A stretch of DNA of 37,864 nucleotides from Opitutus sp. GAS368 (GTDB lineage: Bacteria; Verrucomicrobiota; Verrucomicrobiia; Opitutales; Opitutaceae). The stretch covers positions 1 to 37,864 of the forward strand of contig CAMBVX010000021.1 in assembly GCA_945871085.1 (NCBI GenBank), given 5' to 3'. The position numbers and the translations under genes are program-made. Under the pieces are notes generated by a model, which was not told the origin of the DNA, searched no databases, and saw nothing but the letters and a program-made list of their open reading frames with translations. Below, in pieces: positions 1 through 37,864 of this stretch. Position 1 is the first letter of the stretch. Every line of letters starts with the position of its first letter.

Positions 1-344
1 TTGCGAAAAATCACTTCATCGTCGGTGATTTTTTCCACGTAGTCCGGGTTGATCGGCACCTTGCCGCCCCCGCCGGGCGCATCGATGACGTATTGGGGCA
101 CCGCGTAGCCGGTCGTGTGACCGCGCAGCGACCGAATAATCTCCACGCCCTTCCGGACATCGACCTTGAAGTGCGCCCCTCCCGTAATGAGGTCCATCTG
201 GTCAATATAGTAGGGCCGCACGCGCATCCGCAGCAGCCGGTGGACGAGCGCCTGCATCACCTCGGCATCGTCGTTCACGCCCGCCAACAGGACGCTCTGA
301 TTACCCAAGGGCACGCCGGCAAACGAGAGCCGTTCACACGCCGC
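1..344 (-). pseudogene. kamA: Lysine 2,3-aminomutase, 5'-truncated C-terminal fragment
   Basis: The minus-strand frame entering from the left window edge reads as the C-terminal third of a KamA-type lysine 2,3-aminomutase, a radical-SAM/PLP enzyme that interconverts L-lysine and beta-lysine. Visible family blocks, in order, are GVPLGNQSVLLAGVND, RVRPYYIDQMDL, RGHTTGYAVPQYVID and APGGGGK. The lysine of the last block (codon 60-62) is the position that binds PLP in characterised KamA. Similarity stops abruptly at the ACERLSFAG block (about position 344), and a stop codon lies a few codons further upstream in the same frame. The N-terminal two thirds, with the CxxxCxxC radical-SAM cluster, are therefore absent. 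The last few dozen residues lie outside the window. Without the cluster it cannot act as an aminomutase, so I call it a truncated remnant. Family assignment is secure; whether the break is biological or an assembly junction is not known. Confidence 0.82.
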
Positions 345-540
345 AAAAGGAGCGCCGCTGATCTTCGATTACCTCGACGAGACCCACGCCGTCACTCAGG
401 CAATGTTTCGGCGGCGACTGGCCGGCTACAAAGAGCTGGGATACCGCATCGAAATGCCAACGGCCGACACTTTCCCGATTCTGGCCGCCATGGAAGTAGA
501 CCCGTCGAATCCGAAAATTTCCTACGAGGCCGCGAGCGAT
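343..540 (+). pseudogene. Unrecognised coding remnant abutting the kamA break
   Basis: Starting where kamA similarity stops, the plus strand has a frame with normal protein-like composition, including PLIFDYLDETHAVTQAMF and ELGYRIEMPTADTFPIL, up to about DPSNPKISYEA. After that the frame becomes Arg/Cys-rich and reads like non-coding DNA antisense to the receptor gene. I do not recognise the family. No start codon with a ribosome-binding site precedes it, and its N-terminus would lie inside the kamA fragment, so it looks like the 3' or internal piece of a gene joined to kamA by a deletion or rearrangement. It may simply be an open frame by chance, but the composition argues against that. Confidence 0.35.
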
Positions 541-681
541 TGTCGCGGGCGATTGCGGCGTTGCCGCCGCCACCTTGGCTTCGGCTCCATTGTGAGCCGA
601 AACGACACGATGCGCGACTCGCGCCATGCTCCGGCATCGTCATGGAAGGAAAGCGAAGAGTGCGCAGGAAGCGTTCGGTCT
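541..681. other. Intergenic, 3' side of receptor gene
   Basis: No gene is supported here. Apart from the hairpin at 580-601, the stretch contains no recognisable element. With the fragments to its left it forms a gene-poor margin about 340 bases long. Confidence 0.5.
580..601 (-). terminator. Perfect 8-bp hairpin downstream of the receptor gene
   Basis: TTCGGCTC (580-587) and GAGCCGAA (594-601) form a perfect 8-bp stem with a 6-base loop, about 80 bases past the stop codon of the minus-strand TonB-dependent receptor. There is no T-run after the stem in the minus-strand direction, so it is only a candidate terminator or mRNA 3'-end stabilising structure. Confidence 0.3.
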
Positions 682-3552
682 CTAGAATCCCACCTTGGTC
701 GTCAGCACGAGTTGGCGCGGGGACTGGAAGCGATAGTTCACGATGCCGCCGGTGGCGCTGACGCGGAGCGGGAGAATCTTGGTTTGGTCGAGGGCGTTGT
801 TGATGTTCAGCTGCACGCTCCAGTTGGCGCGCTGGCCGATCCACCGGGCGGGGCGGATGTAGCGGAGATGAAGATCGAGGAGCGTGTTGTCGCGGCCGAA
901 CTGCACGCGGGCGGGAGTCGTCGCGGTGGCGGGGCGGTAGTCGGCCACCTGGCCGTCTTGGTGGCGCACGCCCGCGCCGGCGGCCACGCCCGCGAGCGGG
1001 CCGTCGCGAAACGAGTAGTTGGTGCGCACGCTGAACTTGAACGGCACCTGCCCGCGCGGGCGCTGGCCCTCAGCGAGCGTATACATCGAGAGGATCTGGT
1101 CCTCGATCGAGCGGAGGCCCTTGCCGACGGTGTCGATGACGTTCGAGCCGTCGTCGGCCACGGGGGCGAGGCGGCCGGAGCCGTCGAGGAGCACGCGGTC
1201 GTGCTGCCCCCAGAAATCGCGGTAGGTGGCGTAGTAGGTCTTCGCCTCCTCGCCGAGTTGGGTGTCCTCGGATTTGCTTTGCGTGAGGTTGAAATAGAAC
1301 CGCCAGTTTTTCGTGGGGTTGGCGATGGCCTCGAGCTCGTAGCCCTTGGTGACGGAGTTGAACGTGAAGCCGTTGGCGGCGGGCACGAGGTCGATGGCCG
1401 GGCGTCCGTCGGGCGCGCGGATGCCGGCGGCGCCGAGCGCGGCCCAGATGCTCTTGTAAACCTGCTCGGGGCCGAGGCCGCCGAGCGCGCGGAAGCCCTT
1501 GCTGTCACTGGTTTCAAAATACATGGCGGTGAACAGGAGCCGCTGGCCGAGGTCGAGCTTGAGGCCGAGATCGCGGCTGCGGCCGACGGGGTTGGGCGCG
1601 TTGCCGGTGGCGGTGAAGCCGGACGGCGCGACGGCGAACGAGCCGGCTTGGTTGAATGTGAGGCCGAGCCAGCGCGTGACGCGGAGGAGCGCGCTGGTGG
1701 TCTGGTTGCGCCCCTCATCAAGTGTCATGGTCCGGCCGCGCGTGGCGATGTAGGGGCCGAGCGCGAAGCCGCCGGTGGCCGGTGCGCGCGTGTTGATGGG
1801 CGAGAGCCACGAGTGCTGGCGGTCCGCGCGCACGCCGACGACGGTCACGAGCCGCTCGTGCCACCAGTGGCTCTGGAGCACGGCCATCGCGGAATCGAGG
1901 CGCGCGCGGTTGTCGCTCGGCGCCGGGGCAAACACCTCGAAGCGCGCGCCGACGCGGCGACCCGAGATCGCCTCGGTGAGATCGGGCGATACGAAGCGCC
2001 GCCAGTCGCCGGCGACGATGCGATCGGGCGCGCCCGCGAGATCGACGTAGGTGCGGAAGCGGACGGCGTTGGTGAGGTTTTCCGGGGACGCGGCGGAATA
2101 CGGGTTCTGCGCAACGAAGAGCCGCTCCTGCAACAACCCGGTGCGCGACCAGTCGGTTTCCCACAGCCCGGCGACTGCGTGGCGCCCGAGGCGCGGGCCG
2201 AAGTCCCGCGTCCAGCTAATCGTGCCGCGCAACGAGCGGGCTTGATCGACGGCGCGCGTGCGCTGGATGAAACCCTCGACGTAGGGGCGGCCGGCGTTGG
2301 GGTTGGGGCGGCCGTCGGCGAGCGTGGGATTGGGATCGGCCCAGAGTTGCATCATCTGCTGGCCGTTGATCGCGGTGCGCGGCGCGCTTTGGACGTTGGC
2401 GGCGAGCTCGGCATCGAGGCCGCGCGCGAAGGAGTGGGCGACGAAGAGCGAGCTGCGCGTGTATTTCGCCTCCTGCGGAAACGGCCGGCCGGCGCCGAGC
2501 GAGGTCTTCTTCGGCAGCAGCGCGAAATCGGTGAGGTAAGGCAGGACGCCCACGCCGGGCACGGCGGCCTGCGGCTGCGAGCGTGTGCGGTTGCGCATGT
2601 TCCAGGCGACGCCGGTGTCGGTGTCCACGGCGAGGTAGTCGGCGGCGCCGTAGGAAATGACGCCCGCAGCAGCGTCGGCGACAGCGGAGAGGCGTTTGCC
2701 CGCAGCCGCCCAGATTGTGTAGCCGTCGGTGGCGCCGGCGGGCGTGCCGTTGGACTTGTCGACCTCGCCGTATTCGAATTGCGCGTCCACGACCGTGCGC
2801 GGCCCGGCGCGAAACTGCGCGGCGAGGTAGATGCGGTCCTGCTCGTCGTATTCGTTGTAGCGCCAGGTGCCGCCGTGATCACGCACGGCGGCGACGCGCA
2901 GCGCGAGGCGATCGCGGAGAAGCACGCGGTTGTAGTCGAGCGTCGCGCGCAGGCCGCGGTGCGAGCGCGCGGCGAGTGCGGCGTGGCCGAAGGTGGTGCC
3001 GACGCTCGCGCGGTTGGGCGAGAGGTTGATGACGCCGCCCGGCGAGCCGAAGCCGAAGAGGATGGAGTTGGGCCCGCGCGATTGGTCGAGCCGGCCGGTG
3101 TTGTAAAGATCGAGGCGGAGGCTGCTCGGAAAGTAGTTCACCGCGGCCGTCGCGGGCAGGCCGCGCACGCGGATTGACGCGGCGTCTTCGGTGAACGTGG
3201 CGATGTTGGCCTCTTGATAGAGAATCTCGGCGCTCGGCATGTAGACGACCAGCTCCTCGACGCTGCGCAGGCCGACGTCCTCGATGAACTCGGCCGTGAA
3301 CGCCGAGACCGGCGCCGCGAGATCGGCGAGGCTGGTGTTGAGGCGCGATCCGGAGAGGCTGTTCTGCGCGAGGTAACCGGTGTCGCCTTCGGTGGTGACG
3401 GTAAACGGGCTGAGGACGACGGGCGGCGCAGCGGGCGGGGTGGTGGCGGGCGGGGGCGGGAGCGACTGCGCGGGGAGCGTCGCGGTGCCGGCGAGCGCCG
3501 CGGCAATTCCGCAAGTGCGCAGCCGTCGGTGAAGCGATGGGCTCGATTTCAT
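682..3552 (-). CDS. TonB-dependent outer-membrane receptor (1 of 3)
   Basis: This encodes a 956-residue TonB-dependent receptor that should bind and import a ligand across the outer membrane. Residues 1-30 are a signal peptide ending near PAQS. A proline-rich linker (32-44) and the segment VVLSPFTV (45-52), typical of Opitutaceae receptors, come next. The plug domain runs to about residue 200, with SIRVRGLPATAAVNYF and GPNSILFGFGSPGGVINL as recognisable plug blocks. The remainder is a 22-strand-type barrel ending in the usual C-terminal aromatic (KVGF). There is no N-terminal carboxypeptidase-like domain, unlike the second receptor. It lies 46 bases downstream of the regulator gene on the same strand, so it is probably co-transcribed with it and under the operator at 4751-4773. 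The ligand is unknown; sulfatases and sugar enzymes on the other strand suggest a carbohydrate conjugate. Confidence 0.93.
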   Translation of the reverse strand: MKSSPSLHRRLRTCGIAAALAGTATLPAQSLPPPPATTPPAAPPVVLSPFTVTTEGDTGYLAQNSLSGSRLNTSLADLAAPVSAFTAEFIEDVGLRSVEELVVYMPSAEILYQEANIATFTEDAASIRVRGLPATAAVNYFPSSLRLDLYNTGRLDQSRGPNSILFGFGSPGGVINLSPNRASVGTTFGHAALAARSHRGLRATLDYNRVLLRDRLALRVAAVRDHGGTWRYNEYDEQDRIYLAAQFRAGPRTVVDAQFEYGEVDKSNGTPAGATDGYTIWAAAGKRLSAVADAAAGVISYGAADYLAVDTDTGVAWNMRNRTRSQPQAAVPGVGVLPYLTDFALLPKKTSLGAGRPFPQEAKYTRSSLFVAHSFARGLDAELAANVQSAPRTAINGQQMMQLWADPNPTLADGRPNPNAGRPYVEGFIQRTRAVDQARSLRGTISWTRDFGPRLGRHAVAGLWETDWSRTGLLQERLFVAQNPYSAASPENLTNAVRFRTYVDLAGAPDRIVAGDWRRFVSPDLTEAISGRRVGARFEVFAPAPSDNRARLDSAMAVLQSHWWHERLVTVVGVRADRQHSWLSPINTRAPATGGFALGPYIATRGRTMTLDEGRNQTTSALLRVTRWLGLTFNQAGSFAVAPSGFTATGNAPNPVGRSRDLGLKLDLGQRLLFTAMYFETSDSKGFRALGGLGPEQVYKSIWAALGAAGIRAPDGRPAIDLVPAANGFTFNSVTKGYELEAIANPTKNWRFYFNLTQSKSEDTQLGEEAKTYYATYRDFWGQHDRVLLDGSGRLAPVADDGSNVIDTVGKGLRSIEDQILSMYTLAEGQRPRGQVPFKFSVRTNYSFRDGPLAGVAAGAGVRHQDGQVADYRPATATTPARVQFGRDNTLLDLHLRYIRPARWIGQRANWSVQLNINNALDQTKILPLRVSATGGIVNYRFQSPRQLVLTTKVGF

Positions 3553-3598
3553 GACGGGTGGGGTAAGGGAATCTCAGCGACGCGGGTTCGCGCGCTGG

Positions 3599-4708
3599 CT
3601 AGGTGGTGGTGCCGTTGGCGAGCTTCGCCTCGATGGTGCGTTGCGCGGGCGCGTCGGGGCCGAGGGCCTCCACCGCGAGCCGGCCCATCGCGCGGAAATC
3701 GTGCCGCAGGTGCGTGATGCCGGCGCGCGCGGCGAAATCCGTGCCCATGGTCGAGAGGATGCCGATGCGCTCCGGGCACTTGAGGCCCGCCTCGCGCGCG
3801 GCCGAGGCGAGAAAGAGCGCAACGTTGTCCTCCGGGCAGACGAATGCGGTGCGGCGGGTCTCGCGGCGCAGGCCGTCGAGCAGCGCCGCGCGCTCCGCGG
3901 CGCTCGACGCTTGGGCGGGCCGGGCGAGGCGCGCGCGGCAGCCGGCCTCGTCGGCGGCGGCCTCGAGTGCCGCCAGCGACTCGGCCACCGCCGGATCGCC
4001 CGCGAACGGTAGCACGGGCACGATGCGCTCGAAGCCGCGCGCGAGCAGGTGCGTGAGGGCCATCAGCGAGCTGCGCCGGAAATCGGCGCGGATGTTGGCG
4101 AAGCCCGGCAGGCGGCATGTGCGGTAGAGCACGGCGGCGGGCTGCAGGCGCTCGCCGAAGACGCGCAGCGCGTCGTCGCTCCACACGTGGTCGAGCACGA
4201 ACCCGCCCGCGGAACCGCCGTGCCGGTCGAGAAAGCCGCCAAGGATCAGGCGCTGCTGCGCGGCGCTGGCAAACACGGGCGCGCTCGCCGTCTCGGGATG
4301 GTTCACCAGCAAATCGTCGTGCCAGAGCAGCATCGTGCGATGGAGCGAGCCGCACTGTGCGCTCACGCCCTCGAGCAACTCGCGGTATTGCTCGCTGGCG
4401 AGCTCGAGCCGGCGCGTGAGGCACGCGACGGGCTTGGGCCGGTCGAGCAGCGCGCGCGCCGCCGCCGGGTAGTAGCGGCCGCTCGTCGGATGCTGCCAAA
4501 TCACGCCCTCGGTCGCGAGCCGGTGCAGCAGGCGATAGACCGTTGTGTTGGCCACGCCAAGGCGGTCGCCCATCTCGCGCGTCGTCGGCAGCGCGCGATC
4601 CTCCGGCGAGTCGGCGACGAGCCGCGCCACGCGCTCGGCGAGCGTCGCGCCGGGTCTGGCGGGCGCACGCCGGAGGCGGGATTTCGGAGAGGAGCGTGGC
4701 GCAGGCAT
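3599..4708 (-). CDS. GntR-HTH / LacI-type sugar-responsive transcriptional regulator
   Basis: This is a 369-residue regulator. An N-terminal winged helix-turn-helix of GntR type (about residues 35-80, including LPTTREMGDRLGVANTTVY and a wing ending SGRYY) precedes a LacI/periplasmic-binding-protein-like effector domain. The block HLRHDFRAMGRLAVEAL near the C-terminus matches the usual C-terminal helix of that fold. Family members bind a sugar-like effector and repress or activate neighbouring catabolic genes. I chose the ATG at 4708. A TTG at 4774 would extend the frame by 22 residues but lies inside the palindromic operator, and the added residues are low-complexity. The gene is divergent from the large plus-strand block and upstream of a TonB receptor, so it is the only visible candidate for local control of both. 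The effector is unknown. Confidence 0.87.
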   Translation of the reverse strand: MPAPRSSPKSRLRRAPARPGATLAERVARLVADSPEDRALPTTREMGDRLGVANTTVYRLLHRLATEGVIWQHPTSGRYYPAAARALLDRPKPVACLTRRLELASEQYRELLEGVSAQCGSLHRTMLLWHDDLLVNHPETASAPVFASAAQQRLILGGFLDRHGGSAGGFVLDHVWSDDALRVFGERLQPAAVLYRTCRLPGFANIRADFRRSSLMALTHLLARGFERIVPVLPFAGDPAVAESLAALEAAADEAGCRARLARPAQASSAAERAALLDGLRRETRRTAFVCPEDNVALFLASAAREAGLKCPERIGILSTMGTDFAARAGITHLRHDFRAMGRLAVEALGPDAPAQRTIEAKLANGTTT

Positions 4709-4847
4709 GGCGGGTGGGTGCGGCGGATTCCTGCCGGCGATCCCTGCCGATGCAACAAAATTTTTTTGTTGCAAACAAAAGCGCCCATGTTTGCATGAGG
4801 GAACTCCGAGCCGCTGAGTCCCCGCAACGGCGCCTCGTCGTCACCCC
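4709..4847. promoter_or_regulatory. Divergent regulatory region between regulator and plus-strand block
   Basis: These 139 bases separate the two divergent start codons and must hold the promoters for both directions. The centre (about 4750-4800) is strikingly A/T-rich compared with the surrounding GC-rich coding DNA. It contains the operator palindrome plus two further GCAAA/TTTGC half-site-like words (GCAAACAAAA at 4771-4780 and GTTTGCATG at 4789-4797). I cannot assign -35/-10 boxes with confidence. No convincing Shine-Dalgarno precedes either start codon. Confidence 0.6.
4751..4773. promoter_or_regulatory. Operator candidate: perfect 10-bp inverted repeat
   Basis: TGCAACAAAA (4751-4760) and TTTTGTTGCA (4764-4773) are exact reverse complements separated by TTT. 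A palindrome of this size with an A/T centre suits a dimeric GntR/LacI-type repressor. It sits 43 bases upstream of the regulator's ATG and 75 bases upstream of the first plus-strand gene, which suggests autoregulation and control of the divergent block. I saw no second exact copy elsewhere in the window. Confidence 0.65.
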
Positions 4848-6386
4848 ATGCCCACCACAATCAGGATTGGACTGCCGCCGCGCCGCCGCGGCGTCGCGTT
4901 GCTCGCCATGGGGTTGCTGGCGCTGCCGGCGATAGCGGCGGAGGGCATCCGCGCCGGGTTCGCCGAGCGCGACATCACCCCCGCGATCGGGCAGGAGCGG
5001 CCGGGCGGCTACGGAAAGGCGTTCCATCGCAAATTCCACGACGCCTGCAAGGTCCGCGTGGCCGTCTTCGCGGACGGCACGACGACGGTCGCGATCGTGG
5101 GGGTCGATGCGCTCATGCTTTCGCGCGCGGTCGTGCAGGAGGCGCGCGCCGGGATCGCGCGCGCGACGCCCATCGCGGCGGGCGCGGTGCTGATCGCGGC
5201 GTCGCATTCGCACTCTTCGGGGCCGGTCGGCATGGTGCAGCCGGGCGAATACGACGCGGCGCCCACGGACATCCGCCAGCTCGCCTACGAGCATACGGCG
5301 CAGGCCGACGCCGCCTACCTCGCGCGCGTGCGCGACGCAATCATCGACGGCGTTAAGGCGGCGCAGGCGGCGCTCGCGCCGGCGCGGCTCGGCTTTGGTG
5401 TCGGCCACGAGGATCGGGCGGGATTCAACCGCCGCTTCCGCATGAAGAACGGCCAGACGTGGACCAACCCCGGCGCGGCCAATCCCGACATCATTTCCTA
5501 CGCCGGCCCCATCGATCCCGACGTGGGCGTGATCGGCGCGTGGACGCCCGACGGCCGCCTGCTCGGCGTGATCGTGAACCACGCGCTGCATACGAACATC
5601 TCGCCCGACGGCATCTCGGCGAACTGGGTTTTCCACCTCGAGCAGACGATCCAAGGCGCGTTGCAAACGCAGGTGCCGATCGTGTTTCTCGCCGGCGCAT
5701 GCGGCGATGTTTCGAAGCTCGATGCGCTCAGCCGCTACGAGCGTCCGTCGGAAGGCGAATGGATGCGGCTCGTCGGCGGCCGCGTCGGCGCCGAGGCGGT
5801 GAAGGTCTTGCTCGCCATGCATCGCGGTGCGGATGTGCCGCTCGCTGCGCGCAGCAAAGTCTGGGAAATCCCGCGCCGCGCGCCGGCCGCCGCGAGCGTC
5901 GAGCGTGCGCGCCGCGTCGTCGCGGCGGGGAAGCCGTCGGCGAACCCCGCGCTCACCGACTGGACGTTTGCGAAGGAAACGCTGATGGCCGACTTCCTCG
6001 TGCGCACGGCGCCGCGCGTGGAGGTCGAGGTGCAAGCGATCCAGATCGGGCCGGTCGTGTGCCTGACCGATCCCGCGGAGTATTTCGTGGAATACGGCCT
6101 CGAGTTGAAACGCCGCAGCCCGTTTCCGTTCACGTTTCCCGTTGAGCTCGCGAACGGCTGCGTGGGCTACGTGCCGACCGAGGACGCCTTCGGCCCGAAG
6201 GGCGGCGGTTACGAGACGCGCCTCACGTCCTACAGCAACCTCGCGATCGACGCGGGCCGCCAGTTCGCCGAGGCCGGAGTCGAACTCGCGACGGCGCTGA
6301 AACCCGGCCGCGTGCCCGAGCCGCCGCGCGTCGCCCGTCCCGGCGTGCCGTGGGTTTTCGGCAACGTGCCGCCGCAGGTGGATTGA
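4848..6386 (+). CDS. Neutral/alkaline ceramidase-like hydrolase, paralog 1
   Basis: This 512-residue exported protein has the N-terminal fold of neutral/alkaline non-lysosomal ceramidases, zinc amidohydrolases that release fatty acid from ceramide. A signal peptide covers about residues 1-31. The mature protein opens with AGFAERDITP, then shows SHSHSSGP (H120, H122; zinc-binding block), NHALHTNIS (N244-H248), FLAGACGDVS (277-289 region, with Ser289 where true ceramidases carry the nucleophile) and GYVPTEDAFG near the C-terminus. At about 500 residues it is shorter than classical ceramidases (650-780) and lacks their C-terminal immunoglobulin-like domain. Such short proteins are common in planctomycetes and verrucomicrobia, where their substrate is largely unproven, so amide or ester hydrolysis on a glycan or lipid is possible. 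It is the first gene after the operator. A close paralog lies at 16224-17735. Confidence 0.85.
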   Translation: MPTTIRIGLPPRRRGVALLAMGLLALPAIAAEGIRAGFAERDITPAIGQERPGGYGKAFHRKFHDACKVRVAVFADGTTTVAIVGVDALMLSRAVVQEARAGIARATPIAAGAVLIAASHSHSSGPVGMVQPGEYDAAPTDIRQLAYEHTAQADAAYLARVRDAIIDGVKAAQAALAPARLGFGVGHEDRAGFNRRFRMKNGQTWTNPGAANPDIISYAGPIDPDVGVIGAWTPDGRLLGVIVNHALHTNISPDGISANWVFHLEQTIQGALQTQVPIVFLAGACGDVSKLDALSRYERPSEGEWMRLVGGRVGAEAVKVLLAMHRGADVPLAARSKVWEIPRRAPAAASVERARRVVAAGKPSANPALTDWTFAKETLMADFLVRTAPRVEVEVQAIQIGPVVCLTDPAEYFVEYGLELKRRSPFPFTFPVELANGCVGYVPTEDAFGPKGGGYETRLTSYSNLAIDAGRQFAEAGVELATALKPGRVPEPPRVARPGVPWVFGNVPPQVD

Positions 6387-6408
6387 GTCGCGCTGCGATC
6401 CAGACACG

Positions 6409-7599
6409 ATGCCCGCCACCGCCACTCTTGAGCCTGAGGTTGTGCCGCCGCCGGCCGTTGCGCCGGCAGTGGGCCGCCTGCGGTCACTCGACGCCTATCG
6501 CGGCTTCATCATGTTCACGCTCGCCGCGGCGGGCTTTGGCACGGTGCAGATGGCGGCGAAGTTTCCGGACTCGTGGTGGGCCGCCGCGGCCGTCCAGTTC
6601 CGCCACGCGCCGTGGGAATGGGGCGTGTTCTGGGACCTGATCATGCCAGCCTTCATGCTGATGGTCGGCGTGGCGATGCCGTTCTCCTACGCGAAGCGCG
6701 CCGCCGTTGGCGATCCGCCTGCGCGCCAGGTGCGCCACGCGATCGGGCGCGCGGCGCTGCTCGCGCTCCTCGGCACGCTGATGATGACGCAGAACGGCCG
6801 CTTCCTGAATGTCCTCACGCAGATCGGGCTCGGCTACGTGTTCGTTTTCCTGTTGCTCGGCCGCAGTGCGCGCACGCAGCTCGCGTGGATGGGCGGCCTG
6901 CTCGCGGGCTGGTGGCTGCTGTTCTCGTTGTATCCGATTCCCGGCGCCACCTACGACTTCGCCGCGGCGAGTGCGAAGTCGGCCGACGTGCTCGAGGGTT
7001 TCCGCGGGCATTGGAGCCGCAACGTCAGCCTCGCCGCCGACTTCGATCGTTGGTTCCTCAACCTTTTTCCGAACGACAAGCCCTTTGTCGCGCACGTCGG
7101 CAGCACGACGACGCTCAACTTCATCCCCGCGATGGCCAACATGCTGCTCGGCGTGATGGCCGGCCAGGTGCTGATGGGCGCGCGCCCTGCGGCAGAAAAA
7201 CTCCGCTGGCTCGTCGTCGCCGGCGCCGGGTGCCTCGTGATCGGCGTCGTGGCGGGGTTCACCGTGTGCCCGGTCGTAAAGCGCATCTGGACACCGTCAT
7301 TCGCGCTCTGGAGCGGCGGGCTGACGCTGTGGATGCTCGCCGCATTCTACGCCGTGATCGATGTGCGCGGGTGGAACCGCTGGTCGCTCCCACTCGAGAT
7401 TCTCGGGATGAACTCGCTCGCCGTCTATCTGATGACGCTCACGTGGCCCGCGTGGATCACGAAGGCGTTTCGCGCTCAGCTCGGCGCCGACACGTTCACG
7501 GGCGCCTACGGCCCGGTGTGGGAGCACCTCGCGTGGCTCGGCGTCATCTGGCTCGTCGCGTGGTGGCTGTGGCGCCGCAAACTTTTCTTCCGCCTGTGA
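6409..7599 (+). CDS. Membrane acyltransferase, HGSNAT/DUF5009-like
   Basis: This 396-residue polytopic membrane protein has roughly ten hydrophobic segments. It begins with a proline/alanine-rich cytoplasmic tail, then the family hallmark RLRSLDAYRGFIMF (residues 23-36), and FRHAPWEWGVFWDLIMPAF. H66 in the latter aligns with the active-site histidine region of heparan-alpha-glucosaminide N-acetyltransferase (HGSNAT). A second hallmark, LEILGMNSLAVYLM, lies near the C-terminus. Human HGSNAT moves acetyl groups from cytosolic acetyl-CoA to the free amine of terminal glucosamine on the other side of the membrane; bacterial relatives are mostly uncharacterised. The following gene, a sulfatase with SGSH-like features, starts inside its stop codon, suggesting that the two act on the same substrate. 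Family assignment is good; amino-sugar specificity is inference. Confidence 0.82.
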   Translation: MPATATLEPEVVPPPAVAPAVGRLRSLDAYRGFIMFTLAAAGFGTVQMAAKFPDSWWAAAAVQFRHAPWEWGVFWDLIMPAFMLMVGVAMPFSYAKRAAVGDPPARQVRHAIGRAALLALLGTLMMTQNGRFLNVLTQIGLGYVFVFLLLGRSARTQLAWMGGLLAGWWLLFSLYPIPGATYDFAAASAKSADVLEGFRGHWSRNVSLAADFDRWFLNLFPNDKPFVAHVGSTTTLNFIPAMANMLLGVMAGQVLMGARPAAEKLRWLVVAGAGCLVIGVVAGFTVCPVVKRIWTPSFALWSGGLTLWMLAAFYAVIDVRGWNRWSLPLEILGMNSLAVYLMTLTWPAWITKAFRAQLGADTFTGAYGPVWEHLAWLGVIWLVAWWLWRRKLFFRL

Positions 7600-9071
7600 A
7601 ACAAATCCTCCTCCCCGCTCTCGCCCTCGCCCTCGCCTTCGCCTTCGTCGCGCCGTGTGCCGCCGCCACGTCCGCGCGCGCCGCCGACGCGCGGCCGAAC
7701 ATCCTGTTTCTCTTCGCCGACAACTGGCTCTACGACCACGCCGGCGCCAACGGCGACCGGCTTGTGAAGACGCCCGCGTTCGACCGTATGGCGCGCGAAG
7801 GCACGCGCTTCACCCACGTGTTTTGCCCGGTGCCGTCGTGCGGCCCGACGCGCTCGAGCCTCGTCACCGGCCGCGCCGCGCACCAGCTCGAGGAAATCGC
7901 CAACCACGGCGGGCGCTTCGCGGGGAAATTCCGCGTGTTCGTGGACGCGCTCGCCACGGCTGGCTACCACACCGGCTACATGGGCAAGGGCTGGGCGCCG
8001 GGAATTTTCCAGGGCTTCGGCCGCACCGAGACGCCGACGGGCAAACTCTACAAGGACTTCCCCGAGTTCCTCGGCAAGCGCGAGCCCGGCCAGCCGCTTT
8101 TCTTCTGGTATGGCTCCACGCACACCGCGCTCCGTTTCTGGAAGCCCGGCCTCGGCCGCAGCCGCGGCATCGATCCGGCGAAGGTCCGCGTGCCCGGCTA
8201 CCTGCCCGACGCGCCCGCCGTGCGGGAGGAAATCGCCGACTACCTCGCGTGCGTGGAGCAGATGGACGCGGAGTTCGGCGCGGCGATCGCGGTGCTGGAG
8301 AAAAGCGGCGAACTCGCCAACACCGTCGTCATCCACACGAGCGACAACGGCTGGCAGATGCCGCGCGGCCTCGGCAGCGTGCACGACGCCGGCACGCACG
8401 TGCCGCTCGCCGTGCGCTGGCCGGGAAAAATCGCCGCGGGCCGCGTCGTCGAGGACTTCGTGTCGGTCACAGACTACGCGCCGACCATTCTCGAACTCGC
8501 CGGCTTACGACCGTGGCCGGAGATGACGGCGCGGAGCTTCGCGGACATTTTGTTGGGCAAGCCGAGCGCCGTCGTGCGCGACCACGTGTTCGTCGAGCGC
8601 GAGCGCCACGCCAACGTCCGCCGCGGCGACCAGAGCTACCCGGTGCGCGGCGTGCGCACGCGCGATTTCCTCTACCTGCGCAACCTCCGCCCCAACCGGT
8701 GGCCCGGCGGCGATCCGATCGTCTATCACTCGGTCGGCGACTACGGCGACGTGGACCCCAGCCGCACCAAGGCCCACATCCTCGCGCACCGGAACGATCC
8801 CGCGATGGCAAAATTCGTTTCGCTCATCCTGAAAAAGCGCCCCGCCGAGGAACTCTACGATGTGCGCAACGATCCGGATCAGTTGCACAACATCGCCGCG
8901 CAGCCCGCATATGCGGCCGCCCTCGCGCAACACCGCGCGCGCGTGGATCAGTGGATGAAGGACACCGCCGATCCGCGCCTCGATCCGAACTACGACGAGT
9001 TCGACAAATATCCCTACTACGGCGGCGGCCTCGCGCCCGAGCTGCGCGCCTGGGAGGCCGAGAAGCCATGA
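7596..9071 (+). CDS. Type I sulfatase 1, SGSH (sulfamidase)-like
   Basis: This is a 491-residue exported sulfatase starting at a GTG that overlaps the previous stop by four bases. Signal peptide about 1-30; then NILFLFADNW with D42/N43 at the metal site. The formylglycine motif is C82-G-P-T-R86, so it is a Cys-type enzyme needing maturation by an enzyme encoded elsewhere. The usual GKWHLG block is replaced by GYMGKGWAPG. The stretch KVRVPGYLPDAPAVREEI followed by an EQMDAEFG helix, SDNG, and the late VRGVRTRDFLYLRNL strand resemble human N-sulfoglucosamine sulfohydrolase (SGSH) more than arylsulfatase A. I infer, with moderate confidence, an N-sulfate or related glycan sulfate as substrate. 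Context supports this: HGSNAT-like acyltransferase just before, amine oxidase just after. Confidence 0.9.
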   Translation: MKQILLPALALALAFAFVAPCAAATSARAADARPNILFLFADNWLYDHAGANGDRLVKTPAFDRMAREGTRFTHVFCPVPSCGPTRSSLVTGRAAHQLEEIANHGGRFAGKFRVFVDALATAGYHTGYMGKGWAPGIFQGFGRTETPTGKLYKDFPEFLGKREPGQPLFFWYGSTHTALRFWKPGLGRSRGIDPAKVRVPGYLPDAPAVREEIADYLACVEQMDAEFGAAIAVLEKSGELANTVVIHTSDNGWQMPRGLGSVHDAGTHVPLAVRWPGKIAAGRVVEDFVSVTDYAPTILELAGLRPWPEMTARSFADILLGKPSAVVRDHVFVERERHANVRRGDQSYPVRGVRTRDFLYLRNLRPNRWPGGDPIVYHSVGDYGDVDPSRTKAHILAHRNDPAMAKFVSLILKKRPAEELYDVRNDPDQLHNIAAQPAYAAALAQHRARVDQWMKDTADPRLDPNYDEFDKYPYYGGGLAPELRAWEAEKP

Positions 9072-10537
9072 ATCGTCGCGACGCCCTCCGCACCGGTGCC
9101 ACGCTCGTCGCCGGCTTCGCCCTCGGCGGGCGCGCCCGCGCCGCCGACGGACGCCGCCCCAAGCGCGTGATCGTCGCGGGCGCCGGCATCGCGGGCCTCT
9201 CGTGCGCCTACGAGCTGATGGAGCGCGGGCACGACGTGACCGTGCTCGAGGCCTCGCGCCGCGCCGGCGGCCACGTGAAGACAATCCGCGATCCGCTGCC
9301 CGACGGACTTTACGCGGATGTCGGCGCCGAGAACATCCCTGGCCGCCCCGCCTACGCGATCGTGTGGGACTACATCGACAAATTCCGACTGAAACCGCTG
9401 GTCTGGCCGCGCCACCACAACCTCCATCGCAAACTCGGCGACCGCTGGGTCAACGAGGCCGAGGTGTTTTCGGATCGTTCGCAACTGCTCGGCCTCGGTT
9501 TCACCGCGCGCGAGGCCGACTACGTTCTCCAGCACGGCATGTCCGAGTTGCCGCTGCTCTTTTTTGGAAAATACCTCGACAAGTTCGGCGACGAAAACCG
9601 CCCGCTCGGCATCGGCCTCGACGATCTCGATCGTCTGCTCCCCGCCGATCTAGCGGCGCGCGAGGGCGCTTCGGACGCCGCGATCCGTTTCGCGCGCCTC
9701 GGCCGCCGCGCCACTGCCGCCAAAGCCGTCGGCACCGCGGCGGGCGACACCTCTGCGCTCTACCGCCTCTGGATCATGGCGATCATCCGCAACCGCGGCC
9801 TGCGCCAGCAGCCGCGCGAGGTCTATCATCTCGAGGGCGGCAACCAGACTCTCACCGACGCGCTCGCCTCCCGTCTCGGCGCGCGCATCCGGCGCCACTG
9901 CCCCGTCCGCTCAATCCGGCACGACGCGGCGGGCGTAACGGTGCGTTGCGAGGAGGCCGGCGCGATGCGGGACTTCACCGCCGATCATCTCGTGCTCGCG
10001 ATGGCGCCGGGCAACATGGCCGCGCTCGACGTGACGCCCGGATGGCCGGCGGGAAAGAAGGCCGCGCTCGCGTCCGTGCCGATGGGCATGCAGTCGCGCG
10101 TGCTGTTGCAGACAAGCACGGCGTTCTGGCGCGGCGACATCCCGAGCATCAATCTCCTCACCGGCGACTCGCGCATGGGCTCCGTCTGCGAGACGGCGAC
10201 CGAGGTGCCCGGCGAGCGCCGGCTGCTTTTCGGCTCGGGCCAGCCCGTGCAGACGCCGGAGCAGACCATCGAGGCGTTCCGCAAATTCTACCCCGGCAAG
10301 GCGCGCGACACGATCGAGCAGTGCATCGTGCACCAATGGTGGAAGGAGGAGCCGACGTGCGTGGGGTGCGAACGCGAACCCTGGCCGCCCGGTCGCATCG
10401 CCGAAGTCTGGCCGCACCTGATCGAGCCTGTGGGGCGCGTGCATTTTGCGGGCGCCGCCTTCGACAGCCTGTGGCGCGGCCTCGAGGCCGCGACGCGTTC
10501 CGCGCACCGCGCCGCCAAACTCATCGACACCGCATGA
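9068..10537 (+). CDS. Tat-exported FAD-dependent amine oxidase family protein
   Basis: This 489-residue flavoprotein belongs to the monoamine-oxidase/protoporphyrinogen-oxidase-like NAD(P)-binding Rossmann superfamily. It starts with a twin-arginine leader (NRRDALRTGA, then a short hydrophobic stretch and ARAADG). The FAD dinucleotide motif GAGIAG (38-43) follows, then E61 (ribose contact) and RRAGGHVKT. The C-terminal flavin block is GRVHFAGAAFDSLWRGLEAA. Tat export fits a cofactor loaded in the cytoplasm. The ATG overlaps the sulfatase stop (ATGA), and its own stop overlaps the next start. The substrate is unknown. Given the neighbours, oxidation of an amine or hydroxyl on a sugar is plausible; desaturation of another compound is equally possible from sequence alone. 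Confidence 0.85.
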   Translation: MNRRDALRTGATLVAGFALGGRARAADGRRPKRVIVAGAGIAGLSCAYELMERGHDVTVLEASRRAGGHVKTIRDPLPDGLYADVGAENIPGRPAYAIVWDYIDKFRLKPLVWPRHHNLHRKLGDRWVNEAEVFSDRSQLLGLGFTAREADYVLQHGMSELPLLFFGKYLDKFGDENRPLGIGLDDLDRLLPADLAAREGASDAAIRFARLGRRATAAKAVGTAAGDTSALYRLWIMAIIRNRGLRQQPREVYHLEGGNQTLTDALASRLGARIRRHCPVRSIRHDAAGVTVRCEEAGAMRDFTADHLVLAMAPGNMAALDVTPGWPAGKKAALASVPMGMQSRVLLQTSTAFWRGDIPSINLLTGDSRMGSVCETATEVPGERRLLFGSGQPVQTPEQTIEAFRKFYPGKARDTIEQCIVHQWWKEEPTCVGCEREPWPPGRIAEVWPHLIEPVGRVHFAGAAFDSLWRGLEAATRSAHRAAKLIDTA

Positions 10538-11421
10538 ACCGCCGCGATTTTCTCCGCTCCTCCGCCGGCGCCGCCGCGCTGGCCTCGCTCGGCCGCGCCG
10601 CCGCCGCGCCCGCGTCCCTCGCCGGCGAGATCGGCATCACCTCCGGGTCGTTCATGCGGCACCTTTCGCACGAGCGCGCCGCCGGCAAGCTCCGCCTGCT
10701 CGACCTTCCAAAGATCATGCGCGACGAACTCGGCATGAAGGTGATCGACCTCATGACGGCGACGCTCGTCTCGCTCGAGCCGGCCTACGTCGATCAGCTC
10801 CGGGCCGCCGCGACCGATGCCGGCTGCGTGATCACCAATTTGAAAATAAATTTCGCGCAGGCCGATCTCGGCCAAGCCGATCCGGCGGTGCGGCGCGCCG
10901 CGGTCGCCGAGGTGAAGCGCGCGCTGGACGTCGCCGCGCGCCTCGGCGCGCGCTGGGTGCGGCCGCTGCCCGGCAACAAGCGCGCCGATCTCGCCGCGAC
11001 GGCGTCGTCGTATCGCGAGCTCGCGGACTACGGCGGCGAGCGCGGGCTCACCGTGCTCGTCGAGAACATCGGCTGGATGAAGGAGGACGCCGACGGCGTG
11101 CCCGATCTCATCCGCGCGGTCGGTCCGCGGATTCGCGCGCAGCCTGACACCGGCAACTGGGCCGACGCCGTGCGCTACGCCGGGCTCGCGAAGGCGTTTC
11201 CGCTCGCCGCGTCGTGCGACTTCAAAGCACTCGACCTCGGCCCCGACGGCACGCACACCACCTACGATCTGCGGCGCTGCTTCCAAATCGGGTGGGACGC
11301 CGGCTTCCGCGGCCCGTGGGCCATCGAGCATTTCCACGCCGATCTCGCCCAGCTCCTGCGCCAGATGGGCCAGCTGCGCAACCTGCTCCAACGCTGGACG
11401 AAGGAGCAAGCTCAACGTTGA
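10534..11421 (+). CDS. Tat-exported TIM-barrel sugar isomerase/epimerase-like protein
   Basis: This 295-residue member of the xylose-isomerase-like TIM-barrel superfamily (annotated as sugar phosphate isomerase/epimerase) has a twin-arginine signal NRRDFLRSSAG and an Ala-rich hydrophobic region, with the mature part beginning near ASLAGEIGI. Candidate metal ligands are in VLVENIGW (Glu), QPDTGNWAD (Asp) and WAIEHFHADL (Glu/His) near the C-terminus. Export argues against a phosphorylated substrate. Secreted relatives in PVC and Bacteroidota genomes often accompany Gfo/Idh/MocA enzymes and act, where tested, on keto-sugars or as metal-dependent lyases. It overlaps the amine-oxidase gene by four bases. 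Confidence 0.83.
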   Translation: MNRRDFLRSSAGAAALASLGRAAAAPASLAGEIGITSGSFMRHLSHERAAGKLRLLDLPKIMRDELGMKVIDLMTATLVSLEPAYVDQLRAAATDAGCVITNLKINFAQADLGQADPAVRRAAVAEVKRALDVAARLGARWVRPLPGNKRADLAATASSYRELADYGGERGLTVLVENIGWMKEDADGVPDLIRAVGPRIRAQPDTGNWADAVRYAGLAKAFPLAASCDFKALDLGPDGTHTTYDLRRCFQIGWDAGFRGPWAIEHFHADLAQLLRQMGQLRNLLQRWTKEQAQR

Positions 11422-11483
11422 CCGACGCCCGTGTTTCCCCGCTGCCCGTAACCGAGAAAGTCAGACGCAACCCCGTCCCCACC

Positions 11484-14400
11484 ATGAAAACCCCTCCTCG
11501 GGCCTGCATTCTCCGTCTTGTTGTCGCCGTGGCCGTCGCTGGGGGCTTCACCGCTCCCGCCACATTCGCGGCCGCCACCGATGGCACCGGATCCGTCAGT
11601 GGCCGCGTGCGCAACGTCGCCACCGGGCAATACCTCAACCGCGCGCGCGTCGCCGTGCGGGGCACCGAGCAGGTCGTGTTCTCCGACGAATACGGCACCT
11701 ACCGGCTCGCGGACATCCGCAGCGGCCCGGTCACGCTCGATGTTTTCTACACCGACCTCGACCCGCAGACCGTGAGCGTCGAGGTGCCGGCCGGCCGCGC
11801 GATCGCGCGCGATGTCGAGCTCACGAGCGCGGCGCGCTACGGCAGCGCCGGCGGCGCGGGCAGTGTCGTGCGGCTCGATCCGTTCACGGTAGCGTCGCAG
11901 CGGGAGACTGACGCGCAGGCCATCGCCACCAACGAGCAGCGCTTCGCGCCGAACATCAAGAATGTCATCGCCACCGATGCGTTCGGCGAGGTGTTCAACA
12001 GCAGCGCGGGCGATTTCCTGAAGTTCCTCCCCGGCCTCTCCGCCGACTACGACAACGCCGAGGTCAGCACCATCTCCGTGCGCGGCATGGGCGGCGACAA
12101 GACCGCCGTGCTCTTCGACGGCGCCCCGATCGTCACCGGTGCCAACACCGGCCCCACCCGCGCCGTGGAGATGCGCACGCAGTCGCTCAACAACGTGACG
12201 CGCGTCGACGTCACCAAGGTCCCGACGCCCGCCACGCCCGCCGATACCCTCGCCGGCTCGATCAACATGATCAGCAAAAACGCGTTCGAGCGCACCGGCG
12301 CGGAGTTTCGCTACGGGCTCAACCTCGGCGCTACGAGCAACACCCTGCGCCTCAGCCGCACGCCCACCTCTTACAAGGACGAGCGCATCTACACGGTGAA
12401 ACCCGGCTTCGATTTCGACTACACGCAACCCATCGGGAAGAACTTCGGCTTCGTCCTCACCGGCGTCTTCAACCAGAAATTCAACGAGCAGAATATCAGC
12501 CGGAAGACCTGGGCCAACACCGTCACCGGCGGCAACGCGACGGTCGCCTACCCGTTTCTCCAGCAGTTCCTCATCCAGGATTCGCCGCGCTACACCAACC
12601 GCAGTATCTACAGCCTCAAGGCCGACTGGCGCGTGACGCCCAACTCCGTGCTCACCTTCGGCGCGCGCCACGGCAAGAACACGCGCGCCAGCACCGGCCA
12701 CACCACCGCCACGCCGAGCGCCGGGACCAACGCCACGCCCGCCGTCGCCGGCGGCGCCGCGCTCAGCTACGGCCCCGATTTCACGCTCGGCGCCACCGGC
12801 CGCGGCGCGCTCACCGCCACCGGCGGCTGGCAATACAGCGTCGACTACACGTCCGGCCTGAACCTCGGCTACCGCTATGACGACGGCCGCTGGCGCCTCG
12901 AGGCCAACGCCAACTACTCGCGCTCCGAGACGCTCCTCCCCAGCACGTCGCGCGGCCACTTCAACAACGTCACCGCCATCAACCGCAGTCCCGTGCGCGT
13001 GAACTTCCGCAACATCAGCGAGGACAGCCCCAGTATGATTGAGGCCTTCGACAACGCCAACGTTCCCGTCGATATCCTCAACCCCGCCAACTACCGCCTC
13101 TCCGCCGCCACGCACGACGACCGCAAGCACGTGCTCAGCTCGCGCCACGCCAACGCCGACCTGCGGCGCCGGCTCAATGTGTTCTCGTTTCCCTTCGCGC
13201 TCCAGGCCGGCAGTCTCCGACGTATCCAGAACGTCGACGCCCGCCGCGAGTCCGCGACGTTCACCTACACCGGCGCCAATGCCGACGTGCAACCGTTCCT
13301 CTACGATACCTACCGCGACCAGGAACTCTTCAACAGCTTCCGCAACCCGATCGGCATCAACCCGTCGAAGGCGTGGCTCGCCAACCAGGCCAACCCCACG
13401 CTCTTCACGATGACGCCCGCGCAGGTCGTCGCCGCCGAGAACACGCGCCTCAACACCTCGCAGTTCGCCGAAGAAACCGCGTCCGCCGGCTACCTCCAGG
13501 CCGAGGCGCGGCTCTTCAAGGGCCGGCTCAACGTCCTCGGCGGCGTGCGCTACGAGCACACCGGCGTCACCGGCGAGGGCCTGCTCGTCGATCCCAACGC
13601 CGTCTTCGCGCGCAACGCCGACGGCACCTTCGCCCGCAACGCCCAGGGCGCGCGTATCCGCCGCTCCGATGCCGGTGCCGCGGGCTCGATCGAGGAGACG
13701 CGCCTCGTGCGCAAGGAGCGCGCCTTCACCGCCAGCCGCACCTACGACGGATTTTATCCGAGCCTGCACCTCACGCACCACGTCAGTGACAATCTCCAGG
13801 TACGCCTCGCGTGGGCGCAGACCTACGGCCGGCCGAATTTCCCCGACATCATCCCGACCGCCACCGTGCAGGAGGCCGACCTCTCCACCGGCGAAATCTC
13901 CGATCCCAGCATCGCCCGCGGCAACATCACCGTCAGCAACACCGGCCTCAGGCCGTGGACCGCCGACAACTTCGATTTCTCCGTCGAATACTACACGCCC
14001 AACGGCGGCGTGCTCAGCGCCGGCGTCTTCCTCAAGGAAATCTCCGACTTCTTCGCCAACTCCGTGAAGCTCGCCACCGCCGCCGATGTCGCCGCGCTCG
14101 ATCTCGATCCGCGCTACGTTGGCTGGAACCTCGCCACCACGATCAACTCCGGGAGCGCCCGCGTGCGCGGCGTCGAGTTCAGCGTGCGCCACTCGCTGCG
14201 CCCGCTCGGCGCCTGGGGCCGCCACTTCACCGTCTTCGCCAACGCCACCAAGCTCGACCTGTCCGGCACGAGCGGCGCGGCCTTCACGAGCTTCGTGCCA
14301 GAAACGGCCAACGGGGGTTTCCAGTTCAACTGGCGCCGCTTCTCCTTCAGCCCGCGCTGGAATTACCGCGGGCTGAACCAGCTGATCCCGCAGCCCGCGT

Positions 14401-14624
14401 GGGGCCCCGACGGCTACCAATACATCCGGCCGCGCAGCATCCTCGATCTCAGCGTAGCGTGGCAGTTGTCGTCGCGCTTCACGCTCGTCGGCGCCATCGG
14501 CAACGCGCTCAACGACGAGCTCACCCAGCTCCACTACGGCTCCGCCACCCCCGGCTACGCGCGCCGTTCCCTCAACAGTGAATACGGCTCCTCGATCTCG
14601 CTCGGAATCAAGGGCCGCTATTGA
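11484..14624 (+). CDS. TonB-dependent receptor with N-terminal carboxypeptidase-like domain (2 of 3)
   Basis: This is the largest receptor, at 1046 residues. A signal peptide (about 1-30) is followed by a carboxypeptidase-regulatory-like beta-sandwich (about 36-114, starting GSVSGRVRNVATGQYL), then the Opitutaceae-type segment VVRLDPFTVASQRETDAQAI (128-147). The plug begins around NIKNVIATDAFGEV and includes ISVRGMGGDKTAVLFDG. The barrel fills the rest and ends in a tyrosine (IKGRY). This domain order, and the plug wording FLKFLPGL, match polysaccharide/oligosaccharide receptors of the TonB-dependent receptor superfamily. It stands 62 bases after the isomerase gene and is followed by the largest gap in the plus-strand block, so it probably ends a transcription unit. 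Ligand unknown. Confidence 0.94.
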   Translation: MKTPPRACILRLVVAVAVAGGFTAPATFAAATDGTGSVSGRVRNVATGQYLNRARVAVRGTEQVVFSDEYGTYRLADIRSGPVTLDVFYTDLDPQTVSVEVPAGRAIARDVELTSAARYGSAGGAGSVVRLDPFTVASQRETDAQAIATNEQRFAPNIKNVIATDAFGEVFNSSAGDFLKFLPGLSADYDNAEVSTISVRGMGGDKTAVLFDGAPIVTGANTGPTRAVEMRTQSLNNVTRVDVTKVPTPATPADTLAGSINMISKNAFERTGAEFRYGLNLGATSNTLRLSRTPTSYKDERIYTVKPGFDFDYTQPIGKNFGFVLTGVFNQKFNEQNISRKTWANTVTGGNATVAYPFLQQFLIQDSPRYTNRSIYSLKADWRVTPNSVLTFGARHGKNTRASTGHTTATPSAGTNATPAVAGGAALSYGPDFTLGATGRGALTATGGWQYSVDYTSGLNLGYRYDDGRWRLEANANYSRSETLLPSTSRGHFNNVTAINRSPVRVNFRNISEDSPSMIEAFDNANVPVDILNPANYRLSAATHDDRKHVLSSRHANADLRRRLNVFSFPFALQAGSLRRIQNVDARRESATFTYTGANADVQPFLYDTYRDQELFNSFRNPIGINPSKAWLANQANPTLFTMTPAQVVAAENTRLNTSQFAEETASAGYLQAEARLFKGRLNVLGGVRYEHTGVTGEGLLVDPNAVFARNADGTFARNAQGARIRRSDAGAAGSIEETRLVRKERAFTASRTYDGFYPSLHLTHHVSDNLQVRLAWAQTYGRPNFPDIIPTATVQEADLSTGEISDPSIARGNITVSNTGLRPWTADNFDFSVEYYTPNGGVLSAGVFLKEISDFFANSVKLATAADVAALDLDPRYVGWNLATTINSGSARVRGVEFSVRHSLRPLGAWGRHFTVFANATKLDLSGTSGAAFTSFVPETANGGFQFNWRRFSFSPRWNYRGLNQLIPQPAWGPDGYQYIRPRSILDLSVAWQLSSRFTLVGAIGNALNDELTQLHYGSATPGYARRSLNSEYGSSISLGIKGRY

Positions 14625-14781
14625 GCCGTTCGTTTTCCCGCAGATTCAGGAAACCACAGATGAAAACAAAGGCCGGCCAAGTCTCGCTCACCCCAATCAC
14701 CAACCCGTCCGTTGGTTCGAAATCGGTGGCTTCCTGAATCTGCGGGAATCCTTCCGTCCAATTCCGTCCCGATTTCCCCCC
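14625..14781. repeat. Intergenic inverted-repeat element (18-bp perfect arms)
   Basis: TTCCCGCAGATTCAGGAA (14635-14652) and TTCCTGAATCTGCGGGAA (14731-14748) are exact reverse complements 78 bases apart. Pairing continues inward, after one mismatch, with CCAC/GTGG (14654-14657 with 14726-14729). A nested 6-bp hairpin, ACCAAC/GTTGGT (14699-14704 and 14711-14716), lies in the loop. The A-rich stretch CACAGATGAAAACAAA inside differs in composition from the flanking genes. This looks like a REP/MITE-like non-autonomous repeat, and may also act as a terminator or mRNA-stabilising structure between the receptor gene and the next sulfatase. Confidence 0.7.
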
Positions 14782-16227
14782 GTGATCACCGCATCCCATC
14801 ATCTCCTCCTCGCCGCGCTTAGCGCGCTCGCGATCTCCACCGCCTCTGCGCAGCCACGTTCCCCCGCGCGCCCGCCGAACATCCTCATATTTTTCTGCGA
14901 CAACCTCGGCTACGGCGACATCGGCCCCTACGGTTCCACGCTTCACCGCACGCCCAACCTCGATCGCTTCGCGACCGAGTCGCGCAAGTTTACGCACTTC
15001 TACACCGCAGCCAACGTCTGCACGCCGTCGCGCGCCGGCCTCATGACCGGCATCCATCCGCGCCGCCTGAACCTCCACACCAATGCCCGCAGCGGCGCCG
15101 TCCTCCAGCCCGGTGAACCCATCGGCCTCCATCCCTCCGAGGTCACGGTCGCCGAGGTGCTCAAGACCGCCGGCTACACCACAATGCTCATCGGCAAGTG
15201 GCACCTGGGCGACCAGCCGGTGTTCCTCCCCACGCGCCAGGGCTTCGACGAATACTGGGGCATCCCCTACAGCGACGACATGACGCCCCGCGAGGGCCAG
15301 ACGTGGCCGCCGCTCCCGCTCATGCGCGGCGAGACCGTCATCGAGGCTGGCCCGGATCGCAACGAACTCACGAAACGCGAAACCTCCGAGGCCATCCACT
15401 TCATCACCGCGAACCGGGAGCGCCCGTTCTTTCTCATCATCTCGCACGCGATGCCCGGCAGCACGACCGCGCCGTTTGCGAGCGACGCCTTCCGCGGTAA
15501 GTCGCGCAACGGCCCGCACGGCGATTCCGTCGAGGAACTCGACTGGTCCGCCGGCGAAGTGCTCGCCGCCCTGCGCCGCCTCGGCCTCGACAACGACACG
15601 CTCGTCATCTGGACCGCCGATAACTCCGCCACGCGTCGCCAGCCGTTTGGCGGCAGCAACGCGCCGCTCTCCGGTCACATGAACTCCCCCGCCGAGGGTG
15701 GCAACCGCGTGCCGTTTCTCGTCCGCTGGCCGTCGCGCATCCCCGCCGGCACGACCAGCACCGAACTCGCCTCGATGATGGATCTCCTGCCGACCTTCGC
15801 GCGGCTCGCCGGCGCCGCCACCGCGCCCGGCCCGGAGGTAATCGACGGCCGTGACATCTGGCCGCTCATCGCCGGCACGCCGGGCGCGCGCACGCCGCAC
15901 GAGTCGTTCTATTATTATCACTTCGACCAGCTGCAGGCCGTGCGCTCCGGCCCGTGGAAACTCTTCCTTGCGCTCGACCGCGTGCGCACGACGTCGGCGC
16001 AGCCGCCGCGCGAGGGCCGGGTGGCCGCACGCCTCTTCGACGTCGTCGCCGATCCAGGCGAGAAGAACGATGTCGTCGCCGCGCACCCGGACGTCGTCGC
16101 CCGCCTCACCGCGCTCGCCGCCAAGGGCCGCGAGCACATCGGCGACTACGACCTTGAGGGCCGCGGCGTCCGCCCCGCCGGCTGGATTCGCAATCCGCAG
16201 TATCAGGTGCTGCGTCCTTCCCGATGA
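14782..16227 (+). CDS. Type I sulfatase 2, arylsulfatase-A-like
   Basis: This is a 481-residue exported sulfatase. I chose the GTG at 14782, which gives a clean signal peptide (about 1-23, ending ASAQ); any earlier start would translate the intergenic repeat. Metal-site residues D40/N41 sit in FCDNLGYGDI. The formylglycine motif is C80-T-P-S-R84 (Cys type). Downstream blocks are EVTVAEVLKTAGYTT, IGKWHLGDQPVFLPTRQGFDE, GIPYSDDM and TADNS. The PTRQGFDEYWGIPYS region resembles arylsulfatase A, whose human form desulfates galactosyl-3-sulfate ceramide; bacterial members mostly desulfate galactose-type sugars in polysaccharides. Its stop overlaps the start of the second ceramidase-like gene (ATGA), so joint action is likely. 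Confidence 0.92.
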   Translation: MITASHHLLLAALSALAISTASAQPRSPARPPNILIFFCDNLGYGDIGPYGSTLHRTPNLDRFATESRKFTHFYTAANVCTPSRAGLMTGIHPRRLNLHTNARSGAVLQPGEPIGLHPSEVTVAEVLKTAGYTTMLIGKWHLGDQPVFLPTRQGFDEYWGIPYSDDMTPREGQTWPPLPLMRGETVIEAGPDRNELTKRETSEAIHFITANRERPFFLIISHAMPGSTTAPFASDAFRGKSRNGPHGDSVEELDWSAGEVLAALRRLGLDNDTLVIWTADNSATRRQPFGGSNAPLSGHMNSPAEGGNRVPFLVRWPSRIPAGTTSTELASMMDLLPTFARLAGAATAPGPEVIDGRDIWPLIAGTPGARTPHESFYYYHFDQLQAVRSGPWKLFLALDRVRTTSAQPPREGRVAARLFDVVADPGEKNDVVAAHPDVVARLTALAAKGREHIGDYDLEGRGVRPAGWIRNPQYQVLRPSR

Positions 16228-17735
16228 GACGCTTCCCATCAGTCGCATTCGTCTCATTCCTCCTGACGCTCGCGATCGCTGACGCCGCCACCGCCGTCCG
16301 CGCCGGTTTCGCCGAGCGCGACATCTCGCCGACAATCGGCATGCGCGAGGCCCACGCGATTGCGCGCCACGTCTTCAAGACGCACGTCGATCCCTGCAAG
16401 GTCCGCGCCGCCGTCTTCGACGACGGCCTCGCGCGGGTCGCGCTCGTCTCGCTCGACGCCCTGATCATCCCGCGCGAGGTCGTGCTGCGCGCGCGCACCG
16501 GCATCGCCCGCGCCACCGGCCTCGCGCCCGGCTCCGTGCTGATCGCGGCCACGCATTCGCACTCGTCGGGCCCTATCGGTATCGTCACACTGGCGCAGTT
16601 CGAACGCGCACCGCGCGACATCCAGCGCCTCGCCTACGAGGAATCCTCGCTCGCCGATCCCGCCTACCTCGCGACCGTCGAGCGCGAAATCGTCGAGGCC
16701 GTGCGCCTCGCCCACACGCGGCTCGCGCCCGTCTCGCTCGGCTTCGGTTTCGGAGAGGAGCACAAGGTCGCCTTCAACCGCCGCCAACGCATGAAAAACG
16801 GCAGGACCTGGAGCCACGCCGGCGCGATGAACCCCGACATCGCCGGCTACGCCGCGCCCGTCGATCCGCAGGTCGGCGTCGTCGGCGCCTGGAACGCCGA
16901 CGGCCAGCTCGTCGGCGTAATCGTTAACTTCGCCTGTCACGCCACGACCAATCCCGGAGGCATCTCCGCCAACTGGCCCGGCGCGATGGAGCGCACGATT
17001 CAGGGCGCGCTGCGCACGACGGCGCCGGTGTTGTTTCTCGCCGGGCCTTCCGGCGACGTCACGCAAGTGGACAACCTCAGCCCCTACGAGCGCCCGACGC
17101 CTACGCGGTGGCTCGAACAGGTCGGCGGCTGCGTCGGTGCCGAGGCCGTCAAGGTGCTGCTCACGATGCCGCGCACCGACGGGGCCACGCTCGCTGCGCG
17201 CGGGAAAACCTGGCGCATCGCGCGCCGCGTGCCCTCGCCCCAGCGCGTCGCGCACGCCCGCGAAATCGTCGCCGCCGGCAAATCCGCCGCGGGCGCGGCG
17301 CTCACGGAGTGGACGTTCGCGCGCGAGACGCTGCTGCTGGATCACATCGTGACGGTCGAGCCCGACGTCGAGGTCGAGGTGCAGGCGGTGCAGGTCGGCC
17401 CCGCGGTTTTCCTCAGCAGCCCGGCGGAGTATTTCGTCGAGTTCGGCCTCGAGCAGAAACGCCGCAGCGCGTTTCCGTTCACGTTTCCCGTGTCGTGCGC
17501 AAACGGCTCCGTCGGCTACGTGCCGACCGAGGAGGCGTTCGGTCCCGGCGGCGGCGGCTACGAGACGCGCCTCACCTTTTACAGCAACCTCGAGATCACC
17601 GCCGGCCGCCAGTTTGCCGAAGCCGGCCTCGCGCTCGCCGCGCAACTGCGCCCCGACCCCGCGCCCGATCACCCGCGTATCGCCGCCCCCGGCACGCCGT
17701 GGCCCCACGGCAAAGTCGATCCTCAGATTCGCTGA
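16224..17735 (+). CDS. Neutral/alkaline ceramidase-like hydrolase, paralog 2
   Basis: This 503-residue exported protein is a full-length paralog of the gene at 4848-6386. Signal peptide about 1-22; mature start near VRAGFAERDISP. Conserved blocks: THSHSSGP (H111, H113), NFACHATTNPGG (N235-H239), FLAGPSGDVT and GYVPTEEAFG. The position matching the ceramidase nucleophile is Thr280 (GDVT), whereas paralog 1 has Ser289, so the two may differ in activity or substrate. The 190-250 region (RMKNGRTWSHAGAMNPDI) is conserved between paralogs and absent from classical ceramidases as I know them. It is placed between two sulfatases, overlapping the first by four bases and ten bases before the second. 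Amidase activity on ceramide is unproven for such short homologs. Confidence 0.85.
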   Translation: MRRFPSVAFVSFLLTLAIADAATAVRAGFAERDISPTIGMREAHAIARHVFKTHVDPCKVRAAVFDDGLARVALVSLDALIIPREVVLRARTGIARATGLAPGSVLIAATHSHSSGPIGIVTLAQFERAPRDIQRLAYEESSLADPAYLATVEREIVEAVRLAHTRLAPVSLGFGFGEEHKVAFNRRQRMKNGRTWSHAGAMNPDIAGYAAPVDPQVGVVGAWNADGQLVGVIVNFACHATTNPGGISANWPGAMERTIQGALRTTAPVLFLAGPSGDVTQVDNLSPYERPTPTRWLEQVGGCVGAEAVKVLLTMPRTDGATLAARGKTWRIARRVPSPQRVAHAREIVAAGKSAAGAALTEWTFARETLLLDHIVTVEPDVEVEVQAVQVGPAVFLSSPAEYFVEFGLEQKRRSAFPFTFPVSCANGSVGYVPTEEAFGPGGGGYETRLTFYSNLEITAGRQFAEAGLALAAQLRPDPAPDHPRIAAPGTPWPHGKVDPQIR

Positions 17736-17745
17736 AGCCTTTCCC

Positions 17746-19185
17746 ATGAGACCCTTCCCTTCAGTCCCTGCCCTCCCGTTCATCATCTTCCTCCTCTTGC
17801 TCTCCACCGCTGCGGCGTTCGCTGCACCCGCCAAGCCCGCGAAACCCAATCTGATTTTCATCCTCACCGACAACCAGGGCGCCTGGACCCTCGGCTGCTA
17901 CGGCAACCCCGACATCCGCACACCACACATCGATCGCCTCGCCGGCGAAGGTATCCGCTTCACCCGCGCGCTCAGCAGCAATCCGGTGTGCTCGCCCACG
18001 CGCGCCACGTTTCTCACGGGTCTCATCCCGTCGCAGCACGGCCTCCAGACGCCCGTCACGCCGCCGATCATGATGGGGCCGCGCGCGTACAACACCCTCG
18101 CCGAGTTCACCTCGCTCGGCGAAATCCTCCGCGACGCCGGCTACACCTGCGGCCTCAGCGGCAAGTGGCACCTCGGCGACAACCTCCGCCCCAGCGAGGG
18201 TTTTTCTTTCTGGGTAACGAAGCCTGAGGGCAGCACGCAGGAGTTCTACGATCAGCCCGTGATCGAAAACGGCGCCGTGCGCAAGGAGCCCGGCTACACC
18301 ACCGATCTCTGGACGCGCAAGGGCATCGAGTTCATCGAGCAGAACCAAGCGCGGCCGTTCTTCCTCTATCTCGCCTACAACGGCCCGTATTCGCTCGGCC
18401 CGCTCATGATGAACCGCGCGCGCAACCGCCACGCCGCCGCCTACCGAGATCACCATTTCAAAAGTTTCCCGGTCGATGCGATGCACCCGTGGCAGCATCA
18501 CAACAAGCAGTTTCACAACCAGCAGCTCGCGATGGAGCGCCTCGCCGCGGAGACGAGCGGCGTCGACGACGGTGTCGGCGAAATCATGGCCACGCTCAAG
18601 CGCCTTGGCCTCGATGAAAACACGCTCGTCGTCTACTCCGCCGACCAAGGCTGGATGGGCGGACAGAACGGCCTCTGGGGCATGGGCGATCACACGCGGC
18701 CGCACGGCGCGCACGAGCTGATGATGCAGGTGCCGCTGCTCTTCCGGCAGCCGGCGCGTATCCCCTCCGGCCGCACGAGCGATCTGCTCGTGAGCAACTA
18801 CGATTTTCTCCCGTCCGTGCTCACGCACCTCGGCCTCGGCGATCGGATGCCCACGAAGCCGCGCTCGCCCGGCCGCGATTTTTCCGCCGCGCTCCGCGGT
18901 GCCGCGCCCGCCTGGGACAACGTGATTTTCTACGAAATGGAGGACACGCGTGCCGTCCGCACCGACACGTGGAAATACGTCGCGCGCCACCCGGCCGGCC
19001 CGTTCGAGCTCTACGATATGCGCGCCGATCCCCGCGAGCGCTTCAACCTCTACGGCCAGCCCGGCATCGAGCCCCGCCGCGCCGAACTCGCCGCGCAGCT
19101 CGGCACGTTTTTCGCCACCCACGCCGATCCGCGCTTCGACCGCTGGAAGAGCGGCCGCGACGCCGCGCGCCTGCCGACGCCATGA
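17746..19185 (+). CDS. Type I sulfatase 3
   Basis: This is a 479-residue exported sulfatase. Signal peptide about 1-26 (hydrophobic IIFLLLLSTAAAFAA). The metal site is D42/N43 in LTDNQGAWTLGCYGN; formylglycine motif C82-S-P-T-R86; then GLSGKWHLGD. Late in the protein YSADQGWMGGQNG supplies the Asp/Gln pair, and GDHTRPHGAHELMMQVPL is characteristic of its subgroup. It lacks the PTRQGFDEYWGIPY block of sulfatase 2 and the GKGWAPG block of sulfatase 1, so it is a separate subfamily and likely attacks a different sulfate position. ELYDMRADPRERFNL is the usual C-terminal subdomain signature. It overlaps the following heme protein gene by four bases. Confidence 0.92.
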   Translation: MRPFPSVPALPFIIFLLLLSTAAAFAAPAKPAKPNLIFILTDNQGAWTLGCYGNPDIRTPHIDRLAGEGIRFTRALSSNPVCSPTRATFLTGLIPSQHGLQTPVTPPIMMGPRAYNTLAEFTSLGEILRDAGYTCGLSGKWHLGDNLRPSEGFSFWVTKPEGSTQEFYDQPVIENGAVRKEPGYTTDLWTRKGIEFIEQNQARPFFLYLAYNGPYSLGPLMMNRARNRHAAAYRDHHFKSFPVDAMHPWQHHNKQFHNQQLAMERLAAETSGVDDGVGEIMATLKRLGLDENTLVVYSADQGWMGGQNGLWGMGDHTRPHGAHELMMQVPLLFRQPARIPSGRTSDLLVSNYDFLPSVLTHLGLGDRMPTKPRSPGRDFSAALRGAAPAWDNVIFYEMEDTRAVRTDTWKYVARHPAGPFELYDMRADPRERFNLYGQPGIEPRRAELAAQLGTFFATHADPRFDRWKSGRDAARLPTP

Positions 19186-22124
19186 GCATTCGACCCCGTT
19201 TCCGCCTCGTCGCCGCGTGCGCCTTCCTCGCGCTCGCCGCGTCCGCCCAGGCCGCCCGCTTTTCCGGCGAACCCGAAATCCAGCGCGAGCCGCTCTCGCC
19301 CGCCGCCGCGCTCAAATCGTTCCGCCTCGATCCCGGCCTCCGCATCGAGCTCGTCGCCAGCGAGCCGATGATCACCGACCCCGTGGACATCTGCTTCGAC
19401 GAGCGCGGCTGGATGTTCGTCGTCGAGAACAACGGTTACAACCGCGATCCAAAAATCCGCCCGCGTTCGCGCATCAAACGCCTCGAGGACACCGACGGCG
19501 ACGGCCGCATGGATCGCATGACGCTCTTCGCCGACGATCTCGACTACGCGCAGGGCGTGCTCTGCGTGCGCGGCGGCCTGCTCGTCACGTCCAACACCGC
19601 CATTCTCCTTCTGCACGACGACAACGACGACGGCCGCGCCGACCGCACCGAGACGCTGTTCACCGTCGCGCCCGCGCTCCACACCGATCGCCAGATGTCC
19701 GCGCCGCGCCGCGCGCCCGACAACTGGGTCTATCTGAACCTCGGACTCTTCAAGCAGGAGCTCACGCCCGCGGGTGCGCCCGGGCGCCGCTTCACGATTA
19801 CGAGCAACTTTCGCTGGCATCCCGGCACCGCCGAGTTTGGGCCCGCGTCCGGCTCCGGCCAGTTCGGCCAGGCGATCGACGATTGGGGCCGGCGCTTCTT
19901 CAGCCAGAACCGCAACCCCGGGCTCTTCGCCGTCCTGCCGCGCCACTTCCTCGATCGCAACCCCGCCGCGCTGCTCACGAAGTCCGACGACGACGTCGTG
20001 CCCGCCGGCGGCGACGGGAAAGTCTATCCGTTGAAAACCTTCCGCACCACCGCGAGCGCGCACGCCGGCTCGTTCACGGCTGCGTGCGGCACCGGCGTCT
20101 ATCGCGGCGATCTGCTCGGCGACGCCTACGCCGGTGATCTCTTCGTGTGCGAGCCGACGGGTTCGCTCGTCACGCGCTGGAAACTCGACCCCGCCAGCGC
20201 GAGTTTCAAGGCCCGCCGCGTGCATCCGACGCGCGAGTTTCTCGCCAGCGAGGACGAGTGGTTCCGTCCGGTAAACATCGTCAACGGACCCGATGGCGCA
20301 CTCTACGTTGTCGACATGTATCGCCGCTTCCTCGATGGCTCGCGCTTTTTTCCGGACGAGTTCGTCGCTGCCAACGACATGGCCGCCGGCTCCGCGCACG
20401 GCCGCATCTATCGGATCGTGCCCGAGTCGATGCCGCGCGGCCGCCGTGTCGCTCCCGTCCCTGCTGATGCCCCGGGTCGCGTTGCGCTCCTCGAGCATCG
20501 CAACGGCTGGCACCGCGACACCGCGCAGCGCCTGCTCGTCGAGGCGCGCGACGCCTCCGTCGTGCCCGCCGTCGAGGCGCTGCTGCGCGGCAGCCGTTTT
20601 GCGCCGGCCCGCCTCCACGCGCTCGGCGTGCTCGAAGGTCTCAACCGAATCAAGCCCGCGCACCTCGAGACGGCGCTCGGCGATGCCGAGCCGCGCGTCG
20701 TGGAATTCGCCCTGTGGTTCGCGCCGCGTTTCCTCGGCGAGAGCGCCGCGCTGCGCCGACAGGTTGTGGAACTCGCCGCGAGCCCCGCGCCTCGCGTGCG
20801 CTTCGCTGCGGTGCTGGTGGCCGGTGGCCTCACCGGCGACGAGACAGAGCGCCTCCTCGCGCGCGCCACCGCGCGTGACGCCGCCGACCCGTGGATGCGC
20901 GCCGCGGTCCTGAGTTCGCCCGCCACGCGCTCGGGCGGCGTGCTCGCGGTATTGCTGGCGGATTCCGCCTTCGCCGCTGCTCCCGCGGCGGGCCGCGCTG
21001 AGATCGTCGCCGGCCTCGCCGCGGTGCTCGCCGCCGACGGCGACTCCGCCGCGCTGCGGCCCGCGCTCGCCGCGCTGGCTGCTCCCGCCGGCGACGCAGA
21101 CGGCGACTGGTGGCGCCTCGCCGTACTTCGCGGCGTCGCCGACGGCCTGCGCCGCCAGCCGGTCGTGCGCCTCCCGAAGTCGATTCCCGAGCTGCTCGAG
21201 AAACCGCCCGCCGAACTCGCCAGTTGGCTCGACGGCGTGCGCCGTGTCGCTTCTGCCGCCACCGCCGCGCTGCGCGATCCCGCACGGCCGGCGGCGGCGC
21301 GGCTCGCCGCGATTCCGTTTCTCGAGCACATGCCGCGCGCCGACGCGCTCGGTTTCGTCGGCCCGCTGACACACCGCCGCGAATCGCCCGAGGTGCAGCG
21401 CGCCGCGGTCGAGGCGTTCCGCCATCTGCCGCGCGCCGAGGTTGCCCCGGCGTTCTATCAAAACCTCCCCGATATGGGCGCCACGGCGCGCACCGCCGCC
21501 ATCCAGTTTCTCCAGCAGAACCCCGCCGAGCTGCTGAAGAACATCAAGGCCGGCCGCCTCAACCCCTCGCTCGTTGATGCGATGGGCCGCTGGCTGATCC
21601 TGAATTCCAGCACCGAGGAGGTGCGGAAACTCGGCCGCGAGGTCTTCGGCGCGGCCGAGGATGATCGCCGGAAACTCGTGCGTCGCTACGCCGCCGCGCT
21701 ACCCGGCCTGGACGGCTCCGCCGAGCGCGGGCGCGCGGTCTTCGCGCAGACCTGCGCCGTGTGCCACCGTTTCCGTGGCGAGGGCGCCGAGGTCGGCCCC
21801 GATATCACCGACGTGCGCATCAAGACCCCCGAGATGCTCCTTTCCGACATTCTCGATCCCAACAACGCCATCGAGCCGCGCTGGGAGGCGTTCTCCTTCA
21901 CCGCCGAAGGCGGACGCAACGTCGTCGGCATGATCGTCTCCGAGACCGACACCGCCGTGATCGTGCGCCACGCCGGCGGCACTGAGACGCTCGCCCGCGA
22001 CGGCATCACCGCCTCGTCGCCGCTCGGCCTCTCGCTCATGCCGCAAGGCCTCGAGGCCGCGCTCGACGAGCCGCGCATGGCTGATCTCATTGCCTACCTT
22101 CGCAGCGATCCCCACGCGAAATGA
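19182..22124 (+). CDS. PVC-type heme-binding dehydrogenase/HEAT/cytochrome c protein 1
   Basis: This 980-residue periplasmic protein has the composite build typical of planctomycetes and verrucomicrobia. Signal peptide about 1-24 (ASAQA). Residues about 45-430 form a beta-propeller of the soluble sugar-dehydrogenase/PVC membrane-bound-dehydrogenase type, with a calcium-binding-like DTDGDGRMD (103-111), ending at SAHGRIYRIVP. A helical HEAT-repeat-like region spans about 450-830. A C-terminal cytochrome c domain carries C858-A-V-C-H862, and SLMPQG supplies a candidate axial methionine. The expected role is oxidation of a sugar or alcohol and electron transfer to the respiratory chain through heme c. 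It is embedded between two sulfatases with four-base overlaps on both sides. Activity and substrate are unproven for the family. Confidence 0.88.
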   Translation: MSIRPRFRLVAACAFLALAASAQAARFSGEPEIQREPLSPAAALKSFRLDPGLRIELVASEPMITDPVDICFDERGWMFVVENNGYNRDPKIRPRSRIKRLEDTDGDGRMDRMTLFADDLDYAQGVLCVRGGLLVTSNTAILLLHDDNDDGRADRTETLFTVAPALHTDRQMSAPRRAPDNWVYLNLGLFKQELTPAGAPGRRFTITSNFRWHPGTAEFGPASGSGQFGQAIDDWGRRFFSQNRNPGLFAVLPRHFLDRNPAALLTKSDDDVVPAGGDGKVYPLKTFRTTASAHAGSFTAACGTGVYRGDLLGDAYAGDLFVCEPTGSLVTRWKLDPASASFKARRVHPTREFLASEDEWFRPVNIVNGPDGALYVVDMYRRFLDGSRFFPDEFVAANDMAAGSAHGRIYRIVPESMPRGRRVAPVPADAPGRVALLEHRNGWHRDTAQRLLVEARDASVVPAVEALLRGSRFAPARLHALGVLEGLNRIKPAHLETALGDAEPRVVEFALWFAPRFLGESAALRRQVVELAASPAPRVRFAAVLVAGGLTGDETERLLARATARDAADPWMRAAVLSSPATRSGGVLAVLLADSAFAAAPAAGRAEIVAGLAAVLAADGDSAALRPALAALAAPAGDADGDWWRLAVLRGVADGLRRQPVVRLPKSIPELLEKPPAELASWLDGVRRVASAATAALRDPARPAAARLAAIPFLEHMPRADALGFVGPLTHRRESPEVQRAAVEAFRHLPRAEVAPAFYQNLPDMGATARTAAIQFLQQNPAELLKNIKAGRLNPSLVDAMGRWLILNSSTEEVRKLGREVFGAAEDDRRKLVRRYAAALPGLDGSAERGRAVFAQTCAVCHRFRGEGAEVGPDITDVRIKTPEMLLSDILDPNNAIEPRWEAFSFTAEGGRNVVGMIVSETDTAVIVRHAGGTETLARDGITASSPLGLSLMPQGLEAALDEPRMADLIAYLRSDPHAK

Positions 22125-23581
22125 ACTTTCCCCGCTTCGTCGTCCCCCTCCTCTTACCGCTCGCGCTCGCCGCCGCCGAGCCCCGGCCCAATTTCCTCAT
22201 TTTCCTCGCCGACGATCTCGGCTACGGCGATCTCGCGTGCTTCGGCCACCGCGAGATCCAGACGCCCCACCTCGACCGCCTCGCAGCCGAGGGGCTGAAG
22301 CTCACCGCGTGCTATTCCGCCGCTGCTGTCTGCTCGCCCGCGCGCGCCGGTATCATGACGGGCCGCACGCCCTACCGCGTCGGCATCTACAACGCCATTC
22401 CGTTTCTCAGCCCCACGCACCTGCGCGCGAGCGAGATCACGATCGCCTCGTTGCTGCGGAAAGGCGGCTACGCCACCGCGCAGGTCGGCAAATGGCACCT
22501 CAACGGTTTTTTCAATCTCCTCGGCCAGCCCCAGCCCGGCGATCACGGCTTCGAGCATTGGTTCGCCGTCCAGAACAACGCGCTGCCGAATCATCTCAAC
22601 CCTTTCAACTTCGTCCGTAACGGAGTCCCGCTCGGCCCGCAGCCCGGCTACTCCGGCGCCATCGTCGCCGCCGAGGCCGTGCGCTGGCTTGAGTCCGGCC
22701 GCGATCGCACGAAGCCGTTCTTCCTCTACGTCGCGCTGCACGAGCCCCACGAGCCGATCATGACCGATCCAGCGTTTGCCGATCGCTACCGCGCGCGGCA
22801 TCCCGACGACCCGAGTCGCGTCGCCTACTACGGCAATGTCACGCAGCTGGACGCCGCCGTCGGTCGCATCCTCGCCGCGCTCGAGTCGCAGGGCCTCGCC
22901 GCCGACACGCTCGTGTGGTTCACCTCCGACAATGGCCCCGCGCGCACGCGTTACCACAACGTCGGCTCGTCAGGCGGATTCCGGGAATTCAAAAGCCACC
23001 TCTACGAGGGCGGCATCCGCGTGCCGGGCATCGTGCGCTGGCCGCGGCGCATCAAGCCCGGCTCCGTGAGCGACACGCCGGTGAGCGGCGTCGACGTGTT
23101 GCCCACGCTCTGCGAGCTCGCCGGTCTCGCCCCCCCCGCCGATCGCGCGATCGACGGCGCGAGCGTCGCCGCGCTCCTCGCGGGTGGCGAGTTTCGCCGC
23201 GTTCAGCCGCTCTATTGGCAAAACCACTGGTCGCCCGCGCTCGGCCCGCAGGTCGCGCTGCGCGACGGCCCGTGGAAAATCCTCGCGCGCCACGACGCCC
23301 CGCGCCCGCGCGCCGGCGATCACAACCAGTCGCACATCGTCGCGCACAAGACAGCGCCGCTCACCGGCTTCGAGCTCTACGATCTCTCGCGAGATCCCGC
23401 GGAGAAATACGATCTCGCGCCGGCAGAGCCGGCGCGCCTCGCCGAGCTGCGCACGAAGCTCGATAGGTTCCACGCCAGCGTCCGCGCCGAAGCGCCCCTC
23501 TGGCCCTCGTGGGAAGATCCCGGCTACGAGGCCAAGACCATCGTGTGGCCCAGCTACCAACCCAAACCCCTGGCCAAGTAA
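22121..23581 (+). CDS. Type I sulfatase 4
   Basis: This is a 486-residue exported sulfatase and the most canonical of the four. Signal peptide about 1-19. It keeps the full Asp-Asp pair (D31, D32 in LADDLGYGDL). Its formylglycine motif is C71-S-P-A-R75, followed by AGIMTGRTPYRVGIYN, VGKWHLNG, ALHEPHEP and FTSDNGPART. The segment SHLYEGGIRVPGIVRWP is the classic late substrate-pocket block of arylsulfatases. The C-terminal tail (EDPGYEAKTIVWPSYQ) is short and unusual but not diagnostic. It overlaps the preceding heme protein gene by four bases and lies ten bases before the next heme protein gene. Confidence 0.93.
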   Translation: MNFPRFVVPLLLPLALAAAEPRPNFLIFLADDLGYGDLACFGHREIQTPHLDRLAAEGLKLTACYSAAAVCSPARAGIMTGRTPYRVGIYNAIPFLSPTHLRASEITIASLLRKGGYATAQVGKWHLNGFFNLLGQPQPGDHGFEHWFAVQNNALPNHLNPFNFVRNGVPLGPQPGYSGAIVAAEAVRWLESGRDRTKPFFLYVALHEPHEPIMTDPAFADRYRARHPDDPSRVAYYGNVTQLDAAVGRILAALESQGLAADTLVWFTSDNGPARTRYHNVGSSGGFREFKSHLYEGGIRVPGIVRWPRRIKPGSVSDTPVSGVDVLPTLCELAGLAPPADRAIDGASVAALLAGGEFRRVQPLYWQNHWSPALGPQVALRDGPWKILARHDAPRPRAGDHNQSHIVAHKTAPLTGFELYDLSRDPAEKYDLAPAEPARLAELRTKLDRFHASVRAEAPLWPSWEDPGYEAKTIVWPSYQPKPLAK

Positions 23582-23591
23582 TCTCCGTCCC

Positions 23592-26500
23592 ATGCGATCC
23601 CTTCTTACCCTTTTCCTCGCGCTAGCCTGCACCGCCTTTGCCGCCGACTGGCAGCCCGTCGCCGTCCCCGGCGCGTGGCCGCGCGGCCACAGCGGCGTCG
23701 CGTGGTATCGCGCGTGGGTGAAGCCCGCGCCGCTCTTCTTCAACGCCCACGAGCGAAATCTCTTCGAGGAGTCCGTCACGGTGATCCTCAGCGAGGTCGC
23801 CGATGCACACGAGGTCTTCGTCAACGGCGTCGCCGTCGGCGCCGGCGGCAAGTTTCCGCCGAACTTCGCCAGCGACCGCGCCGACCTGCACACGCACAAG
23901 GTCCCCGTCGGCACCTTAAAAAAGGATCATTGGAACGAGATCGCGATTCGCGTCTATCGCGACGCCGGCCCCGGCGGCTTCCTCGGCGAGGCGCCGGTAA
24001 TCATGACCTACAACCTCGAGTGCCTCATGGCGGGCAAGTGGGACTTTCTCGCCGGCGACGGCTACGCGCCGGGCGCGGCGTTGGCGACGCAGCCGGCCGT
24101 GTCGTCGTTCGCCGAGTTCCGCCAGTCGAGCCGCGTGCTCGGCCGTGCCAAACAAATCACCGGCGCGCGGCTCTCGCCCGCAGAGGCGTTGGCCAAGATT
24201 AAGTCCGCCGACGATCTTCAGGTGGAACTGCTCCTCCACGAGCCGCTCGTCGCGCAGGGCACGCACATCAGTTTCGACGAGCGCGGCCGCACCTGGATCA
24301 CGCAATACCGCCAGTATCCTTATCCCGCCGGCGTCACCATGCTGAGTCGCGACGCCTACTACCGCTCGAAATACGATCGCGTGCCGCCGCCGCCGCCGAA
24401 CCATGATCGCGGCGCTGACCGGATCTCGATCCACGAAGACACCGACGGCGACGGGCAATTCGACCGGCACTCCGTCTTCCAGGACGGCCTCAACATGGCC
24501 AACGCCACCGTGCGCGGCCGCGGCGGGGTGTGGGTGATGAATCCGCCCTACCTGCTGTTTTATCCCGACGCCAATTTCGACGACATCCCCGACGGCCCGC
24601 CGGTCGTGCATCTCCAGGGCTTTGGCATCGAGGACACGCACTCCGTTTCCAACGGCCTCGTCTGGGGCGCCGACGGCTGGCTCTACGGCGGCAACGGCAG
24701 CACGACCTCGTCACGCGTCACGCGCCCCGGCCTCGATCCCGCGGGCGCGGCCGGCGTCTACTTCGAGGGCTGCATGATCTGGCGCTACCAGCCGGAGACG
24801 CGCGAATACGAGTTGTTCTCCGAGGGCTCGGGCAATCCCTTCGGCCTCGAGGTCGACGCCGAAGGCCGCCTCTACTCCGGACTCAACAGCGGCACGTCGC
24901 GCGGTTTCCACTACGTGCAGGGCGGCTTCTATCTCATGCAGGGCGTCACACCGAATAAGTTCGGGCCGGGCCGCAACCGCTACGCCTTCGGCGAACTTCC
25001 CAAGATGGCGACGAAGACGCCCGTGAAACGGTTTTCCCACTACGGCGCTTTCGTCGACGGCACCGCGATGCCCGCGCGCTACCGCGGCCACCTCTTCGCC
25101 CTCGACCCGCTGCACAACGAGATCATCGACGTCGAGCGCCGGCCCGCCGGCGCCACCTTCGAGACCGCCGACCTCGGGATCGTGATGAGCAGCACCGATG
25201 TCGCGTTCCGCCCGATCTATTCGGCCAACGCTCCCGACGGCTCGATGTTCGTGTCCGACATGTATGAATTCTACATCGCGCACGGCCAGCACTACCAAAA
25301 CCAAATCGATCCCAGCACGGGCCGGATCTACCGCCTGCGCGGCCGCGGGCTGCCGCTCGAGCGCGACACCAACCTCCACGCGAAAACCTCCGCGCAGCTC
25401 GTGCCGTTGCTCGCGCACCCCAACAAGTGGCACCGCCTCACCGCCGCACGCCTGCTCGGCGAGCGCCACGCGACCGCCGTCGCCCCGGAAATCCGCGATC
25501 TGATCGCGCGCGACCGCGGGCTCGGCGCGCTTGCCGGCGTGTGGGCGTTGCACCAGATGGGCACGCTCGACGAGGCGACGACGCTCGCGGCGCTGCGCCA
25601 CGACTTTGCCTCCGTCCGTACCTGGGCCGTGCGTTTCACCGGCGATCGCTACGGCGTGAATCGCGGCCTCGGCCTCAAGGGCGTCGGCGCCACCGGCGCT
25701 CGCCCGGTGCCGCCCGCGATCTTTGCCGCGCTCGAAGAGCTGGGCCGCCACGAGATCGACGCCGAGGCGCGCGCCCAGCTCGCTTCGACCGCGCGGCGTC
25801 TTGCCACTCCGCAGGCGCTCGGGCTCGTCGCCGCGCTCTGCGCCCCGATCACCGCGATGCCAGATCGCAGCGTCGGGAAAAGCGATGTCGACGCGACCGA
25901 CACCTACATCCCGCTCCTCACGTGGTGGGTGCTCGAGGCGCACGTGCCGCTCGACCGCGAAGCGGTGCTCGGGTTGTTCGCCCGCGCCGATTTCTGGCAA
26001 CGCCCGCTGGTGCAGGATCACCTCGTGCCGCGGATCATGAAGCGCTTCGCGATGGAGGGCCGCCGCGAGGATCTGCTCGCGTGCGCGCGTTTGTTGAAAC
26101 TCGCGCCGTCGCCCGCGCACGCGGCCGCGCTGATGAAGGGCTTCGAGGAAGCCTACCGCGGCCGGGAAACCGTCGGCCTGCCCGACGAGCTCATGCAGGC
26201 GCTCGTGGACACCGGCCAGACGCCGCTCGTCCTGCGCGTGCGCCAGGGCGAACGCGCCGCAATCGACCGGGCCCTCGCGATTCTGCAGGACGCCAAGGCC
26301 CCCGCCGCGGATCGCGTTTTCTACGCGCGCGTCTTCGGCGAGGTAAAGGTGCCCGAGGCCGCGCCCGTCCTGCGCACCATCGCCGCAGGCAATCACGCGG
26401 CGCCGTTGCGCAGTGCCACGCTCGTCGCGCTCATGATTTACGATGCGCCCGACACGGGCACGTGGGCAGCCGGGTTTCTCCCGCGCACGAGCGGCCCCGT

Positions 26501-27164
26501 GCGCAACGCCACGCTCGCGCTCCTGGCCAGCCGCGCCGAGTGGAGCCTCGCGCTGCTCCGCGCCGTCGCCGCCGGGCAGCCGCCCGCGGCCGAGATTCCC
26601 GCCGATATCGTCGCGCGCATCCGGGCGCATCGCGACGAGCGCGTGGGGGAGATGCTAGCGAAACTTTTCCCGGCGCCCGCGGCCGCACCGGCCGCCGATT
26701 GGAACCGCCGCATCGCCGCCATCGAGGCCGTGCTCAAGTCGGGCCCCGGCAATCCCTACGCGGGCGAGACCCATTTCACCGCGCGCTGCGCGAGCTGCCA
26801 CAAGCTTTTCTTCAAGGGCGGCAAGGTCGGCCCCGACCTCACTTACTACCAGCGCGACAACCTCGGCACGATGCTGCTCAGCATCGTCAACCCCAACGCC
26901 GAGATCCGCGAGGGCTTCGAGTATGTGCTGCTCGAGACGAAGGACGGCCGCAGCCTCAGCGGCTTTCTCGTCGAGCGCGACGCGCAGATCATCGTGCTCC
27001 GCGGCCTCGAGGGCGAGGACATCGCGCTCCGCCAGGCGGACGTGAAGGAGCTGCGCCCCGTGGGCCGCAGCCTCATGCCCGACGGCCTACTCGAAGGTCT
27101 CTCCGACACGGCGCTGCGCGACCTCTTCGCCTACCTCCGTATCTCCCAACCAATCACGAGATAA
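23592..27164 (+). CDS. PVC-type heme-binding protein 2 with N-terminal sugar-binding-like beta-sandwich
   Basis: This 1190-residue periplasmic protein is related to the heme protein at 19182-22124 but has an extra N-terminal module. After a signal peptide (about 1-18), residues 19-140 read like the jelly-roll of GH2 sugar-binding domains (WQPVAVPGAWP, GVAWYRAWV, HEVFVNGVAVGAGG, WNEIAIRVYRDAG). The dehydrogenase-like propeller follows (about 195-600, with DTDGDGQFDR and a long PPPPP loop), then HEAT-like helices (about 610-1040). The cytochrome c domain has C1066-A-S-C-H1070 and SLMPDG as candidate axial Met. The added module may dock the enzyme onto a glycan. Two such proteins in one locus suggest two oxidation steps, or alternative substrates. 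Confidence 0.87.
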   Translation: MRSLLTLFLALACTAFAADWQPVAVPGAWPRGHSGVAWYRAWVKPAPLFFNAHERNLFEESVTVILSEVADAHEVFVNGVAVGAGGKFPPNFASDRADLHTHKVPVGTLKKDHWNEIAIRVYRDAGPGGFLGEAPVIMTYNLECLMAGKWDFLAGDGYAPGAALATQPAVSSFAEFRQSSRVLGRAKQITGARLSPAEALAKIKSADDLQVELLLHEPLVAQGTHISFDERGRTWITQYRQYPYPAGVTMLSRDAYYRSKYDRVPPPPPNHDRGADRISIHEDTDGDGQFDRHSVFQDGLNMANATVRGRGGVWVMNPPYLLFYPDANFDDIPDGPPVVHLQGFGIEDTHSVSNGLVWGADGWLYGGNGSTTSSRVTRPGLDPAGAAGVYFEGCMIWRYQPETREYELFSEGSGNPFGLEVDAEGRLYSGLNSGTSRGFHYVQGGFYLMQGVTPNKFGPGRNRYAFGELPKMATKTPVKRFSHYGAFVDGTAMPARYRGHLFALDPLHNEIIDVERRPAGATFETADLGIVMSSTDVAFRPIYSANAPDGSMFVSDMYEFYIAHGQHYQNQIDPSTGRIYRLRGRGLPLERDTNLHAKTSAQLVPLLAHPNKWHRLTAARLLGERHATAVAPEIRDLIARDRGLGALAGVWALHQMGTLDEATTLAALRHDFASVRTWAVRFTGDRYGVNRGLGLKGVGATGARPVPPAIFAALEELGRHEIDAEARAQLASTARRLATPQALGLVAALCAPITAMPDRSVGKSDVDATDTYIPLLTWWVLEAHVPLDREAVLGLFARADFWQRPLVQDHLVPRIMKRFAMEGRREDLLACARLLKLAPSPAHAAALMKGFEEAYRGRETVGLPDELMQALVDTGQTPLVLRVRQGERAAIDRALAILQDAKAPAADRVFYARVFGEVKVPEAAPVLRTIAAGNHAAPLRSATLVALMIYDAPDTGTWAAGFLPRTSGPVRNATLALLASRAEWSLALLRAVAAGQPPAAEIPADIVARIRAHRDERVGEMLAKLFPAPAAAPAADWNRRIAAIEAVLKSGPGNPYAGETHFTARCASCHKLFFKGGKVGPDLTYYQRDNLGTMLLSIVNPNAEIREGFEYVLLETKDGRSLSGFLVERDAQIIVLRGLEGEDIALRQADVKELRPVGRSLMPDGLLEGLSDTALRDLFAYLRISQPITR

Positions 27165-27201
27165 TTCCACGCGCCCCCGCGTATCCGTTTTCCATTTCCC
27201 C

Positions 27202-28224
27202 ATGCAAAAAATCCTGATCACCGGTTTCGGCTTCATGGGCAGCCTGCACGCGCAGGTCTACGCCCTCCTCCCCGCCGCCAAACTCGTTGGCGTCGTCGAC
27301 GACAACGTGGACGCCACGCGCGCCAAGCTCGCGAGGCTTGGCCTCGACGCCCCCGTGCACCGCGATTTCGCGGCCGCGCTCGCCGCCACGAATCCCGACG
27401 CCGTCGACATCTGCGTGCCCACGCCCGCGCATCCGCGCTACGTGCGCGCCGCGATCGCGGCGGGCAAGCATGTGTTCTGCGAAAAGCCCTTCGCCGCCAC
27501 CGCGCGCGAGGCCCTCGCGCTCGCCGCCGCGGCGCGCCGCGCGAAAATCAAGATGCAGATCGGCCAGTGCATCCGCTTCTGGCCCGAGTATCAGGCGCTC
27601 GAGGCGTTCCACCGCTCCCGCCGCGGCGGCCGGCTGCTCAGCCTGCACCTCTACCGCAGCTCGGGCCGCCCGGCCTACAGCGTCGGCAACTGGGTGAACA
27701 AGGAGCAGCAGTCCGGCGGCGCCGCGTTTGATCTGCACATCCACGATACCGACTTTGTGCATCACCTGCTCGGAAAGCCCCGCGCCGTCACCTCCGTCGG
27801 CACGCGCGACGCCACCGGCTGGAGCCACCTCTTCACCACGTATCGGTTTCCCAAGTTCGCCGTCACGGCGTCGGGCGGTTGGAATTATCCCGCGCAGTGG
27901 GGCTTCCAGATGGGCTTCGAGGCCATCTACGAGCGCGCCGTGATCGAATACGACAGCCGCGCCGCCGCGCCGCTCATGCTCACCGAGGGCGGCGGCCCGC
28001 GCCAACCGATGGCCTTCACGCCGTCCGAGGTAGGCGAAGCTCAGGGACGCGGCGGCAACGTCGCCTCGCTCGGGGGCTACTTCAACGAGCTGCGCTATTT
28101 CGTGGATTGCCTCGAACGCGGAACGCATCCCGCCATCGCCACGCCCGCGCAGGGCGCCGAGTCGGTCCGCACCGTGCTCGCGGAAATCCGCTCCGCCGCC
28201 ACCGGACGCACCGTCCGTCTCTGA
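27202..28224 (+). CDS. Gfo/Idh/MocA family NAD(P)-dependent oxidoreductase 1
   Basis: This is a 340-residue cytoplasmic dehydrogenase (no signal peptide). The Rossmann nucleotide motif GFGFMG (8-13) is followed by the family signature E94-K95-P96 (FCEKPF), whose lysine is catalytic in characterised members. A C-terminal alpha/beta domain holds D177-L-H-I-H-D-T-D184, the usual substrate/catalytic stretch. It also ends with the GRTVRL-type tail shared with the oxidoreductase at 29098. Family enzymes oxidise or reduce hydroxyl groups of sugars and inositols using NAD(P). It opens a cluster of cytoplasmic sugar-processing genes (27202-31420) after the periplasmic part of the block, 37 bases after the heme protein gene. 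Confidence 0.92.
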   Translation: MQKILITGFGFMGSLHAQVYALLPAAKLVGVVDDNVDATRAKLARLGLDAPVHRDFAAALAATNPDAVDICVPTPAHPRYVRAAIAAGKHVFCEKPFAATAREALALAAAARRAKIKMQIGQCIRFWPEYQALEAFHRSRRGGRLLSLHLYRSSGRPAYSVGNWVNKEQQSGGAAFDLHIHDTDFVHHLLGKPRAVTSVGTRDATGWSHLFTTYRFPKFAVTASGGWNYPAQWGFQMGFEAIYERAVIEYDSRAAAPLMLTEGGGPRQPMAFTPSEVGEAQGRGGNVASLGGYFNELRYFVDCLERGTHPAIATPAQGAESVRTVLAEIRSAATGRTVRL

Positions 28225-28234
28225 ACCATTTCCG

Positions 28235-29101
28235 ATGAAAAAATCCATCAGTGTCTGGTCCTTCCCCTTCGACTGGGATCTCGATCGCAAGCTCGCGCTC
28301 GCGCACGACGCCGGTTTCGCCGGCTTCGAAATCGATCTTACGGCCGACGGTCCGGTCTCCCTCAAGTCCACCGACGCCGACCTCGCCGTCGTGCGCCGCC
28401 AGTTCGACGCCGCGGGCCTCGTGCCGAGCGGCCTCGCCACCGGCCTCTACTGGGGCGCCAACGCCGCCAGCGCCGATCCCGCCGTGCGCGTGAAGGCCGA
28501 GACGATTCTCCGCGCGCAGATTCGATGCGCGCGGGCGCTCGGCATCGATGCGATTCTCGTCGTGCCGGGCGCCGTCGGCGTGGACTTCATCCCAGGTGCG
28601 GAGGTCGTGCCCTACGCCGACGCGTATGACCGCGCGCTCGACTTCGTGCGCCGGCTCGCGCCTGTCGCCGAGGCCGCGGGCGTGACGATCTGCGTGGAGA
28701 ACGTCTGGAATAAATTCCTCCTCAGCCCGCTCGAGATGCGCGCGTTCATCGACGCCGCGAGCAGCCGCGCCGTCGCCGCCTACTTCGACGCCGGCAACGC
28801 CCTGCTCACGGGCTACCCCGAGCACTGGATCGCCGCGCTCGGCCCGCGCATCCGCCGCGTGCACTTCAAGGATTTTCGCCGCGCCGTCGGCACGGTCGAC
28901 GGCTTCTGCGACCTCCTCTCCGGCGACGTTGACTGGCCCGCCGTGATGCGCGCCCTCCGCGCGATTCGCTACGACGGCTGGGTCGCCGCCGAGATGATCC
29001 CGCCGGTCCCGTTCTACAAGCACTGTCCCGAAGTCCTCATTCACAACACGAGTCGCGCGCTGGACGCCATCCTCGCGCTCGGCACCCCCGCTTCCCCATG
29101 A
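28235..29101 (+). CDS. Cytoplasmic TIM-barrel sugar isomerase/epimerase
   Basis: This 288-residue member of the xylose-isomerase-like TIM-barrel superfamily has no signal peptide. The four metal ligands expected for ketose 3-epimerase-type enzymes are visible: E155 (CVENVWN), D185 (YFDAGN), H210 (VHFKDF) and E253 (VAAEM). This makes isomerisation, epimerisation or metal-dependent elimination on a keto-sugar likely. Its position between two Gfo/Idh/MocA genes, overlapping the second by four bases, suggests that it handles the keto product of those dehydrogenases. Confidence 0.88.
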   Translation: MKKSISVWSFPFDWDLDRKLALAHDAGFAGFEIDLTADGPVSLKSTDADLAVVRRQFDAAGLVPSGLATGLYWGANAASADPAVRVKAETILRAQIRCARALGIDAILVVPGAVGVDFIPGAEVVPYADAYDRALDFVRRLAPVAEAAGVTICVENVWNKFLLSPLEMRAFIDAASSRAVAAYFDAGNALLTGYPEHWIAALGPRIRRVHFKDFRRAVGTVDGFCDLLSGDVDWPAVMRALRAIRYDGWVAAEMIPPVPFYKHCPEVLIHNTSRALDAILALGTPASP

Positions 29102-30096
29102 AGAAAATCAAATACGGAGTCATCGGCCTCGGTTGGTTCGGCGAGAAGCACTGCGAGGCACTCGCCGGTCTGCCCAACGTCGAGTTGCACGCGCTCTGCA
29201 CGCGTGACCCCTCGCGCCTCGCCGCCCTCGCGAAGACGTTCAGTGTGCGGCGCACGTTCACCGACTACCAGACCATGCTCGCCGACCCCGAGCTGGAGGC
29301 GGTGAGCATCGTCACGATGTGGGATCAGCACGCCGCGCCCACGCTTGCCGCGCTCGCGGCCGGCAAGCACGTGTTCCTCGAAAAGCCGATGGCCTCCACG
29401 CTCGCCGACTGCGACGCGATCGTGGCGGCGGCGCGCGCGGCGAAGGGTTTCCTCATGGTCGGCCACATCTGCCGCTTCAACCCGCGCTACGCCGCCGCCA
29501 AGGAAGCCGTCGCCTCCGGCCGCATTGGGAAAATTGTCTCGCTCTACGCCCGCCGCAACCTCCCGGCCTCCGTCGGCGCGCAAGTGCTCCCGAAGATCGG
29601 CCCCATCATCGGCGACGGCGTGCACGACACTGACCTGATGCTCTGGTTCACCGCCGCGAAAATCGTCAGCGCCTACGCGCAGACGGTGAACATCCGCGGT
29701 TTCAAGAATTCCGACATCGGCTGGACGATGTATCGCTTCGACAGCGGCGCGACTGGCGTGCTCGAGGACAACTGGTGCCTGCCCAACACGACCGCGTTCC
29801 AGATCGACGAACGCATGGAGATCAACGGCACCGAGGGCTCCATCGCGATCCACGACACGCACCCGAACTTCTCGATCTGCGACAAGGACGGCTGGAAATC
29901 GCCCGACACCACCTACTGGCCGCTGCTGCACGGCGTGCGCGCCGGAGCGCTGCGCGACGAACTCGCCTACTTCGCCGGCTGCGTCGTCAACCACACGCGC
30001 CCCGCCGTCATCACGCCCGAGGAATCGCGCGAGGCCGTCCGGGCCTGCCTCGCCGCCGAGCAGTCCGCCGCCACCGGTGAGATTGTGCGCCTCTGA
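29098..30096 (+). CDS. Gfo/Idh/MocA family oxidoreductase 2
   Basis: This is a 332-residue cytoplasmic oxidoreductase. The nucleotide motif is GLGWFG (10-15) and the family motif E95-K96-P97 (FLEKPM). GDGVHDTDLMLWF marks the substrate domain, and it ends GEIVRL, like oxidoreductase 1. Sequence divergence from oxidoreductases 1 and 3 suggests a different step or substrate rather than a recent duplication. The ATG overlaps the isomerase stop and the stop is two bases before the epimerase gene, so tight translational coupling is expected. Confidence 0.92.
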   Translation: MKKIKYGVIGLGWFGEKHCEALAGLPNVELHALCTRDPSRLAALAKTFSVRRTFTDYQTMLADPELEAVSIVTMWDQHAAPTLAALAAGKHVFLEKPMASTLADCDAIVAAARAAKGFLMVGHICRFNPRYAAAKEAVASGRIGKIVSLYARRNLPASVGAQVLPKIGPIIGDGVHDTDLMLWFTAAKIVSAYAQTVNIRGFKNSDIGWTMYRFDSGATGVLEDNWCLPNTTAFQIDERMEINGTEGSIAIHDTHPNFSICDKDGWKSPDTTYWPLLHGVRAGALRDELAYFAGCVVNHTRPAVITPEESREAVRACLAAEQSAATGEIVRL

Positions 30097-30098
30097 AC

Positions 30099-31067
30099 AT
30101 GAGCGCCGCCGCGATCCCGCTCCGCACCGCCGCCGTTTTCGGCGCCTCCGGCAAGATCGGCCGGCGCGTCGTCACGGCGCTGCGTGAACGCGGCCTCGCG
30201 ACCCGCGCGCTCGTCCACCGCACGCCCATCGACGTCAACGGGATCGAGTCAGTCACTGGCGACATCGCCGATCCGCGTGCCGTCGCGGCGGTGATCGCCG
30301 GCGCCGACGTCGTCGTGCATCTCGCCACGGCGAAGGAGGACGCCGCGACGTTCTTCGACGCGAGTGTGCGCGGCACGTTCAACGTCCTCGAGGCCACGCG
30401 CGCCGCGGCAGTGAAGCAGCTCATCCTCTTCAGCGGCGACGCCGCGCTCGGCATCTGGTTCTACCCGAACCCGGCGCCGCTTACCGAGGAGAGCCCGCTG
30501 CGCGCCTACCCGGGCCACTACGCGTTCTCCAAGGTCGTCGAGGAGACGATGGCCAACCAATACGCGCTGCAATACGGCCTGCCGGTCACGGTGCTGCGCT
30601 CGTCGTGGGTTTTTGAGGGCGACGACCTGCTCCGGCACTTTTCCCTGCTGCACAACGTCGACCCGGCCGAGCCCGGCCACGGCTTCGGCGAGGTGACTCC
30701 CGAGATTCTCGAGCTCGTGCGGCAGCGCCACGAGCGCGTCCCGATCCTCGTCGACGCGGCGGGCACGCCGCTGCGCCGGCATATCGTGCATATCGACGAC
30801 GTGATCCAGGCTTTCGGCCTCATACTCGGCAACCCGGCCGCACTTGGGCGCACGTTCAACATCGCGGGCCCCGCGCCGTTCGACTACGCATCCGCCGCGC
30901 GGCTGCTCTCGGATCGCCTCATGTTTCCGACGATCACGCTGCGCTGCCCGCGCTACCACTCGTTCGCGATCGACATCGGCCGCGCCCGCTACGAGCTCGG
31001 CTACGCGCCGCAAAACGACTTCGCCCGCATGGCTGAGCGGACCATCGCCGCCCGGATTTCCCCATGA
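30099..31067 (+). CDS. NAD-dependent epimerase/dehydratase (extended SDR)
   Basis: This is a 322-residue extended short-chain dehydrogenase. The N-terminal motif GASGKIG (15-21) fits NAD(P) binding, DVVVHLAT marks beta-strand 4, and the catalytic set is S112 (LFSGD), Y141 and K145 (YAFSK). The C-terminal region (HIVHIDDVIQAF, FNIAGPAPFDYASAARLL) is typical of nucleotide-sugar epimerases and related enzymes. In this context it could interconvert keto- and hydroxy-sugars or act on a sugar acid; the exact reaction cannot be read. Confidence 0.88.
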   Translation: MSAAAIPLRTAAVFGASGKIGRRVVTALRERGLATRALVHRTPIDVNGIESVTGDIADPRAVAAVIAGADVVVHLATAKEDAATFFDASVRGTFNVLEATRAAAVKQLILFSGDAALGIWFYPNPAPLTEESPLRAYPGHYAFSKVVEETMANQYALQYGLPVTVLRSSWVFEGDDLLRHFSLLHNVDPAEPGHGFGEVTPEILELVRQRHERVPILVDAAGTPLRRHIVHIDDVIQAFGLILGNPAALGRTFNIAGPAPFDYASAARLLSDRLMFPTITLRCPRYHSFAIDIGRARYELGYAPQNDFARMAERTIAARISP

Positions 31068-31420
31068 GCACCACCACCGGCCCACGCGTTTTTCACCACA
31101 TTGGTCTACCCACGGATGTCAGCCAGCCTGACGAGGTCTACGTCGCCGACACCAAGGTCTGGGTCACCGATCCTCGCCGCCATCCCTACAAGGTCGAGTT
31201 CCTGCGCTTCGAGCCCGACAGCCCCGTCACCGGCCCGCTCCGCGATTTGCCGCACGTGGCGTTTCGAGTGCCCGATATGGCCGAGGCGCTGCGTGGAGAG
31301 AATGTCATCCTCGCGCCCTTCAGCCCGTCGCCGGGCTTCATGGTGGCGTTCACGCTGCGCGACGGCGCGGTGTTCGAGTTCATGACGTTTTCCAGCGACG
31401 ACGAGTTGCCGTGGAAATGA
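31064..31420 (+). CDS. VOC/glyoxalase-fold small protein
   Basis: This 118-residue protein has the vicinal-oxygen-chelate (glyoxalase/bleomycin-resistance) fold pattern. It opens with FHHIGLPTD (metal-ligand His in strand 1), has PHVAFRVPDM at the start of the second half, and ends with AVFEFMTF carrying the Glu ligand. VOC proteins bind a divalent metal and act as isomerases, lyases or epimerases on small oxo-compounds. It overlaps the epimerase gene by four bases, which suggests a partnership in the sugar-processing branch. The length is normal for a single VOC domain. Confidence 0.78.
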   Translation: MSTTTGPRVFHHIGLPTDVSQPDEVYVADTKVWVTDPRRHPYKVEFLRFEPDSPVTGPLRDLPHVAFRVPDMAEALRGENVILAPFSPSPGFMVAFTLRDGAVFEFMTFSSDDELPWK

Positions 31421-31451
31421 TCGCGCCCACCTCTGCTTCACCCCTCGCCCC

Positions 31452-34085
31452 ATGAAAACCAAGACTCGATTTGCCGCTGCGGCCATGCTGGCTACCGCTG
31501 TGGTCCTGCCCGCCAGCCTCCGCGCCGCCGCGGCGCCCGCACCCGCCGCCAACACCAAGGACGAGCCCGTTGTGCTCTCCATTTTCCAAGTCAGCTCCAA
31601 GAAGGACGAGGGCTACCGCTCCACGCAGACCGTCTCCGGCTCGCGCACGCTCGCCGACCTGCGCGACACGCCCAACTCCATCTCCGTCCTCAACCGCGAG
31701 CTGCTCGATGACCTGATAGCGGTGAAAATTTCCGACGCGATGGCCTTTAGCGTCACCGGCGAGATCGACACCAACCGCGAGAACGCCAACGAGAGCTTCG
31801 TCTTCCGCGGCATCACCGCCAACCTCCGCTTGCGCAACGGCGTCACCTGGTATGGCGGCACGACCGACGCCTACACCATCGAGCGCGTCGAGCTGCTGCG
31901 CGGCCCGCAGGCGTTTCTCTACGGCGAGGGCACCGCGGGCGGGCTGATCAACCAGCTGACCAAGCAGGCCGCCCATCGCGATTTTCAAAACGCCAACGTG
32001 ATTCTCGGCTCCTACGATCTCCACCGCTTCGAGTTCGACGTGAACCGCCGCATGGGCCGCAACGCCGCCGTGCGCGCCGCGCTCGTCTATTCGCGCGAGG
32101 GCACGCAGCAGCACCACGCCGAGCGCGAGATGCAGGGCGTCTACCTCACCGCCAACTGGCGGCCGTTCCGCCACACCAACATCAACGCCGACCTCGAGTA
32201 TCGCGTGCAGGACGGCGTCATCGGCAGCAACCTGCTCGCCGACGGCTACACGACTACCGCGCGCACCGGCGCCACCACCGCGCTCACCGCGGCGCAGGGC
32301 GGCCGCACGTTCATCCCCGTGCTCGGCCTGAGCTACGACACCGTCAACCGCCGCCGCTCCACCGGCCCCAACCTCGTCCTCGCCGATGAGCGCGTGCTCC
32401 CGCGCGAGCTGAATTTCCTCGGGCCCGGCTCCGTGCAGGACAGCAACGAGATCGCGTTCGGGATCCACCTCGACCAGAAAATCGGGCCGGCGCTCAACGT
32501 GCAGGCGAGCTACACGTATTTCGACATCGAGAAGTGGACCACCGAGCGCGTCGGTAACTCTGCCGCCGCCGTCTACCGCGACACCAACGCCACGCTCCCG
32601 AGCGGCGCGCCCAATCCCTACTTCGACGAGCTCTACACCGAATACTACAGCCGCCGGAATAACGGCCGGCAGCCGGTCCACAACGCCCGCCTCACTGCCG
32701 TCTACGAGCTGAAGCTGCCCTTCACCGTCCAGAAGATCGTCGCGAGCGGTGTCTACCACGACGCGGCGCCCAGCGATTTCCGTTACTCCGAGTTCATCGA
32801 TCCCGCGAACGTCAACTTCAAGGGCACGCTCAACCCCGCGCAGACGCTCGCGGCCTACACCGCCAACGTCACGACCGTCGGCCAGAATTTCTTCTACCGC
32901 CGCTTCTATCTGAAGGACGGCGATCGCGCGGCGCTCTCGCGCGGCGGCGCCATCGCCGGCCAATCAGTGATCGGGCGCGACCTGGCGGCCGACGGCGCGA
33001 CCGGCCGGCTCTCCAGCCGGCTCTACCGCACGCCCGCGTATGGCATCGGCAGCGACGGCGCCTACTTCGGCGGGCGCCTGCACACGCTCGTCGGCTGGCG
33101 CCGCAGCTCGTTCAACCAGGACCCGAGCCGTGATTTCTACAACCCGGTCACGGGCGGCACCTACAAGCTCGACACGCCGCTGAGCGTCGTGCGCACGCGC
33201 ATCACCGAGGACTCCTTCAACTACGGCGCTGTTTTCCATTTCGCGAAAAACGTCGGCGCCTACTACAACTACGCCGAGAGCGTCTCGCTCTCCTCGGGGG
33301 TCGGTGGCGCCCAGCTCACGCCCGGCCAGCTTCGCGGCCCGCTCATGGGCGACGGCCACGAGTGGGGCCTCCGCTGGACGTTTCTCGACGGCAAGCTCGA
33401 GTCCAACTGGACCTACTTCATCACCAACGCCACGAAGAACGCCGCCAACCCCGCCGTCCCCGCCAACGTCCGCCAGATTGAGCTCGGCGGAATGTTCGGC
33501 GCCGAGATCGACACCGCGGGCACCGACATCCAAACGACCAAATCCACCGGGCTCGAGTTCGAGACCGTCGCCAACTTCACGAAGGCGTGGCGCCTCACCT
33601 GGAATTTCTCCAAGAACGATCTCGAGACTTCTGAGCGCTACCCGCAGCTCAAGGGCTACCAGGCGCGCGCCAAGGCACAGAGCCGCCCTACGCCCGAGAC
33701 CGATGCGTTTCTCGCGAGCGTCCCCGACGGCACGCCGCTGCCCGGCTTCACCAAGCTGCGCTCCAACCTCGTCACGATGTATCGCTTCGACTCCGGCACG
33801 CTGGAGGATTTTTCCATCGGCGGCGGCGTGCAGTTCCGCGACAAGTCCTATCAGGGCAATTTCGACCGCAACCTCGACGGCGTCGCCGAGGAACTCTGGA
33901 CCAGCGGCTACACGCTTTGGAATCTCATGCTCGGCTACCGCCTGAAAATCCGCGCGCGTCGCGTCGACCTCAGCCTCAACGTGAACAATCTCCTCGATAA
34001 GGATTATTTCCGTTCCTACGCACTCGCGACCGGCGCCTGGGGCGACGGCCGCACGTGGCGCTTCGCGGCGAGGATCGGACTATGA
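31452..34085 (+). CDS. TonB-dependent outer-membrane receptor (3 of 3)
   Basis: This is an 877-residue receptor. Signal peptide about 1-26; short linker, then EPVVLSIFQV (38-47) and a GYRSTQTVSGSRT run leading into the plug (RDTPNSISVLNREL). Further plug blocks are FVFRGITANLRLRNGV and IERVELLRGPQAFLYGEG. A beta-barrel follows. It has no carboxypeptidase-like domain and ends in Leu (RIGL) rather than the usual Phe/Tyr/Trp, a small departure from the C-terminal signal recognised by the BAM complex. It is distinct from receptor 1 despite similar layout. It is 31 bases after the VOC gene and overlaps the following oxidoreductase by four bases. Confidence 0.93.
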   Translation: MKTKTRFAAAAMLATAVVLPASLRAAAAPAPAANTKDEPVVLSIFQVSSKKDEGYRSTQTVSGSRTLADLRDTPNSISVLNRELLDDLIAVKISDAMAFSVTGEIDTNRENANESFVFRGITANLRLRNGVTWYGGTTDAYTIERVELLRGPQAFLYGEGTAGGLINQLTKQAAHRDFQNANVILGSYDLHRFEFDVNRRMGRNAAVRAALVYSREGTQQHHAEREMQGVYLTANWRPFRHTNINADLEYRVQDGVIGSNLLADGYTTTARTGATTALTAAQGGRTFIPVLGLSYDTVNRRRSTGPNLVLADERVLPRELNFLGPGSVQDSNEIAFGIHLDQKIGPALNVQASYTYFDIEKWTTERVGNSAAAVYRDTNATLPSGAPNPYFDELYTEYYSRRNNGRQPVHNARLTAVYELKLPFTVQKIVASGVYHDAAPSDFRYSEFIDPANVNFKGTLNPAQTLAAYTANVTTVGQNFFYRRFYLKDGDRAALSRGGAIAGQSVIGRDLAADGATGRLSSRLYRTPAYGIGSDGAYFGGRLHTLVGWRRSSFNQDPSRDFYNPVTGGTYKLDTPLSVVRTRITEDSFNYGAVFHFAKNVGAYYNYAESVSLSSGVGGAQLTPGQLRGPLMGDGHEWGLRWTFLDGKLESNWTYFITNATKNAANPAVPANVRQIELGGMFGAEIDTAGTDIQTTKSTGLEFETVANFTKAWRLTWNFSKNDLETSERYPQLKGYQARAKAQSRPTPETDAFLASVPDGTPLPGFTKLRSNLVTMYRFDSGTLEDFSIGGGVQFRDKSYQGNFDRNLDGVAEELWTSGYTLWNLMLGYRLKIRARRVDLSLNVNNLLDKDYFRSYALATGAWGDGRTWRFAARIGL

Positions 34086-35176
34086 ACTCCATGAAATATT
34101 TTTTCGCCCGCGGCCCCGAAGGTAGGAGCTCGCTCGCAAGCGATGGGCTGCCGTCCACGAATCGCGCGCAAGCGCGCTCCTACCTTGTCGCCTTCGCTTG
34201 CGCGATGGTTGCCTACGCCGCCGCCGCCGCCGAACTCCGCCTCGGCATGGTCGGCCTCGACACGGGCCACGTGATCGAGTTCACGAAAATCCTCCACGCC
34301 AAGGACGCGGCGCCCGCCTTCGCCGGCGTGCGGATCGTCGGCGCTGTGCAGGCGGCGAGCCCGGACATCGAGAGTTCACAGACCAAGGCCCCCGGCTACA
34401 CCGAGCGCCTTCAGCGCGAGTTCGGCGTGAAGATTTACGCGACGCTCGACGAGCTGCTCCGCGACGTCGACGGCCTGCTGATCGAGAGCGTCGATGCGCG
34501 CGCTCACCTCGCGCAGGCCGCAGCCTCGATCCGCGCTGGTAAGCCTTGCTACATCGAAAAGCCCATCGCCGCCTCGTTGAAGGAGGCGATCGAGATTTTC
34601 GCGCTCTCAAAAAAACACGGGGTACCCGTTTTCAGCTCCTCCGCACTGCGTTTCGGCGCCGCGACGCAGGCCGTCCGCGCCGGCCAGATCGGCGCGGTGC
34701 GCTCGGCGGTGACGAGCAGTCCGTCGCCGCTCGAGCCCAACCACATCGACTTGTTCTGGTATGGCATCCACGGGGTGGAGTCGCTGTTCACGGTGGTGGG
34801 GACGGGCTGGGAGAGCGTGCGCCGCACCTCGGCGCCGGGCGTGCTCATTGTGTCCGAGGGCGTGTGGGCGGGGGGCCGCACAGGCGTGTTCCGCGAGGTC
34901 GCGCGCGGCCCGCTCGCCGCGACCTACGTCGGCCGCGCCGTCGGCGAAAAGGGCGAGGCCGCCGTCGCGCAATTCGACGGCTACGCGCCGCTCGTCGCCG
35001 CCATCGTGGAGTTCTTCCGCACAGGAAAATCCCCCGTGCCCCCGCGCGAGACGCTCGAGATCGTGGCGTTCATGGAGGCCGACGCCCTCAGCAAGGCCCG
35101 CGGCGGCTCGCCCGTCACGCGCGACGAGGTTCTTCAACGCGCGGGCTGGATCGGAAAGTGGCCGGGTGATTTCTGA
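34082..35176 (+). CDS. Exported Gfo/Idh/MocA family oxidoreductase 3 with REP-like insert near its start
   Basis: This 364-residue oxidoreductase keeps the family motif E159-K160-P161 (YIEKPI) but has GLDTGHV (58-64) where other members have GxGxxG. That variant has the look of a PVC subgroup. The N-terminus is odd: MNSMKYFFAR (1-10) is followed by about 25 polar residues encoded by a REP-like inverted repeat, and only then by a hydrophobic VAFACAMVAYAAAAA (36-50) that looks like the core of a signal peptide. I chose the ATG at 34082 because it overlaps the receptor stop (ATGA). An internal ATG at 34205 (M42) would leave too short a leader. Export by Sec is likely if the enlarged N-region is tolerated. 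No typical partner gene is fused. Confidence 0.82.
   Translation: MNSMKYFFARGPEGRSSLASDGLPSTNRAQARSYLVAFACAMVAYAAAAAELRLGMVGLDTGHVIEFTKILHAKDAAPAFAGVRIVGAVQAASPDIESSQTKAPGYTERLQREFGVKIYATLDELLRDVDGLLIESVDARAHLAQAAASIRAGKPCYIEKPIAASLKEAIEIFALSKKHGVPVFSSSALRFGAATQAVRAGQIGAVRSAVTSSPSPLEPNHIDLFWYGIHGVESLFTVVGTGWESVRRTSAPGVLIVSEGVWAGGRTGVFREVARGPLAATYVGRAVGEKGEAAVAQFDGYAPLVAAIVEFFRTGKSPVPPRETLEIVAFMEADALSKARGGSPVTRDEVLQRAGWIGKWPGDF
34119..34186. repeat. REP-like palindromic element inside a coding sequence
   Basis: The 26-base arms at 34119-34144 and 34161-34186 match in 22 of 26 positions as an inverted repeat. The outer 11 bases, AAGGTAGGAGC / GCTCCTACCTT, are perfect. Sixteen bases separate the arms. 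The GTAGGAGC...GCTCCTAC outer box with an inner GC-rich palindrome (GCGCGCAAGCGCGC) is the form of REP elements dispersed in many GC-rich genomes. Here it keeps the reading frame open. Confidence 0.75.
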
Positions 35177-35257
35177 AATAATCCCCGTCATTCGTCTCCG
35201 TCCGCCGCTTCCTCCCTTCTCCCTTCTCCCTTCTCCCTTCTCCCTTCTCCCACGCAA
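35177..35257 (+). other. Pyrimidine-rich leader of the SDR gene
   Basis: This 81-base gap is almost entirely C/T on the plus strand in its second half and holds the heptanucleotide repeat. No purine-rich Shine-Dalgarno sequence is possible immediately before the SDR start codon. I saw no clear promoter or terminator. Confidence 0.5.
35214..35251 (+). repeat. Heptanucleotide tandem repeat (CCCTTCT)5 + CCC
   Basis: Five exact copies of CCCTTCT and a partial sixth end six bases before the ATG of the SDR gene. Simple repeats like this can change copy number by slippage. A 7-base unit outside the coding region would shift spacing rather than frame. Confidence 0.85.
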
Positions 35258-36028
35258 ATGTCTCTTCACGACAAAGTCCTCATCGTCACCGGCGGCACTT
35301 CGGGCATCGGCGAGGCGTGCAGCCGACACTTCGCCGCGCTCGGCGCGCGCGTGGTCATCGCCTCCAACCAGGCCGCGCCCGGCGCCGCGCTTGAGCGCAA
35401 GCTGCGCGCCGCGGGGCACACGGCGGATTTCGTGTTCACCGATGTCTCGAGCGAGGCGAGCGTGCAGGCGCTCGTCGCGCGCGCGCTGGAGCTGCACGGC
35501 CGCATCGACGGGATCCACTGCAACGCCGGCGTCTGGGCGCAGGGCAAGGTCACCGATTTCAACGAGGCCGTGTGGAGCCGCGTAATGGACGTGAACGTGA
35601 AGAGCGTGTTCTGGACCGCGAAACACGTCGTGCCCGTGATGGAGCGCCAGGGCGCCGGCGTGATCGTCATCACGACGTCGGTCGCGGCGTTCGTCGGCTT
35701 CCCCGCGCACGCGCTCTACTGCGCGTCGAAGGCCGCGCTCGAGGCGCTCGTGCGCTGCCTCGCGGTCGATCACGCGGGCAAGGTGCGCGTCGTCGGCCTT
35801 TGCCCCGGCACGATCGACACGCCGATGCTCGCCGCCACCTGCGCGGGCTGGTCGAAGCCAAAGGAGGAACTCTACGCCGAGGTCGCGCACCGCGTTCCGG
35901 TGCGCCGGCTCGGGCAGCCGATCGATGTCGCGCAGGCCGCCGCGTTTCTCCTCGGCGACGAGGCCGGCTACATCAACGGCACCTCGCTCGTGCTCGACGG
36001 CGGCACGATGGCGCTGCCACCGTGGTGA
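35258..36028 (+). CDS. Classical short-chain dehydrogenase/reductase
   Basis: This is a 256-residue classical SDR. The cofactor motif TGGTSGIG (11-18) and NAG (89-91) are present. The full catalytic tetrad is visible: N113 (DVNVKS), S141, Y154 and K158 (YCASK). The C-terminus YINGTSLVLDGGTMALPPW is the usual end of beta-keto/sugar-type members. The family oxidises or reduces alcohols and sugars with NAD(P). With the adjacent aldose-epimerase-like protein it may form a sugar lactone/sugar acid branch (for example oxidation of an aldose or deoxysugar), which is inference from context. The start lies right after the pyrimidine repeat, so translation may not use a classical Shine-Dalgarno site. 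Confidence 0.92.
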   Translation: MSLHDKVLIVTGGTSGIGEACSRHFAALGARVVIASNQAAPGAALERKLRAAGHTADFVFTDVSSEASVQALVARALELHGRIDGIHCNAGVWAQGKVTDFNEAVWSRVMDVNVKSVFWTAKHVVPVMERQGAGVIVITTSVAAFVGFPAHALYCASKAALEALVRCLAVDHAGKVRVVGLCPGTIDTPMLAATCAGWSKPKEELYAEVAHRVPVRRLGQPIDVAQAAAFLLGDEAGYINGTSLVLDGGTMALPPW

Positions 36029-36036
36029 CTCCTGCC

Positions 36037-37248
36037 ATGCCCGCCTCCTCCCGCCGCGTGCGCACGCCGCGCGCCGACCTCCCGAAAATTGAACATCCGC
36101 TCCAGCTCGGCGGCATCCGCACGGGTTCGCTCGACGCCCCCGGCGCCGGCGGCGGGCCCGGCGTGCGCGTGGCACACGTCGACACCGGCGCGGGCCTGCG
36201 CTTCACCGTCGCGCTCGACCGCGGCGGCGACATCGTGGACGCCGCGTTCAACGACTGCGCGCTCGCCTACCTCACGCCCAACGGCCTCACGCCGCCGAGC
36301 GCCGCCTTCCATCGCGACAACGAGTGGCTGCGCAACTGGCCCGGCGGCCTCGTCACCACCTGCGGCCCGGAATACATCGGCGGCGCGCGCACCGAGGTCG
36401 GCACTCCCGTCACACTGCACGGTCGTTTTTCCAACACGCCCGCTGCGCTCGTCTCGCTCACCAATCCCGACCCGCGCCGCGGCCGCCTCGGGATGTCGCT
36501 CGCGCTCGTCATCCGCGACACGCGTGTCTTCGGCCCCAACTTCGAGATCCGCCGTCGCCTCTCCTGCGTCCTCGGCCGCCCCGAAATCACGATCGAGGAC
36601 GAAGTGGAAAACATCGGTGATACACCTGCCGCACACCACTGGCTCTACCACTGCAACCTCGGCTACCCGTTGCTCGACGAGGGTGCGCGCTTCGTCTACC
36701 GCGGCCGCGCGCGCTACTGGGTCGTGCCGTCTACGCCCGGCGAGGACATCCTCCAGCCGCTCCCCGCCTCCGCGATGGAAAAATTGAAACGCGTGCCCGC
36801 GCCGCTCGCCGCGCACGCGGGCGGTGGCGAACGCGGCCTCGTCGTCGAGCTCGCTCCCGAGCGCGACGGCCAGTGCCGCATCGGCCTCGTCAACGCGCGC
36901 CGCGGCCTCGGCCTTGAGTTCACGTTTCCGCACACGGCGCTCCCGCGCCTCGCGCATTGGCAGCACTACGGTCCGCGCGGCTCCTACGCCAGCGCCCTCG
37001 AGCCATTCCGCGGCTCCCTGCTTGGCAGCGCGCGGGAGAAAGATCCCTCGTTTCATCCCACGCTCAATCCCGGCGAAATCCGCCGCTACCGCTTGCGTTT
37101 GACCGTGCTTCGCGGCTCGACCGAGCTGCGGCAACTGCTCGCCTGCGACCGCCCGCTTGGGGTTGCAGGTCCGCTTGCCCGACCCCATCGCCGGAAGCGC
37201 GCCGAATCCCTGAAGGGCGACCGGCGAGATTCGCCGGATTTATCATAA
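36037..37248 (+). CDS. DUF4432 aldose-1-epimerase-like protein
   Basis: This 403-residue protein has the galactose-mutarotase-like beta-sandwich of DUF4432. Visible blocks are FTVALDRGGDIVDAAFND, WPGGLVTTCG, TLHGRFSN (H128, R130), the strand pair EITIEDEVENIGDTPAAHHW and YHCNLGYPLLDEG. Family members are predicted or shown to act on sugar anomers/epimers in sugar-acid and deoxysugar pathways. The core ends around LRGSTELRQLL. The last 30 or so residues (from about CDRPLG) are Arg/Pro-rich, unlike the family, and run through a hairpin at 37221-37237, so the native C-terminus may have been lost to a break or frameshift. It is eight bases after the SDR gene and is the last gene of the plus-strand block. 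Confidence 0.82.
   Translation: MPASSRRVRTPRADLPKIEHPLQLGGIRTGSLDAPGAGGGPGVRVAHVDTGAGLRFTVALDRGGDIVDAAFNDCALAYLTPNGLTPPSAAFHRDNEWLRNWPGGLVTTCGPEYIGGARTEVGTPVTLHGRFSNTPAALVSLTNPDPRRGRLGMSLALVIRDTRVFGPNFEIRRRLSCVLGRPEITIEDEVENIGDTPAAHHWLYHCNLGYPLLDEGARFVYRGRARYWVVPSTPGEDILQPLPASAMEKLKRVPAPLAAHAGGGERGLVVELAPERDGQCRIGLVNARRGLGLEFTFPHTALPRLAHWQHYGPRGSYASALEPFRGSLLGSAREKDPSFHPTLNPGEIRRYRLRLTVLRGSTELRQLLACDRPLGVAGPLARPHRRKRAESLKGDRRDSPDLS
37221..37237 (+). terminator. Hairpin at the 3' end of the block
   Basis: CCGGCGA (37221-37227), loop GAT and TCGCCGG (37231-37237) form a perfect 7-bp stem followed by ATTTATC. It overlaps the last codons of the DUF4432 gene. The downstream T content is modest. 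An 8-bp inverted repeat TTTATCAT / ATGATAAA (37239-37246 and 37277-37284) follows. Together they are the best candidate for the end of the transcription unit. Confidence 0.4.
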
Positions 37249-37561
37249 CGACGCGCGGTCGCGCTACCAAAACAGGATGATAAACTGGTCGTGACTGCTC
37301 ACGCGGTAACTTTTCCTGATGCCGAGCGAGAGCGTGTTTTCTTGGGCGGCTGAGGGTGTTGGAGACGACAGCCAGTGCTGACCGGCCAACAGCTGACGAG
37401 GCGGTCGGAGCGATGGACTTGGTGCAACTACGCCGGCCGGCCGCCTCGTAGCACCGGGCAAGGGCCGGTGGAAGTTTTCCCGAAAAAGCCGAGTTCCACG
37501 ACGCGGATCTGCAGTGGCCTCGGGTTATGGGAATCATCATGGTGCACGGGCGCCCGTGCGG
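37249..37561. other. Gene-free stretch
   Basis: I support no gene here. The stretch has an 8-bp inverted repeat (37239-37246/37277-37284), a GCGCG-GT-CGCGC mini-palindrome near 37253-37265, and a 9-bp inverted repeat ACGAGGCGG / CCGCCTCGT (37396-37404 and 37441-37449). Short frames such as GSFPEKAEFHDADLQW (around 37470-37516) might belong to the decayed gene that follows, but I cannot show it. Confidence 0.45.
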
Positions 37562-37719
37562 CCGGAGCTGCGGCGGGAGGTCGTGCGCGAGGGGGGCGTC
37601 AACGCCGTCGCGCATCGCGACCATGCGTCGGCGGCAACGGTGCAGGTGTCGGTTTTTCCAATCGCGTGGATATCTGGAATCCGGGCGGGCTCTCGCCGCA
37701 GCTATACTTAGCGCCATAA
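37562..37719 (+). pseudogene. Remnant of a RecG-like/AlbA-type ATP-binding protein
   Basis: The plus strand reads PELRREVVREGGVNAVAHRD, then HASAATVQVSVF, in one frame. After a one-base slip in the T-run at 37653-37657 it reads SNRVDIWNPGGLSPQL in another, ending at a stop (37717-37719). In order these match the N-A-x-x-H-R-D helix and the (V/D)xxxNPGGLP block of the ATP-binding domain in AlbA-type putative DNA-binding proteins often labelled RecG-related. Such proteins are about 450-550 residues, so only a frameshifted internal fragment of about 50 residues remains. Confidence 0.65.
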
Positions 37720-37777
37720 ACCTAAAAGCGACAGTTGAGCGGGACAGTTAAACGTGGAGGTGATTAATTGGGTGCAC

Positions 37778-37864
37778 GATGCACCCGATTATTGTCAGTG
37801 AAACCGTTCACCCTGCGGGTGAGTCGAAAATTGCGTTGGCCAGCGCGGTGGAATCGGAGCTGGT
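37778..37864 (+). CDS. Possible start of an unrecognised gene, cut by window end
   Basis: A strong Shine-Dalgarno-like GGAGGTGA (37756-37763) precedes an ATG at 37778 whose frame (MHPIIVSETVHPAGESKIAL...) stays open to the window end. The spacing of 14 bases is long; a TTG at 37768 in another frame is also open and better spaced. A hairpin AATTGGGTGC-N5-GCACCCGATT (37766-37790, 9 of 10 paired) covers the ATG. A second hairpin, TCACCC-TGC-GGGTGA (37808-37822), lies within the frame. With only 29 codons visible I cannot name a product. Confidence 0.28.

Follow-up and report, generated by a model that had tools for sequence, protein, structure and literature searches.

Sanfilippo A and C are the diseases in which SGSH and HGSNAT, respectively, are lost. 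To our knowledge, few bacterial N-sulfatases have been characterised, and little work has addressed what becomes of glucosamine released outside the cytoplasm. In P. heparinus, excerpts of PMC10154612 describe a periplasmic S1_8 enzyme, Phep_2826, that converts GlcNS to GlcN. In the available sections of PMC9007349, which put NagX forward as a transmembrane acetylase in 2022, fitness data indicate that NagX is required for GlcN use, and acetylation in the periplasm is proposed. For S1_8 sulfatases, the excerpts of PMC12549532 name actions at C2, either 2-O or N, and assign S1_8A, S1_8B and S1_8C as galactose-2-O-sulfatases, with a xylose-2-O-sulfatase also in the family. The SGSH active-site residue list used below is that of PMC4014121, in which Arg282 sets SGSH apart from O-sulfatases, His181 is the proposed acid, the O-sulfatases of Table 2 retain a Lys at position 282 as well as His181, and the active site of the F. 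heparinum N-sulfamidase is predicted in silico to be without a His.

The window analysed here, a stretch of 37,864 nucleotides from Opitutus sp. GAS368, carries an overlapping acetyltransferase-sulfatase pair, HGS-SULF, that by analogy recalls two consecutive lysosomal heparan sulfate steps.

Results

Gene layout

The four-base overlaps through which the earlier note had linked an acyltransferase, a sulfatase and an oxidase (here HGS, SULF and AO) were confirmed by direct reading of the window, and the SLDAYRGF and HAPWE blocks that it had reported are both found in HGS. A fourth gene, TIM, is coupled likewise, its start lying in the AO stop ATGA (10534-10537), and 22 bases separate the end of CER1 from the start of HGS. 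Third-position GC is 0.87-0.89 in HGS, SULF, AO and TIM alike which, together with homologues elsewhere, indicates that these four are real genes. The features are as follows.

4848..6386, + strand: CER1, neutral-ceramidase-like protein (PF04734 at 23.4 bits, under the cut-off of 32.1)
6409..7599, + strand: HGS, HGSNAT/NagX-like transmembrane acetyltransferase, 396 aa (NagX/HGSNAT profile and sequence matches, AlphaFold model)
7596..7599, + strand: GTGA, HGS stop over SULF start (window reading; similar overlaps in relatives)
7596..9071, + strand: SULF, S1_8-like formylglycine sulfatase, 491 aa, GTG start at 7596 (PF00884, SGSH_C; folds S1_8A/B/C, SGSH)
7722..7724, + strand: SULF Asn43, at SGSH metal ligand Asp32 (alignment)
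7839..7853, + strand: SULF C82-G-P-T-R86, agreeing with the formylglycine motif C-x-P-x-R
8127..8129, + strand: SULF Ala178, at the proposed acid His181 of SGSH (alignment)
8370..8372, + strand: SULF Leu259, at SGSH Arg282, where the compared O-sulfatases have Lys (alignment)
9068..9071, + strand: ATGA, SULF stop over AO start (window reading)
9068..10537, + strand: AO, FAD oxidoreductase from the amine oxidase superfamily, 489 aa, ATG at 9068, N-terminus of twin-arginine type (PF01593)
10534..11421, + strand: TIM, xylose-isomerase-like TIM barrel with TAT signal (PF01261, PF10518 (TAT_signal))

The acetyltransferase

No Pfam family matches HGS at 1e-3. The protein matches the NagX_SO_3504 profile (NF046061) at 1.1e-35 and differs from NagX in that its 123.5 bits do not reach the equivalog cut-off of 480; the PDB sequence of HGSNAT was matched at 5.5e-5, and at 7.2e-28 with an 18-row profile. 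The predicted fold is HGSNAT-like, human HGSNAT (8vkj) being the top match of the AlphaFold model (E 5.5e-10, TMq 0.68; mean pLDDT 76.6). H66 and D76 align with H297 and D307, the His-Asp catalytic dyad of HGSNAT, and are invariant across the 18 paired rows, as are D28-x-x-R31 and R114. The predicted fold, the dyad and the DxxR motif are shared with both NagX and human HGSNAT.

Unlike HGSNAT, HGS has no counterpart of the N-terminal part, and as aligned it seems to be without two further residues, Asn286 and the GlcN-binding Glu499, both taken from the excerpts of PMC11199644. The place of Asn286 is held by Gly in the window HGS; the remaining paired rows have acidic residues or others there. 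No Glu stands near the aligned place of Glu499 in the window HGS, where model confidence is low, and Glu is present in the other paired clade. The HGSNAT-like acyltransferase proposed earlier is upheld in its predicted fold and dyad but not at Asn286 nor, as it seems from the alignment, at Glu499.

The sulfatase and its pocket

SULF matches PF00884 (5.7e-36) and SGSH_C (PF16347, 3.7e-17). When its model was compared with PDB chains by Foldseek, the top 20 were all S1_8 enzymes, SGSH included, and in the VIA structure comparison, where absence of a family from the list does not exclude that family, the six best rows were S1_8, with S1_8B lower (Z 35.2 and 32.4). By predicted fold SULF thus groups with S1_8, which holds both SGSH and 2-O-sulfatases. 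Human SGSH (PDB 4mhx/4miv) superposes at Z 41.0 and rmsd 2.4 over 405 residues in VIA, whereas the best sequence match is S1_8A. Among the lambda-carrageenan sulfatases S1_8A/B/C (9bb9, 9bbd, 9bba), S1_8A and S1_8C are also among the nearest folds, and the C2 specificity given for the three in the excerpts of PMC12549532 is the position that we propose for SULF. However, S1_8A has Lys aligned at Leu259, its gene belongs to a carrageenan locus, and those excerpts name no HGSNAT partner for it. Phep_2826, as described in the excerpts of PMC10154612, carries out the step proposed for SULF.

SULF shares with SGSH the SGSH_C domain, the formylglycine motif, Asp31, Arg74, Lys123, Asp273 and Asn274; His338 aligns with His367 or His368, and Asp373 with Asp399, as counted by hand on the alignment. 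Six of the ten SGSH active-site residues are kept and four are replaced (Asp32 by Asn43, His125 by Trp133, His181 by Ala178 and Arg282 by Leu259). One of the four residues of the Asp-Asp-Asp-Asn metal site is thereby altered (Asp42, Asn43, Asp250, Asn251 in SULF), and the sulfate-binding His and Lys/Arg are both missing. As His181 and Arg282 are gone, the pocket holds nothing that marks an N-sulfatase. The resemblance to SGSH suggested earlier extends to the predicted S1_8/SGSH-like fold but only in part to the pocket, where His125, His181 and Arg282 are lost and Asn replaces Asp32, in a family that also holds 2-O-sulfatases. This goes halfway towards one of the refuting outcomes named in the earlier note, a sulfatase clearly of an O-sulfatase subfamily and devoid of SGSH pocket residues.

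These changes are not peculiar to the window. Relatives of SULF were found by a scan with the clade-derived peptide patterns SDNGW and ERERHA, which favour clade members although Asn43, Ala178 and Leu259 lie outside both, and the best 80 of 130 loci were kept; three rows (P_L035, P_L036, P_L075), of which two were duplicates and the third was distant and badly aligned, were left out of the sulfatase tree and row counts. Asn43 and Leu259 always occur together (80/112 rows), and the His is absent from 75 of those 80. The alignment thus defines a clade of 75 rows marked by Asn43, Leu259 and the loss of the His, in which Cys82, Pro84, Arg86, Asp42, Asp250 and Asn251 are present in 75/75 and Lys131 in 74/75.

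Pairing in relatives

An HGSNAT-like gene or remnant lies near the SULF relative at 19 of the 80 loci (the best 80 of 130, found through SULF alone). HGS is directly upstream on the same strand at 12 of the 19, and a remnant takes that place at one more (L114); at the others, one lyase gene lies between (three loci), HGS is 3-5 kb upstream (two) or it is directly downstream (one). An xTGA overlap is found at 12/13 upstream HGS-SULF junctions in relatives, the L114 remnant counted. By comparison, only 1 of 29 HGSNAT-like control loci of the family (the best match from each of 26 genomes and three further loci, with the paired genes of G031:C45 and G007:C2 left out; flanks up to 1.5 kb) has a sulfatase neighbour. 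The relatives' loci come nearly all from metagenome assemblies, with gene calls from an ORF script, and L118 and L064 are one contig, as are L134 and L066.

In the acetyltransferase tree, which left out the L129 fragment, the L114 remnant and duplicate contigs, the 19 paired among 54 rows need two changes, both forced by well-supported branches, and 0/500 shuffles were as low. The paired sequences make up two clades, placed in halves of this tree that are distant from each other. A single origin on the acetyltransferase side is incompatible with this, which implies that the same sulfatase clade acquired an HGSNAT-like partner two or more times; the pairing thus seems to have at least two origins. 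On the sulfatase tree, built by a quick method without bootstrap, eight changes are needed for the paired label, at least six of them forced, so the pairing was often gained or lost. HGS looks to have been lost, and SULF retained, in L134/L066 and L114. HGS was not found at 50 of 69 no-His loci in the stretches examined, some of them short; about 1.4 kb or more of upstream sequence was available at 69/80 loci.

The full HGS-SULF-AO triplet recurs in three other Opitutae (L088, L089, L090), with CER1 kept in L088 and L090 and TIM present in these two and not found in L089. Together with the 19/80 HGS-SULF loci, this gives the co-occurrence in other genomes on which the earlier note had made its proposal depend. 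Our literature search, which covered open-licence papers, found no description of a sulfatase-HGSNAT-like pairing.

The oxidase

AO matches PF01593 at 1.3e-46 (160.3 bits, cut-off 19.8), and its N-terminus MNRRDALR is a twin-arginine motif by eye, but Pfam TAT_signal has no match at 1e-3. Its best PDB match is an L-amino acid oxidase, in which a Lys aligns with an Arg of AO that is conserved in 8/8 rows, the window included. We take this to be the position of the Lys near flavin N5 of flavin amine oxidases. Homologues are found in 2/61 family genomes at 1e-30 and in 3/387 phylum genomes at 1e-60 with four candidates scored per genome, the own genome counted in both. Around the strict homologues L086 and L087, tblastn found no HGS or window-type sulfatase within about 20 kb. 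In G054, two AO genes flank an HGS paralogue; esterases accompany them, and the 20 kb examined there contains nothing that matches the window's sulfatases. The rarity of strict homologues and these arrangements led us to reject AO as a fixed member of the unit, and this rarity and the Arg in place of Lys leave the oxidase without support in the role suggested earlier, that of a competing path for the free amine.

Substrate and genomic context

A PF14099-type lyase sits between HGS and SULF in L065, L135, L137 and L141 and near SULF without HGS in L124, which is the culture strain Brevifollis gellanilyticus NBRC 108608, and in L154; L109 has a GH79C protein. A sulfite-reductase gene immediately precedes the HGS-SULF pair in L125, and the sulfite reductase-SULF order is seen in L134/L066. 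The own genome (95.8% complete) has no GH88 and no PF14099 match, and its four Hepar_II_III_C matches are too general to rescue heparan sulfate, which on these genomic grounds is an unlikely substrate in Opitutus sp. GAS368 and was rejected. The FGE-sulfatase family has 14 match places in this genome, three within one frame.

Discussion

The best explanation, which we hold tentatively and with some way to go before it could be called probable, is that HGS and SULF form a single functional unit acting in the periplasm, in which desulfation at C2 is followed by acetylation of the freed amine. SULF, an S1_8-group formylglycine sulfatase with a rebuilt pocket, would take the sulfate off C2 of an imported oligosaccharide or monosaccharide, and HGS would move acetyl from cytosolic acetyl-CoA over the inner membrane onto the exposed amine, giving an N-acetyl sugar for downstream enzymes; AO and TIM would serve a later step or a side branch. 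Sulfatase activity of SULF is presumed here, and the sulfate that it removes may be on nitrogen or on oxygen; acetylation of that sugar by HGS, the order of the two steps and their periplasmic site are likewise presumed. The logic is analogous to that of lysosomal SGSH then HGSNAT, or to that of the S1_8 enzyme in P. heparinus (GlcNS to GlcN) then NagX (GlcN to GlcNAc). The SGSH/HGSNAT-like pathway imagined in the earlier note gains from the co-occurrence of the families and the agreement of the predicted folds, but loses from the missing SGSH pocket residues and the lack of an ordinary heparan route.

A recurrent overlapping sulfatase-acetylase pair would connect N-desulfation with acetylation and offer a bacterial parallel to the Sanfilippo A and C enzymes. 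The 75-row clade, with its formylglycine site kept and two sulfate ligands lost, probes which pocket residues sulfatases need. A broader proposal, somewhat doubtful as it stands, is that Verrucomicrobiota and their kin twice or more joined an S1_8-derived sulfatase with a transmembrane HGSNAT-like acetyltransferase into a periplasmic unit that exchanges sulfate for acetyl, with sulfamate cleaved without the canonical acid His or sulfate-binding Lys/Arg and the Asp32-Arg282-Asp399 salt-bridge network of SGSH turned into Asn43-Leu259-Asp373.

It is also conceivable, if on balance unlikely, that SULF is a 2-O-sulfatase acting on galactose-, xylose- or uronate-2-sulfate and that HGS acetylates another N or O group of the same glycan, the two sharing a substrate and not an atom. 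The galactose- and xylose-2-O activities within S1_8 (excerpts of PMC12549532), the closeness of SULF to S1_8A in sequence, its lack of Arg282 and the varied acceptors acylated by TmAT proteins (excerpts of PMC12423673) all fit this; yet it leaves unexplained why one sulfatase clade twice gained an HGSNAT-like partner, and the Table 2 O-sulfatases have the Lys282 and His181 (PMC4014121) that SULF is without. We give still less weight to the idea that the clade gave up sulfate hydrolysis and that the pocket, with its Asp32 to Asn, Arg/Lys282 to Leu and His181 to Ala changes, serves another ester, amide or binding role. The joint fixation of Asn43 and Leu259, mostly with loss of the His, would agree with it, but the near-invariant formylglycine and metal-site residues and Lys131, the sulfite-reductase neighbours in L125 and L134/L066, which fit sulfate release, and the F. 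heparinum N-sulfamidase, itself predicted to be without the His (PMC4014121), speak against it.

Operons joining transporter and enzyme genes are common, and HGS might instead resemble MurT, a putative MurNAc transporter, and act as a sugar permease that imports the desulfated product. The distant kinship of NagX and TfMurT (excerpts of PMC9007349) points the same way, but the predicted HGSNAT fold, the invariance of H66, D76, D28-x-x-R31 and R114 in 18 rows, and an HGSNAT substrate that stays on its side of the membrane and is not transported (excerpts of PMC11199644) make a permease improbable. Chance neighbourhood in a sulfatase-rich genome, where SULF has 212 match places, several of them pieces of one gene, is hardly credible given the conserved order and overlaps and the contrast between 19/80 SULF loci with HGS and 1/29 control loci with a sulfatase.

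Results

Direct reading of the window bore out the three overlapping genes described in the earlier note, and a fourth is coupled to them:

6409-7599, HGS, an HGSNAT/NagX-like transmembrane acetyltransferase
7596-9071, SULF, an S1_8-like formylglycine sulfatase, its GTG start within the GTGA overlap with HGS
9068-10537, AO, a FAD amine oxidase superfamily protein, ATGA overlap with SULF
10534-11421, TIM, a xylose-isomerase-like TIM barrel, fourth gene, ATGA overlap with AO

HGS starts 22 bases after the end of CER1, a neutral-ceramidase-like protein. Downstream are a TonB-dependent receptor, more sulfatases, another ceramidase-like protein, cytochrome-c/DUF7133 proteins, Gfo/Idh/MocA dehydrogenases and one DUF4432 protein. 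Within this same sulfatase-rich cluster, the two DUF7133 proteins at 18969-22124 and 23601-27164 have cytochrome c ends. The ceramidase-like proteins (4848-6386 and 16224-17735) score 23.4 and 29.1 bits against PF04734 (cut-off 32.1); each is close to a sulfatase, and loci L088 and L090 keep both, in order. At 7.37 Mb in 630 contigs, the whole genome, 95.8% complete, holds 212 places matching SULF, several being pieces of one gene, and 14 matching FGE-sulfatase, three in one frame.

The pairing of HGS with SULF is real and recurrent, and this is our finding. Scanning genomes with a profile of the SULF clade yielded 80 loci, the best 80 of 130, labelled mostly Verrucomicrobia/Opitutae, plus Planctomycetes and a few others. 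Of the three families whose co-occurrence elsewhere the earlier note raised, these two do occur together: an HGSNAT-like gene or remnant was detected in 19 of these best 80 loci with the HGS-family HMM, and in 18 by tblastn with the window HGS. Among the 19, it lies directly upstream in 12, as a remnant directly upstream in one (L114), beyond one lyase gene in three (L135, L137, L141), 3-5 kb upstream in two (L109, L117) and directly downstream in one (L103), and an xTGA overlap marks 12 of the 13 junctions with a directly upstream gene or remnant (all but L106). All 19 fall among the 69 loci whose SULF has Asn43/Leu259 and lacks a His at the place of SGSH His181, and none among the other 11. 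As a control, 29 loci of the family were taken around HGSNAT-like genes, with flanks of up to 1.5 kb that in some cases stop short at a contig end; 1 of them has a sulfatase in these flanks. The control set omits the paired genes of G031:C45 and G007:C2. A 54-row acetyltransferase tree splits the 19 paired rows between its opposite halves, 4 in a clade of the window type and 15 in one nearer to NagX. Two changes are forced, and none of 500 shuffles does as well. The full HGS-SULF-AO triplet also recurs, in L088 (SULF 94%), L089 (86%; flanking genes differ from those of the window) and L090 (78%).

One of the two nearest HGS relatives outside the triplet (G031:C52, L002/L069; 49% identity) lies directly 5' of a different type of sulfatase (34-35% against the product of window 22121-23581), perhaps a third pairing.

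SULF carries the Pfam domains Sulfatase and SGSH_C. A five-member clade profile matched S1_8A best (1.7e-58), followed by GlcNAc-6-sulfatase (1.1e-47), SGSH (2.2e-47) and S1_8B (8.5e-47). The top 20 Foldseek chains for its AlphaFold model (mean pLDDT 89.2, 45 rows) are S1_8A, S1_8B, S1_8C and SGSH, with other sulfatases ranking below, and VIA gave Z scores of 43.2 for S1_8C, 41 for SGSH, 40.8 for S1_8A and a lower 35.2 for S1_8B. On these profile, Foldseek and VIA matches, SULF is filed as S1_8-like, not as SGSH.

Of ten SGSH active-site residues named in the account drawn on (PMC4014121), the alignment retains six in SULF (Asp42, Cys82, Arg86, Lys131, Asp250, Asn251), whereas Asp32, His125, His181 and Arg282 are replaced by Asn43, Trp133, Ala178 and Leu259. 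Trp133 also occurs in 29 of 32 outgroup rows and is therefore not clade-specific. In a 112-row comparison, from which two duplicates and one distant, badly aligned row were left out, every row has either both Asn43 and Leu259 (80 rows) or both Asp43 and Lys259 (32 rows). The His is also absent from 75 of the 80, being retained in L143, L146, L148, L156 and L165. On a quick-method tree both labels are one change each (SH-aLRT 98 and 91). That SGSH Arg282 bridges Asp32 and Asp399 (PMC4014121) would explain why the two positions change together; Asp373, by our count the Asp399 counterpart, is present in all 79 readable Asn43/Leu259 rows versus 12 of 32 others. In the same tree the SULF of L153, on a contig labelled Polynucleobacter, nests among Verrucomicrobia rows; the contig is probably misbinned.

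HGS matches HGSNAT in the PDB by sequence and by predicted fold, and its NagX match is below the equivalog cut-off; it is filed as HGSNAT-like, not as NagX. H66-D76, the counterpart of the His297-Asp307 catalytic dyad (PMC11199644), shows no variation across 18 paired rows; D28, R31 and R114 are likewise constant there and are TmAT superfamily features (PMC12423673). As aligned, HGSNAT Asn286 is Gly in the window HGS, and no Glu aligns with the sugar-binding Glu499 (PMC11199644), which the other paired clade retains; the acceptor of the window HGS may thus differ from plain GlcN.

Discussion

The earlier note likened the pair to lysosomal SGSH and HGSNAT. The order of steps fits, and each step apart has bacterial precedent, in P. 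heparinus S1_8 and in NagX (PMC10154612, PMC9007349), and a sulfate on nitrogen is a candidate target. The S1_8 actions named in the sources drawn on all fall at C2, on N-sulfoglucosamine, galactose-2-sulfate and xylose-2-sulfate (PMC12549532, PMC5066984, PMC10154612). Were a ceramidase-like amidase to free an amine upstream of HGS, this would offer another source of acceptor. Heparan sulfate is an unlikely substrate in Opitutus sp. GAS368, as a search of its own 95.8% complete genome for GH88 and PF14099 found neither.

In relatives, L065, L135, L137 and L141 share a receptor, HGS, SULF, a ROK kinase and a second SULF, with a lyase between HGS and SULF. Pfam assigns the lyase to PF14099 in L065 and L135; those of L065, L137 and L141 are 71-84% identical to the L135 protein, and that of L065 matches glucuronan lyase 2zzj (8e-7). 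The same lyase is near SULF in L124 and L154, which show no HGS in the stretch covered, and L109 encodes a GH79C protein. L125 reads CysG-like (our own reading of the sequence), sulfite reductase, HGS, SULF, the reductase being identified by clustering with the L066 protein, itself assigned by Pfam. In L134/L066 HGS is absent and the SULF frame opens with an HGS-like N-terminal tail; in L114 HGS is reduced to a C-terminal remnant. These look like two separate deletions, assembly error being the other possibility. At both places SULF is intact and lies beside sulfite-reductase genes. The apparent losses suggest a use for SULF on its own near genes of sulfur assimilation, and a role for HGS in handling the other product.

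AO belongs to PF01593, and its best PDB match is an L-amino acid oxidase; all eight AO rows have Arg at the Lys position. Its homologues are rare at strict cut-offs, and it adjoins HGS both in the window type, where SULF is present, and in genome G054, where esterases are. In the latter (L067, G054:C121), an HGS paralogue is flanked by two AO genes, each followed by esterase-like proteins (PF01738/PF05448).
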